A stretch of DNA of 64,000 nt from Scatophagus argus (lineage: Eukaryota > Chordata > Actinopteri > Scatophagidae): positions 2,534,055 to 2,598,054 of the forward strand of contig NC_058508.1 in assembly GCF_020382885.2 (NCBI RefSeq), in the 5' to 3' direction. The notes beneath the pieces were generated by a model. It was not told the origin of the DNA and did not search any database. It saw nothing but the letters and a program-made list of their open reading frames with translations. Numbering within the stretch: the first letter of the stretch is position 1; every line of letters starts with the position of its first letter. Positions 1 through 64,000 of the stretch are shown here, piece after piece. The position numbers were made by a program, and so were the translations under genes.

Positions 1-1270
1 ACACACCCAGTTTGACACCCAGAAATGTCATGAGCGCAGTATTAACTGCAGAAAAAATGATTTGATGTGTACTTAAGTTTTTAGTTTGATCTTGGTTCCG
101 TCTGCTTTCATGGATTCAGTAGCTATAATAGAGTCAGCCGCCAGGAGATGATCTGGAGGTTGCATCCATTGGTGTCTCTCTCCTCTGCTGTCTCAGTTTT
201 TTGGGTAAATTCCATCAATGAGAAACTTTCATAGGAATGAATTGATAATTGTATCCAGTTCTTTTATTTGATACTGTACATCTGGGGTCTCACGCCACTC
301 TGTGAGAGCAGGTTTCTTGCTCTTCCTTTGAGTGTGGATGTCTGGGAAAGCTATAAACCACGACCAGAAAACATTTGATATGCTTTTGTTGTATGTTTGT
401 GCACATTTATGCAAAAAGCTCTCATTGAGACACTATCATGTTTCTCTTTCTTTGTTTTATTAAATTCAATGAAATGATACTTTAAGGTTTGATGGAGGGC
501 GAAAGTATGAGTTTGGTAGATTACATGAGGCAGAAAGAAAGTAGAGAAGTGGAGAGTGCCATTTGAGGGCTGTGAAGAAAAAAAAAGACATGAGGATGAT
601 TCTGAAAAAGGGTGTGAGAGTGCTGTGAAGTCAGCGGAGATGCTCTGTCACACACTATCACTGTGCATCCTTGCATGTGTTTGTAGACCGGCAGATGTGT
701 TTACACATGGGCACGCATGCATGCATACGTGTGTTCCTCCTCAGCCATGTGATAAATCACGACGTGGCCTGATCCTGTGTCACAGTGGAAACTTGTGGCT
801 GGGTGGAACAGTGTCACACACAGTGCCAGTCAACCTGAAGACTACAGTATTTGTTTTTCAGTATCCTCACTGTTAACCCTCTCTGGTTCATGCTTCCTGA
901 TACTTTCTCTTGCTTTCATTCATCTTGTTCACAAATAACATAATAATTAGTCTTAGAAATGATGTTAGTATTAAGAATCTGGTAAAATACCATATACTTA
1001 TAGTATTAATATTAATGTTGCATTATTAATATAATACTCATACAGTATTATGGTGTAAATAATCCAGTGCAGATGTTAGGTCTTGATGATCTTTTGGTTA
1101 TCAGTTTCACTTGTCTTTTCATGAGTCCTTAACTGTAATTGTTCTCTTACTACACTTTGGGACAAGCAAAAAAGAGACAGAATACATAAATGACTGCCCT
1201 CCCTCCCCTCCCCTCCCCTCCCCAACCCCTTGTGTTGTCCCTCTCACTACAGTCCAAAGTCCAGATGATC
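1..1270. other. Upstream non-coding region, no gene recognised
   Basis: No open frame here has splice signals plus a recognisable protein. The stretch is AT-rich around 940-1060, with repeated TTAAT/ATTAA blocks that weakly resemble HNF1-type sites, and has a CCCTC-rich run at about 1198-1225. It lies immediately upstream of g6pc and probably contains part of its promoter. Open frames such as 556-876 lack any recognisable family feature. Confidence 0.5.
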
Positions 1271-1278
1271 TGTTTGAA

Positions 1279-1286
1279 TATAAAAG
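1279..1286 (+). promoter_or_regulatory. g6pc: Candidate TATA box of g6pc
   Basis: TATAAAAG stands about 500 bases before the g6pc start codon. A leader starting near 1310 would need splicing. A strong donor-like GTGAGTAT at 1669 and an acceptor-like pyrimidine tract ending in TAG at 1777 would remove about 109 bases and join the leader just before the ATG at 1784. Mammalian G6PC1 has a TATA promoter, which fits, but transcription start and leader splicing are inferred. Confidence 0.45.
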
Positions 1287-1783
1287 AGACTGTGTGTCTG
1301 ACTAGCAGCACAGAACTGCACACATACACTCACACACACACAGTCACTCATGATCCATTCATCAGACACAAAGAAAAACTGATCCAGGTTTTTTTTTCTT
1401 TTTTGCAAATACTTTTAATAAATACTACATCATATTAAAACACACATACTAGCATGAGGACATCTCAACAGTCATCCGGCATCTCAGCAGACACCTTTGA
1501 GACCACTTAAATTAGGGACACAATCTCTTAACACACATACTACAAATACACTGATACAGTTGTCGTTTATAGCAGCAGTAGAGGACTGATTTGTTGATTG
1601 GGCAGCCCACATCCAAACTGAATTTGTTAAGAAGAACATGCACAAACTGGGATCTCATTAGAAAACTCGGTGAGTATGATTGCATCGCTCAAACATTGTT
1701 CAGTCGGCACTGAGACACACACATGGACTAATTTGGTGTAGAAATGTTCCGCTTTATCTACCCTCCACCCTCCTGTAGTGGTA

Positions 1784-4700
1784 ATGGACCTGCTCCACAG
1801 CTCCGGTGTGAGTAGTACATACTATCTGCAGACCCACTTCAGTCACAGCCAGGGCTACTTCCTGTCAGTCTCTATTGCAACGGACCTACGCAACACCTTC
1901 TTCCTGTTGTTCCCCATATGGTTCCATGTACAGCAAAGTGAAGCTATCAAACTGGTGTGGGTGGCAGTAGTGGGAGACTGGGTCAACCTGATGCTGAAAT
2001 GGTGAGTAGTGGAACTAGGATGATGACAATAATGATGATGTTTATGATAACGGCAATGATGCAGGTCTCATTAGATATGTCCATGACACCATTTTTATTA
2101 AGGCTTCTGTTTGGAGAACGTCCCTATTGGTGGGTCCAGGAGACAGATTACTATGGAAATTCCTCTCAGCCAATGATAGAACAGTTTCCCATGACCTGTG
2201 AAACTGGCCCAGGTAGGACTGCACCTTGGGAGTGATGTGTCAATTAATTCAGTATCAACTTTGGTCTGTCTCTGAAAAATCTTACTTCCAGGTTCTGCAC
2301 AAGAGTAAGGTGAGAAATAGGCAATCTTATATTTAAGTTTTATTTGTCCATTGTCTAGTGGTGATTTCCTCTACATGACGTTAAAAAAAGTCGGGGAGGG
2401 TTTTATTTTATTTTTCTATAGAGCTTTAGTTTCTTTCTTTTTATGACTGTTTTTTCGTTGAGCTGTTGGACACATGGACAATGACTACAGCGTAGAGGGC
2501 CCACTTCCCCTAGGTGGAAGGGCATATCCCTCAGAGTGGACCTGTCATCAGGACTCAGCTAGGGTCAAAATGCAGACCCCACGCAAGGAAGTTCTCTTGT
2601 TAATCACTAGTTTATCAGTAATTGTTTTTGTTTCTATGTTTGGTTACTTAATGTTTATGGCAGTTTGCCAGCTGTGTAGCATAAGGGGGAAGCAGAGGAG
2701 GGAGGAGCTGGAAAATCAATGAACATGGCTACCCAGAAGAAAAAACTATTAAAGATTGCATCATATAATGTAAATGGGATACTCAACCCAATGAAAAGGT
2801 CCAAAATATTAGGTAAAATGAAGAAAGAAGGGGTGGGAGTAGTTCTGCTGCAGGAGACTCACCTGTCAGAGAGGGAGCATGAAAAGCTTAAAAGAAATGG
2901 TTTTAATCAGGTATTTTCTTCTTCCTATAGAACAGGTCGTAGAAGAGGAGTGGCCATTGTAATATCAGGGAAAACTATTTTTGAAAAACTCTCAGAAGTA
3001 TCGGATAAACAGGGAAGGTTTATATTAATTAAGGGGAGGTTAGAGGGAGAATTAGTCACTATTCTAAATGTATATGCACCCCCAGGGGCAGACTGGTTAT
3101 TTTACAGGCAAATATTCGACTTGATGACAACAGAGGGGGAGGGTATTTTGATTTGGGGAGGAGACCTAAATCTCAGACTAAATCCACAACTCGACGGCTC
3201 GGCGAGCGGCATACAGAGGTCCACAATTGGCAAGAAGTTCAGGGGGCTAATGGCAGAGTTAGGAGTAATTGATGTATGGAGAGAATTAAATCCTAAAGGA
3301 AAAGATTACACATTTTTCTCATCCCCTCACTCAACATATTCAAGGATAGATTATTTTTTATATATATAAGAGGGACAGTTACAGGATTGAAAAATGTGAA
3401 ATTGGAATAAGGGACTTATCAGACCATAGTCCGATATATATGACTTTAGTTATGTCAAGAGAAATAAAAACAACACTATGGAGGCTGAACATAAATGTTT
3501 TGAAAGGACAAATGAAGGAGGAGTTTGTTAAAGAAATTCAGACATACGTAAGGGAAAATGATAATGGTGAGGTGTCTCCATCAGTGCTGTGGGATGCATG
3601 TAAAGCGGTAATTAGAGGGAAATTAATAGCTAAATCAGCATATCTGAAAAGGCAAAAACAGGATAGACGTAATAAACTAGAAGCAGAGCTTAAGAAACTA
3701 GAAGAGCAACAAAAAAATAGAGTAGATGAGAAAATTAGCCTAGCAATCAATAGGGTTAAAACAGAGATTAATGACATCCTAGCACAGGAGATTCAAAAAA
3801 AGTTGATGTATTTGAAACAGAGGTACTACGAAGCAGGAAGTAAATCTACAAAGCTGCTGGCCTATAAATTAAAAAAGCAAAGGGCAATTAGTAATATATA
3901 TAAAATTAGGGATTCTGTCACTAATTTGATGAAGTATAAGACAGAAGAGATACATGCATGTTTTGAAAGGTACTACAAAAATCTCTACTCCCAACCAGAC
4001 ATAGATAGTAAGAACCAGATAATCTCACTGTTGGACTCTTTAAATTTGCCAAAGGTAACTGAAGATCATAACTCAGCTCTGACAAAGGAAATCTCAACAG
4101 AAGAAATTAGCTCAGCAATTTCAAAGCTGAAGACAAATAAGGCACCGGGCACGGATGGATACACATCAGAGTTCTACAAAATATTTAGGGAATCATTGAT
4201 CCCCCTGCTAAAAAATACATTTAACTGGGTGCTAAAAAAAGGAGAAATTCCATACTCCTGGAGGGAAGCTTTCATTTCAGTTATTCCTAAAGAAGGAAAA
4301 GACAAATTGGAATGTTCTAATTATAGACCAGTGAGCGTGCTTAATCAAGATTACAGACTTTTCACCGCCATCCTAGCCCGACGATTAGAAACTATTTTAC
4401 CAGATATAATCCATCAAGACCAGACAGGATTTATAAAACATAGGCAGACACAGGACAATATCCGGCGCACATTACATGTAATGCAAAACATCATAAAAAA
4501 AAATTTAGAAGCAATAGTGGTGGGATTAGATGCAGAAAAGGCATTCGATTCTGTCAGGTGGGATTTTCTGTATGTCGTGCTGGAACAATTTGGTTTTCAT
4601 GAAGTATTTATTAAAACTATTCAATCTCTATATAATAAACCCACAGCTAGGATAAAGATAAATGGCAACCTATCGAACTCTTTCACACTAGAACGCGGGT

Positions 4701-7700
4701 GTCGTCAAGGCTGCTCAATTAGCCCTCTCCTCTTTGCAATTTACTTGGAGCCTCTGAGCCAATGGATAAAACAAAATGAAGAAATAAAAGGGATAGACAT
4801 AGAGGGGGATGAACAGAAAATAGCACTATTCGCAGATGATGTATTAGTATATCTGACGCAACCCACTGAATCTCTTCTGGCACTCATGTCAACTCTTGAG
4901 GACTTTGGCCTATTGTCAGGCTATAAATTGAATGTGAAAAAGACACAGGTCCTCACTTTTAACTATGCTCCAGATCAAACTATTAGAGAACGCTTCAAAC
5001 TAAAGTGGGATTCAAAATCCATGAAATATTTGGGAGTGAATCTACCTCAGGACTTAGATCAACTGAAGTCTATAAACTATGATCCATTGATTTCAAAAAT
5101 AAAATCAGATATTGTAAGATGGAACTTAATCCCGTTCACAAGTCTAATTTCAAGGGTAGAGGTGATCAAAATGAATGTTCTCCCAAGGTTCTTGTATTTA
5201 TTCCAAAGTCTGCCAGTAAAAGTAACAGATAAAGAATTTATAGAATGGGACAGAATCATCTCTCGTTACATTTGGCAAGGAAAAAGACCACGGATAAGAT
5301 ACGCAACTCTTCAACTTCCCAGAGTTAAAGGAGGACTAGCCCTACCCTGCCTTAAGAGCTATTATCAGGCCGCCCAACTAAAAACTATGTGGACCCTGTG
5401 TAGTCCTGCCTACAGGGCGAGATGGAAAGACATTGAAGGCCACACATCCAGTATTCCAATACAAGCTATAATAAATGACAAAAAACTGAGAAAACATCTT
5501 AATGAGGAGCTAAATCCATGGTTAGGAGTATCTCTTAATATTTGGCTTGAGATTATATCAAAGAATAACCTGACAGAGCAGAGCAGGCTACTGCGATGGA
5601 TTGCACATGATTCGGATTTTACACCTAATACATTGGATGGGAGCTTCAGTAGATGGGGACGGGGTCCAACAATATTTTGGGAGCTTTTTAAGAAGAAGAC
5701 GATTAAAAGTTTTCAAGACCTAAAGGATCAATTTGGCTTGAAAAAACAGGATTTTTACAGATATTTACAGATGCGGCATTATATGGAGAAGACTATAAAA
5801 AAGTCTAGTGTGGATGAGGTAGAATCAGGAATTATTAAAATATTTGTTTTAGCATATGAATCGGATCAGGGCAAGAAATTAATCTCAAAATTGTATAAAG
5901 AGGTGGAGAATTTAAAGGGCTATAATACATTCTATATAAAAGAGAAGTGGGAGAGGGAGGGGGGAGAGAGGTTATCAGAAGAGGAGTGGGAAGAGATCAA
6001 TGAACAGCAATGGAAGACAACATGTTCCCTCTCATGGAGAGAATATGGCTGGCAAAATATAGTCAGATACTTTAGTACACCAGCACAACACAAATCTATA
6101 GATACGAGATGTTGGAGACTATGTGGAGAAGATCGGGCGAATCATTTTCATATTTTCTGGGAGTGCGCCTCTATCATAACTTATTGGCAAGAGTTAAAGA
6201 AAAGCATGGAGAAAATTCTGAAAGTGGACCTTCCGTTTACATTTGTGGGTTTGTACTTGGGAACAGGCAACCAGAGAATAACTAGCTCAGGGGATAAATA
6301 TTTATTCAGGACAATGTTAGTGGCGGGTAAAAAAGCCATCACCAGGAAATGGCTAAAAACGGAGGTACCTAAAATTGAGGATTGGGTTGAAGTGATGCAT
6401 AATATTTTTATAATGGAAAAGTTGACTTTCTCAGTTAGATTACAATCAGAAAAATTCAAGGTCTTATGGAATAACTGGGTGGACTTTGTAACACCATTTA
6501 GAACTGATTTCATTTGGTAAAAACAATGTATCTTATGGACCCCCTTGGTTCTGGCTACACATGTTAAATGTTCAACGTATAAAGGATTGTATTCGGCATT
6601 TTCCTTCATCAGGAGTGAACAGTCTGTACAGGGGGGGAATAAGATTGAGGATGGTAGAGAAAAATGTTCTCATATGTAATATACCGATTTAAGTTTTATT
6701 TTTATTTTAGTCTGTTTAGATTTATGAACCCTGGTGTGAAGCATTTGTAGGTTCTACTTGTATGTGAATGGAATAATGCTGAATGGAATCAATAAAAAGT
6801 AAATGAAAAAAAAAAAAAAAAGAAAAATCTTACTTCCTCCCTTGACAGGAAGTCCATCGGGTCATGCCATGGGAACTGCAGCAGTCTACTACACCATGAT
6901 GTCATCACTCTTTGCCTTAGTACTGAAGGAAGAAGGACATCAAATCAGAAGATGGTAAGATCACCTTTATTCACTGTATAACTCTTCTGTGCACTGAATG
7001 TCAGGGTAGTAACATGTATCTGTCCCACAGGTGTATGCGTGTCTCATTGTGGACGCTGTTCTGGTGTGTACAGGTGTGTGTGTGCATTTCCAGGGTCTTT
7101 GTCGCTGCTCATTTCCCACACCAGGTCATCACAGGAGTTGTCATAGGTATGGACAGAGCACATATTGCTCCCTTCAAGTCATGATAAAAGTTGGGAAATG
7201 ACAGATATTACATTTTTGAGGTATTCTTGTTTAACTGCCATAGCCAAAGCAAGACTCAGATCTGAAATAATCTAAAAGAAATCTGTTAAATAACTGCTAT
7301 TGTTAATAATTTCTTAAATCCCACCAGCAAAGCATGCAAATATTATTCTTTTTTGTACATTAATATATATGTTATATATAGAAGACCACTCACTTGTATG
7401 AAAACAAACAAGGCTAAGAGTCTACAGCCATGCTAGTGATGCTGTGAAGCCATACATAAACATAATTGTGTTTTGAGCTACATGCTAATGTAATCATAAT
7501 GACAATGATAATGATAAGTTGATGTGTAGGACTTGTAACGCAGCCCAAACCAGAGTCAACATTGTCAGCTGAGGCTGGTGGGATTTTCACTAATTTGCAG
7601 ATATTTTGCAGTATTGGTAACTTGAAATCATAATTAGGAAATAACTTTGCATAATTTTCACTTTTAAAGACTTTTGAGACTCTTTTTCAGAATTTGTAAC

Positions 7701-8547
7701 TTGCAGAAACTTTGAAGAACACTGTGGTAGTTACATGCTGCTAGCAAAATGTGCTGCAGGCATTCTTGCCAATACAAGATCATATTCTCATTATAATTGT
7801 GTTTACATTATATCATACTATTTTTTTTTGTCATAGTGGTCACATGATAGCAGAAATGGATGCCTATAATACATCCTGTCTCCTCTCTTGCATGACTGAG
7901 TATAATATTATCAAAACATGTCAAATCAAGGTTTAAAAACGTATTTACATGTTATTCCACAGTAAACTGTAACACCATTAAGGAATAAATTAAGGAATGA
8001 AAAACCAACCTCTTCTCTCCCAGGTATCCTGGTAGCAGAATCACTAAGCAGGACCCAGCATATCTACAAGGCTGGCCTACGATCTTACCTGTTCACCTCA
8101 CTGCTCCTCCTCTCCCTGGCTCTCCTCTTGTACCTGTTCCTCCAGCTGGCAGGCATCGATCTCCTCTGGAGTGTGGAGAAGGCTCGGTGCTGGTGCCACC
8201 AACCAGAGTGGGTCAGTGTGGACACCAGTCCCTTAGCCAGCTTGTTTAGGAACACTGGAACTCTATTGGGTCTGGGCCTGGGGCTTCACTATCCTTTGCA
8301 TGCACACACCAACAGAGTGGTATTTGCAAAGGGGACTGAGGGCGCCATCTACAGACTGATCTGTTTAAGTGCAACCCTGGTGCTGCTGCAGTTATTCGAC
8401 ACTGCTTTTAGGCCACCTGTCCACGTCGGAGCCTTATTCTACCTGCTGTCATTTTGTAAAAGTGCCACTGTGCCTCTGGCTACTGTATCTATTGTTCCAT
8501 ACTGTGTCACTGCAGCACTGGGATTCAAGAGACGGAAGCTGTTATGA
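1784..8547 (+). CDS. g6pc: Glucose-6-phosphatase catalytic subunit (G6PC1 type), five coding exons
   Basis: Coding exons are 1784-2001, 2103-2212, 6849-6954, 7031-7146 and 8024-8547. They total 1074 nt and 357 aa, the length of human G6PC1, and exons 2-4 (110, 106 and 116 nt) match the human sizes as I remember them. The enzyme is a multi-pass ER membrane phosphohydrolase that releases glucose from glucose-6-phosphate in gluconeogenesis and glycogenolysis. Phosphatase-superfamily active-site residues are visible: Arg79 in GERPYWW, His115 in SPSGHAMG, Arg166 in SRVF and His172 in AAHFPHQ, each four below the human numbers. The C-terminus RRKLL resembles a dilysine ER-retrieval signal. ATG 1784 was chosen because MDLLHSSG aligns with the human start region; the GTG at 1778 is unlikely. 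Intron 2 carries a 4.5-kb LINE. All frames are intact. Fish can have several g6pc paralogues, so the exact paralogue letter is open. Confidence 0.95.
2274..2289 (+). repeat. Left target-site duplication of the L1 insertion
   Basis: The 16-base direct repeat GAAAAATCTTACTTCC occurs here and again, perfectly, at 6822-6837 after the element's poly(A). It marks target-primed insertion of the LINE between 2290 and 6821. Confidence 0.92.
2474..2722 (+). CDS. LINE ORF1: 82-aa putative single-pass membrane protein
   Basis: This small frame fills the usual ORF1 position upstream of the endonuclease. It encodes a polar 38-residue N-terminus and then a long hydrophobic stretch (about residues 39-65, containing [20 protein letters not shown]). 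A Cys-containing, basic tail follows ([17 protein letters not shown]). No coiled coil, RRM or CCHC knuckle, as expected of mammalian-type L1 ORF1, can be seen. Its stop overlaps the ORF2 start as ATGA (2719-2722), an arrangement suited to termination-reinitiation. It may be the true ORF1 of this family or the surviving tail of a longer one. Function unknown. Confidence 0.6.
   Translation: MDNDYSVEGPLPLGGRAYPSEWTCHQDSARVKMQTPRKEVLLLITSLSVIVFVSMFGYLMFMAVCQLCSIRGKQRREELENQ
2719..3369 (+). pseudogene. LINE ORF2, N-terminal endonuclease part, ended by a frameshift
   Basis: The frame starts at ATG 2719 (or ATG 2725) and encodes 216 residues of an APE-type endonuclease. Visible motifs are SYNVNGI near the start, LLQETH, NVYAPPG, WGGDLN and SRIDYF near the end. 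The enzyme nicks target DNA for target-primed reverse transcription. It stops at TAA 3367-3369 within a TATATATA run. The next codons of the same domain ([10 protein letters not shown], with the catalytic SDH) continue in frame 2, so one extra base or two missing bases broke the frame. Confidence 0.85.
3368..6520 (+). pseudogene. LINE ORF2, reverse transcriptase and C-terminal part
   Basis: This frame continues ORF2 after the frameshift. It is open from before 3440 and runs more than 1000 residues to TAA 6520. From the ATG at 3440 it holds a Lys/Glu-rich helical linker (about residues 20-150). The reverse transcriptase follows: [14 protein letters not shown] (about 233-246), [41 protein letters not shown] and the catalytic FADD (about 464-467). 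A C-x3-C...H-x4-C motif lies near residue 891-909 (CWRLCG...HFHIFWEC). No internal stop occurs, so the single lesion at 3360-3368 is the only visible break in ORF2. Confidence 0.88.
6822..6837 (+). repeat. Right target-site duplication of the L1 insertion
   Basis: This second perfect copy of the 16-base target site follows the poly(A) run. It is followed by the last 11 bases of g6pc intron 2, ending in CAG at 6848, so it now supplies the pyrimidine tract and a possible branch point (CTTAC) for exon 3. Confidence 0.92.
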
Positions 8548-10480
8548 GGCAGGTGTGTTTGCATAACATGTACTGCTGGATGGGTGCATTATGTCATATA
8601 CTGCTGAAGCAGTGGGTTTAATGTATGGCCAAAATCATATGGACATGTTCTTTTATGACCTTCTGGTCTCATCTGTTTGTCCTGGTTTAGGCCTCATTGA
8701 GCTAATAACAATGCTCCTTGAAAAAAGTATAAAGATGATATAGTCCATGTTTTACCTCATCAACTGCATTGATTTTTGTAAATATTTTCTTATCCTGAAA
8801 AGAAAAGGGGATGTTGCCATGGGATGAAAAACTGTCTTTGACGTGATTCACACAGGCACAAACAGAATGAAAACATGTATGGAGATCAGTAATTTATTCA
8901 CAAAAAATAAGATTTAAGGCTTACAGGTTTATGAAGCAGGCAAGAGTGAACACCAGGAGAGAAGTGCAAAATCCAGGTGACTCCAGAACAAGTAAAAAAG
9001 AAAAAAATACAGGAACAGATCTGTACCTCAGTCGCCTGGCGACTTTGACAATTTGGCAAAGAGTGTGTGGTAATTGTCCAGGCAAGTATCTGCAGGTGTC
9101 AAGTGGAAATGAGTGAGAGAGTGGGTGGTGTAGGCCAGATAAAGTGCAGAGCAGGTGTCTGACCCACTCACGAGCAGCACTCAGTTGTCAATCATGAAAT
9201 TTCACACATTTTGCACTTCTCTGTAATCTTTTTGGAAATATTGGATGAGTTCCATCAAAATGCCTTTGATGGAACTCGTGGAAACTTGCAGACCTGTGCA
9301 GTAAAGTAGGAGTATGAAATAACATAAAAAAAAAAAAAAATCAAAGTACTACCACCTCAAAAATATACTTGTACAAGTACAGTACTTGATTTGATGTACT
9401 TAGTTACTTTTTACTACTGCATGTACATATGTTAATATGTCATTGCATACTGTGGCTGAACATTCAAGATATTGGTGTCTACAGTAAAGCCTTACGGGTA
9501 TTATATTATCCACCCTGCCTTGTTTACTCAGGAAAGTAAACATAATTCGAAAGTAATTTGAGCACTGAGAAGCCATCGGGAGCGTTTGAATAGGTGCATG
9601 TGAGCAGTTAAAAATACAATCAGTCAAATCATATTCGGTGAGGATAACTTTCATCTAAAACGCTGAATTCAAGAAGGAGTCTCCATCTAATAACCAGATC
9701 CCCCCCCCTCCCATATTAATGTCTGTTAATGCTCTGTTCTTGCATTTACAAGCAAAATTTGTAAAAGACAGGGTACAGAACCATCTAGGGATGGAGAAAC
9801 TTGAATTCAGTAGGTGTACACTTTAGAGCTTTATCACATCATATGTATTTTGCTTTTTGGACATATTTTTGTGCATTTTTTAATTATTTTCTGTCTTTGT
9901 GGATAAGCTACTTTTCTTGAGTATCTGATTACTGATGATAATGTTACTGATAAAAAATATTCTAATGCGTGTGTAATTGTTGTGTTTGCAATGGCAGTAT
10001 TAGCTAGATTCAAGGCAGTGCTACAACCCTGGTCACAAGTAACAGCGCTTCGACTATTTTCGTGTTCTAGGATGGCGAAGGAACGATCTGCCCTAGTATG
10101 CTTCCTATTGACAAGTAGGCCACTCGTTGCCTCCAGTTAGGTACAAAGAAACTGTGATATAGGAAGAACTTCCGCTCTCTTATACGTGAATAATGAATTA
10201 TAATGAATGGGGGCTTATGAAGTCTGCTAATTTTGTTTATGTTTTTTTATGTTTATGTTTCTTTATCATGAAATATCTTTCTGTATTATTATTTAAGTAT
10301 TTGCGGCATACACACCAGTTTAAGGGATTCGCCATTTTGGTTTCACGCATCAATCATAATATTATAATTGAACTTCATTGATATTTGACGTTAGCCTGCC
10401 GTATCGTAACGCTTGTAGTTGTAATTCCTTAGCCATCCTAAGAAAAGAAACATCCCCTACGCGCTGTACTTGACAGCTCT
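8548..10480. other. g6pc 3' UTR and g6pc-nbr1 intergenic region
   Basis: The first part must contain the g6pc 3' UTR, but I see no canonical AATAAA close to the stop. The rest is AT-rich non-coding sequence without gene-like frames. It contains a perfect 13-bp-stem hairpin at 9247-9277 and a small C run near 9700. No brca1-like exon was recognised. Confidence 0.5.
9247..9277. repeat. Perfect 13-bp inverted repeat (hairpin)
   Basis: GAGTTCCATCAAA at 9247-9259 is followed by a 5-base spacer and its exact reverse complement at 9265-9277. No T-run terminator or element boundary is obvious beside it. It could be a protein-binding palindrome, the core of a small inverted-repeat element, or chance. 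Confidence 0.6.
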
Positions 10481-10489
10481 GCTTTTGTT

Positions 10490-10709
10490 TTTCCGTACAA
10501 GCGGAAGTAGCGATCTTTGTTCCGGACACATGGTGCAGGGTGGGCGTGTCCAGGACGCTGATGTAAACACAAAATACGCCTCATCCCCTGTCGGATAAGT
10601 CACAGTGGAGCGAATTGGCGAGATTAACCCAAATAGCCTTCGTTGGTCGGGGAAAACGTTCTGTAACCGTCGAGTGTAATATGTGTTAAAGGCACAGACG
10701 GGCGACGCC
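10490..10709 (+). promoter_or_regulatory. nbr1: nbr1 promoter and 5' UTR
   Basis: This stretch has more CpG than its surroundings and ends at the nbr1 start codon. An ETS-family type motif GCGGAAGTAG lies at 10501-10510 and a TTCCGG motif at about 10520. No TATA box is seen, which suits a broadly expressed gene. The transcription start cannot be read from sequence. Confidence 0.45.
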
Positions 10710-13700
10710 ATGGACTTCTACATCAACCTGAGGGTGAATTTCAGGGGAAATTCCAAAAATTTCCTCCTGTCGGGATCCGACACCAAGAGCTGGGATTCGA
10801 TGGAGGCCATGGTAAGAGAGGCCTGTTCTCAAACCCAGGCGATCTTTGCACATATCCCGCTCTTATCGTACACTCATTTACAGTGACTACTGATCGATGA
10901 CATTGGTGTGTCCCATCGGAGTGGTGTGTTAACGCTTAGGCGAATAACCCACACGTTCCAGATATGCTATCAAAGAGATGCTATTGACATACTGTAGCAT
11001 TGCCATCATGTCCTGTGAGACATTTAAAGATGTGAAATGTGCCAACAGACAGACAGCACAGAGATGACAGAGTTCTAGAGAACAGGGAGGATACACCGCA
11101 GTCTTTACAGGATTATTATAGTGTTTTGTTGTCATGGAAACAGTGTTTAGCAGCTCAGCATAATTGGTCTGAGCACTTTGAATCACACATGCAGCATTTG
11201 AAATGTATTCCTGTGGTGTATTAGCTGGAACTGAGTCAAGCCATAGGCCGGCCCAGTGGTGTAGTGTGGTCTTGTGAAACATATGAAAGTCCCACTGCTA
11301 GCTAGAGACTCCTGTTTTAACTATGCTCATGAAGGGAGGGCATGGAAGACGTGAAGTTATTCCAACCACTAACTTATTTCTAATAAATAATTACATAGTC
11401 ATCTACTCTTAATAAATGATGTAGTTGAAAACATATATGAAATAGAAGCCAACTACACGTTTAAAGTAATTCACATTTAAACGCTTTTGGAAGGTTTTAT
11501 GACCCCCTTGTACCTTGTTTAGTTGTCTCATAGTAGAATTTGAGAAATGAAATTAAACGGAAATAAAGTTAAACTTTTGCTGCTATTGGGCTACAGTTCA
11601 CAGATTTTTTTCTGACATAAGTTTACCCACCAACATAATAAAAGGTTTAAAATGTAACCAGGCCGTATTAACCACCACAAGCGAATGAACTTGTCCCCAA
11701 CTGGATCCATACTTAGAAGTAGTTAGCTTGAACAAGCTAGTTTAGCTAGCTAGGGTTAAATTGGTCATGTTCATTGATATTATTGATGGCCTCTCTCCAG
11801 AAAATATTCTTGAGATTTGTTGTCTCCACCACCAAACGAAGCCACCAAAATGATATAAAAAAAAAATCAATCTTACTACATCGAATTTATGATCCTCAGA
11901 TGTTGATCAACTACAAGGTATTAACTCCTTTTTAAATACAGAAATGTGAAATTATCAGCCATGAGAAGCAAGTCTTTGTTGGTTATCAATTGAAAAAAAA
12001 AAAAATGTTCGCCTGTAAGCATTAGCACAATCACTGTCCCCAAATTACCATATAAGGCTACCTGTCCTAGGGTTCTGCTGTCAAACACCAGCAAATGAAA
12101 ACATACAACATCAACAATAGGAGTATTTAGGGACTCTATACAGTTCTTAGCATTTTCAAAAATATTACTACATCAGAGCTGGACTAATAACTTTGAACTT
12201 TGGTTAATTGTCTATAGGATATTTCAGAGTCAGCGTGACTTCCATGGACATTTTGCTTGTATATTTCCTGGGCTCTGCTACGCATCTTGAATTAGAGAGA
12301 CATTTAAAAGATTGATCTTGGTATCGTTTGGCCGCCACATGTGTCTGTTGTGCGTTACTGCAGTGTACTGTGTTAGCCTACAGACCATATTCATAATACA
12401 GAGAAACCAACCAGTTTGCCTTGAACCATTCACACAGTTGACAAAAGAAACAGTTTATTAAATAACTTATGTTGTGTGGCTACATCCATAACCATGATCA
12501 TACAGTCTGAGAAGTGCATGGTGAAGAAAAACAGAGGCCAGGGCCACATTCACCCTGCATGTGTGGACAGCAGATTCAGTGTGTGTATGGCTGCCATTCA
12601 AAGCCATGTGGCTGATGAGTCACCATTGATAGCACAAGCCACATCTCAGGGAGCTACACTGTTGTTGAGGTAATAGCCAAATGTTGTCTGAAGCTTACTT
12701 TGGGCTGCTTAGTATGAAGCCATGTGAGGGTCAACAGGTTAAAAGCAATACTGACCCAAAATGGCATTCAAAGTGTTCAAACACTTTGTGTTTTATTTTT
12801 TTTTTTTGTAGCTTGATCCTTTTTTGTGTTTATTCTTATTTTGTCCATAGGCTGCCCTCTGCAGTTTGGCTGTGTTGTGTTTCCACATCAGACAGTGTGC
12901 TTGTTGTAGTCATTTCTGCTGTTACATCTGCTTGACTAGTCATGATTGACAGCACAGCTACAAACCCCTGGAAACTTGGATTTGGTGTCACCTCCACAAC
13001 ATACATTTATTTCCCAGAATTAACCCTGCAATCATACAGAGATCTGTGCCATTGACTTCATGGTACATGATGTCTTGTTAATTTCCTGCAGTGAAAATGA
13101 GCTAATAATGTACCAGTGAGCTAGAATGAACCTGGAGCCACTCAAAACTGTGAGGGCAAAGGACCAGGAGACCTGTTTTTTAAACTGTGGTACTATGAGC
13201 AGCCAGGGTCATGATTGAAGGTGAAATATTGGTTGGGAGCCCTGCATCTTAGAATTTATGGCCCATCTCTCTTGGCTGCAGCTGTCTGGGAGAGTTCATT
13301 TGTCTGAGTGCTGCTGAGTCACAGGCGTCAGACTTCACTTTGAGTTGTTGTTTTACCAACGAGAGTAATGCAAGTGGTTTAGTGTTGTGCAGGTTTAGCG
13401 TCGTCTGTTTTTCACCTGATAGACCTGATAAAGCTTTCTAAAGAGAAACAGAGAGTGACAACAGAGTGAATGTCGCTCAGGTAAAATGTCCAGCTTTCAT
13501 AAAGTGAGAGACACACAAACTTACACACATACACACACTTCAGTCACTGAATTCATCCGAATGAATAACTGTCTAATGATATATTACATGTCCATTCCAA
13601 ACAGTTGACCCACCGTCCTCTGTCCTTATTTGATTTCTCTCCCTCTCCCTCTCTCTGTCTGTCTCTCTCTCTTTGTGTGTGCGCGTATCTGTTTTGTGTA

Positions 13701-16700
13701 CAGGTAAAGCGCTCTTTTGGCCTGTGCAGTCTTCAGCTGACATATTTCGATGAGGAGAATGAGGAGGTGAGAGACTTTGTTCTTCCTCTGGCTGTTGCTG
13801 TTTACTTTACTATACACTTTACACTAAACTATCCAGCTGAAATGAACCCACAGTAAACTGACTGGTTATGCACAAAGGCGAGTGTAGTTAGATTCTTTGT
13901 TGTACTATAGTGAAAATTGACAGTCTGTATGGAGGAACGACTTTATCAAATATATAAATATTGTTATAATGAGGTCAGTTAGAGAGTAATATTGCCAAAC
14001 TTTTCAGCAGGGTTTCCTGTAACTATAAAGGTGTGCCCTAAAGATTTGGGTGATAAATCAAAAAAGAAATTGTCAGAACTGGTGTAATAGAGGCTGGCAT
14101 AACTGAGCAAAAAGTACTGCATCCTACATATCAACTTGTAGAGCTGTCTTTCCATAAACCTTCCCTGCCTGTTAAATCTCCAATATGCAGGATTTAGTGT
14201 CTCCTAGTGGTGAGGTTGCAGATAAACACCTCTTGTCACACCCTCCATTACAGTAGCCATAAAAACTGGTAAAAAAAAACCCAAAAAAACCCAAAGACCC
14301 TCTAGAGCCAGTGTTTGGTTTGTCTGCTCTGGGCTACTGTAGAAACACGGTGAACTTCGTGGAAGAGTACCCTCTCTTTCTGTAGATAGCTACTTACTTT
14401 CATTATTTTAAGGTAACAATAACCCAGCGAGTCCTCTTCCTTCTGGAGATTATAGACGAATGAAAGCAAAATTCAAAATATTATTATACCATTCTGTATT
14501 CTATATTTTGCCAGTGCACACCAGCCCGTTATATGCCCAGATAATATGACAAAGCTTCAGAGCCACAGAAGACTTTATTCAACTGTTTTCACATGCATAG
14601 TATACTAACTATGATGAATAAAATATAAATCTAAAAAATCTTCCCCTTCCTTCTTTTAGGTGTCCATTAACAGTCAAGGTAAGCAAACAGTCATTAGTCC
14701 TATGACAGTTAGTCGTTGTCATTTCATGACATTTGAGACTTGAGTGACTTGTATGTTCATGCTGTATTAATAATGAATGTTTCTGCTTTTATTCCAGTGG
14801 AGTATGAGGAGGCTTTGAAGGCAAGTTGATATGAAGTTCTGTTACTGTTCGCACTGATGTGCTTAAGCGAAACAAAGAAGTACTGTATAGTAGAGATTAG
14901 CTCACATATGCTCACACATAAAATACGACAACGGTGATGGTGTAAAGACAAAGCTAATAGCTAAGATGAGACTTAATCATGTGCGAGCCCTGTATTTGTT
15001 AGATAGTCGTAATGGTTCATACATCTATTTTCTGGTATGAATCAGCGGAGACTATTTGAATAGACTTAAAGTAAGTCAACACTCAGAAAACAGTCAATGT
15101 TGCGCATAATTCAATATGTAAATTTAAGCATAATCCAAAAAAATATTTTGTAGATTATAATATGATAATAATATTAATTATTCTTCAGCAATGTCTTAGA
15201 GGAAATGTTGTTAATGATGTGTGGGGTTGTTATCATTATTAACAGATGCTTGTTTTTCGTGAAGCAACATTTCACTGTGATGATGTCAGTATAAGCGACT
15301 GAGGGCCTTCATAGATGGGCTATTGACGGGCGTGCGACCTGCTTAATGTTACAAACAAAACATTTCACACTAACACTTATAAATAACACTTGTCCCCTAA
15401 GTGAAAGTTGTTTCCTACATTGTAAGTGACTCAAAGGAGCTGAATACCGCCGTACTTCCAGAGTTGTCATAGAGAACTCTCACAAAGCATTTTTGTTGTT
15501 ATCAGAAGAAAGATGCAGCTTGGGTGACCTTCAGAATTGATTTAAAAATTAGCAGAAGGGGAGACTAACCCATTCACCCTTTTTTTTCAGAGTGCAGCAA
15601 GGCAGGGGAACCGACTGCACATGAACGTGTATGAGACTCGGGGCCAGCCGGCGAGGGTCCCCACCACTAAAGCCAGTGGCACAGAGCCCAAGAGGGGCTT
15701 CAGACCCCCACAGCACTGTCCCGCTCTGGCACAGGTTGTCAGCCGCAAAGTCCAGGCTGCAGTGCCAGAACAGGGAATGGTAAGAACATAACACATGGCA
15801 GGTCATATTGGGAGTACTGGGCGTTTCTTTTTTTTATTTATCATATTTTTATTATGATACCTCAGCTGCCACTCATCAAACTTGGGAAAGTATACATCTC
15901 ACCATTGCTATCTAGCACTATTGGACTTCCAAGGGTTATTGATGAGTCATTCATTCCCTCAGAATACTTAATAAATGACTTAATGAATGGATGCAATATA
16001 TTTAATTGATTTCCCCAAATTGATAGCATTTAATTACTCAGCTGTCAGTTTAACAGATGCATGTAGCTAATGCTAACCCAGACTCATCCAACAGTCCTGC
16101 AGTAATTTCTCCTGATATTCAGTTTTGTTCAAGCTTTTTTTGAGACGTGTTGACCGTATTGCCTTAGACAGTGATATGTTTCTGTCATTTAGCTGACCCT
16201 CATTGATATAAATGATATATCATTCGTCACAGTACATTATTTTGACACAATACATTATTTCTATTTGAAAGGACAAATATTAAACCTAATGACTTGTGAC
16301 TTGGCTAAGGATTTGTTGGTCATGATTTGGGACTTTCATCTCCTTTACAACAGGGCTCCTCGCTTGAAGGTTTTTTTTACTGATGACATGCTTGTCTTGA
16401 GTTGCTAACTTTTAAAAGCAGTGGGCTGATCTAGGCCGTGATGAGTGTTAATACTCACCCAAAAGTGATAATTCTGTTATTGTCAGCTCACCGCCCCTGT
16501 GCTGATTGAAAGTTGGCTGCAGTTTCTTAGTCAACAAAACATTTCTGGAGCTTCACAGCAAAACAGCACTGATGTATTTTATTGAACCTTAGTTTTCAAA
16601 ATAATCTGTGGAGCAAAGAAAAAACAGCATGTTGAAGGCCTGTGATTGATATTTCATGACTCACCTCAGCTTAGCGTCACAGCTTAAAATCGTTGATTTG

Positions 16701-19700
16701 TCCAGAGAGTGCAGAACTGACAAACAAAGCAGTTCATAAGAGACTGACTGTGCCTGGTGAGGCCTTGGTTGGTTTGCTCTCTCTCAGTGTGACAGCATCT
16801 ATATTCGTCCGTGGTGTTTTTGGTCTGCTCTCAGATATGCAGAGTTTTATATTTTCAGTTTAGTTTAACAGCTTTTTGGAAAGAACCAGGGTCTTCATTT
16901 ATTAGCCATACCACGGGGCCCATGTTTATTAAGCATCTTAAATTCCTTCCTTCTACTCTCAGAGCACGACTGAGAGTTCTTCATCAAGTCTCCTACGCCG
17001 ACTTTCATCGATGAGAAGGACAACATCAACTCAGAGCCATGAAGCAGAAATAATCATGATATGCTGTAGTTTTCTGTCACCTGCAGTTTGGCGTATTTTG
17101 GCTTGTTTGGGGGATGTGTTGTGTTATTCAGTGACATAGATGAGTAACATAGGTAAAGGCTGGACACTTGATGAGGCGTTGCAGGCGGACTTTGACCGTT
17201 GCAACTTTGCAGACCTTTTACATGCGCAAGAAGTTGTGTATCACAGGAAAGGACAAAGAAAAGCCAAAAATGCAGTATGACAGCCTGATGACACTGTAAT
17301 TATGTGCACTGAAGCAGACTGTTGATTAAGTAATTTTCTTATTTGCCAAGTGAATATGTACCTTTTGAAAAAGCATATCAGATATTGGCAAAAAATCCAA
17401 TATTGTGCATCCGTAATCTAGATTATATATTCAAATATGTAATGCCAAAATAAATAAATGGCTTAAATCTCAGAATGATGTGTAATATATTGAGGAATGA
17501 ATAAACCTAAAACTTTCAGGGATATTTGAATCTGAATTGCGTCATCAGCTTACAAGTGATCGCAGTTTGATTTATTTCTGCCAAAACTGCTTAAAGAGAC
17601 CAAATACAGAGTAGGCTGAAAAGGTAGTACAACTGGCAGGAATAGAAATAGCGGGAGAAATAAATTAAAGCTTTATTCCTGTCAGGAATAACAGAAACAG
17701 AGCACGGTTAATGTTTGTACTACAATGGCTGTGTCAAAACATTTCTTTGATATCTGACAGCATTATGGAGGGCAAAGTGATTCTACCAACCTGTGGAAAT
17801 TTCTATGTTGTCAGCACCCTTCAGGAATGATGACCCATATTTTCCAGTTGACTGACTGGTCAGTAGTCAGAGTGTTGGCAGGTACGGTAGATTCGGGAGT
17901 GTCCCTTTAATTCCTCAAACTGTTTCATCAGGGCAGTAATGCAGTGAAGCCACAGTGAACACACTCATAGATTGACATTAAGAATATTCAGCAGCATAGG
18001 TTAGCATGATCATAGACCGTCAGAAAATAATAATTAGAAAGATGATAACAGTTACATAAAAGTTCTACACAAAGTTGTTTCAACGCTAATTTTGAAGGAA
18101 TATTCTCTCTGTTGATCAGGTAATAATGAAAGAAGTGAAGGGTACCAGAGAAGAAGACAAAACTCCTCCAGCCTGGTTCACCTCTTACATGGAGAAGGTA
18201 AGAACAACCCGATGGAGGTGACAAGTGTCAGATTTTTTTGGAGCGACTGACTGCGACATGTTCTGACGGATCGAACAGAAGTGAGCGCTCTCTTCCCGTC
18301 TTCTTGCCCCCTCTCTCTCCCACTCTCCTTTCAGTTTAAGGACCAGGTGGTACGTGAGGCGGTGGAGAAGATCTGCAGGGAGTTCTCTGGGCAGTGCTGC
18401 ATCCACAAGCCTCTGGGGGGAGGAGGAGGAGGAGGAGGAGGATCAGCAGGAGGAGGAGGAGGAGGAGGGGGAGGTAGAGGGGATGCAGTAGGAGGAGCGG
18501 GGGCTCAGCAGGTCCCTGAGGTTTCTTCTTCTGCTCTTCCTGGAGCTCCATCCTCCTCCACTCCTCCCTGCTCCTCCTGCAGGGGTCAGACCACTGGAGG
18601 AGGCTACCAGTGCAGGTGTGTGTTGTCAACAGCCAACGGGCTAATCTACCATCAGTAGGTGCTACATATTGTAACCAACTTTCCAGAAAATAGCAAATTT
18701 AAAGTGCATTTCCAATCACAGCTGGCATGTGAATATTATGAGTTAGATTGTAGAGATGATGGTAGAAAAATATCTATTTTGGGATATTTTGGGATATTTT
18801 GACTTTTTGTTTTTTAGCCATAACTTAAGAATTCATGCACTAATTATGACTGAATTTCACACAAACGTCTAATAGGATAAAATGATGAAGTGATGACATT
18901 TTATATCCAGAAGGTCAAAGGTCAGCTTCACTGTGAAATCATAACAAAAAGGGCATATAGTAACCATTACACATTTGGGCAGATACTCAGTTGGTGACAC
19001 TAATCTTGGGTGTCCACCGATTGTGTAAATCTTCTATACAAAAATGATATACAATATGCCTCTAGCTTGACTCCCCTTCTGCCACCTCATTCTTATATCT
19101 CTAGTATACCTTACATATGAGTGATACCTTTGTTCTACGTTTTAAAAGTTGTAAATGTTGCAAGAGTTCTAAGTTGAAGTGTGTTTTATTCTGGGAAGGT
19201 GTCATCAAAGTTCAAGCCTGATAGGAACATTGGGAAACTCCAAAGAATGAAAAGAAAGAATGGAAAGAGCAATAGTGTTGACATGACGCAGCTGCTTTGC
19301 TTTCTCTTTCTCTTTCTGCCCCTTCTCTGCTTGTCAGTGTATGTACTTCCTGTACACTGTGTGAGCCCTGCAGTTTCTCTCATGATCCCAGCCACAATCT
19401 GGTGAGAGCCAGGACTCCTCTGTCCATCCCAGAGCACGGATCACCTGCCCCGGACCACAGCAGGTACGACACCGCGATTTTACTTTAATTCTGCTTCATT
19501 TATTTATTTATTCCATTTCAAGAACAGTATTTTCTCTATTTGTAATATTGAGCAAAAGACTTCTTACTTCTCAACAGAGCTTGAATGATGTGTGTTGAAA
19601 TGAAGAGAACAAGATTCCACACATAAATCTATATCATATAATGCGACTAATATTAACACCTAAGCAACACGCTTTACAACTGGCTGGTTGATAGTGACAT

Positions 19701-22700
19701 ATACAAAGAATCGCCTATAAAATTATATTTCGAATAGTGGTGTAGCGAAAGTAGAATTTAAAGATACTCTGTTACAAATGAAATCCTTGCGCTGAAAATA
19801 ACAATAATAATAATTATGAAAAGCATGTAAACATTATTGTCAAAGCTGCTGCTACTCTGACAATACAGCAGCCAGTGTCTTCTAAACACCGCACTTATAC
19901 TTTAAGATGACATCATTACCGCTTCTATTTACTAGAATGTGATGTACCTTTTACTTTTTTACTCTTTTAGACTTAGCCTACTTATTAATGTCAAGATTTT
20001 TTTAAAAATGATTATTTTCCACTTTCTGTCCCAGTTTGGTCAGGTTTAGATAATGTAACTGCTTGGTTTGGCTGAGGAAAAGGACACGGTTTGAGTTCAA
20101 ATAGATGATTATACAGCATTAAGCATGTGAAGGCTTTCTAAAAGGGATTTCTTGAGCTTAATCTGACAATACAGCCATTGTCTTCTTAACATCAAACGTT
20201 TAGATAATATCATTACTAATTTTATGCAAGGCCCCCAGTTTTTATGGGGGGTTGTTGGGTGCAGCCAGGCTGTAGTGATGGGACATTTTACATTTTAAGG
20301 AGGTCACTGTTGTCATGGCACTCTCTGGCTCAAACCGGGGTCTCTTTTGTGTTAATTTTCATGACGTTATATTCATCTCTTTCCCATTTTTGTACGGCTG
20401 CTCCAGGTTCTACAGGCGAGGTGACCGCAGTTTCCGCAAGGCAGAGAAACAACGGCTGAAAGCAGAGAAGCGTCTGCTGAAGGCAGAGGTCAAAGAGATC
20501 CGCAAACAGCTGAGGATGGAGCGGCGGGGCATACAGTGGAGCTCCTCCAACAGAGATGGAAGCTCCTCCCCTGTCCTTCTGCAGCCTCGAGCCACCCAGC
20601 ATAACAGTCCTGAGTAAGTTCGAAAGAAAAAGATCCAAATTCGTGGAGTACACACAAGAAGAGGTGTTTTAGCTCAGTAATTCCCACAGATGGACACATC
20701 TGCAATTGCCTGAGGGTTTGGGGAAAGATTGTGGAGTAGATCAAGAAATTTTAAAAAGTATTGATTATAAATTCAGTTACATTAAAATTATAGTCTAAAA
20801 GCTGTAACACCTGAACGCAATGTTTTAGAAGTGTATGAAGGTTAGCAAGGGAGCAAGCATAGAAATAGAACTGTTGTAAAAATACTGATAAATATTTGAA
20901 ATATATTGCAAAAAGTAGAGGAGAAACAGTTAAAAACGCTAACTAAAAGTACTGGACAACCATTAAAAACAGTTATTTTAAATTAAAGGATAAATGGATA
21001 AACTGATCTGCTCAACGTGGGGCCCATGTACCAAAGTTTGCCCACCAAAAGGCTCTGTTTACTCGCCCAGTGTTTCTAGCGAGAATTGAATAAATGATAT
21101 TGCAGTTTGTGCTGTTTTCTCATTTGTGAGATGAAATGCTCTTTAAATATGTATGATCCCTGATTATTAAATATTTTTTCAGAATGTGAGCATGGTGGGT
21201 GCATAATAACAATACAGTTATAGGTTTAACTTTTACCCAGGGCCCAGCATAACCTTTCAGATGTGTCCCTCCAAAGGAAAAGTTCGTGCACCTGTATAAT
21301 AGTCAGTCAAAAATGCTAACCTAAAATGATGAATAAATGGATAAATTGACAGTTAAAAGTAATAGATAAACCAGTTAAAAATGTTAACTAAAAGTAAACT
21401 AAGGGATAAGTGGTGAAATTCCTGAAAATAATTGATAAAAACCTGAAATAACTTGCTAAAAGGTATGTGGATAAATGTTTGAAATAAAAGTTACTGGGGT
21501 TACATGAGTTCATCTGACAGGGCTGTTGGGTAGCAGCTGACAAAAAGGTTGTGAACCACTCTTTTAGGTAATTCCAGGTGCATTTTTTAAATATAGGCTG
21601 ATCTGAATATGCTGGGAGAACAATGAAAAATGAAGTTCTTCATTTCTTTCCCAGACGTCCAAAGCGCCCCTGTCCCTTGGTGGCTCCAGCCATGACAGCT
21701 GCATTTTTGGATGAGAACCTTCCTGATGGAACCCGACTGCGTCCCGGAACCAAGTTTATCAAGTACTGGAAGATGAGGAACACTGGAACAGTCAGCTGGA
21801 GTGCAGATACCAAGGTAAAGAAGTCAACTGTTGTCCAGTCTGCTCTTTTCTCATGCAGTCATTTAAATAAGTAAGGTTCATCTTCTCGAGTGCAAAGAAA
21901 TTTTGAGCTAATAGTGGTGCTGGGCAACAGGTCACAGTGGGACCAAAAATATATAATGTTCTGGACACCATGAATAACTTAATCTAGATTTAGTCATTTA
22001 TCATATTGGTCATTAGCATTTTTACAGGCTTAGCCACGCTAGCGGCTCAGGTTTGGTGATGGTAGCATTGGTCAGTGTCTGTACATCACTTTGTTCCAGA
22101 TTGAAATATCTCAGCATATATTGAATAGATTATTAATACATTTTGTACCAGTGCTTGTAGTTGTCAGAAGATGAACCTTTACAACTTTAACCAACTTTAA
22201 AGTGAAATGTCTAGCAGCATAGCAGATGTCTCACTAGCTAGTCTCTGAGGTCTGTTCCTATATAGCACCAGTGGCTTTTTTTCAGTTGTTCCCAGTGAGG
22301 AGAAAGTATATACAGCAGCTGCCTAGAGGAAAAAGTGCTGCACCTAGGGTTTTTGTTCAGAGTGCTCTGCCTTTTTGTGCAGTCACTTCAAGCTCTTAAA
22401 GAGATGAAAATATTGGAGCTTTTTAGAAAGGCGCTTCTCTTTTCAAGTAAACCATCATGTATGGATGGCGCAGAACTCTTGCCACCCTAGTGACCCCAAA
22501 ATGAACTGTCTGAACTTTATCAGACAGAGACAGAAAAATAAACAACCTCTGATAAGAGTGCTTCATCTTTTGCCTTGTTTGCTCCCTGCAGCTGAAGTTC
22601 ATGTGGGGAAACCTGGCGGTGGGATCTGGGGACCGTTGGAGAGAAGTGTCTGTTCCCTTCCTCCAGCCAGGACAGGTGAGAAGGCAACCTGGAAAAGTAT

Positions 22701-25700
22701 CCTGTAGTTGTCAGTTAGCTTGCCCTCCTTTGTTTCTCTTTGTAGCACTAAATTGCATGAATAATGTCAACAGCATAGTGTTCTGTCATTTGTACTGTAT
22801 TCTCACTGCTTCCTAGAGATGCTGATGATGATACTCTCTGTATGTCCAGGTTGGCATAGTGAATGTAGCGCTCTGTGCTCCCTCTGTGGAGGGCTCCTAC
22901 ACCTCCCACTGGCGTCTGGCCCACGCTGGAGAGCAGTTTGGACCCAGGGTCTGGTGCAGTATTGTGGTCGATCCTCTGGCCCCAGCGCCCATGATGGCTG
23001 ATGGGATACTTGTGTCACCCTGCGTCACACCTCAGGTAGAACAAATGGCTGGATGAGTGAAAACAGAAACGATATGATGGGAATTAGATGATTTTAAAAA
23101 ATGAAATTGATATAATGAATGTGAATAAATATGTTTAGATTAGCCATAGATGTGCACATTAAGTGCACAAATAGAGACACACTGTAGATGTGTGTGCAGT
23201 ATCTAATTGGAATGATTTGACTTTGTCTGTAGGGTAAGAACCCAGTGGCAAAGGATGGAAAAGCCTGTGCATCTTCCAGAGAGCAACCATTAATGTCAGT
23301 GGACCAAGAGGAGTACTACATCCCCTCTGTAGACCTGCTCACTGCACAGGTAATAATCTGCAATCATTACACTGCTGTACACATGGACTAAGGCTAGAAC
23401 AAAGGTTTATTTCTGGGGTTGCACCAATTTTATTTCCTAACCTGGCATTAGCCAATACCAGTTACTGATCTGATATCAGGGTATCTTTTTTCCAACATGT
23501 AAAATCCTCTTGTGTAACGTATGACGCTGTTGTTGTAGCAGCTGTTTTTGTATGTTTATGAAACTGTGTAATTAACTTCATTATCACTGGCACACAATCA
23601 CACGTTTGACTAAGGTGTGACACACGCTGATGCTTTATTGTAGTGAAAAAAAAAAAAAGCACAGGGTAGAAAAACTGGCTTGACTTTCAGTGAAGACCAC
23701 ATCTATAGTGCATTATGGGGTGTTCATAATGCTTTATAACTAAACATATACGTACTACTGCACTCACACGTACAACACACATGCTTTCTGATGCATCTCT
23801 GAACACTATAGATGTCACTTATAATAAATTATTAGTTCAGGAGTGTTATGTATGCTCTTGACTAGATATAAACTAGAGGTTCAGTGACAGAGGCTAATAA
23901 TACATTATGACTACCTATACTCACCTCAGCAATCATCTGTAATAAGGACCCACAGTATGCTCTAACAGTCCCTGCACTATCAAGTTGGCACTGTATGTGT
24001 AAATGTTTTGTTGTTGGTGATCAGTAAAGTGTAATGAATTTTCATGCATTTAAAAGAATCTATGCTGCTTCATAAGTGATTATTATGATTGTAATTATGT
24101 CTCCATGCATTTTTGCTAATGCTGCAAAAGTCATTCCGTCACGAAATGAGATGCTTCCATGCCAGCTGTCGCTAAAAGCTTTATGTTTTCAGGTTGTCTG
24201 TCCAAAACGCATTTTTAGCCATAACTGAGGTCCTTCATTCCCCACAATGTAGCTCAAAAGCATTTTTAATTGTCTCTCTGTTGTTTCTGATCTCTCAGGA
24301 TCTTCTGTCCTTTGAGCTGTTGGACATCAACATTGTCCAAGAACTGGAGAATGTCCCAAACAACACCCCTGCTGGTAAGAAAAATTCTAGCGTATTCCAG
24401 TTGTTGATGGTGTAAACCAGAGTGAAAGCCAGTTTCCTCCACAGATGCATATTGTTCAATGTAACATGCTGGTAATTGCAGAGACCTGACTGATAAACAC
24501 ACTTGAGTTCGGTAAATTTCCTGTCTGTGTCACCTGTTGTCTGTCCAGACATGACTCCATGCATGTCTCCTCTGCCTCAAGATGGACACCTGCAGGACAA
24601 GAGCAGTCCCTCTTTGGGTCTCATCCAGGAAGAGACTGAAGTCATCAATAGTATCATGGGTAATGGTCGTTCTGATTTGTATTTGTTTTAAAGCTCCCAG
24701 GAGCCTTAGGGGCAGATTGTGTCTAAAAATACAAGGAAAACACCAGTGATGCTGCTTTCATCCTTTTCAGCAAGGTATCCCAAGTTCTGAGCTCATATTT
24801 CCAAGTGCTGTTCCTTCTGTTGGAGTCAAAATAGTAAAGACCTGCCTGGTCGTACAGCTTTGGGTATTTTTTGACAGGCAGTTGCTTATTAACTGACTGC
24901 ACGGTGGTGCGGTCATTAGCACTGCCACCTCACAGCAAGAGGGTTCTGGGTTTGAGTCCGGGTCTGGGCCCTTCTGCACGGAGTTTGTTGTCCCTGTGTC
25001 TGCGTGGGTTTTCTCCAGGTACTCCAGCTTCCTCCCACAATCCCAAAAACATGCACAGAGACTAGGCTTAGACTGGCTACGCTGCATTGCCCCTATGTGT
25101 GAGTGTGTGTGATTGTCTGTCTTTGTGTGTTGGCCCTGTGATTGACTGGCGACCAGTCCAGGGTGTACCCCGCGTCTGGGATAGGCTCCAACCTCGCACC
25201 AACCCCGCTCCATGACCCTGACGGATAAGCGGGTGTAGAAACTGATAAACACAAGAAAATTATGACAACATCTTCACCAGTTTGACAACAAATGCAATGA
25301 AAAGATGATGCAAATACACACAGCACACCCAAGTACACAAAAATGCTGTAGATACACACGTTATTGAAACGCACTGCAAATACACACAACAACAACAAAT
25401 GTGTTACCACAGGACACAGTGCTGAACACAGCTTGGGCACACTTGGTGTTGCTTTTTGTTGTGATTTCTGAATTTATTGAAGTGGTTGCCAGTTATCTTT
25501 TCCTAAGAAGATGAAGGAATGACCCATGATGCTCCGCCTCTGATTTGGTAATAGTCATTGCCTCCATTGGTTGGGTTCACAGGTCTAGGCGGAAGTAATG
25601 ATGAGTGGTTAGGGTAAGAACAGAGTCAGTGTGCAGCAGTCACTTTTTGTCACTTTTTTGGTTCTGTGTATAGAAATGACCACGCACACACACACACACA

Positions 25701-28700
25701 CACTAAACTGTATGTCCTAACATTTGTCCACCTGTTACGGGTCCCCAGATGTCGCTCATGGAGCGGGACCTGAAGCGGAAGGGGGAGGAGTCCCAGCTCA
25801 GGAGGAAGGCGAGGATGACATCAGCGGGACTCAGTTTGTTTGCGAGACTGTGATTCGTTCGATGACCCTAGAGGAGGCACCTGACCATACCCCTCTGAGA
25901 GGGTCTCGCCCAGGGACAGGTAAAGGTCAGTTAGCAGGGGTTACATGTCTGATGTCACATGTCAAACTTGGAATTTTTGAATCAATAAAAGCAACAATGA
26001 AACTTTATAATTAAGCATACATTATTATAGAGGCATCAATATGTAACACATACAATGGTTAACTTAAGATACTGCAGGGACTATTTTGGCCTGCTATGAG
26101 TCCGTCTCGTGTTTGTAACTAGTCAAGAGTATCCATAATACAATTGAACTTATTCATTATAGGTCACATCTACGTTCACATCAACGTTTTGTGACTGTGC
26201 ATCAGAAAGTATTATCTGTGTTTGTGAGTGTTGCCATAAGGCGCTATTAATGCATTATAATACACTATGAAAGCCCCTGTACGGCACTATAGATGTGGTC
26301 TTCTTACAAAGTGTTAAAGAGATTTCTTTCTCTCTGCCTTTGTCTGCCTGTGACTGAAAGAGAAAACGGTGCGTTCCATTTGCACTCGTAAGTCGTATCT
26401 CTGGACTGGAGTGGCGTGTATTAAAAAGTTGGATGTGTTTTATTTTCCACAAAATTTGTAACCAGCCGACATCGACTGGTTACAAGCCAAGTTGGCAGCG
26501 CCCGTTGATAAACAACACGTTATGCGGTATCTCACCATAGCTACATGCCTATAGGCGGCAGTAAGACAGTATTGTGTGTGCTGCTTACTAAATTGGACAC
26601 TAAAAAACATGAACAACACAGCTGTTACTACAGTCTGTGCTCTGGCCAGCTATCTTGGTTAGCAAACTCGGTGTCCTCTGAGGTCGACCAAGTTGATGAG
26701 TTGGTATTCTGACATTGGGGGGCGTCCCATTTGTCACTTCCAGGTATGGAACTCGAGACATGACTTATGAGTACAAATGGAACGCACCAAGAGTTTCAGA
26801 GTCCAGTGTCTAACAGTGGAATTCCTGTCTGCTCTCAGTGGTGCGTCCGGCTGCTCAGGGAGGCTCCTCTTCTTCCTGTGTGAAGAGTAAAACGGCGAGA
26901 ACGGAGGACAGCCCTGAAAGCAGCCCCAACAGTTCAAAAAATGCCCTGAAACCGCCGGCTACACTCAAAGCTTCCCTCCCTCCCCCGCTGAAAGCCTCCC
27001 TGCCTGCTCCCCTGTCTGTGGCCCCAACACCAGGACCTGGGCCCAGCTCAGCACCGACTCCGCTCCACGCTCTACCCAGGGCCTCCACACTGCAGGAGTA
27101 CTCAACCACAGGTGACAGAGTGGTCAACTGAGACTTGAGTTAGAGTTGTTCGTTTGATGACACAAGTAGACTCTACTTGACGAAAGACTTGTAGCTCTAG
27201 TTTGAATCTAAAGTTATTGTCTAGTGGTTACTATGGTACATACAGTTTAGTAGAACCAATCACAGTGTTTGTTTACAAATATTTCTAGGTAGAAAATCTG
27301 AAACACATCCCTTACTAAAACCAAATTGGATACTTTTCCATACCGCATAGGAACCATGGCAATGACCTTGCTCCACTTTGTTCATTGTATGGGCAGTGAT
27401 TGGCTGGATTTATACAAAGACACTTCAATTTCACACACCTGAGTGACAAAACACTATTTAAACAGATCACTGTGAGACTACAGAGATGGGATGTTTATTT
27501 TCATTCCTGTTGTTGTATTGATAATGTTTAGTCCATTTGCAGAGATGACAACAGAATCAAGGAAAAGGAGAAATTATATAAAGACATGGAAAACAACTTT
27601 GACTCGGCCAACTCATTGTGTTTTTAAGCTTATTGAGTATCTATCTTTTCTGCATATGCTTTACACAAAGCAGCAGTCTGAATATAACTTTAATGCTAAC
27701 ATCTAGTTGTCCAGGTAAACCTGAGCTTTGATAAAGTTGTTAAGGATATGTAGTTCTATGTAAAGTCATTTATCAAGCATTTTAACTGAATTGGTCCATA
27801 CTGGTTAGGGCTGTGTGATCTCTCTTAGTTGATGTTGGCTGAAGACTAAACTGCTGTCTAGCTGCCAGTGGTTTAAACAGCACAAAGTGAACCACAGCCA
27901 TGTGGTTAGCACGTAAACTAAATCAGTTCAGTGTTTTTGAGACTCGATACATCACAACACATAACACAGCTATAGTTAAGTGGATCAACATTCTCGTACA
28001 CCCTTAATATTAAGTTCGACAATATCAGTATAGTAACTTTTTATCTGTTTTTTAGTCTTGTTTATGTCACCAAAAAAAGGCGAATAAGTGAATATTTTTC
28101 ATCAAAGCTTTTTAGTCGTAACTGTCACTGTCAGTGAACAGCACAAAAACAAAAGACATAAGACCAACAGCGGGACAGCCTGTTATTTTTCATTTTGTTT
28201 TATCTGTATGGCTCATTCATTACCTTCATGACTCATTTAGGCAAGTTTCTGAAGGCAGATGTTGACATCAGTCTGTTTTAAGCACAGAACTGGAAAATCA
28301 AGAGGAAACATCTAGACTGTCTCTGCTCATAAACCTACCAGCACCTCTAAAGCTCAGGAATTAACAAGTTGTGTCTTGTTTGTTTGATCTTGGTGTTTGG
28401 GCAAACTACAACAGCCATGACTGTAAACTTCCTTCTTGTTGTCAAGGTAGGATTTGTTATCATCCTGCCTGTAAACAAAACATGTTCAGCTACTATATCT
28501 GGTGTTTAGTAGCCAAAGACACTGTACAGAATCCTGGGGGGGCGACAGATGAACTGTAAATAACATCAGGCCATGATGACTGAAATTCATAATGGCTCGC
28601 AGTCATGGACTTAGTATCCAGTGTGATATGATTGAAGCAGTGAATCATCACACCTGTTAGATCTTTAAGCAGCATTTTAAAACAATAATCTTGTCCGTAG

Positions 28701-31700
28701 AGGTTAACGAGCTTGTGAAACTGTGGTGACTTTGTGGTGGGATTAGAGAAGATGCCCTGTCTCAGTTTTCTTGTTCCCATCCCAGATGGAGATGAAGAGT
28801 CCCACGTGGAGAAAATGAAGAAGCCACAGGAGAACAAGGAGAAAGAGACAGAGGAGAAGAGAGAGGGGACGAGGAGTCGCTCCTCCTCCACCTCCTCGGA
28901 GGACTACATCATCATACTCCCTGACTGCTTTGACACCAGTCGGCCACTAGGGGAGTCCATGTACAGGTACGTGACTTTGTTGTTGGCTCGTCATGGAAAT
29001 CTGTGGTGCTTTCAGAAAGTACAATAAGCAATCAAAAGGCCAGAGAAAATGACACCTCAGACCACCGCGGCTTAGTTTTATCTTAGTCATCACACATTTA
29101 CATGCTCCTTCATTCTCACTATTGTAGCTCTGCGCTGTCCCAGCCTGGTGACATCCCAGTTAAGAGCCCCACAGACCCAGAACCTGCATCTCCTGACCAC
29201 TCGGGCAGCATCACCCCAGAGGGACAGCTGGGTGAGGCGGATGAAGCCGCGGCAGCTCCAGGGGCGGGGATGTCAGGCACCAGCAGCGCCAACGACATGC
29301 TTTGTACGTCTCAGACGCTGGACGATGAGCCACTGACACCTGAGGTGGTGGCACCGCCCAAAGCCACTGTCACACCCAGGTCAGTATGAAGGTGCATTAC
29401 AAATACAGCAGCGGAAATGAACTGAAATTTTCCAACTGTATGCTTTTATTTGAAACGGCCCACTTGCTGGTTGAAAGGCTCTGCAGTGTTGACCAGAGCA
29501 GAGTTAGTGAGAATTCTCTTCAGGTTTGACACTGAGTGACAACTTGCTTTACTTCCTCTTTTGTTAGTATCTAAATACTGATAACACATTTCCAGCTTTA
29601 TTTATTTTTTTATTTTAAGGCATTGTATTGATTTTGGGTGGCACGGTGGTGCAGTGGTTAGCACTGTCGCCTCATAGCAAGAGGGTTCCAGGTTCAAATC
29701 CCGGTCTGGGCCCTTCTATGTGGAGTTTGCATGTTCTCCCTGTGCCTGCGTGGGTTTTCTCCGGGTACTCCGGCTTCCTCCCACAATACCAAAAACATGC
29801 ACATTAGGTTAATTGGCTACTCTAAATTGCCCCTAGGTGTGAGTGTGAGAGTGTGTGGTTGTCTGTCTTTGTGTGTTGGCCCTGCGATTGACTGGCGACC
29901 AGTCCAGGGTGTACCCCGCCTCTCGCCCGTAGTCAGCTGGGATAGGCTCCAGCTCCCCCACGACCCTGACGGATAAGCGGTATAGAAAATGGATGGATTT
30001 TTTTTGTGGGATTTTTTTAGGGTTGCCACTTGGCTTGTGGTTTTACAAGTGTTTTCTTCTTGATGTTGAACAGTCCAGAGAGCAGTGGAGAAACAGAAGC
30101 TGACCCGGCTGCCGGGGAAGGCGCAGAGGGCTCTGAACTGTACCAGACTGAGGATGGTAAGCACTGTGAAGCTGTGAACTGAGCACCTGCTTATTCATGT
30201 GACACTGCCAAATGATTCACAGATGTTGAGATGCGTAGATGTGAATACAGACTGAACATTGTGTGTTTGAAACTGAATTGGTGTGTGACAGTGTCCAAGA
30301 TAAAGTGATTTTTTTGTTGTTGTTGTCTCACAGCCTCTGGTTCTCAGCAAACTCGGACAGATGATACAGAAGCTACTGAAGATGCAGAGGAAGACAGCTC
30401 TGAAGACCCCAGGTCACTCTCTCACACGCCTTAAAGGGTTATATAAAGCACTGCCTATGTTCTAGAGAAATCAGGTCTACTAAACAACACAATGTTACTC
30501 TCATGAATAAAAGAAAGAAAAAATGCTAGACCATTAGCAGTTTGAATAAAGAAAACAGGTCTATTGTACTGCCGGCTGCATCAAGGCCCCACTGGGTGTT
30601 AATAAAACTGTTGAAATGATGCTCTCTTGCATTAAGACCTGGTCACACCAGAAAGCAGTACAGCACAATTCATCAATAGTATTTTGTTCTAAAAGCTTGG
30701 TGAAGGCTAGTTGGTGAGCTCTTGTAGCTGACAAGCTAACTACAAACATGCTAGCCAGCCAGAAAACATCATTGATGTGTATAAAGGTAGACAACCCATT
30801 TCCACGTCCTCCCACTGTACAGAAGGGAAGCCAAAATATCCCAGATACGAGCACAGCCATCTTGTGCTGGTGACATCGATAGGAACCAGCAGTCAGCTGT
30901 CAGTGAATCCTCGAATTGTAGTGACTCTATTGGAATTCATTGATTTCACAGTGAAACTTCGCTGTTTGAAATGTTGGTGTGACACTGTGAAGGAGACCAA
31001 ATTATTGCCTAAATAGGATGTGTTCTATCAGTGCATTAATCATCCAAGGACTTAAGTGAAATGTTTAGAAAGGAAACTGTAATCTACTGTAGTGACTTCA
31101 ACTAGAGCTCAGGTATGGGGCACAAAGCCAGCGCCATCTTTCTGGAAAGCCATGATAGGGCAGATGTTTTACAGCCATCTTCACTTTGAAGAAAACCGAA
31201 GTAGTTTTGAAAAAAAAAAGTGTCTTTATCATTTCCAGAGAAATGCTGAGTGAGAGATGTAGCCGAGGCTTTCACAGTCACATTTTAGCCACATTTTAAA
31301 CCTGACTTCTGTTGTGTGTCCTCAGGCACCCAGGCATCACCAGCGGCCTGATGAAAGGAGCTCTGTCTGTAGCTGCTTCTGCATACAAAGCCTTGTTCAC
31401 TGGACAAGGCCCCACACAGGTCGGCAAGCAGTTTGTATTGAACAAGACATAAGACATTATGTCTTACATCTGTGTAGTTAAGAAGATCACAGTCCTCTTA
31501 ATGTAAAACTAGAAATCAGTTGTTTTGCTCCTGACTACTTTGACTTCCATTAATATCTAATATCTGCTGATACTAAAACCTATCTGACATTTTCCTGATA
31601 CAACTTTTCCTGTTGATTTAAAACATGAATAATGTGTATCTTCAACAACGACACGAGGACAGCTGCAGGGCTGCTGTTACTAATATTTTTAGGAGCACTT

Positions 31701-32222
31701 TGGAAAACTGTAGGGAGACCTGAGTCTCCTTACCACAGCATCTGAATTTTTTTATCATTATGGTGCCCTTTAAAAAGGTCAATCATAGGTAATTTGCATT
31801 TGTGTGCATTTTTTCACATGCAGTCAAATGTTGATATATAGCTGCAGTCTGTCAAACTATTTGTGAGCATCATTTGACAAGCTCAATATGTCACGGACCC
31901 TGACTTGCTTCCATATTCTGCACCATGTTATGATTTCTCTGACTAAACAGTTAATAAAAGGAAGGGGTTTAGCGAATGGTCAGTCGTTATCGTGGTCTGT
32001 TTGTATGTGGTGACATGTTTGGTTTTATTTATATATATTTCTTTGCAGCCTCCAGTGGACGCGTCCACCCAGGAAACTATGATGGCTGTGTTGGTGGAGA
32101 TGGGTTTTGGGGACCGGCCGCTGAACCAGCGGCTGCTGACCAAATACAACTACAACCTGCTGGATGTGGTCAACGAGCTTGTTCAGATGACCGACAATGA
32201 CTGGTACTCTACACGCTACTGA
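10710..32222 (+). CDS. nbr1: NBR1 autophagy cargo receptor, 23 coding exons
   Basis: Coding exons: 10710-10811, 13704-13766, 14660-14678, 14798-14820, 15591-15779, 18120-18197, 18335-18615, 19338-19463, 20407-20613, 21655-21814, 22592-22675, 22850-23035, 23233-23349, 24299-24374, 24549-24659, 25749-25919, 26839-27111, 28786-28966, 29128-29379, 30074-30156, 30334-30412, 31326-31419, 32049-32222. They sum to 3129 nt (1042 aa; human about 966), with phases consistent throughout. NBR1 links ubiquitinated cargo to ATG8 proteins in selective autophagy. Domains: PB1 (1-90, acidic DEENEE), poly-Gly linker (about 186-210), ZZ zinc finger (about 240-275, CxxC pairs then SHDPSH), Lys/Glu coiled coil (about 295-340), four-tryptophan domain (about 368-490), conserved YIPSVDLLTAQDLLSFELLD, LIR YIII (796-799), amphipathic helix (about 960-980) and UBA (986-1042). 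Oddities: a GC donor at 14821, 19- and 23-nt micro-exons, and the Gly expansion. Confidence 0.95.
10812..13703 (+). other. nbr1: nbr1 intron 1 (2.9 kb)
   Basis: Large first intron between a GTAAGA donor and an acceptor after a CT/GT-rich tract (about 13632-13700). I see no other exon or recognisable element; open frames at 10929-11282 and 12476-12935 look like chance. First introns often carry enhancers, but nothing specific can be named. Confidence 0.6.
14165..14560. repeat. Probable dispersed non-autonomous repeat in nbr1 intron 2
   Basis: The stretch opens with TCCAATATGCAGGATTTAGTG and contains a TCTGTAGATA...TAAGGTAACAATAAC block and a TGGAGATTATAGACGAATGAAA block. This matches, from memory, a short dispersed repeat common in fish introns. 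Boundaries and class are uncertain. Confidence 0.35.
14821..15590 (+). other. nbr1: Non-canonical GC-AG intron of nbr1
   Basis: Coding exon 4 ends ...GCTTTGAAG and is followed by GCAAGT, not GT. The acceptor TTTTTTTTCAG at 15590 is strong and the frame is exact (EALK then SAARQGNRL, matching the human PB1 domain). GC-AG introns are a minor but genuine class, usually with an otherwise strong donor as here. Confidence 0.85.
15780..18119 (+). other. nbr1: nbr1 intron 5 (2.3 kb)
   Basis: No further exon is recognised between the PB1 linker exon and the TPPAWFTSYMEK exon. The exon sequences on either side join in frame at a place comparable with the human protein. The content is AT-rich single-copy-looking sequence. 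Confidence 0.55.
18412..18480 (+). repeat. nbr1: Coding GGA repeat (poly-glycine) in nbr1 exon 7
   Basis: An imperfect (GGA)n tract, interrupted once by TCAGCA, encodes about 18-20 glycines split by Ser-Ala. It sits in the linker between PB1 and ZZ, which is not Gly-rich in human NBR1 as I recall it. Such tracts are length-unstable. Confidence 0.9.
20870..21500. repeat. Degenerate internally repetitive AT-rich block in nbr1 intron 9
   Basis: Variants of a unit like GTTAAAAATGTTAACTAAAAGT and GATAAATGGATAAA(C/T)TGA recur several times between about 20925 and 21430. The stretch ends near AGGTTGTGAACCACTCTTTTAG, which resembles the end of a dispersed fish repeat. It is probably a decayed tandem or transposon-derived block; boundaries are approximate. 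Confidence 0.4.
23690..24005 (+). repeat. Dispersed repeat, copy A, in nbr1 intron 13
   Basis: It shares GAAGACCACATCTATAGTGC (23692-23711) exactly, and several further blocks (CTTTCTGATGCA, CTCTTGACTAG, AGTCCCTGCA), with the reverse complement of 26025-26305. This looks like a short non-autonomous DNA transposon; no transposase is present. Confidence 0.6.
24899..25240 (+). mobile_element. tRNA-derived SINE (V-SINE type), copy 1, in nbr1 intron 15
   Basis: It begins with ACGGTGGTGCGGTCATTAGC and a GGGTTTGAGTCC stretch, corresponding to pol III A- and B-box regions of a tRNA-like head. The conserved central part follows (TGTCTGCGTGGGTTTTCTCC, CTCCCACAATCCCAAAAACA), then a tail ending GACGGATAAGCGGGTGTAGAAA. 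Compared with copy 2 it has lost a few bases in the central and tail parts. Open frames over it are shadows. Confidence 0.8.
25682..25704 (+). repeat. (CA)n microsatellite in nbr1 intron 15
   Basis: Short CA dinucleotide run, about 11 units, lying roughly 45 bases before the acceptor of the exon at 25749. Confidence 0.9.
26025..26312 (-). repeat. Dispersed repeat, copy B, inverted, in nbr1 intron 16
   Basis: Reverse-complement homologue of 23690-24005. The 20-base match at 26284-26303 is perfect, and other blocks agree in order. The pair lies about 2.3 kb apart in one pre-mRNA in opposite orientation, so they could pair as RNA. Confidence 0.6.
29637..29998 (+). mobile_element. tRNA-derived SINE (V-SINE type), copy 2, in nbr1 intron 19
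   Basis: Well-preserved copy. The tRNA-like head has GTGGTGCAGTGGTTAGCAC (A-box region) and GGTTCAAATCC (B box). The conserved central domain reads TTTGCATGTTCTCCCTGTGC...CTCCGGCTTCCTCCCACA. The tail ends GGATAAGCGGTATAGAAAATGGATGG. It is more complete than copy 1. The reverse-strand open frame 29817-30164 is a shadow. Confidence 0.85.
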
Positions 32223-35200
32223 TGAGAGAGAGAGAGAGAGAGAGAGAGCAAAGAAGTGTAGGAAGAGGAAAAAATGAGATAGAAGGGGATGAAATTAGGG
32301 ATGAAAAAATAAGAAGAGGAAAGGGAGAAATCCAATTCTGCTCATCTACCTTTTTAACTTCCTCTGTCTGCACATCTCTTCTCTGATTGGTCCAGTTGAA
32401 TGGAGATCATTCTTCTCTTACACTGTATTTGGAGACATTCCATCAAACTCTCTGGGATGCTGTACTAGACCGTCACACACCCACTGTCTGTAGGTGCAAG
32501 GCTGCCTTACATAGCGATTTAAGAGAGATGAAGAAAGAAACATATTCCTTAATTCTCAAAGGAGCTATGTGTAGCATTTAGCCTTTCCCAAAATTAAGAC
32601 CACATATCTCATGAGCCCTACTCTTGCCTGCAAAGAGGGTATTGCTCCATTTGTTTTGACAGGCAAGGAGAAGTATAAAACTAATAAAAAAAAGTCATCA
32701 GTAACAGCAAAAATGTATTTTAATGTGACACAGTATGCTAATATGAAGCTGTGTTACCTTCAAATACCGAACTGTTTCACTTCCACACTATAAGGTAATG
32801 TAAAGATATTACAGTTAATGTTAGACGCAGCTTAGAGGATAGATGAGGCAAATGTATTCTTATCAAAATATGGTTAGAATCTGTTAGCATTGAAATGCTA
32901 CACATTGGACCTTCGTTCTTTGCCCCTTTTTTTTCCCTGGATAGCACAAAGCAGCAAGACAATATAGAGAGAGTATCCACATTTACAGTTATGAGGAGGT
33001 ACACATCACAGGTCACTTTGGTACCTGACCATTTGATCACACCATGTGTTCACATGCCAGTCAGTCACAGATTTTAAAAAAAAATCCACAATTAACCTAT
33101 GGTGTGCTTTTGCCATACACCACATAGCTCAGAGCGCTGATGTACTTGCTATTACCTGCGTGTTTGTGGGAACACAGTGGGTCTTTTGGCATATCTGTTG
33201 TGTGCTTCCCGATTGCCGTGAGCTGTGAAAGCTAGTGAAGCTCATGAACAGGATGTGATGTAAGGTCAGTGTCACACAAATGACAGCAACAAAGATGGAA
33301 GGCTTAGAACAGAAACTAATGTCAGTGATCTTATTCAACAAGATGAATTTGGACCTAATCTGCTACTCGGGCACAGGTATCACACGGCCTGGACCACCAG
33401 AACTCAAAGCCCACTTTACACAGAGTTTAGGCCAATTGCTACGTAAAGCTTCAGCTTCAGGCTATTCTCAAAAGTATTGACTTTGGTGCTCAACTTGATA
33501 CCAAGTCTCAAATTTTGCAGTACCTGTCAGGTTTTCACTTACAGATGCAGGTGCAAAACTGATTCTGGTCTTAATTTTAGGCTAGCGCATGACTTCAGTG
33601 TTCCTGTTATATACACTAACATACATACACTAACATTTTACAAATTAAGTTTGGCTTTTATGGCCATTGTTGCAAATCAAAAGGTATGACTGCATTATAA
33701 CAGTATTAGGTCTTTATATGACTTGTGATGAATGTGAACTTTAAGCAGTAAGAACATAGCTTCATAAGTGACTGGATAAGCCAAAAGCAGACGTTCTCAT
33801 CTGGTTATTTTATCTTTTGATGTCTGTTGATTTGTGTTGGAAAACCCACTTGCTCAGGATATATATCAGTATTGTGAGGTAGAACATACACATATACACC
33901 CCTGATCACACAAATCTGCTGCACTGTGTGAACGATGCAGCTTATGTTGGAGCCACTTGCCCACACATTAATGTTGGTGAAAGCAAGTATATCATGAGCC
34001 TTGGCGCAAAGTGATTATCTGTACTCATTTCGGTTCAAGTATCATAGAGCATGACGTTATTATTGTTGTTGTTATTATTAGTGATGATAATAATAACAAC
34101 AATATTTTCTTCTGTCCATATCACCAGAGTACATATATATGGTTTTTCCCCACCTCTCAGTTCTGAATGCATAACCTGGTGTGGATAAGTAGAATAGCTA
34201 CTGAAAGAAGAGAAATATTCCACCATAAACTTGGGATTTAGAGGAAGTGTTTGCACTTACAAGCTCAAAAACAGTTCAGACCAAAGATTTACAACACAAG
34301 ACAAATGTTGCCTGAAAAAGTTGCGGGGTGTGAATTGGTGTTTATCAGCTCGACTCAGGATGACTCATGGCGTTGCCTGGGGCACATTTTGAGTAGTTTC
34401 AAGTTTCAGCTTGCAAATCTTTGGCCTGACCAGGGCTTTACTGAACACAGTTCATTCAATATAAACTCACTTCCTATTTCCAAATATAGCAGACTTCCTA
34501 TTTCCCCTTTGACTGGACCTCTTGGTTGTCTTGAACATGTTAGCTGGATTCTGTGGTCCCTGAACCTCCTGGTCAGACTGAAAGTCTCAGTATGCTTCAA
34601 ACGAAATAGTTTGTAGCATTCAGTTACAAACATTGTTCATCTCAGCCTTCTCCGGTTCTCCCATTGGAAAGAGGGCCAACTCCGCTGTGGTTTTATTTAT
34701 AATAGTAGATTTGGTACTTCGTATTTATGAAGCAACAATAAATAAATAAAATAAATAAATACTTATGCAAATGATATGGTAACCATAGTAATCAAGATGT
34801 TTTAGCTTCACTTCTGAGGAACTATCACATCGTTAATCTTTATATACCGTCAGTGAGTCCTGACCAAATTATCTGAGCCACAAATCCAATAAATTCCTTA
34901 CTGAAGCATATTGAGAACTTCATTTAAGAATTAAGATAAGCTTTTCACTGTTTTTTCTATTTATTATGATCTCCACAAATCAGACTGACACAAATGGATA
35001 CATTTAATGACTTAAGAAAGGTTTCGGCTATGTTGAGTTGAATGCCTTCAGCAGAGCTCATATGTGTTCATATATTTTGCATTCCTGTCAACTGTGTTGT
35101 GCTTCTTCAAAGCAGCCAGGTGTGGGGACTGATACTACAGAAGGACCTTTAATTCCTTTGGTAGAGCACATTAAGAGCATGTACAGTTACAGTAAGGTCA

Positions 35201-35660
35201 TTCCAATCCTAAACTGGGAAAAACAGTGTGTAACAATGTGAAAATGTGTTTTGTTTTTTTTGTCCCTTTCACAAATGTATGAATATATACAGAGCCGATG
35301 ACTATCAGTTAACTTCTTTAGTTTAAGTTAAGATTGTTAAAGTGTTTTTGCTTCGAATGCTTTGAAGGCTGTTTGGAAATTTAAAAAAAAAATGAGCTGT
35401 GGATGTTGTATTTTTAGGCTTATTGTGTGGTGGTTAAATTTGCTCTGCTGTATGTGTATGTTAGTGTTTTCCTCTGTAAAAACAAACAAAAAAAAATGTG
35501 AACAGATTGATTGAAGATTCTGTTTTTGTTTGCCACTGAGAGGACTTGGGGTTGTAGTTGAAGAAATAACGTCATAAAACAGCACTTGTGTAGGATTATA
35601 ATGAATGTTGTGCATACATTGCTAAATTGCTTGTTTTTTCAAAGTCAAATAAAACACTGC
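32223..35660 (+). other. nbr1: nbr1 3' UTR and downstream sequence
   Basis: Immediately after the stop codon is a (GA)n run (32224-32248) and then purine-rich sequence. No coding exon is seen. A candidate polyadenylation signal AATAAA with downstream context lies at about 35648 (TCAAATAAAACACTGC); other AATAAA matches near 34740 fall in an AAATA simple repeat. The true 3' end cannot be fixed without transcripts. Confidence 0.4.
32224..32248 (+). repeat. (GA)n microsatellite directly after the nbr1 stop
   Basis: An uninterrupted GA dinucleotide run of about 12 units starts two bases after the TGA stop of nbr1, so it is in the 3' UTR. Confidence 0.9.
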
Positions 35661-38580
35661 AATGCAGTTAAAAGGAGTAATTCGATAAAATTTGAGGAAT
35701 TTGCACATTTCTTTTCTTTCTTAGAGTTCTGTCAGTAAGAAAGCGAATTAGCGTATTTCCCATACTACTGAGCTATTTGAACTTTACACATCAGACCTTA
35801 GTTTAACTGAGTGATCTTTATAGCTCACGCAAAAACCAAATATTTAAATTCCTTCCTGGGTGAAGATTTTAAATCATTTTGCAAAACCATAATCTTCCAG
35901 AATTACACACGAGGTTGAGGCTAAAGTGTTATACTGCTGTTGACAATTTTAAGAATACGGTTTATTACAAAGACGTCACTGTTGAGGTCATATAGCCAGT
36001 CTTACCCACATGTTTATATGATGTTAAGGGACTGCATTGAAAGCAAAATAATGATAAATGGTGTGAAGAAAACATCACAATCTAACCCAAATGTAAACAT
36101 GCTTCCCTGACTTGTATTTCAAAAGGAAATTGGAATTTGGAGTATCATTTTGTTTTGGAGGTGTTCGCTTTGAGTTCTGCTCCATATACACAGTTAATGG
36201 GATAAAAGGTGTCATCTTTCACAGTTTACCTAAGCTTTATATCATGCATTCCAGTGTTTCTTGTACATTTTTCATCACATTCATTTCACTGAAAATCACC
36301 ACAGTCCCTTTAAAAGACATCAAGCATTCTAGATTCCCCCTTAGGTAATTAATGAAACTCTGCTGCACATCTCTAATCCAATCCCCTGCGTGGTGAAATG
36401 GACCCTGACTGGAATGTGCACCTGATGAAGGTGAGATGTTTCACACTGTATGTCATTTTGCTTTAACTTGTGTGTGTTCCATGAGAGACGGTCTGGAAGA
36501 ATATTTTCATATCTGGGGTATGTGAAGTATTTAAGTGGAAAACAAAAGCTGGATTGTTTGAGCTTTTCTTCTGTGTCGCACTTTATGAACATTGATATGA
36601 TGTACAAATCAATCTGTCTCTAATTAAAGTCACTATACTCATGAGGAGTTTCTGGCTCATTTTCCTTTTGAGTGACATGATGACATACGACTATCTGTTA
36701 AAAGATGAGCGTTGGTTACAAAAGGAAGCACAGTTGTTGGATAACAATTCATATTCCTCTCATCGACTGTAGGGCCAGAAGTATGTGGACACCCTTGTCT
36801 TTATACTTATGTGCACTTTTGTTTTGGGACTAAACATAGACATTTGTCACTTGAATCCTTTTAACTAGAGAATATAAACCAAGAATCCAAAATGCACAGG
36901 AACAGCAGCTGGAGGTTGCACTCAGGAGAGTATAGTTGGGGAAGGAGTAGAGCTCAATTACCACCAAAGGCATTAATATGGGGAGGGCCCTCATCTACGG
37001 CTTTTCAAATTCACTACACTAGTGTCAGAAGGAAAATAGTGGCATAAACAGCTCATTACTGATTGTACAGAAAGAGAAAATGAGGTCATATTCATGCACA
37101 TGGCCCAGATATATGTGCAGAGCGGTAATTACAGTATAAACTGGGGATGCACACATAAAATATAAAAATTGCAAAGAATGACATATAGCACAGCGCTTGT
37201 CAAATGTATTAAAAAGTGGAAATCTAATTCTAATTTGATGATGATTATTGAAGATGATTTATGTATGGTTGTCATTTCACAATAGGCCGATTTCATCTTA
37301 CGCAAGAATAAGTTTTCAATTATTTATGAATGGTAGTAAATGTTTTTTCAGTTTTTTTTTGATTTTCTGTCCTACAAGCTGAGTTCAGTCTTGTGTTAGT
37401 GCGATGCTCCCGGAAGTACTGTTAACAGTTGGCGATAGCCTGCCACCACAGGTCGTGATACTTAAATTTTATTTTGACCAAAAACAAATTGTATATAACA
37501 AGTAACAGCAAATCAGAACACCCTACTCACTGTATCAGCAAATGTAGAGTAAACAAGGTGAAATGACCTGCTGCACTGAAACGTGAGTCCAGTGAGAGTT
37601 TTATTTTGAAAGCTGTGATAGGAGCCGTTTGTCTGTTGTGCCCGTGTGATCTGATGGTGACGGAACCACGTACCGCCACACCTAAGCTTAGCAAACAAGA
37701 AGAGGATTTTTAGCAGGAGTGGAGATGAAGACGCTGTCAACACTTAAAACAATATCTTACGGGTGAGGTATTTAGACCAAATGAGCTTGTTGCGTTGTTT
37801 TTTTGTTTGTTTGTTTTGTTTTAACACTGCAGAAATCAGCCTAAACCAGACGTTAATAAGAAATTCTCCAAATCCTTAAGAGAGGAAGGGTACATTGTTT
37901 TTTCTCTAGGGAGCTGGTGCAACACACCTGTCTTAGGTAGTTTGTATATGCTAGAAGAGTAAATGACGCCGATAAAATATAAAGTGCGTAGTTGGTTCCG
38001 CTGTGTGGTGTCTGGGCAGTGCCAGCTTTAAGGGATAAGGTTATTGCATTTTATGACTCAGGAGTGTGTCACCGGACTAGTCATAAATCTTTACATCGTT
38101 GAACGAAAGAGTAAATACATTTATTTATATTTGTTGGTGCAAAAGGTTATTAGAAAATAATTAGATTCAAAATATCCATCAATAACTCAAAGCAACCTTA
38201 TCTTACATCTGTCTGTCCCGTCCATGAACTGTTATTACTCTGTTCTTCAACAGAGTACTGTCATGAATTAATTGTGAGTTTTGTTGCTATTGTTAATCTT
38301 GTAGTAAGTCCTCACCATATTCAACAAAACACCTCTCAACTGGTTAAACCAAGTGTAACCTTTGTTAGACTTTGTACTACTAATACTGTTATTATTATTA
38401 TTATATTAAATAAAATAAATATAATAACTGAATAAATGTATGAACAAATAAATAAATCAAGATAAATAAAATATTAAAAGGGATAAAATATCGTCAAATG
38501 TGTTCTCTGTGTTCAGTGTGCAATTAAAAGGAAACGCCCTGTTGCCAGTGACCAGTCTCACTTCAGCATGATAGCAGACC
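35661..38580. other. nbr1-tmem106a intergenic region, part 1
   Basis: No coding sequence is recognised. At about 36770-37020 there is GGCCAGAAGTATGTGGACACCC and, further on, GGCATTAATATGGGGAGGGCCC; both blocks recall a common fish non-autonomous DNA transposon, here decayed. T-rich and AT simple sequence occurs near 37790 and 38390-38470. Confidence 0.4.
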
Positions 38581-38599
38581 ACCCCAGATTTTGAATGGC

Positions 38600-39115
38600 C
38601 TTTATTTTGAAATGCTACATCAGAACTTCCTCAAACTTATTGCGTGACATCCTGGTGGAAGCGGTACAAACAGTTCGTTGCCCGGGTGGGTGGGGTCTTG
38701 CCTTCTTCTGGACTCGGGCAGTGTAAACTGAGTCCAGATCTGGTAGACTGCAGCCCACAATCCCCTGTGCTGTCCTCACCACCCGGGCTAAGTCCTTCCT
38801 GTCCTGTGCTGTGCAACTGCCATACCACACAGTCACACTGAGACACAGGATACTTTCAATTGTGGCCCTGTAAAAGTTCACAAGCAGCTGAGTAGACAGT
38901 CCAGTCCATTTCAACTTCCTGAGAAAAAAGAGCCGTATGTTATACTGCTGCCACTGTATGGTCGTCTGTGAATGGGTGAAAGAGAAATAAAAACATGGAT
39001 AAATAAAAGGCAATTTACAATTGGTAGTTGAAAAGTTGAGCAGCTGTGCAAGATGCTGTCCTTCATCAATGACAGCCCATTCCATAGCATTTGGAATTGT
39101 GTTTGTGTTCATTGG
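38600..39115 (-). mobile_element. Decayed LINE fragment (reverse transcriptase 3' part, L2/CR1-like)
   Basis: The reverse-strand frame 39112-38615 ends in a stretch typical of the C-terminal reverse transcriptase region of teleost L2/CR1-type LINEs: FFLRKLKWTGLS, LLVNFYRATIESIL, VTVWYGSCTAQDRKDLARVV. The N-terminal third of the frame is unrelated sequence. The element is 5' truncated and has no active-site motif, so it is a fossil, not a host gene. Confidence 0.7.
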
Positions 39116-39509
39116 ATGAGTCCAGTATTCACCCCGCTTTTAGCTCTTATTTAATCTCCATGAACTAATGAGTAAAAAGAAACCTGGCTCTGATGCAAAA
39201 TGCTCCACTCTGTTCACCAATTAGTCTCTAACTGTGTCTGTCTGCTGTTTGCTGGATGTGCCTGGATGGAGGACTGTGGATTTTGTTCCCCATCACTTAT
39301 ATTAGAAAAGCAGAGACATCCCAAGGTTTAGTATGAACAGAATGAATGATAACAGTAGTTCAATGCTGTTTCAGTGTGATTATTGTTTTAAGCCAGACTT
39401 GAAGTTTGAACTTTTCCTTTAATCTGCCACTATGGCATTATAGTGTTTGTTGTTTTTTGTTTTTGCTTTTGTATGGTGAAGTATTAGGTGTCTAAATAAA
39501 ATAGATTTT

Positions 39510-39550
39510 TTGAATTTCCCTCTGATCAATAAAGTATCTATCTATCTAGA
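39510..39550 (+). repeat. LINE-type 3' tail with (ATCT)n
   Basis: GAATTTCCCTCTGATCAATAAAGTATCTATCTATCTAG looks like the 3' terminus of a teleost LINE. A second copy of the same tail is at 55824-55885. Its orientation is opposite to the nearby reverse-strand reverse transcriptase fragment, so it marks a separate insertion. Confidence 0.5.
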
Positions 39551-40156
39551 TTTATATATGTAGATTAAAATAATCATAGTATTATGAAAAAGAGTTAAAA
39601 TATTTTAATACATTTCAAGATAAATTACTATCATTTTAAGAAAATCTTTTAAATAAAGTTTTACATTAACAGAAATGTTCAATCTTTGAGTTAACATCAG
39701 TTCTGAGAAAAACAATATTGGAATACAAGTGTAACTTCATGTGTAAGAAGAAAAAAAATGTAATGAATGAAACCAGTTTTCCAAGTAAAAGGTGCAATAT
39801 TATATGAATTATGGTGTAACTTTGCAAAAAGTTGTAACATTTCAAGATAAGTTAGTTAAGTAAGTAATTTTATGAGGAAAAGCATATCAGTAGAGTAGTC
39901 ATGATTTTAACAAACACATGTAATGCTTCAAATGTACTTTAAATTCTGTGTAAATAATTACTTGACAATAAAGTGCTTCACAATAAAGTTCGAATACTTA
40001 AAGGCATAATGAAGATTTTTTCCTCCCTGAACTGGAATATTGTTTGTGTTTCTTAAGGTATGGGAGCTGTAACTTATAAATACTGGGCCACTGGGAAGTC
40101 AGGATCACCACACAGCAGGTGTTGGAAAGACAGCAGTGACTCTATAACTGAGAAGG

Positions 40157-43100
40157 ATGACATCAAGACAAAGACGCAACTCAGAAAACACAGCAGGCTG
40201 TCCCACCTGCCAGGGCACTGGACGTATACCCAGAGGTGACACACACACATCAACATACACACATCTGTGTCATCTGCTCTAGTTTTTATTTTAAAGATGA
40301 ACATTCTTTAAAATCTAATAATTAGTCTATTATTGCTAAATTTGTTCGTCAATTTTTCTTCGAATTTTTCTTTTTTTAAGTGTATATCTCATTGACTGTG
40401 CATACATATGGACAGCATAAGAGCTCTTTAAGAGCGAAGCCAAAACATCTTGATTGCCCCCTAGTGGCTGGCTGCAGTACAGTTCATAAAACCTCTCCCC
40501 CCTTCTTGTATTAAGGTTTTCCTGGAGATGCACACCCACAAAGCAGATAAGTTAACTAACTTATTTCTGCTCAAAGAGTTACTTGAGGGAGGTAAGAAAA
40601 GAGTCCAAATACAATGGTGGGTGGCTGTTGAGTGTGGGGAGCTGTGATCAGATAGTCCAAACAGAAGATCCAGCAAGGAATCCAGGGGATGGGGGAAAAC
40701 ACACAGGTTATCTCAGGAACAAGGCGCAGCTGGGAAGGCAACAGGGAGTGAAGCAGTGAACCTTAAAGCGCAAGAGAAAAAAAAACATGTTAGGATTCTT
40801 AAAAACCTGAACATGGCAAAAAATACCCGCAAGAGCCTGGAGTTTGTACCACTGAGTAGTAAAGCACAATCTGGCAACAATGGAGAGGAAGAGATGCTCG
40901 TAAAAAGCAGCAGGCAGGAGGTGGGGTGGATTGGAGAGATGAGGTGCAGCTGTGCAGGTGAGAAGACTGAGGAGAATGTAAGTCAGTCCTGCCGACCTCT
41001 GCATACACACACACACACACCACACCACACCAGGAAGAGAAGAGACCGCAACTGAAAACCCTGGCACCATGTTAGCAGATGAGAGACGGGACAAACTAAA
41101 AACTTAAAGTACTTAAAGTACGGATCAAATATTAATTTTTCCCAACACTACAGTCCACATTTAAATACTAGTAATTTAAATGAGTTCTAGTGGGATAATT
41201 GGGTACTTTGAGCTGAGATATGATGGTGCTTGACCATTTAGGGCTTTGTGTGTGAGGAAAAGTATTTTGGCTGAACAACAAGAAAAAGCTACAAAACGAA
41301 CATTGTGTGACTGCTGAAGAATACAACAATTTCTTTAACAGTGGCTTTATGTTAAGTAGAGGTTGACTGATAAATTTACTGGGCCCTATGCCATAATGGG
41401 GGGTATCCAACCTCTCGCAATATCAAATCTGCTCCCACTTTGTCACCTTGTCTTTTAAATCATTTACCATGTGTGTTACAGGTCAAGAGAACAAACTGCT
41501 GGCTGTCATCCCCTGTAATGACCAGAGACTGAGACCCAGGCACACGTGAGAAAGCAAATACTCGACACTCTTTATGTACATCTATGCAGAGGTTCATTTT
41601 GACCCATTCATATCTGAATATAACCCAACTTTTCTGACAGAATATTTCTTATGCCAGATCACACACAGGTATGCTGAAATTACCTTGAACCCAAGAACTA
41701 AACTCCTGTAATGTAAAAAGCATTTTGACTTCACTTCAGTTACTTCTCACAGTCAAAGTGCAACATGAGTTTTAGATTCAAAAGGTCAAATGTGTGTTAT
41801 TGTGACATCCACTACCATTAAGTCATCAATAGGAGCTGGTTCATGAAGGGAAACAGAAACACTAATCAGGCGAAAGTTGACCTGCTGCTGATGCGTACGT
41901 CACTATGTTGTTCTGAATGGGTCCCCCCACCCCAGCATCCTGACAGGTTGTTTCATTGGACTGCCATGGATGGATGATGCCTTGATGTGGTCTTCTGATC
42001 TGCTCCCTTTTCTTTCAGGAAGCTGTATGTTGCTGTGTCTGTTGGTGTGTGCCTCCTGGTCTGCTCCCTGGTGTTGTTTTTCCTCTTTCCTCGCTCTGTC
42101 CTTCTTTCTCCAGTAGCCGTCCAGTCATCCTTTGTTTACTTTACTCAGGAGGGCGTCCAAATTAATGTCACGGTGAGTGAGCAGTAGTGATAAAGAGGAA
42201 TGAAGGCTTTGTTGGCAAAGGTGTGAATGGAAGGATTGATATTTATTTACAAAATAAATAATTTTTTTTTTTTTGATTGTTAAAACTCTTAACAACAATA
42301 GAACTTACTCTCATTGTAGGATGATTTATTATTTGTTATTCAAATCACAATTGTGTTTCTTTTCAGAATGTCCTGAACATCACCAACCACAACTTTGTGG
42401 AGGTGCAAGCCTACAATCTGACCTTGCAGGCCCTGAATTATGACACGTTGGTGGGAAGAGTTACCATTAGCAACGTCACCTCTGTCAAACCTCTGTCTGT
42501 CAAAATGGTGAGCGATCACAGCCTCACAGTAACAGAAAGTATCATGGAGGGATGGAGGACTGTGCAGTATTCTGTATCTGAGCAAAAGGACTCTTTAGAA
42601 TAGTTACTGCAAAAACCAACACATGGCAGTTTGCAGCTGAGACACAAGATACAGCAGCATGTCAGTTAAAGCTGGTGTTGACATTTTTCATACAGACGCT
42701 GATTGCCATGAAAGTGAAAGCTGGCCAGGATACGTACCTGTTTACATTAAAACATCAACACGTGCAGATTCGCTTTTACTAAAATTCAATCTGAAGCTTC
42801 TATGAAAATAATTCCAGCAGTGGAGGATTAGAAATGGATTGATACAATCAGTTGAACTCCACTTTTCTGTAATAAAAAAAGGTGGAACATTATATATTTC
42901 AGTTGATTTTGTTTCCACTTGCCACTTTGTCATATACGTATCAGAAAAATACTCTTATTGACATTAATGAATGTAACCTGTGAACAATGTGAATACTTTT
43001 GGAGTCATGAACAGTTTTGAACTGCTTCTGCTTTTTCCCTTCCTTCCAGTACTCATTTGTGATGTCCATCCTGGTGACTGACCGTGGTATTAGGTAAACT

Positions 43101-44157
43101 ACCAGTCTCACACCAGACTGTCTTCAGTGAGAAAGGGCACAATTAGCATCGAATCTGGTGTCAAATGACTGTGCAATAGTCACGGGTATTTATCGGCTCC
43201 AACTCTATTTGGCTGTGATGTAAACAAGACGCGTGGGTGGACACCCCACTTTCAGCACAATGTCCATCTATCTGCATTTAAACAGCGCTTGAACATCATT
43301 CAGTCAGTGTTGTGTTTGAAAGAGAGACTGAAGTCAAAGACGCAGTATCAAAAGTAACCAGTGTAACACTGTCACTGGCCTTCATGCTTCATGCTCCACA
43401 TCAAACATTCCACTATTTTTAGCTCGTTTATGGTCATTTTGGTGTTAAAAGGCTTTACTGTATCTGTAGCTGATAATATAATCCTCTAAAGATTTCATTC
43501 AGAGCCTCTTTAGCTATGGATTGATATGTGGTTAAGTCAAAGATTGGGTCTCTCTGGTATGTAATTTGCTCCTGTCAGTGTCTTGTCTGTCTCTTTAACA
43601 TCTGCCTAATCAGTTCAAAACATGAATTGTAAATATTGACTTTAATGTTGTATAAACACTGTGCATAACAAAGACAGCCATTCATTAGTTGTTGTTTTTT
43701 TTTAACCACTCTTTTCTCTGCAGTCACTACTGTAAGGAAGTTTTCTCGCCTGTTCATCTTCTGTATCTGCACTTGCAGTAAGTATCATCATACCTGTGTG
43801 TTCAGTAATGTGTTTCCATGGGTCCTATCAGACCTATATCAAATTTGCTCTTGAGGCTAGATCACCAGCTGTGCAAAGTGGTCCTTTGCTCAAGGTTAAA
43901 TAATTTGGTAAACTGCACCACATAAATGTGAAATAAACTGGCAGTAGACAGGTTGAAGTTCCTGTGACGCTCATATTTTCAACTTATTAACACTGTCAGT
44001 ATAGTTCTGCGATGATATGTTTTTCTTTTACCGCAGGATGTCTGTGACAATACACTACCTGGTCCACTATGAGCAGTTGTCCTTGGAGACTTTTGAGTTC
44101 ATCGACTGTGGAGCAAACAGGACCATATCACACAGTGTACAACCTCCGCCACCTTGA
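40157..44157 (+). CDS. tmem106a: TMEM106A, type II membrane protein, seven coding exons
   Basis: Coding exons 40157-40235, 41482-41545, 42019-42172, 42367-42507, 43050-43093, 43724-43777 and 44037-44157 sum to 657 nt (218 aa), with all phases joining. The start is ATG 40157; the TAA at 40145-40147 closes the frame upstream. Features: the family's CPTCQGTG (residues 15-22) followed by IP..DQRLRPRHTKLYV, one membrane segment (about 50-71) ending FFLFPRS, then a lumenal or extracellular domain with N-glycosylation sequons (N97, N103, N116, N135 and one near the end) and a C-terminal FEFIDCGANRT comparable to human YEYVDCRGN. It is about 45 residues shorter than human TMEM106A because the N-terminal extension is missing. 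Members sit in endolysosomal or plasma membrane. TMEM106B/C are alternatives, but neighbours nbr1 and arl4d favour A. Confidence 0.9.
40454..40467 (-). promoter_or_regulatory. Candidate CTCF-binding motif in tmem106a intron 1
   Basis: On the reverse strand CCACTAGGGGGCAA matches the CTCF core consensus CCASYAGRKGGCRC at all but the last position. Occupancy is unknown; such motifs are also spread by fish repeats. Confidence 0.35.
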
Positions 44158-44798
44158 TCATCAAACATACAGAGGAACAGATGAATACTGTGGACATACT
44201 TCCAGGAGGAATATGCTGACCTGCAATGTATTTTTAATTTTATTTTGTCCTTGATCTGTGCTGCTAAAATGCTGGGTAAGAGATATTATGATAGCAGCAA
44301 CGCCCTGGATGGATGCATGAAGAGGCCTGGACAGCGAGGATGAATCTGACTGAGTCAATGAAATACTTTTCTCCCCATCTTAACAAATATATCAAGTAAG
44401 GATGCCTTCATATGCACCACATCACAGTTATATCCTTCTGCAGGTAAAAATGTAAGTTGAAGAAACCTTAAAAAAACCCAACTTGACATTGAGCGGATGT
44501 TAAGAGACCAACCCAACAGTGAGGCAGAACTGAGGATGTGAATATACTCTGATGTCACTTCAGACCTGTTGTAGAAGTTATGTTATGTGAAAATGTTGTG
44601 ACTGTGTTGCTGTAGGATATCATCACTGTCTGAAAATCACTACTTAACAAGTGCATTTCATTATACCGCTACATTTTGCATTTTATTTTTCATGAGCTGA
44701 AAAACTAAGGTACAATGTGTTGTAATATGAGTGTTAAAACTGCACCAAAGCCATGTACTCTCAGGATGTCGACAACTACATGATTGTCCCCATTCTCC

Positions 44799-44804
44799 AA
44801 TAAA
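44799..44804 (+). promoter_or_regulatory. tmem106a: Polyadenylation signal of tmem106a
   Basis: AATAAA lies 641 bases after the tmem106a stop, in CTCCAATAAAATACT. No nearer canonical signal was noticed, so this is the likely 3' end. Confidence 0.65.
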
Positions 44805-44899
44805 ATACTAAAACAGCTCAAATGACTAAGTGACCCCTCATCAGATCAACATATAATTCATTATTTTATGTCACTAACTGTGTGTCCAGTTCTCCTCGT

Positions 44900-46000
44900 A
44901 GTTTTGTGTCTCTCCCTCCCTTTCTTTCTCTCTCTGTATCTTTCTGCAGGTCTCTCTCCATCCAGATCTACATGTTGAACTGCATCAGTCCCTCTGACAA
45001 ACCCAGTGTCTACTGTCAACATCTGCCCATGTTGTTCTTCTATGTAGTGCTAATATAACTAACTTAAACAACATATCAGCTAAACACAAATACATACAAT
45101 ACATAGTCTTCAGAATTCCAATTATAACAACCTGTCATTCTCTCTTTCATCCTCTCTGTCCTGTCTACCTCTTCTTCCCCACCTTTACCCAGCCAACAAT
45201 CAGCAGGATACTTCTCCCTTGCAAGCCGGGTCCTGCTCAAGGTTTCTTCCTGTTAAAAGGGAGTTTTTCCTTGCCACTGTCTGCTTGCTCGGGGGTTCAG
45301 GCTCTGGGTTTCTGTAGAGCATCTAGAGACAATTTTGATTGTATAAGGTGCTATAGAAATAAATTGAAATTGAATTGAACACCTGAGAACTGGTAATCCT
45401 CACCAATTCCCTTAACCCTACAGAGGTTCCTCTTGACCCTGCGGAGCCTTTTAGCATTGTTTAGCTAATTGTTTTGTTTGAATGACCACAAACTAAGAAG
45501 CAAATTAAACTAAACTAAACTAACTAAACTAATACCAACATATTATGTAATGTGAACTAAGAGTGTAATGAGAATATGTAGACTCGGTGATTCAGTACAC
45601 ACCAAACCACAGTCGACACCCTCATCAGCATCTACCATCATATACTTCAAAGGAAAAAAAAAAATCAAGGCCACCCTGCTAAAATGGAAAAGAGTTAGGG
45701 TTTAAAGGAATAGTTCAACACTTTGGGATATATGTTCATTTGCTTTCTAGCCGAGAACTGGATGAGACACTTTCATACCCCACATCTATTGCTTGTCATG
45801 CATGCTTTCTGTTATAAATCCAAAATTTTGGCTCTTGAATGACCCGAGCAAACTGAACTTCTGGTCAAGTCAAGTCAAGTCAAGTCAACTTTATTTGTAT
45901 ATTGGTATTGACTGGTATAACTTCATTCCAGTTTATTTCCAATATCAACATGACAATGCCCCCAGGTTCAACGCCAGCTCTGTAAAGAAATGGTTACAGC
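44900..46000. repeat. Dispersed fish retroelement-derived repeats downstream of tmem106a
   Basis: 45110-45390 contains CCTGCTCAAGGTTTCTTCCTGTTAAAAGGGAGTTTTTCC and a 3' tail GGTGCTATAGAAATAAATTGAAATTGAATTG. A short reverse-oriented relative, (AAGTC)n followed by AACTTTATTTGTATA, is at 45865-45905. This is the widely dispersed 'GGCGCTATATAAATAAA' type repeat of teleosts. No host coding sequence is seen. Confidence 0.6.
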
Positions 46001-46770
46001 CCTGTTGAATTGCTTTGCTATGAGTTTTGTTTATCACTGTACTTACTGTGTAAATGCACATTTTAATTGAAGGCAATTGTCATAACACTTAAAACATGTT
46101 TAACAGTAATTTGGTAGTTTTAAGCAAAGGTATGATAAAAGGTAATGCTTTAAATTCAGGGAGAAAAAACATTCATTTTTAGTGCCTTATCACATAGGGA
46201 CAGACAGGCCAAAGGTCAATTGGGTTTTTTTCCACTTTTCAAAACTTCACAGTTGACTGGGTAGTAAAACGTGAATCCATTTAATCACTTTCACACAGAA
46301 TGAATTAATTCACTTAATCTTTCAAAATTCATCATTCATCATGTTTTCTCACTCCACCACCACCAAGTCTGGGCCTTTTAAACTCCAGTTATGCTACATT
46401 TATGTTCAAACCTAATGAACACAAAATTACTGTAACAATAGATCATTTAAACAGTTGACCCCCAAAATCAAGAACAGAACAATTCCTGAGATCTGCGCGA
46501 AGTGTTTTACTTACGTTACTATGTTTTAGAAAAAGTGGTCTCACTATGGAGACGTGTGTGGAACCAGCTGTAAAGTAACTGCACAGTTAGAGAGGGCTGG
46601 CCCATGTGTGTTGTATTGAAAAATAGTTTTGTAAGTAGTTTCTTATACACATTTTGTTTTTCTTTCTGTAAACCCATGAATAAACTGTTGAAACTGGTGT
46701 TTGTATGACACTGATGCGGTTCCAGTGATCCAGCGAGATTGTCAGAGTACAGTGCTGTCACTTGACTTCC

Positions 46771-47849
46771 TCACCACTGCTGGGTGTACTGTAAAGACTG
46801 TAAGATAAACAGGCATAAATACTCTGAATATACTGAAAAAGACAGGTGATCCTTTTATCAGTCGCAGAAAGACGCAATGTGCTCATACTTACTGAGTATC
46901 TGTTGGGGACCCTGGCTCTGTTGTGGACAGTTGTCTTTAAGTCACCCTTACAGTGGGGACACTGGCCTTCAGCTGGAAATAAACATTAATGATTGATTTA
47001 TTAACACATTTAGCCTAATATTTTTGGCAAAATCACAAGAATGACTAATAACAATGTTGAACAGCGTTCATGTAGTTGAACATAGTTTGCAGATCTCATT
47101 CACTCTGCAAAACTACATTCTCACTCACTAAAATGCATTTTGCACTGTGATGCACTTGTTTTAGGCTGCAAAATGTTAAACATGGGCAACAGATACTGAA
47201 GGCAACCCGATGGCCATCTTAATCAGGACATTCAGAAAAGATAATTGAGAAGTTATTGTTTTATTTATGGACAATGGTTATGTTAAAGAACGTGAAAAGG
47301 TAATATTCAGCCGTGACTAAGGACAAAATCCACTGTCGTCAAGTGCTTGCTCCTGGGGGAATGTTGGGCTCTCTGTATTGCATAAATTAATTAAAGAGTT
47401 TGGTCTAGACCTGCTCTAATTGGAAAGTGTCATGAGATAACTTTTGTTGTGAATTGGCGCTATATAAATAAACTGAATTAAATTAGACATTGCTAAGCAC
47501 TTTTAAGGAGTATGTCACTAACTGGCTTGTCTACACAGACTTTCAGTTACATCATGTGTTGTGTGAACAAGGTGCGATCTTCAAACAAATTTATCGTTTT
47601 AGTAACCGGCCAATAACACGTTCCTGGAAAAGCACAGTGCGCTCAATTACACACATAAATAATTAGCTTCCCATACCGGGAGTTGAACCCGGGCCGCCTG
47701 GGTGAAAACCAGGAATCCTAACCGCTAGACCATATGGGACTTCGACACGACGAGTTTCTAGGACAACCATCAGCATGTGGCCGATGATATCTGCGACAGT
47801 GTGGACTAGTTTGTGTGGCCCTTCATGAGTCCTTCAAACCACTGTGACA

Positions 47850-47891
<42 letters not shown>

Positions 47892-50800
47892 TGTGGATAC
47901 GCAAGTCTGTCTGGTGATTAGTGTTCAGAACGATGATGAAGACTGTTGCTAACTTTACCTGAGATTCAGATGAGTGACGAGTGAGCAGGATAGCGGTTAA
48001 TACGGTAATTTGTTTACATATTTGTTGTCACTTTTTAGAAGGAAAATTATTGGTTTGCTTATCAAAATACGCAAAATTCTATTATATTATAAAAATACAT
48101 CTAATGCTATTGGACTAATTAGTTGGGGCAATGACAACCGTGTTTCTACCTGGTATTAATATAATAATATTGGCACAGCGGTGCTTCAAGAAAGTAGCCT
48201 ACTCAGATCCTTTACTTGAAGGTGCAATTTGTAGGATGTGGTAAGAATTTTTGTTTAAAACATTCAAAAAATGTACCAAAATTATCAGCAGAATAAATAG
48301 TATATGGCGCTTTGTCAGACTGCATAAAGTTGCTTTTCTCAGCTTTGCCCTGTAGTGCCACTGGACGCTTTTTAAAAGTCTGAAACAGCTGCAATGTAAT
48401 CCTCTGTGGCAACTGTCGAAGATACACGCCACTGAAAGTGCTTTTTGCCACCCACAGGCTCAGACTGATATTCTCAGGGTCTGATAACATCAGGGAAAGG
48501 ATCCTGAGTGAGAGAAACCTTTTTGTTAACATTCTTATCTTACAGGACACACAGGTCTTGCTCTGAAATCTCATGAGAGGAGAGCTATTACTTTATCTAG
48601 ACTGTTAAAAAAAAAAAATCTCAATATTATGCCATGAGTTTGGAAATAAATTCTTGCTGGAAAGTCCCTCTCAAGACAAGACAAGACCACTGAAGAGCGA
48701 AAGACCATCACTGATCAGCGGAAGCAGCAGGATTAGTGAGTGTGGACAGCTGTACAGTAGTCATCGTGGGACATGAATTAGTGGACAATCAAATGTAAAC
48801 AGCTGTTTCCGATGCAGAGATTTGGCTCCCTCTATGGTGTGACACAGTTTTATTCCCACTTTTAACCTGATCGTTTACAGATGGCAACAGGTGAGGGCAT
48901 GTTTACAAGGTTTCTGCATGTTGTAGCTACTGAGGTACCATTCACAAATACATTATGATTACTATTTTACTGGAAAAGTGTATGGGCTTCTCACCTCAGT
49001 TTCACATGTAGTCTTTCTAAAAAAAAAAAGATATGTCTTGTTCCTTGTTATTATATCCAGGTTAAAGATAAGGATACCTGTCTGCTCTTGTGTCATGTTT
49101 GATTCAGTTGAATTGTGGCTGGTCTCAGAGCCCCTCTGTAGCAGCTGTAAAGAGAGGTAAACAGAAATAAACAATCCAAATACAGTGAAAACAATGGACA
49201 AGAGCATAGTTACAAGAACATACTGTGCTGTGTTACCAAATAATTAGAGACTAAATCAAATACACAGACACTAGAGAATAAAACATCTCTACTTTATGAG
49301 AACCAATCACAGAACATCAGCGAAATGTTCTTGCTCTTCTTGTGCCCTTGTGCTTAAACAGTTTGTGACCTTTTTAGAGTTTTCTACATTTCTTAAAATG
49401 ATTCAAAACATCAACGGCTTTTCACACAAGTCATGAAAGTAGACAAAGAGAACCCGATCAAACAAATGAGACAGAAATATTATACTTGTGAGTTTATTTA
49501 TTCAAGAAAATTAACCATTAGTACATATATATGAGTTGCAAAAGTGTGTGAACGATTGCTTCACTATCTGGTGTGACCCCCCTTGTGCAGCAATTACAGC
49601 AACTAAACATTTCTGGTAACTGCTGTTCAGTTGTCTACAATTTTAGTCCATTCTTCAGTATAGAACCGTTTGTGGGTTTCCTCACATGAACCGCTTGTTT
49701 CAGGTTCTTCTACAACATTTCAATTGCCAGTTTCTCCTGAGATTCACCTCACTGACAGATGTCCTGACATTTTCCTTTAGAATTCACTGGTATTAATTCA
49801 GAATTCATTGTTCCATCAATAATAGCAAGTCATCCTGGTCCAGAGGCAACAAAACAGGCCCAAGAAGGGATACTACCTCCTCTATGTGGATGGGATGAGG
49901 TTCTGATGCTGGAATGATGCTGATGCTGGGGGGTTTTATTTCCCCCTTGCCACTCTGTCATGCACACTTTTGTTGTTCAGTATTCTCCTGATGGTGGATT
50001 CATGATCATCAGTTCCTCGGTAGTTACCCTGGGTTCCTTTGTGACCTCTCGGGCTGTTACACGAGTAGCTTCTTTGTTGGTGGACTACTCCTTGGGGGGA
50101 TTGTGCACAATCTGTCTGACCGTGAATTTGTGGAGTCCAAATTCTACAAATATGGTTTTGTAACTTTTTCCAGCCTGATGAGGGACAACAAATATTTTTT
50201 TAAAGTCCTCAGAAAGCTACTTTGTCTGTGCCACCATACACTTCCAAAAACATGTACTGTGAAGATCAGACTTTGACTCCCTCTTTTTTTATTTATTTAT
50301 TTATTTTTAAAATTAAACAGGGCACTGAATGACACCTGAGTCTCATCCCATTGATTGGACACGCCTCTGAACAGATGGACTCAAATTTGACTTTCAAATT
50401 AACTGCTTATCCCAGAAGGTCACATACTTTTGCAATTGACAAATATGTAATCTTGGAAAAACATTTTAAAAGCTTTATATATGTTTTTATTATATACATC
50501 GTGTGAAATTGTTACATTTTTATATCCGTATTTATTTAACATAAGACTGAGATTCCTTTTGTGGTGGCGTGCATGGGGTCTGCTGGGAGCAGCACTGGTT
50601 GTACAGTGGAGTTGAGAGGTCTCTCTAGGATGGAGCTTTCCTACCTGATGATTCTCCCAGTCTCTTCCAGTCTGCAGTAGAGCTCAGCAGACCACTCCAT
50701 AGAACAGGGCTAATGCTATCACAGACTTGACAAAGGTCCTGAGAAGTGCCCCCGTGTACTCCAAAGGACCTCAGTCTCCTCAGCAGGTACAGTCTGCTCT

Positions 50801-52870
50801 GGAGCTTCCTGAACAGTGCAGTGGAGTTGTCCATCCAGTCCAATCTGCTGTCAAGGTGACCACCTGGGTACTTATAAGAGTCCACTATCTCCACAGTGTC
50901 CATTCCCCTGGCTGTTCGCTGGTGTTGAGCCTGAGCGAGTGTCCATGCCTGAGGAAATCCACCTTTCCACAGTTCATTTGACATGGCGTGACAGCTGTCA
51001 TCTGAACCAGGGTGTGGACCAAACAACTGACCCTAAACTGCATGATTTCAGAAGTTAAATCATTAATAAATCCACCAATGAATGTGAAGCAGTTGATCAG
51101 GAAGTGATTCTTTTTAACTGTGTCAGCCATGTATATTTTTATGCAAATCATTTGCACATCAAGCATCCATTAGTGTTTAAGAGTGAGCCCACAATGATTT
51201 CATCCTGAATCATTTCTGTTTAAGATGCATCCTTTTCTTCCTGCCTCTGCCTTTTAGTCATTATTCATAACATGTAGTCTAATGACGCTTAGAACAATAT
51301 AATAAGTTATTTCGTCACAAGCTTTTCGTGACACCAAAAGACATAAAGATACAATTCAGAAGCATCAAAGTGCTTCAGAAACTTTAGTTTGTAAAATTTC
51401 CCAAGAAACCCTCCCCTCAGGACATCTGAGCCACGGCTCTGTGTGTCCCAGTAACCCAGTAATACCAGCATCCAGTTGCAGTGTGTTTTTCAGTGACTTT
51501 GCTATCTGGTTTTTACATTCAGATGATCTTGGAACAAAACAGATTTTCTGAAGATAAATTTAAGACTTGGTGAAATCAGTGATTTTGGATTTATTTATGT
51601 CTTGTGTGTAGTTATTTGATGTTAATGCTATTTGACTCAGGTCTTGAAACAATAATAATGCGTAACCATTAAATGCAAATGAAACAAACACATTTTTTGC
51701 GCCTGAACACATCCTGGAAATCAGTAACAGGATGCAAGCTGTCAGATTCACACAGGAAACAAGTTTGACCCCATGCTGGGGTGTCACATGTCGCTACTCA
51801 GTTTCCATCAACCCTGCTGTTCAATAATAAAGTAGACGAGACAGACTGCTGCGTCACCATCAGCAGCACACATCATACGACGACGGTTTTTGAAGAAACG
51901 TCTAAAGATGCTTACATGCACCGTGGAAGTTAACTTAATTCTGCTGCACTGTTGTGTGATCCACCACAGTCTGTGAATCAGGCTATATATGTAAAGATAT
52001 ATTTAGCTGTTTAAAAGATGAGAAGTCAAATGCAAATATTTGCCAAAGAAACTTTGATTTGGATGCTGAATTACTGAAACACTGTCCACTACGTTCCTGT
52101 TGTTTGTTTGGTGTCCAGCAGAGTTTTGGCAGGTGATGCGTTTTTGTAAGATCAAACACAAGATGTCTTAACCTCGAGGAGACACCGGATTGCTAGATTA
52201 TTGGAAAGTCTAACAATAGAATATCTTGTTAGTTTTATGCCTTTACGTACGCGAGTTGTTTTGAGATTTCAGCTCAGCAGAAAAAGTAACTCGGTCCACT
52301 TTTACCTTGCAACTTTAAAGTGATCAACACATTAATGCATCACTAATCACAAACCACAGATATAACATATACATTATTCTGAAATGGGCCATCCTGCATG
52401 ATGAATACTTTCACTTTTGGTATATTTTGATGCTAGTACTTTTGCACAGTACTTTTACTTCTCCCATTTCTGAGGAAAATATAGACAGCAGGGGCAGCTT
52501 AAGACCCACTTCCACGTTCTCCTCTCCAAAAACACAGAGTCAGTGACATGTCTCATTTAATATTAATTTAAAGTAAATTGGCAAGAAATATGAGCATCTT
52601 TATATATCGTCTTGAAAAGCAGTAAAACCAGCTTTTAAAGACAGGATGTGGAGGCAGAGTGAGACACTCTAACAGTGTCTGTGGAAATCAAATGAAATGA
52701 CTCAGGTAAAGGATGATTACGTCAAATCGTACTTAGGTACAGTACCTGAGAAACCTGGCAATCTTTCTTATCAGTAGCTAGAACACATTATTTACCTGCT
52801 GCTGGTCTCTGGCCATCCTGCGGTCCAGAGCATTCTGACGCCGTCTGGCCTCCCAGTGCATAGCTGACAT
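46771..52870 (-). CDS. ccdc200: Small gene matching CCDC200, four coding exons, 79 aa
   Basis: Reverse-strand exons in transcript order: 52870-52796 (75 nt), 49144-49078 (67), 46972-46893 (80) and 46788-46771 (18 nt including TGA). They total 240 nt with phases 0, 1 and 0 matching at all three joins. Each exon is flanked by consensus sites (GTAAAT, GTATCC and GTAAGT donors; TTACAG, TTCCAG and TTTACAG acceptors). The N-terminus MSAMHWEARRRQNALDRRMA and the C-terminus YTQQW resemble the remembered ends of human CCDC200 (HWEARRRQ near the start, YIQQW at the end), which lies between TMEM106A and ARL4D in human. The middle differs: an S/T/Q-rich part and then CPHCKGD, with one CxxC pair. The Q/P-rich stretch of the human protein is absent. 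No membrane segment or known domain. Function unknown. The assignment rests on end motifs, synteny and exon phases. Confidence 0.75.
47340..47490 (+). repeat. Decayed 3' end of a fish dispersed repeat in ccdc200 intron
   Basis: CATGAGATAACTTTTGTTGTGAATTGGCGCTATATAAATAAACTGAATTAAATT is the characteristic 3' tail of the same broad family as 45110-45390, with a diverged body upstream. Confidence 0.55.
47668..47739 (-). tRNA. tRNA-Glu, anticodon TTC
   Basis: On the reverse strand a 72-base gene begins TCCCATATGG and ends TATGGGAA, giving a full acceptor stem (TCCCATA/TATGGGA). The A box TGGTCTAGCGG, an anticodon arm with TTC in CTGGTTTTCACCCAG, and the B box GGTTCAACTCC are all present. It matches the vertebrate tRNA-Glu(TTC) pattern essentially throughout, has no intron and does not encode CCA. 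The nearest downstream run of four T on that strand is at 47626-47629, about 40 bases away. It lies within a ccdc200 intron on the same strand. Confidence 0.95.
47852..47890 (+). repeat. (GT)n microsatellite
   Basis: About 19 uninterrupted GT units about 110 bases upstream of the tRNA-Glu gene in the tRNA's own orientation. Confidence 0.95.
49380..50480 (-). mobile_element. Decayed Tc1/mariner transposon in ccdc200 intron
   Basis: TTGCAAAAGTGTGTGAAC at 49536-49553 and its inverted counterpart at 50418-50435 (16 of 18 positions agree) lie near the ends. Reverse-strand sequence from about 50240 to 50000 keeps nucleotide-level resemblance to the start of a Tc1-like transposase (GACAGATTGTGCACAAT; CATCAGGCTGGAAAAAGTTAC). 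The reading frame is broken many times and the left part is rearranged. It cannot encode a transposase. Confidence 0.7.
50560..51005 (-). mobile_element. Decayed LINE fragment (reverse transcriptase 3' part)
   Basis: The reverse-strand frame includes VEIVDSYKYPGGHLDSRLDW, then LFRKLQSRLYLLRRLRSFGV. This is typical of the region after the catalytic motif in teleost jockey/L2/CR1-type LINEs. Frame changes and stops are present. It is 5' truncated and part of the ccdc200 intron. Confidence 0.75.
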
Positions 52871-54721
52871 CCTGGCATTAACAGAGCAAAATTCACTATG
52901 GGATCATCTGACTTTGTAAACTGCATGGCTCCAGCAGTGCTGTGCTGTGATGTGTTAAGTAACTAAAACAACTTTGTGGTTCGCTCGCACATTAGGTGGC
53001 ATCAAGAATAATGCAGAATATATAACAACAGAACTGCAAAACAAACTTTCATTGTTAATGGGTGTGTACAGTGTGTTAGCACACAATTGCTTAAGCACAC
53101 ATTCATCTAGTACAGTAAATGCATTCCTTCAGGGTCATGTTTGTATTCACCAAATAAATTTAAGTTCGGTGGTCACTCTCTTTTTAGCTCCAGATTGGTC
53201 TCCACGACTCCTGAGTAGTGTTAATATTATTAACAAAAAATATGACCAAATATGTTCATCATATTGTTTTTCTAAGACTAAGAAGAGACAATGAAAAGGC
53301 AGCAACATGGCCATTAAATACTAACTGTGACAGTATCAACATGCCATACTGTTGAAGGACAAAAGACAAAATTTAAATGTCATTTTAAAAATAAAGATTT
53401 TTTTATTTTTGGGTTGCTGAACCCTGCTGGTTCAAAATGGGATCATGTCCCACATCTGGATGCATTACTTGGCACATCAAACCACCAGACAAGACACTTT
53501 CTGCAGAGCTGCACTCTTGATCCTCTTGTCTAACTTTGGGCACAAAATCAAATAAGTGCATCTCCCAATCTGTAAAACTTTTATTTTGAGTTTTGAGGGG
53601 TTGCCAGGGCACAAGCTTATGTGAAACATGTGTCCATTAGCCTGTATTGTTTATGATGCTGTTTTGTCCTATTGAAATGTACTGGAAACCACATGCCATC
53701 TGGCTCACATCCAGAGCTCACCTCAGACCACACCCCAGTGAAACTTTCAGCCAGAGAGGGCAGTGCAACACTTTCAGCCTGGTGTTAAGTTTCTGTTTGA
53801 CATTAAAAGTCAAAAGTGAGGAGGTGCCTTTACAATATATTTTTTTCTGACACCACATGAATATTTAGATATGCGCCTGCTCGTCTAACTGCATCATATC
53901 CATTTAACCTGATACAGTTTAACTCCCAAGCACTGCTGTCAGCTCCTCTGATTACTGATCTCTTTCCTGTGTTACCTGCTCTCCATGCCACCTGGGACAG
54001 ACCGGATACCTGTCACGGCCACTCGCCAGTAAGGCCCAGCTTGTTAACATTACGATGAGTGCTTATCTTTATCACTGTGTCATGCATGTACGTCCAGCTT
54101 GCATTAGTTTGCAAGATGGTTACATGTAACTTCTGTCAGTCAGTTTGTGTCAATAACGAAATTCATATATTATTCATAAATGTGATTGCGACCCTCTGTG
54201 CAAATCAAAGTTAACACAGTTTTTTTAACCAACTGCTGCACATCCTTTAAAATGTTGTGCTTTATTTGATTCCATTCATTGCGTGTATGCTGTTTTTCAC
54301 TTTATTATAATTAGTATTCACTCATCTGCATTCTGTGTATGTTATTTCAGCCTTACTTATGCTTGTTTTTCCACCTCATTTTGCATTGATTATGGCATCC
54401 TATCCCTGTTTTCATGACTCTTCATTGTATCATTATCAAATGGACATTCATTTCCTGTCCCTGTTTTTATGTTCCCCATGTGTCTCTTTTATGTGAAGCA
54501 CTTGATGCATGTAGCTTCTTTGGAGTAAAGAACTTTGAGCTGCATTTCTTGTATGACATGTGATATTCAAATTGTTCATTATTATTACTATCAACTGTAG
54601 ATCAAAAGCATTGTGTTGTTGTTGTTTTTTTATTTTGAAGTCAATTCATTAAAATATTACTCATTTTCCACTCATTCCAAAACAAGGAATAGCGAGCAGG
54701 TATAGAAGAGTGTTTGCTCAC

Positions 54722-54800
54722 CTGGCTTGTGTGCTGGAGAGAAGGCAGCTGCAGCGGCTTCAGTAGAGGACTGGTGAAGGCTGAGGTGTCAGTCTCTCTT
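54722..54800 (-). other. ccdc200: Predicted non-coding first exon of ccdc200
   Basis: On the reverse strand, sequence ending ...CACACAAGCCAG is followed by the donor GTGAGC (54721 downward). A TATA-like TATTTAA at 54832-54826 lies upstream of the exon. Splicing from here to the acceptor just before ATG 52870 would give the 5' leader. The exon's start is approximate and the whole call is inferred. Confidence 0.45.
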
Positions 54801-55357
54801 TACCTCTCTGCTATCTCTGACCCTGTTAAATAGAGTTTCCAGGCAACGTAATACTCTCCTGGGAAGCTTTTGTAAGACCGAAACAGAAAGGTAAGCAGGA
54901 TAAATCACTGTTCCCTGCCTCCTGTGGCTCACTAACAATGGCTCCACCTCACTGTGTGTGTGTGGCTCTCTGTGTGGATCTGAGTTTATGGCCTTGTTTG
55001 TTCTCTCAAACATTTTCCCTATTCACAGTAACTAATAAACCTACACCAGAATACATCGGGGAGTATTAAAGAGTAGTCCATCTTACTGGCCACTGCAGTT
55101 ATTTCTCCTGTCTACTAGCCATGAAAATATTTTTGGCACAGAATGAGGAGCATGGAGGATAAAAAATCTGCAGTGAATTGCAGTGTGTTTTTCTTAGAGG
55201 ATAAACATTTCTGCCCTCCTCAGCTCCTCTTTTGAACTGTAGAACCGAATAAAGTGACAGAAATGTACAAGTCACAACTTGCAACACCACATTTTTTCAC
55301 CTTACAGTCGTGTTGATCAGGTCTGATCATCCATTAGGGCCGCCATTCCTCCTGCAG

Positions 55358-55371
55358 ACAACAGAGGGCGC
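55358..55371 (+). promoter_or_regulatory. Candidate CTCF-binding motif
   Basis: ACAACAGAGGGCGC agrees with the CTCF core at 12 of 14 positions. The 63-base stretch 55357-55419 is also flanked by CTGCAG and GTAAGC, so it could be a non-coding exon. Both readings are tentative. Confidence 0.3.
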
Positions 55372-55823
55372 TGCTACCCTGTGCAATGATGGCCTGTGCA
55401 GCTGACTGCACTGGGATCAGGTAAGCAAATTCACCACCTCTGGATGAGGGCAGGAAAGACAAGGAAGCTGATCCCTCATGTACTCAGAACCACCCAGAGA
55501 GGCACACATACACCACACACGCACACACACACACAGTGAGGTGGGACCATTGAACCATGCGGGTTTCTGAGAGCAGATTATTCCAGATTATCTACTTTGT
55601 AAACCTGAGACAAACGTGGGAGAAGATGTTTACTTCAGTATTCAGTGGACGACAGGACAGCTTTTCCCAAACTTTTACTCACGCAGCAAATTGTCTTCCA
55701 GAGATGTTTTTTTTTATTGTTTTGATTGTCTTCTGTTCTAAGGGCTTGACAGTATTTGACATGTTTAAAAAGTAAATCCCTTAACCAAAACCAGGACTCT
55801 GATGACATTGTTACATTGTCTTA

Positions 55824-55885
55824 AATTTCCCCCGGGATCAATAAAGTATCTTTCTATCTATCTGTCTATTTATCTGTCTATCTAA
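55824..55885 (+). repeat. LINE-type 3' tail with degenerate (ATCT)n
   Basis: AAATTTCCCCCGGGATCAATAAAGTATC followed by TATCT-type repeats is the 3' end of a 5'-truncated fish LINE, the same tail type as 39510-39550. Confidence 0.55.
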
Positions 55886-57899
55886 TTTGTACAATACTTC
55901 CTTCAGCTCCTGCAACATTAAAATTTTAGATTGATGCATCAACAATTTTATGCCAAACATATATTATCCCGAGACTGATAATTATGTATAATGACTACTT
56001 TTACTTTTGGTACTAAATATATTTTCATGCTAACACTACAGGACTTCTACTTGTAATAAAATATTTTAACGATGTAGTCATGCTACCTGCTACTTGTTCC
56101 ACTCTAGTGCCAATGCTGGTCACACCCAACGCAGCTGATAACAGCCTCTAGATCTGAGTTGGTCTCTCTCTCTCACACACACACACGTATCTGAAGCTTC
56201 CATGATTTATATATATCTGCAAATCACCTGACAGCAGCATTATTTTATTCAAATTTCTAGCTGTTACTTTCTGTACTAGTAGCAGCTAATTTCTGTAGCA
56301 GGATCAAACAGCATTTAAAAAAAATGAGAACATTATGATCAGTTTTTTGTCCCCTCAGAACACCTCTGTTACTGCTTCCTGAACAAGCAGCCTGTCGACT
56401 GAAAGGTCATCACTTCTTTCACACACACACACACATTTGTACACACCTACATCATTATCATAATGAGTGTCGGGGATCAAGGAAAGAGCTACATAGACCA
56501 TTATCATGCAAATCAATACAGCAGACCCATTATGTCATACATGGCTCATACTGACCTGTGATGGCCTGCCAGCACTCTAAGCTGCTCTAACTTTTTCAGT
56601 TGGCCATTAGAGCTCTTTTCAGTTTCAACACATCACAGTCTGAGGTGAAGAAGCACTGTCACCTTTTCTTACCAGCTGTTGTTGATGCAGGCTCTTCATA
56701 GGAAAAATTGCTACCGAAAATCAAGGGATCATGTCTGGACTAGCCTCTATTCCACTAACTCCTGCCTCTCAATGCACACTTTCATTCAGTAATTGTGTAA
56801 TATCAACAAATGAAGCATGCAGCTCTGATTTACTTTACATATTCTCACACAAATCAGCTCTTCTGTAGGTAGAAGGTGAAACCGGTTATTACGGACATGT
56901 CTGAACTCACTGCAGCCTTGCAACGCCCTGATGGACTCACCACCATTGTTGAACTCACACGCTTAGAGCTTGTGGGAAAATGTGCCCATTAAAGGGCTGT
57001 AAAAAAAGAAAAAAATTCAATTGAGCCATCGTCTTTTATCAAAGTATGTGAAATGTACAACATATTGCCGGGTAAGGTTATGTCCCAACACTGGCTTTTT
57101 GTGGGATTTTTAGTATTTTCATACATAACACATGGGATTTTGAGTGAGATTTTCTTTCTTCTGGAACAAAATCCAGAAGTATTGGTTTCACTTTCTATTG
57201 ACGTGGATGGGGAGGGGGGGTCGTCAGATCATTAAAGTCTCACCTTTGTAAAAAGCATGGCACTCTACAGAATCATTGACTAAGAGAAAAACTACGAGAG
57301 CCTCCCATTAGTGCGTCACAGTAATATAACACTGGTGAATGGGTGCAGTGATATTGCCACATAATGATGTAGAAGATGTGGGAAAGTAGGGGATGGGGGG
57401 CTTCTGTGTAGTCACAAATGATGTGCTCTCTGGAGAGATAAAGTTCAATCAGTAAGAGACCCTCTGAAAAAATGAAATCCATTTAATGGACATTGATTCA
57501 TAGAGTAAAAATTCCATGTTCCATCAGCCATCTGTAATCCACTTGATGACCCTTGAAAAATCATTAATTCACACACACACACACACACACACGGGTCAGC
57601 CTGAGCCTGAGAGCTCATTCAAAAAGAAAAACAAAAAGACAAATCATAAAAAAAGTACTTCTAATAAAAGTAGTCTAGCTAAACTGACCATTTCCATTTC
57701 ATTGTCCTTTGTTGTTCTCTACGATTCAGAGGTAAACATTTTTTTTTTTTAGTAAATTTGCAAGTTAAATTTACATCACGTTGAACACGTCCACGAACAG
57801 CAACATTTTTAAATGTTCTTCAAAATAAAGTCGACTCAAATGGTTGCACAAGCCTGAGAAGACGACCAGGAGTTTGATAAGGGCCTGTCTGTTCCATTT

Positions 57900-58141
57900 T
57901 GCCGGTGTCCCTCCCTCTGTCGTTACGTCAGCAGCGGGGGGTTGGGAGAGTTTTTACCGGCGCTGCCTCCCTCTGCTCCTGCCACTGTTCGCCGGACAAG
58001 CAGGATAGCAGAGCGATTTGCACGCTTTAGCCTGGAGAACGACTACGGGATTATTTTTTTCGTCGAAACTTGGATATTTCTCACAAATTCGTCGCACTGC
58101 AACAATGTTGACTAGTTTAAAGAGTTTGGAAGTGCTGCCAG
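57900..58141 (+). promoter_or_regulatory. arl4d: arl4d promoter and non-coding exon 1
   Basis: GC- and CpG-richer sequence with a full CRE-like TTACGTCA at 57923-57930 is followed by an exon that ends at 58141, before the donor GTGAGA. No TATA box is clear. The exon contains the start of a small upstream frame (ATG 58105). It is probably spliced to the strong acceptor at 58840 (long pyrimidine tract, TCACTCAG). A second possible acceptor ends at 59134 (TTATTTTACAG). Confidence 0.55.
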
Positions 58142-58851
58142 GTGAGATATATTTTACTATTTAAAACGGAAATCCAAATAATCTGTTGTGCGTTCACTTT
58201 GTTGGAGCGCTCGCGACACCAATCCTTTGAAGATTCCGCCACGAAGCACACTACCGAGAGAAGAATAATATACTTTTTCTTTTCATTTTAACTCACTAAC
58301 TAGTGGACCTTGTTGTTTTGTGCAAAAACTATCAAATACCCTAAAGCATGTGTTTCTTTTTTTCCATATTTGTTGTTACTCGTATGTGAAGCTGTGTGCT
58401 GTGACTGGCACTACCAAAGTCCAGACCAGCCACTGCAGGCTTTCTTCGCTGTTGGAGGCTGTGTTTGATCTAAGTCGGTTTTTGTGCAGGATACAGCTGG
58501 AAAGAGAAAACACTACAGCTGCTGTCAGTGCCTTCTGCTGTGCAAATGTTCACAACAAACCTTTTTACCCCAGTCTTTTTTATATACATATATATATAAA
58601 CAACTACCACCTCATAATAATATTACACCATTTTCATTTTAAAAGTCTGCTGCACTGAACTTTTAAAAAGCTGGTAAACATCTTGCTTATGTGTCATTTT
58701 TTTTTTTGAAAAGTCAGTAAAGGTGCCCTTTTCACGTTGAGGTCTGCACCAAGTCTCATATAGCCTAATTCCTGACAGCCTAGTACCCTTGTTGAAATAG
58801 CTGACTCACGTCTTCCTCCCCCTCTGCTCTTTTCACTCAGGTCCTCAGTGA
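58105..58851 (+). other. Spliced upstream ORF of arl4d (15 codons)
   Basis: ATG 58105 (A at -3) opens 12 codons and one base in exon 1. Joined to the acceptor at 58841 the frame reads on for three codons and stops at TGA 58849-58851, giving MLTSLKSLEVLPGPQ. It would end about 295 bases before the arl4d ATG. This depends on the inferred splice. Confidence 0.4.
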
Positions 58852-59145
58852 CTGCAGGTTGCAGTCGCCCCCGGCCCCCCCCCCACACAGACACTGTCTT
58901 CCTGCACCAGCCTTTGAAGCAAAGCCAGGAGTGTGAACTGTTCTCCAGACAAATTCACCCCTCCCTGTCCTCTTCAAAGCGTCTCCAGAAACACACTTTT
59001 TTTTTTTGCTGCCAAAGAAACACAACCCAAGTGAGACAAGGACCCAGGAAAGCAGTGAGTTAGTGGGAGTTTAAAAGGAAGACCCACAAAAGGAAATCAT
59101 TTAGTTGTGTAAATATTTAGAGGGATTATTTTACAGGACCTAAAC

Positions 59146-60736
59146 ATGGGGAACCAGTTAACAGAAATTGCACCCACCACCCCGTTCCTCCCTGGCTTCC
59201 AGTCTTTACACGTAGTGGTGATTGGTTTAGACTCTGCGGGGAAAACGGCCCTCCTCTACAGACTCAAGCTGCGGGAATTTGTTGAGACAATCCCCACCAA
59301 AGGCTTCAACATGGAGCGGATTAAAGTACCCATGGGGAACTCCAAAACCAATACCACCACGTTCCAGGTGTGGGACGTGGGCGGTCAGGAGAAACTGAGA
59401 CCCCTCTGGAAATCGTACACCAGGAGGACGGACGGGCTGGTGTTTGTGGTGGATGCGGCTGAGCCGGAGCGCATGGAGGAGGCCAAAGTCGAGCTCCATC
59501 GTATCACCCGGTCGGCGGAGAACCAGGGGGTGCCAGTGCTGGTTCTGGCAAATAAACAGGACCTGGAAGGAGCCGTGTCAGCCTCAGAGGTAGTTATTGT
59601 TACATGAAAGGCTTGGTACAACCATAAGGATTTCATAGTTAAAAAAATACCCACATTTTTTCAATTTCAAGGTTTTCCTCTTTGATATGATTATCATTAT
59701 TCATTGTTGTTGTTGTTAGATTTAAATGTTTTATAGACTTTGCTGTGTTCATGCGACTGCTAGTCTGATGTTTTCGGGACCTCACCCAGACAAGCAGTGT
59801 GTGAATGCAGAATGAGCCCATGTGCGAACAGAGCAGCTCTCTTGAGTTGAGAATGAGTGAGAGACGTGTCGATGACGTTTCATGGAGAGTAGCTGCTCCA
59901 TGCTTTTTATTGTTTTCCACACTTTCCGTGATACTGTGTGTACATCCAAATACACGTAGTATTGTTATCAGCTCAGAAAGTATCGTATCAAGTGAGTCCC
60001 CCTTGCACACTACTCAGGTGTCATCCATTGTCTAAACCAAACAGAGTATTTCCAGTAGATCACATGGATGAACTCGTGTGCTACGTGTGTGAGAAGCCAT
60101 TTCTGGACAACGTTCAGCCGTCTTTCACTTGACCTTGTCCACGGTTGTCATCCACAAGGCTGTCTCCCCATGGTGCTCATGTTGCATTGTTTACATGTCA
60201 CCTACGCCAGACACACATTAAGTAGTTAATCAGCATCTAGTTGGCTATGTCACTCTATTGGTTTGTTTGCGTAGTGCACATCTGCTGGTCAATGAAGTTT
60301 GGAAATGGAGAACTTAAACTTGACAATTGCCACAATTTGCCTTTAAAGTAGATTGTGGACACCTTTGGTTAATTGTTTAGTCTACAAAATGGCAGAAAAT
60401 TGTGAAAAATTTCCCAAAACTCATCTGGCTTCTTCATTTTGTGTGCGTGTACATGATTCATGATACATGATAGTGAAACATCCTCAGTCTGCAGTGATTT
60501 ATGGCTTCAAGGTGATCATATTTGCTACAGTGAGCGTCAGGTTGTGACCGTCTTGTGCGTCTGTCTTTCAGGTGGAGAAGGTGTTGTCTCTCCATGAGTT
60601 GAGCTCATCCACACTGCACCATACGCAGGGCTGCTCAGCCCTGGATGGCCAGGGCCTGCAGCCTGGCCTGGAGAAGCTCTATGACATGATCCTAAAGAGG
60701 AAGAAAATGCTCCGACACAGCAAAAAGAAGAGATGA
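59146..60736 (+). CDS. arl4d: ARL4D, ARF-like small GTPase, two coding exons
   Basis: Coding exons 59146-59589 (148 codons) and 60572-60736 (54 codons and stop) give 202 aa (human ARL4D 201). ARL4 proteins act at the plasma membrane, recruiting cytohesin ARF exchange factors, and also reach the nucleus. Visible: Gly2 for N-myristoylation, P-loop GLDSAGKT (27-34), switch I Thr51, WDVGGQE (76-82), NKQD (136-139), a Cys-Ser-Ala loop (GCSALDG) after the intron and a Lys/Arg-rich C-terminus ([13 protein letters not shown]) matching the family's nuclear signal. [17 protein letters not shown] also matches ARL4D. The phase-0 intron (59590-60571, GTAGTT...TTTCAG) splits the G domain after Glu148. Without splicing the frame ends five codons later and lacks the last G motif. 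Start context AAACATGG is good. Confidence 0.95.
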
Positions 60737-61553
60737 GGCGGAAGATTGCCGAGGTGACTCTCTGAACCACTATTTGTCTAAGGACCTTCTCAGCAGACAT
60801 GTCTGTGACACTTTTGGAACTTCATTGGGTGAACCCATAGAGAAGACCTGTCAGCCGCACAGACAAGTTTGGATGTCTTCAAGCAAGTTCAAACTGTGGC
60901 TTTGAAGTCTGTTAACACCTTCACCCTCTAGACATTTGGACAGATCTACTTCCTGTGGGACTGTTTCTGCTCTTGAGCACTCTTCCCTGTCCTCATCTCC
61001 AACTTTTAAAGGAGAATGGCTAAGAGACTTACAGCTGCAGAGGAAAACCTGTGCAATATAAGATGAACATTCACTGATGCACTCACTCCAATACTGAAGG
61101 ATATTTTGTACGACTACTCGTACAAACTGTAGTGCCAAGAGAAACCTGGACCAAGCATTGTTTCTGTTCCTTTCACTAAGTTTAAATGTCACACTTTGTT
61201 CTAAATCATTATGTTGCATGATGTTCACCCAGATACCTGCTTGGGAATATTAAGACAATACTTTTGTTGATCAAAAGAAGACTATTATGATTAATCTAGG
61301 TTAGTAAGTATTCGGTTAGGTCTGCCACTGGGACTACAGTTAAAGATGTGACGTTTACAGACTGACACAGTGAGCCTGCTGAATCCAGCCCTGCAAGTTT
61401 AAATTGTTTGTTTTTCACTCTCCACCAAAGTTGTTGCTTTGTCTCAAGTCTCATGTATATCAGATTTGGCTGAATGATTTGGTTGGTCAATTTCAAACAA
61501 GGTGATTTTACATTGTGTCCTTTTGTTTTGTAAAATGTTCACATATGAATAAA
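60737..61553 (+). other. arl4d: arl4d 3' UTR with polyadenylation signal
   Basis: Non-coding sequence after the stop runs to AATAAA at 61548-61553 (ATGAATAAATTATTG), the first canonical signal noticed. Reverse-strand frames in it are shadows. Confidence 0.65.
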
Positions 61554-61575
61554 TTATTGAGTAATTTTGGCATTA

Positions 61576-62760
61576 TTTTCTGTAAACATGTCTCTTTATT
61601 TAATTATATCTAACTACAGATTACGGTCTGTAGTGAGCGCAGAAGTGAAAATGTGGCTGAGGTCAGAGTAATCAGCACACCTAAAACACCACTTGTTGAC
61701 TCAGCTCTTTCTACATACATCTTATCCACTCTTAGTTGTTTGCTGTAATGGAAACAACAAACACCATTAGCTCATCGAAGCTTCCTCCTTTCTCCGGGTT
61801 TTAACGAGAGCGTATCTCCAGTCACCACGTCCTGATGAGCTGGTTAATCTTCTCTGCCCCTGGTGGAAACACGACGGCGCATGCTGACTTTGCAAGCTAA
61901 TGAGGTGATGTGTTACGTCTGTGCTGTTTTCTCATTATGCTCAATACACAAATGGTTAATTCGTTTTAGTTTATTTTGTCAAGATATGTTAAGATCCAAG
62001 CATCGCTCTTGCGTGTGCAAGTCACCATTCTGTCTGTCACATTAGACTGAGTGGTGTCTGACTGAAGTCACTGAATGTCGTCTATCCTTTTCTTTTTTTT
62101 CCTATATGGACCTGAACAGACATTCACATACAGATAGCAGCTACACCACTGTATCAAAAATTTTAAATTTTAATATAAAACAAGGTCAGTATATGATTAT
62201 TAAATAAAACATTTAAGTGCTCAATATGTTGGACAAATTCCGCCATCTCGATCGAGTACACCAGTACTCATCCCCACACTGACTCCACACTGATTTAGGA
62301 TTTGAGTTGTAGGAATATCATTAAAAGTTAAGATGCGTTTGGGCGTAATGATGTATGACAGGTGCAAACTAATGCTGTATTCACTGTCGTCAGAACATGT
62401 TCAAATGCATCAGGAATGCTATCACATTCTGCACTGCCTGCAGTGAACTGGAGGCACAAATCACTGCTGAGGATGTGATTGACAAATGCTGAGCAATTGT
62501 TGGTTTTTATACTTAAGTATTTACAGCTTAAGAAGTGACAGTACAAAAAAAAATTAATTTCCATGACTGTATAGACAGTATGGACAAATAATTGTGTTGC
62601 AACATTGACATCACATCTAAATATATTTTATTTTTATTTGTTAGCTAAAACTATTTAAAAAGTGAATAATACATATGGTGTCTGGATCATATTGTTTTAA
62701 TTAATATTGAAATGGCCATTATCAAAGGAAAGAAAGAAATATCAGCATAAGAGTCAGTTC
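61576..62760. other. Intergenic region after arl4d
   Basis: AT-rich sequence. No coding exon, RNA gene or clear transposon was recognised. Confidence 0.5.
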
Positions 62761-62762
62761 TA

Positions 62763-64000
62763 ACTGTAAGAGTTTATTTGACAGCGTCAGCAGAGAAAGT
62801 GTCCCCTGCGGGACTCAACCTGAAGACGTGTCCCATCAGTGTCCAGCGTCAGCGTCGCCCCTCACCCTGACACGAAACACTACCCCTCGAGTTCTGAGAC
62901 TGAGGATGTGTAAGGTGTAAAGCTGGACTGGACGTTCTATAGCAGTGTTTATGTCCATATGCTCATCAGACAGGTTTCATGTCAGTGTCCTCAGGCTGGA
63001 GTTTTCTCAGTAGGTCATTCCATTATTTTTCCAACACACCTCTCTGTTATTGCCTGTCTCTCTTTGTATGTCTCGTGACACTCCCTCCTTATTGTGACAT
63101 ATAATGCTAGTGTGCTGTAGTGCTCAGGCTCATATCAGTCCCCTGCTTTTCCAGTGTGAACCAACTAGCTCCTCATGTTTTACTTATTGTGATGTCAGGA
63201 ACCTCACATATATGTTAATATAACATCAATTTGAATAAATATACAGTACATGTCTTCTTCAGCCTTGAATTTCCAATAGTGTGTTCTACATAAGGGCAGA
63301 AGGTCACACAATGGAATAAACTCAGTGTACACCAAGACCGTTTGCATGTGCTGTACTCCTCCTCATGTTATAATTATCAAGGCACATTGTTCTAGTGTGT
63401 GGATTTATGGAAGTATTTGTTATGTGTGCACAGAATGCCAAGAATCAAACATGAGAGGTTTGGTCTTTCATAAATATTTGAAGGATAAATCAAAGCAAGG
63501 CTATGGGCAAGATAGGCTTCAAACAAACACACTTTACAGGCAAACAGAGACACAGACACACAATAAAAATCTATAATGGAGGGATACGATACAGTGCCAG
63601 AGAAAGTCAGTATTCCACTTCACAGGCAACACTTTGTGGACTACTGTTGATTTAAATCAAATATCAACACATTGTATGTATATAAAAATCTCTGTTGGGC
63701 AACTCCACCTGCTGAAAATATTCTCCAGTTACAGACCAGTGTTTCTCACAAAGTTATCCTCACAATTCACCAGATTAGCTCACGATGGCAGGCTAAAAAT
63801 TTTTACTGGCCAAAAGGAGCTCCTGTGTGATAACTATCAGCTGCTCATCACTGCTATCAATGCTGTAGTCTTGTAATGGTGACCCTCTGGTATTCAGCCA
63901 GTAAAGGTCAGTCACATGGGAATGTTAAAGCCTTCCTCCAGCAGCCCAGCCCCCCACCTACATGACTTGTCTGGGCCGTTTTCTGATACCAAACACTGGT
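62763..64000 (-). other. Possible 3' UTR of a leftward gene beyond the window
   Basis: On the reverse strand AATAAA (62778-62773) could end a transcript entering from the right edge. The 1.2 kb to its right has no coding frame, compatible with a long 3' UTR. In human, DHX8 and ETV4 follow ARL4D, and ETV4 is on the opposite strand, but nothing here identifies the gene. Confidence 0.2.

Follow-up and report, generated by a model that had tools for sequence, protein, structure and literature searches.

A minus-strand exon chain in the window, by which we mean the whole stretch of 64,000 nt from Scatophagus argus that was analysed, is very probably a real coding gene, and its position and strand support well its identification as the teleost orthologue of CCDC200. 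To the statement as a whole, namely that this is a coding CCDC200 orthologue and that it encodes a small protein of the axoneme that docks by its N-terminus, we assign a probability of about 0.42; the gene is likely, and the mechanism is a lead. The basis in the data is the exon structure, the gene neighbourhood, and a weak resemblance of the N-terminus to a chain from sea urchin sperm.

Exon structure and predicted product

The first-pass annotation had proposed that four reverse-strand exons chain in matching phases to 240 nt, and the in-phase translation into 79 aa confirmed this. The exons, of 75, 67, 80, and 18 nt, have AG and GT at their internal borders. The 79-aa form runs MSAMHWEARRRQ...YTQQW, and the conceptual translation of the four-exon chain reads in full MSAMHWEARRRQNALDRRMARDQQQLLQRGSETSHNSTESNMTQEQTAEGQCPHCKGDLKTTVHNRARVPNRYSYTQQW. 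Exon 1 (75 nt coding, 52796..52870, minus strand, as are all parts of this gene) encodes MSAMHWEARRRQNALDRRMARDQQQ. Exon 2 (67 nt, 49078..49144) encodes LLQRGSETSHNSTESNMTQEQT plus 1 nt, and has a strong acceptor and a modest donor. Exon 3 (80 nt, 46893..46972), which encodes (A)EGQCPHCKGDLKTTVHNRARVPNRYS and has a modest acceptor and the donor tca/gtaagt, is the least certain of the exons. The last coding exon of the first-pass annotation (18 nt, 46771..46788) encodes YTQQW followed by a stop; it uses the downstream AG of a tandem acceptor, 9 nt further than the upstream AG, which yields a 27 nt exon (46771..46797) encoding SLQYTQQW and the same stop. Solely the required frame is open in exons 2 and 3, and all three frames are open in exon 1.

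The three introns differ widely in length. Intron 1 (3651 nt, 49145..52795) contains a remnant that by eye looks like a reverse transcriptase (50628-51032, minus strand), and intron 2 (2105 nt, 46973..49077) contains a tRNA-Glu(TTC) gene on the same strand (47668-47739, minus strand), besides which nothing in the window was found with Rfam at gathering thresholds. Intron 3 (104 nt, 46789-46892) has no stop in the exon 3 frame and, if retained, would yield a different 3' end. Elsewhere in the window, an open frame of 1056 residues (3350-6517, plus strand) resembles by eye the reverse transcriptase of a non-LTR retrotransposon and is preceded by an endonuclease-like frame (2680-3366, also by eye); these retrotransposon-like frames (2680-6517) are possibly a recent insertion.

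Splice signals and comparison with chance

Splice sites were scored with a generic PWM built from assumed frequencies, so that the percentiles given here are relative to the minus-strand sites of the window. On this scale, the claim that the exons have consensus splice sites stood for the exon 1 donor and the exon 2 acceptor, both in about the top 1%, but not for the exon 2 donor, the exon 3 acceptor, the exon 3 donor, and the acceptor of the 18 nt exon, which reached the top 7–9%. Exon 1 and the end exon enclose 42 candidate internal exons of 30–200 nt with scores >0.5 at both sites; of these, exon 2 ranked 9 and exon 3 ranked 39. The proposed chain took rank 7 of the 20 open in-frame chains with two internal exons between these ends, and with a site-score threshold of 2 it was absent from the candidates. 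Splice-site ranking was thus rejected as proof of the chain, given that six other chains score higher, and splice signals together with the open frame do not by themselves raise the chain beyond chance. Since the splice signals do not single it out, the case for the gene is built on its position and on the two ends of the protein.

It is the content of the chain that lifts it above chance. A six-frame translation of the window contains HWEA a single time, within the candidate gene. QQW precedes 1 of the 7034 stops of the window, again within the candidate gene, and YxQQW before a stop is likewise single. Exon 1 has a GC content of 61%, compared to 39% in the region, a value reached by 0.16% of the segments of the same length; the corresponding percentiles for exon 2 (16%), exon 3 (5.6%), and exon 4 (29%) are unremarkable.

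At both ends of the gene, the same scoring suggests changes to the model. An acceptor-like site with a score of 4.18 (top 2.8%) lies 1 nt before the ATG, so that the transcript likely has an unlisted non-coding 5' exon farther upstream and probably does not start with exon 1. At the 3' end, the upstream AG (first exon base 46797) scores 3.84 (top 3.4%) and the AG at 46788 scores 1.26 (top 9.1%); use of the former keeps the frame and adds SLQ. Because the acceptor at 46797 outscores that at 46788, the 27 nt exon and an 82-aa product ending in YSSLQYTQQW appear likelier than the 18 nt exon and the 79-aa product, and the longer version is taken here as the main form. Of the reported 18 nt terminal coding exon, therefore, the in-phase YTQQW end is retained, and the length is probably 27 nt.

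Gene neighbourhood

The genes around the candidate are all on the plus strand. They comprise the C-terminal portion of G6PC1 (7966-8544; E 5.1e-46 for the best PDB match), the NBR1 exons for the Ig-like domain (21602-21871; E 3.8e-10) and the UBA domain (31947-32219; E 1.6e-6), an exon for the C-terminal domain of a TMEM106 protein (42325..42600; Pfam PF07092, E 2.1e-10), and an Arf-family GTPase (59146..59604; Pfam Arf, E 3.7e-48). The TMEM106 exon was taken as tmem106a by its position, and the GTPase as arl4d by its position and its N-terminus; the letters A and D are thus assigned by position. Among solved structures the GTPase is closest to ARF1, and the best 60 of its 85 PDB matches include no ARL4; we call it ARL4-type on account of the N-terminus MGNxLTE, which we take to be typical of that group. 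Its frame closes after some 150 codons, directly behind the residues SASE and a donor-like GTAGTT (59560-59604, plus strand). The stop behind this site suggests an intron there, in a gene taken to have a single coding exon.

The candidate lies on the minus strand between the TMEM106 exon and the ARL4-type GTPase, near NBR1 and antisense to the TMEM106 exon, which is the human order. Human CCDC200 (17q21) occupies the same site relative to NBR1, TMEM106A, and ARL4D and is antisense to TMEM106A, as in the fish. PMC3970959 describes two human deletions that begin in BRCA1 and take out NBR2, NBR1, and TMEM106A; in one case the breakpoint away from BRCA1 falls between exon 6 of TMEM106A and exon 2 of ARL4D. 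A single 17q21 interval given in PMC4657880 contains G6PC, BRCA1, NBR1, TMEM106A-AS1, and ARL4D; a table in PMC12841848 lists LINC00854 and TMEM106A-AS as aliases of CCDC200, and PMC6310952 lists the human locus among the lncRNAs. The earlier placement of the gene between TMEM106A and ARL4D was borne out by the Pfam and PDB matches of the flanking exons and by the human order in the relevant passages of PMC3970959. The shared place and strand support orthology to CCDC200.

Comparison with human CCDC200

The human protein, in the version assumed here, has 168 aa, the N-terminus HWEARRRQxALDRR, a Q/P-rich middle, and the end YxQQW. The fish product has sequences that fit these assumed N-terminal and C-terminal signatures, and at the N-terminus 22 of 28 fish residues are identical to the assumed human sequence. 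However, the fish product, at 82 aa, has about half the length of the assumed human protein (168 aa), and it lacks the Q/P-rich middle, with two prolines in its 82 residues. The Q/P-rich middle may be lineage-specific rather than defining for CCDC200. When YSSLQYTQQW was compared with the assumed human YSQLKSTNYIQQW, 1079 of 20000 shuffles did as well, and for the 79-aa form the number was 664 of 20000, so that the similarity of the C-termini is not significant.

These comparisons divide two of the earlier claims. Orthology to CCDC200 is upheld by position and strand, and the likeness of the sequences is a lead, the human side being an assumed sequence. That both ends are the functional parts of the protein gains marginal support for the N-terminus, from the urchin chain described below, but none for the C-terminus, where the shuffles (664–1079 of 20000) leave no significant signal. 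Searches for relatives yielded 6 pattern matches in viral contigs and 54 in prokaryote genomes, none of which was confirmed by tblastn, as expected of a vertebrate gene.

Similarity to a sea urchin sperm axoneme chain

A phmmer search of the 79-aa product against 177,635 distinct PDB sequences yielded, with E allowed up to 10, a single match, the chain 8snb_1o (142 aa), with a marginal E-value of 0.024. No vertebrate chain in the PDB matched the fish product within the same limit. The structure 8SNB is a sea urchin (sperm) doublet microtubule according to PMC10973386 and PMC13066092, the latter of which cites Leung et al. 2023 for sea urchin sperm doublets. The match is limited to the N-terminus (MHWEARRRQNALDRR in the fish, YHWEALRKQRVIDRR in the urchin), and in both proteins the segment lies at most 6 residues from the start. 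The match starts with residue 4 in the fish and residue 6 in the urchin, and 10 of 19 residues are identical between MHWEARRRQNALDRRMARD and YHWEALRKQRVIDRRLAAM. We take Leung et al. 2023 to be the primary paper on the sea urchin sperm doublets.

Whichever of the two sequences was shuffled, 0 of 20000 shuffles attained the local alignment score of 82, and the score of 62 for the N-terminal block was likewise attained by 0 of 20000. In both cases the pair had been preselected as the best of 177,635, a selection for which the E-values (0.024 for the whole product, 4.7 for the N-terminus by itself) do correct. Beyond the N-terminus, 1250 of 20000 shuffles were as good, and the similarity of the fish product to the longer urchin chain is thus not significant there. 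With the N-terminus alone as the query, 8snb_1o was the sole match (E 4.7). It was also the best of 3 matches to the N-terminal 71 aa of the assumed human protein (E 0.15; next E 1.0). A two-row profile of the fish and the assumed human sequences gave 2 matches, of which 8snb_1o was again the best (E 0.0048; next E 1); the fish and human sequences are not independent of each other.

Chain 1o was deposited as meiosis-specific nuclear structural protein 1 (MNS1), and MNS1 chains of other species are in the PDB. Queries with chain 1o found no other PDB chain (E up to 10; for one query, E up to 1), and 122 of its residues matched no Pfam family at the cut-off, the best being DUF7167 (E 0.4); an alignment meant to follow the chain towards a possible QQW end covers residues up to 133 of 142. 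Because chain 1o has no PDB match or Pfam match at the cut-off in these searches, the protein behind the MNS1 label may be an unusual one, and the label deserves a look. It is possible, although rather doubtful, that CCDC200 and 8snb_1o derive from one ancestral deuterostome axonemal protein and that their shared N-terminal helix, [YM]HWEAxRxQxxhDRR, is an undescribed docking motif for doublet microtubules.

A short N-terminal tryptophan motif is likewise found in the ciliary NWE-module microtubule inner proteins CFAP68, CFAP95, CFAP107, SPAG8, and CFAP161, for which PMC10973386 gives the consensus [ILV]LIGNWxE. The fish product has HWEA instead of this consensus, as judged by eye, and the reading of its N-terminus as the NWE motif of seam-binding inner proteins was accordingly dropped.

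Expression and promoter

The published expression data point in two directions. CCDC200 is named in PMC11179423 among the infertility-related differentially methylated genes with spermatid-specific transcripts. In a table of PMC4750114, LINC00854 stands in the row just before cluster 9, apparently in cluster 8, which holds spermatid-inhibited genes; this placing appears to contradict the spermatid expression. The passages of PMC11779644 on mammalian axonemes do not mention the protein. X-box-like sites for RFX occur in the window at chance level (21 seen vs 18.6 expected; 5 vs 3.0), and a single site upstream of the gene, at 53600-53613, deviates at 3 positions. The search for a ciliary promoter with an RFX X-box thus lent no support to the axonemal reading.

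Proposed function and alternatives

We prefer to read the exons as those of a genuine gene, spliced and protein-coding, which would be the CCDC200 orthologue of teleosts and lie tail to tail with tmem106a. Its product of 79–82 aa would be probably largely unstructured, with the basic first ~20 residues, MSAMHWEARRRQNALDRR, as the conserved part, which is expected to form one helix. This helix, with its HWEA/DRR signature, might dock on the wall of the axonemal doublet microtubule or on a protein inside it, and the site of action would be sperm, perhaps also other motile cilia. A short flexible linker or tail, the length of which need not be conserved, would make up the remainder of the protein. 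For the gene we infer translation, and for the protein the helix, the lack of structure elsewhere, the axonemal place, and any role in motility; axonemal docking by itself we rate at somewhat below an even chance.

The alternative that concerns the function most directly accepts the CCDC200 orthologue and holds that it is non-axonemal, a small disordered protein that is, for example, associated with RNA or chromatin in germ cells, so that the urchin match would have arisen by chance in a basic, charged N-terminus. We regard this as quite possible. The E-values are marginal (0.024, and 4.7 for the N-terminus alone), no vertebrate PDB chain matches, the X-boxes are at chance level, and one data set apparently has LINC00854 in a spermatid-inhibited cluster (PMC4750114). 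However, the sole PDB match is a sperm axoneme chain aligned N-terminus to N-terminus, and one paper does name CCDC200 in spermatids (PMC11179423). A metal-binding adaptor, with exon 3 encoding a small zinc ribbon (QCPHCKGDL), would be a different function altogether, and was suggested by a weak Pfam match of residues 40–68 to DUF7351 (E 0.0081). But this match has 16.4 bits against a cut-off of 31.2, that is, below the Pfam gathering score, and the entire protein has two cysteines; we discarded this idea as extremely improbable.

Two further alternatives concern the gene model. Exon 1 and the gene could be right and the 3' end wrong, with read-through or with other exons in place of exons 2 and 3, such that the C-terminus is not QQW. 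The low rank of exon 3 (39 of 42) and the six chains that outscore the proposed one fit this possibility, as do the frame of exon 3, which continues without interruption across intron 3 until a stop immediately ahead of 46761 and would give ...YSLYSTPSSGEEVK, and an acceptor at 46832, the second best of intron 3 (score 3.33), which implies an intron of 60 nt. It is nevertheless unlikely, given that QQW stands before just 1 of the 7034 stops in the window, and the QQW ending agrees with the assumed human C-terminus. That the whole chain is a chance series of open stretches, with no gene or with a non-coding RNA of the kind as which LINC00854 was once filed, is very improbable: 20 open chains are possible between the same end exons, and the human locus was once listed as an lncRNA (PMC6310952), but the position, the strand, the single end motifs, and the composition of exon 1 all speak against it.

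Implications

The fish CCDC200 and the axonemal lead appear to be unreported, and the CCDC200 family itself is known but uncharacterised; a literature search, outside of which lay most subscription journals and the bioRxiv preprints, found neither a functional study of CCDC200/LINC00854 nor a fish gene for it. Provided that the orthology is correct, CCDC200 is no mammalian oddity, but a gene with a coding frame that dates back at least to the bony vertebrates. The sea urchin match adds a checkable idea of its function, that of a small doublet-microtubule protein of sperm. Should the common origin with the urchin chain be true, vertebrate sperm or cilia would have an unrecognised component, encoded by a gene that was formerly classed as a long non-coding RNA.
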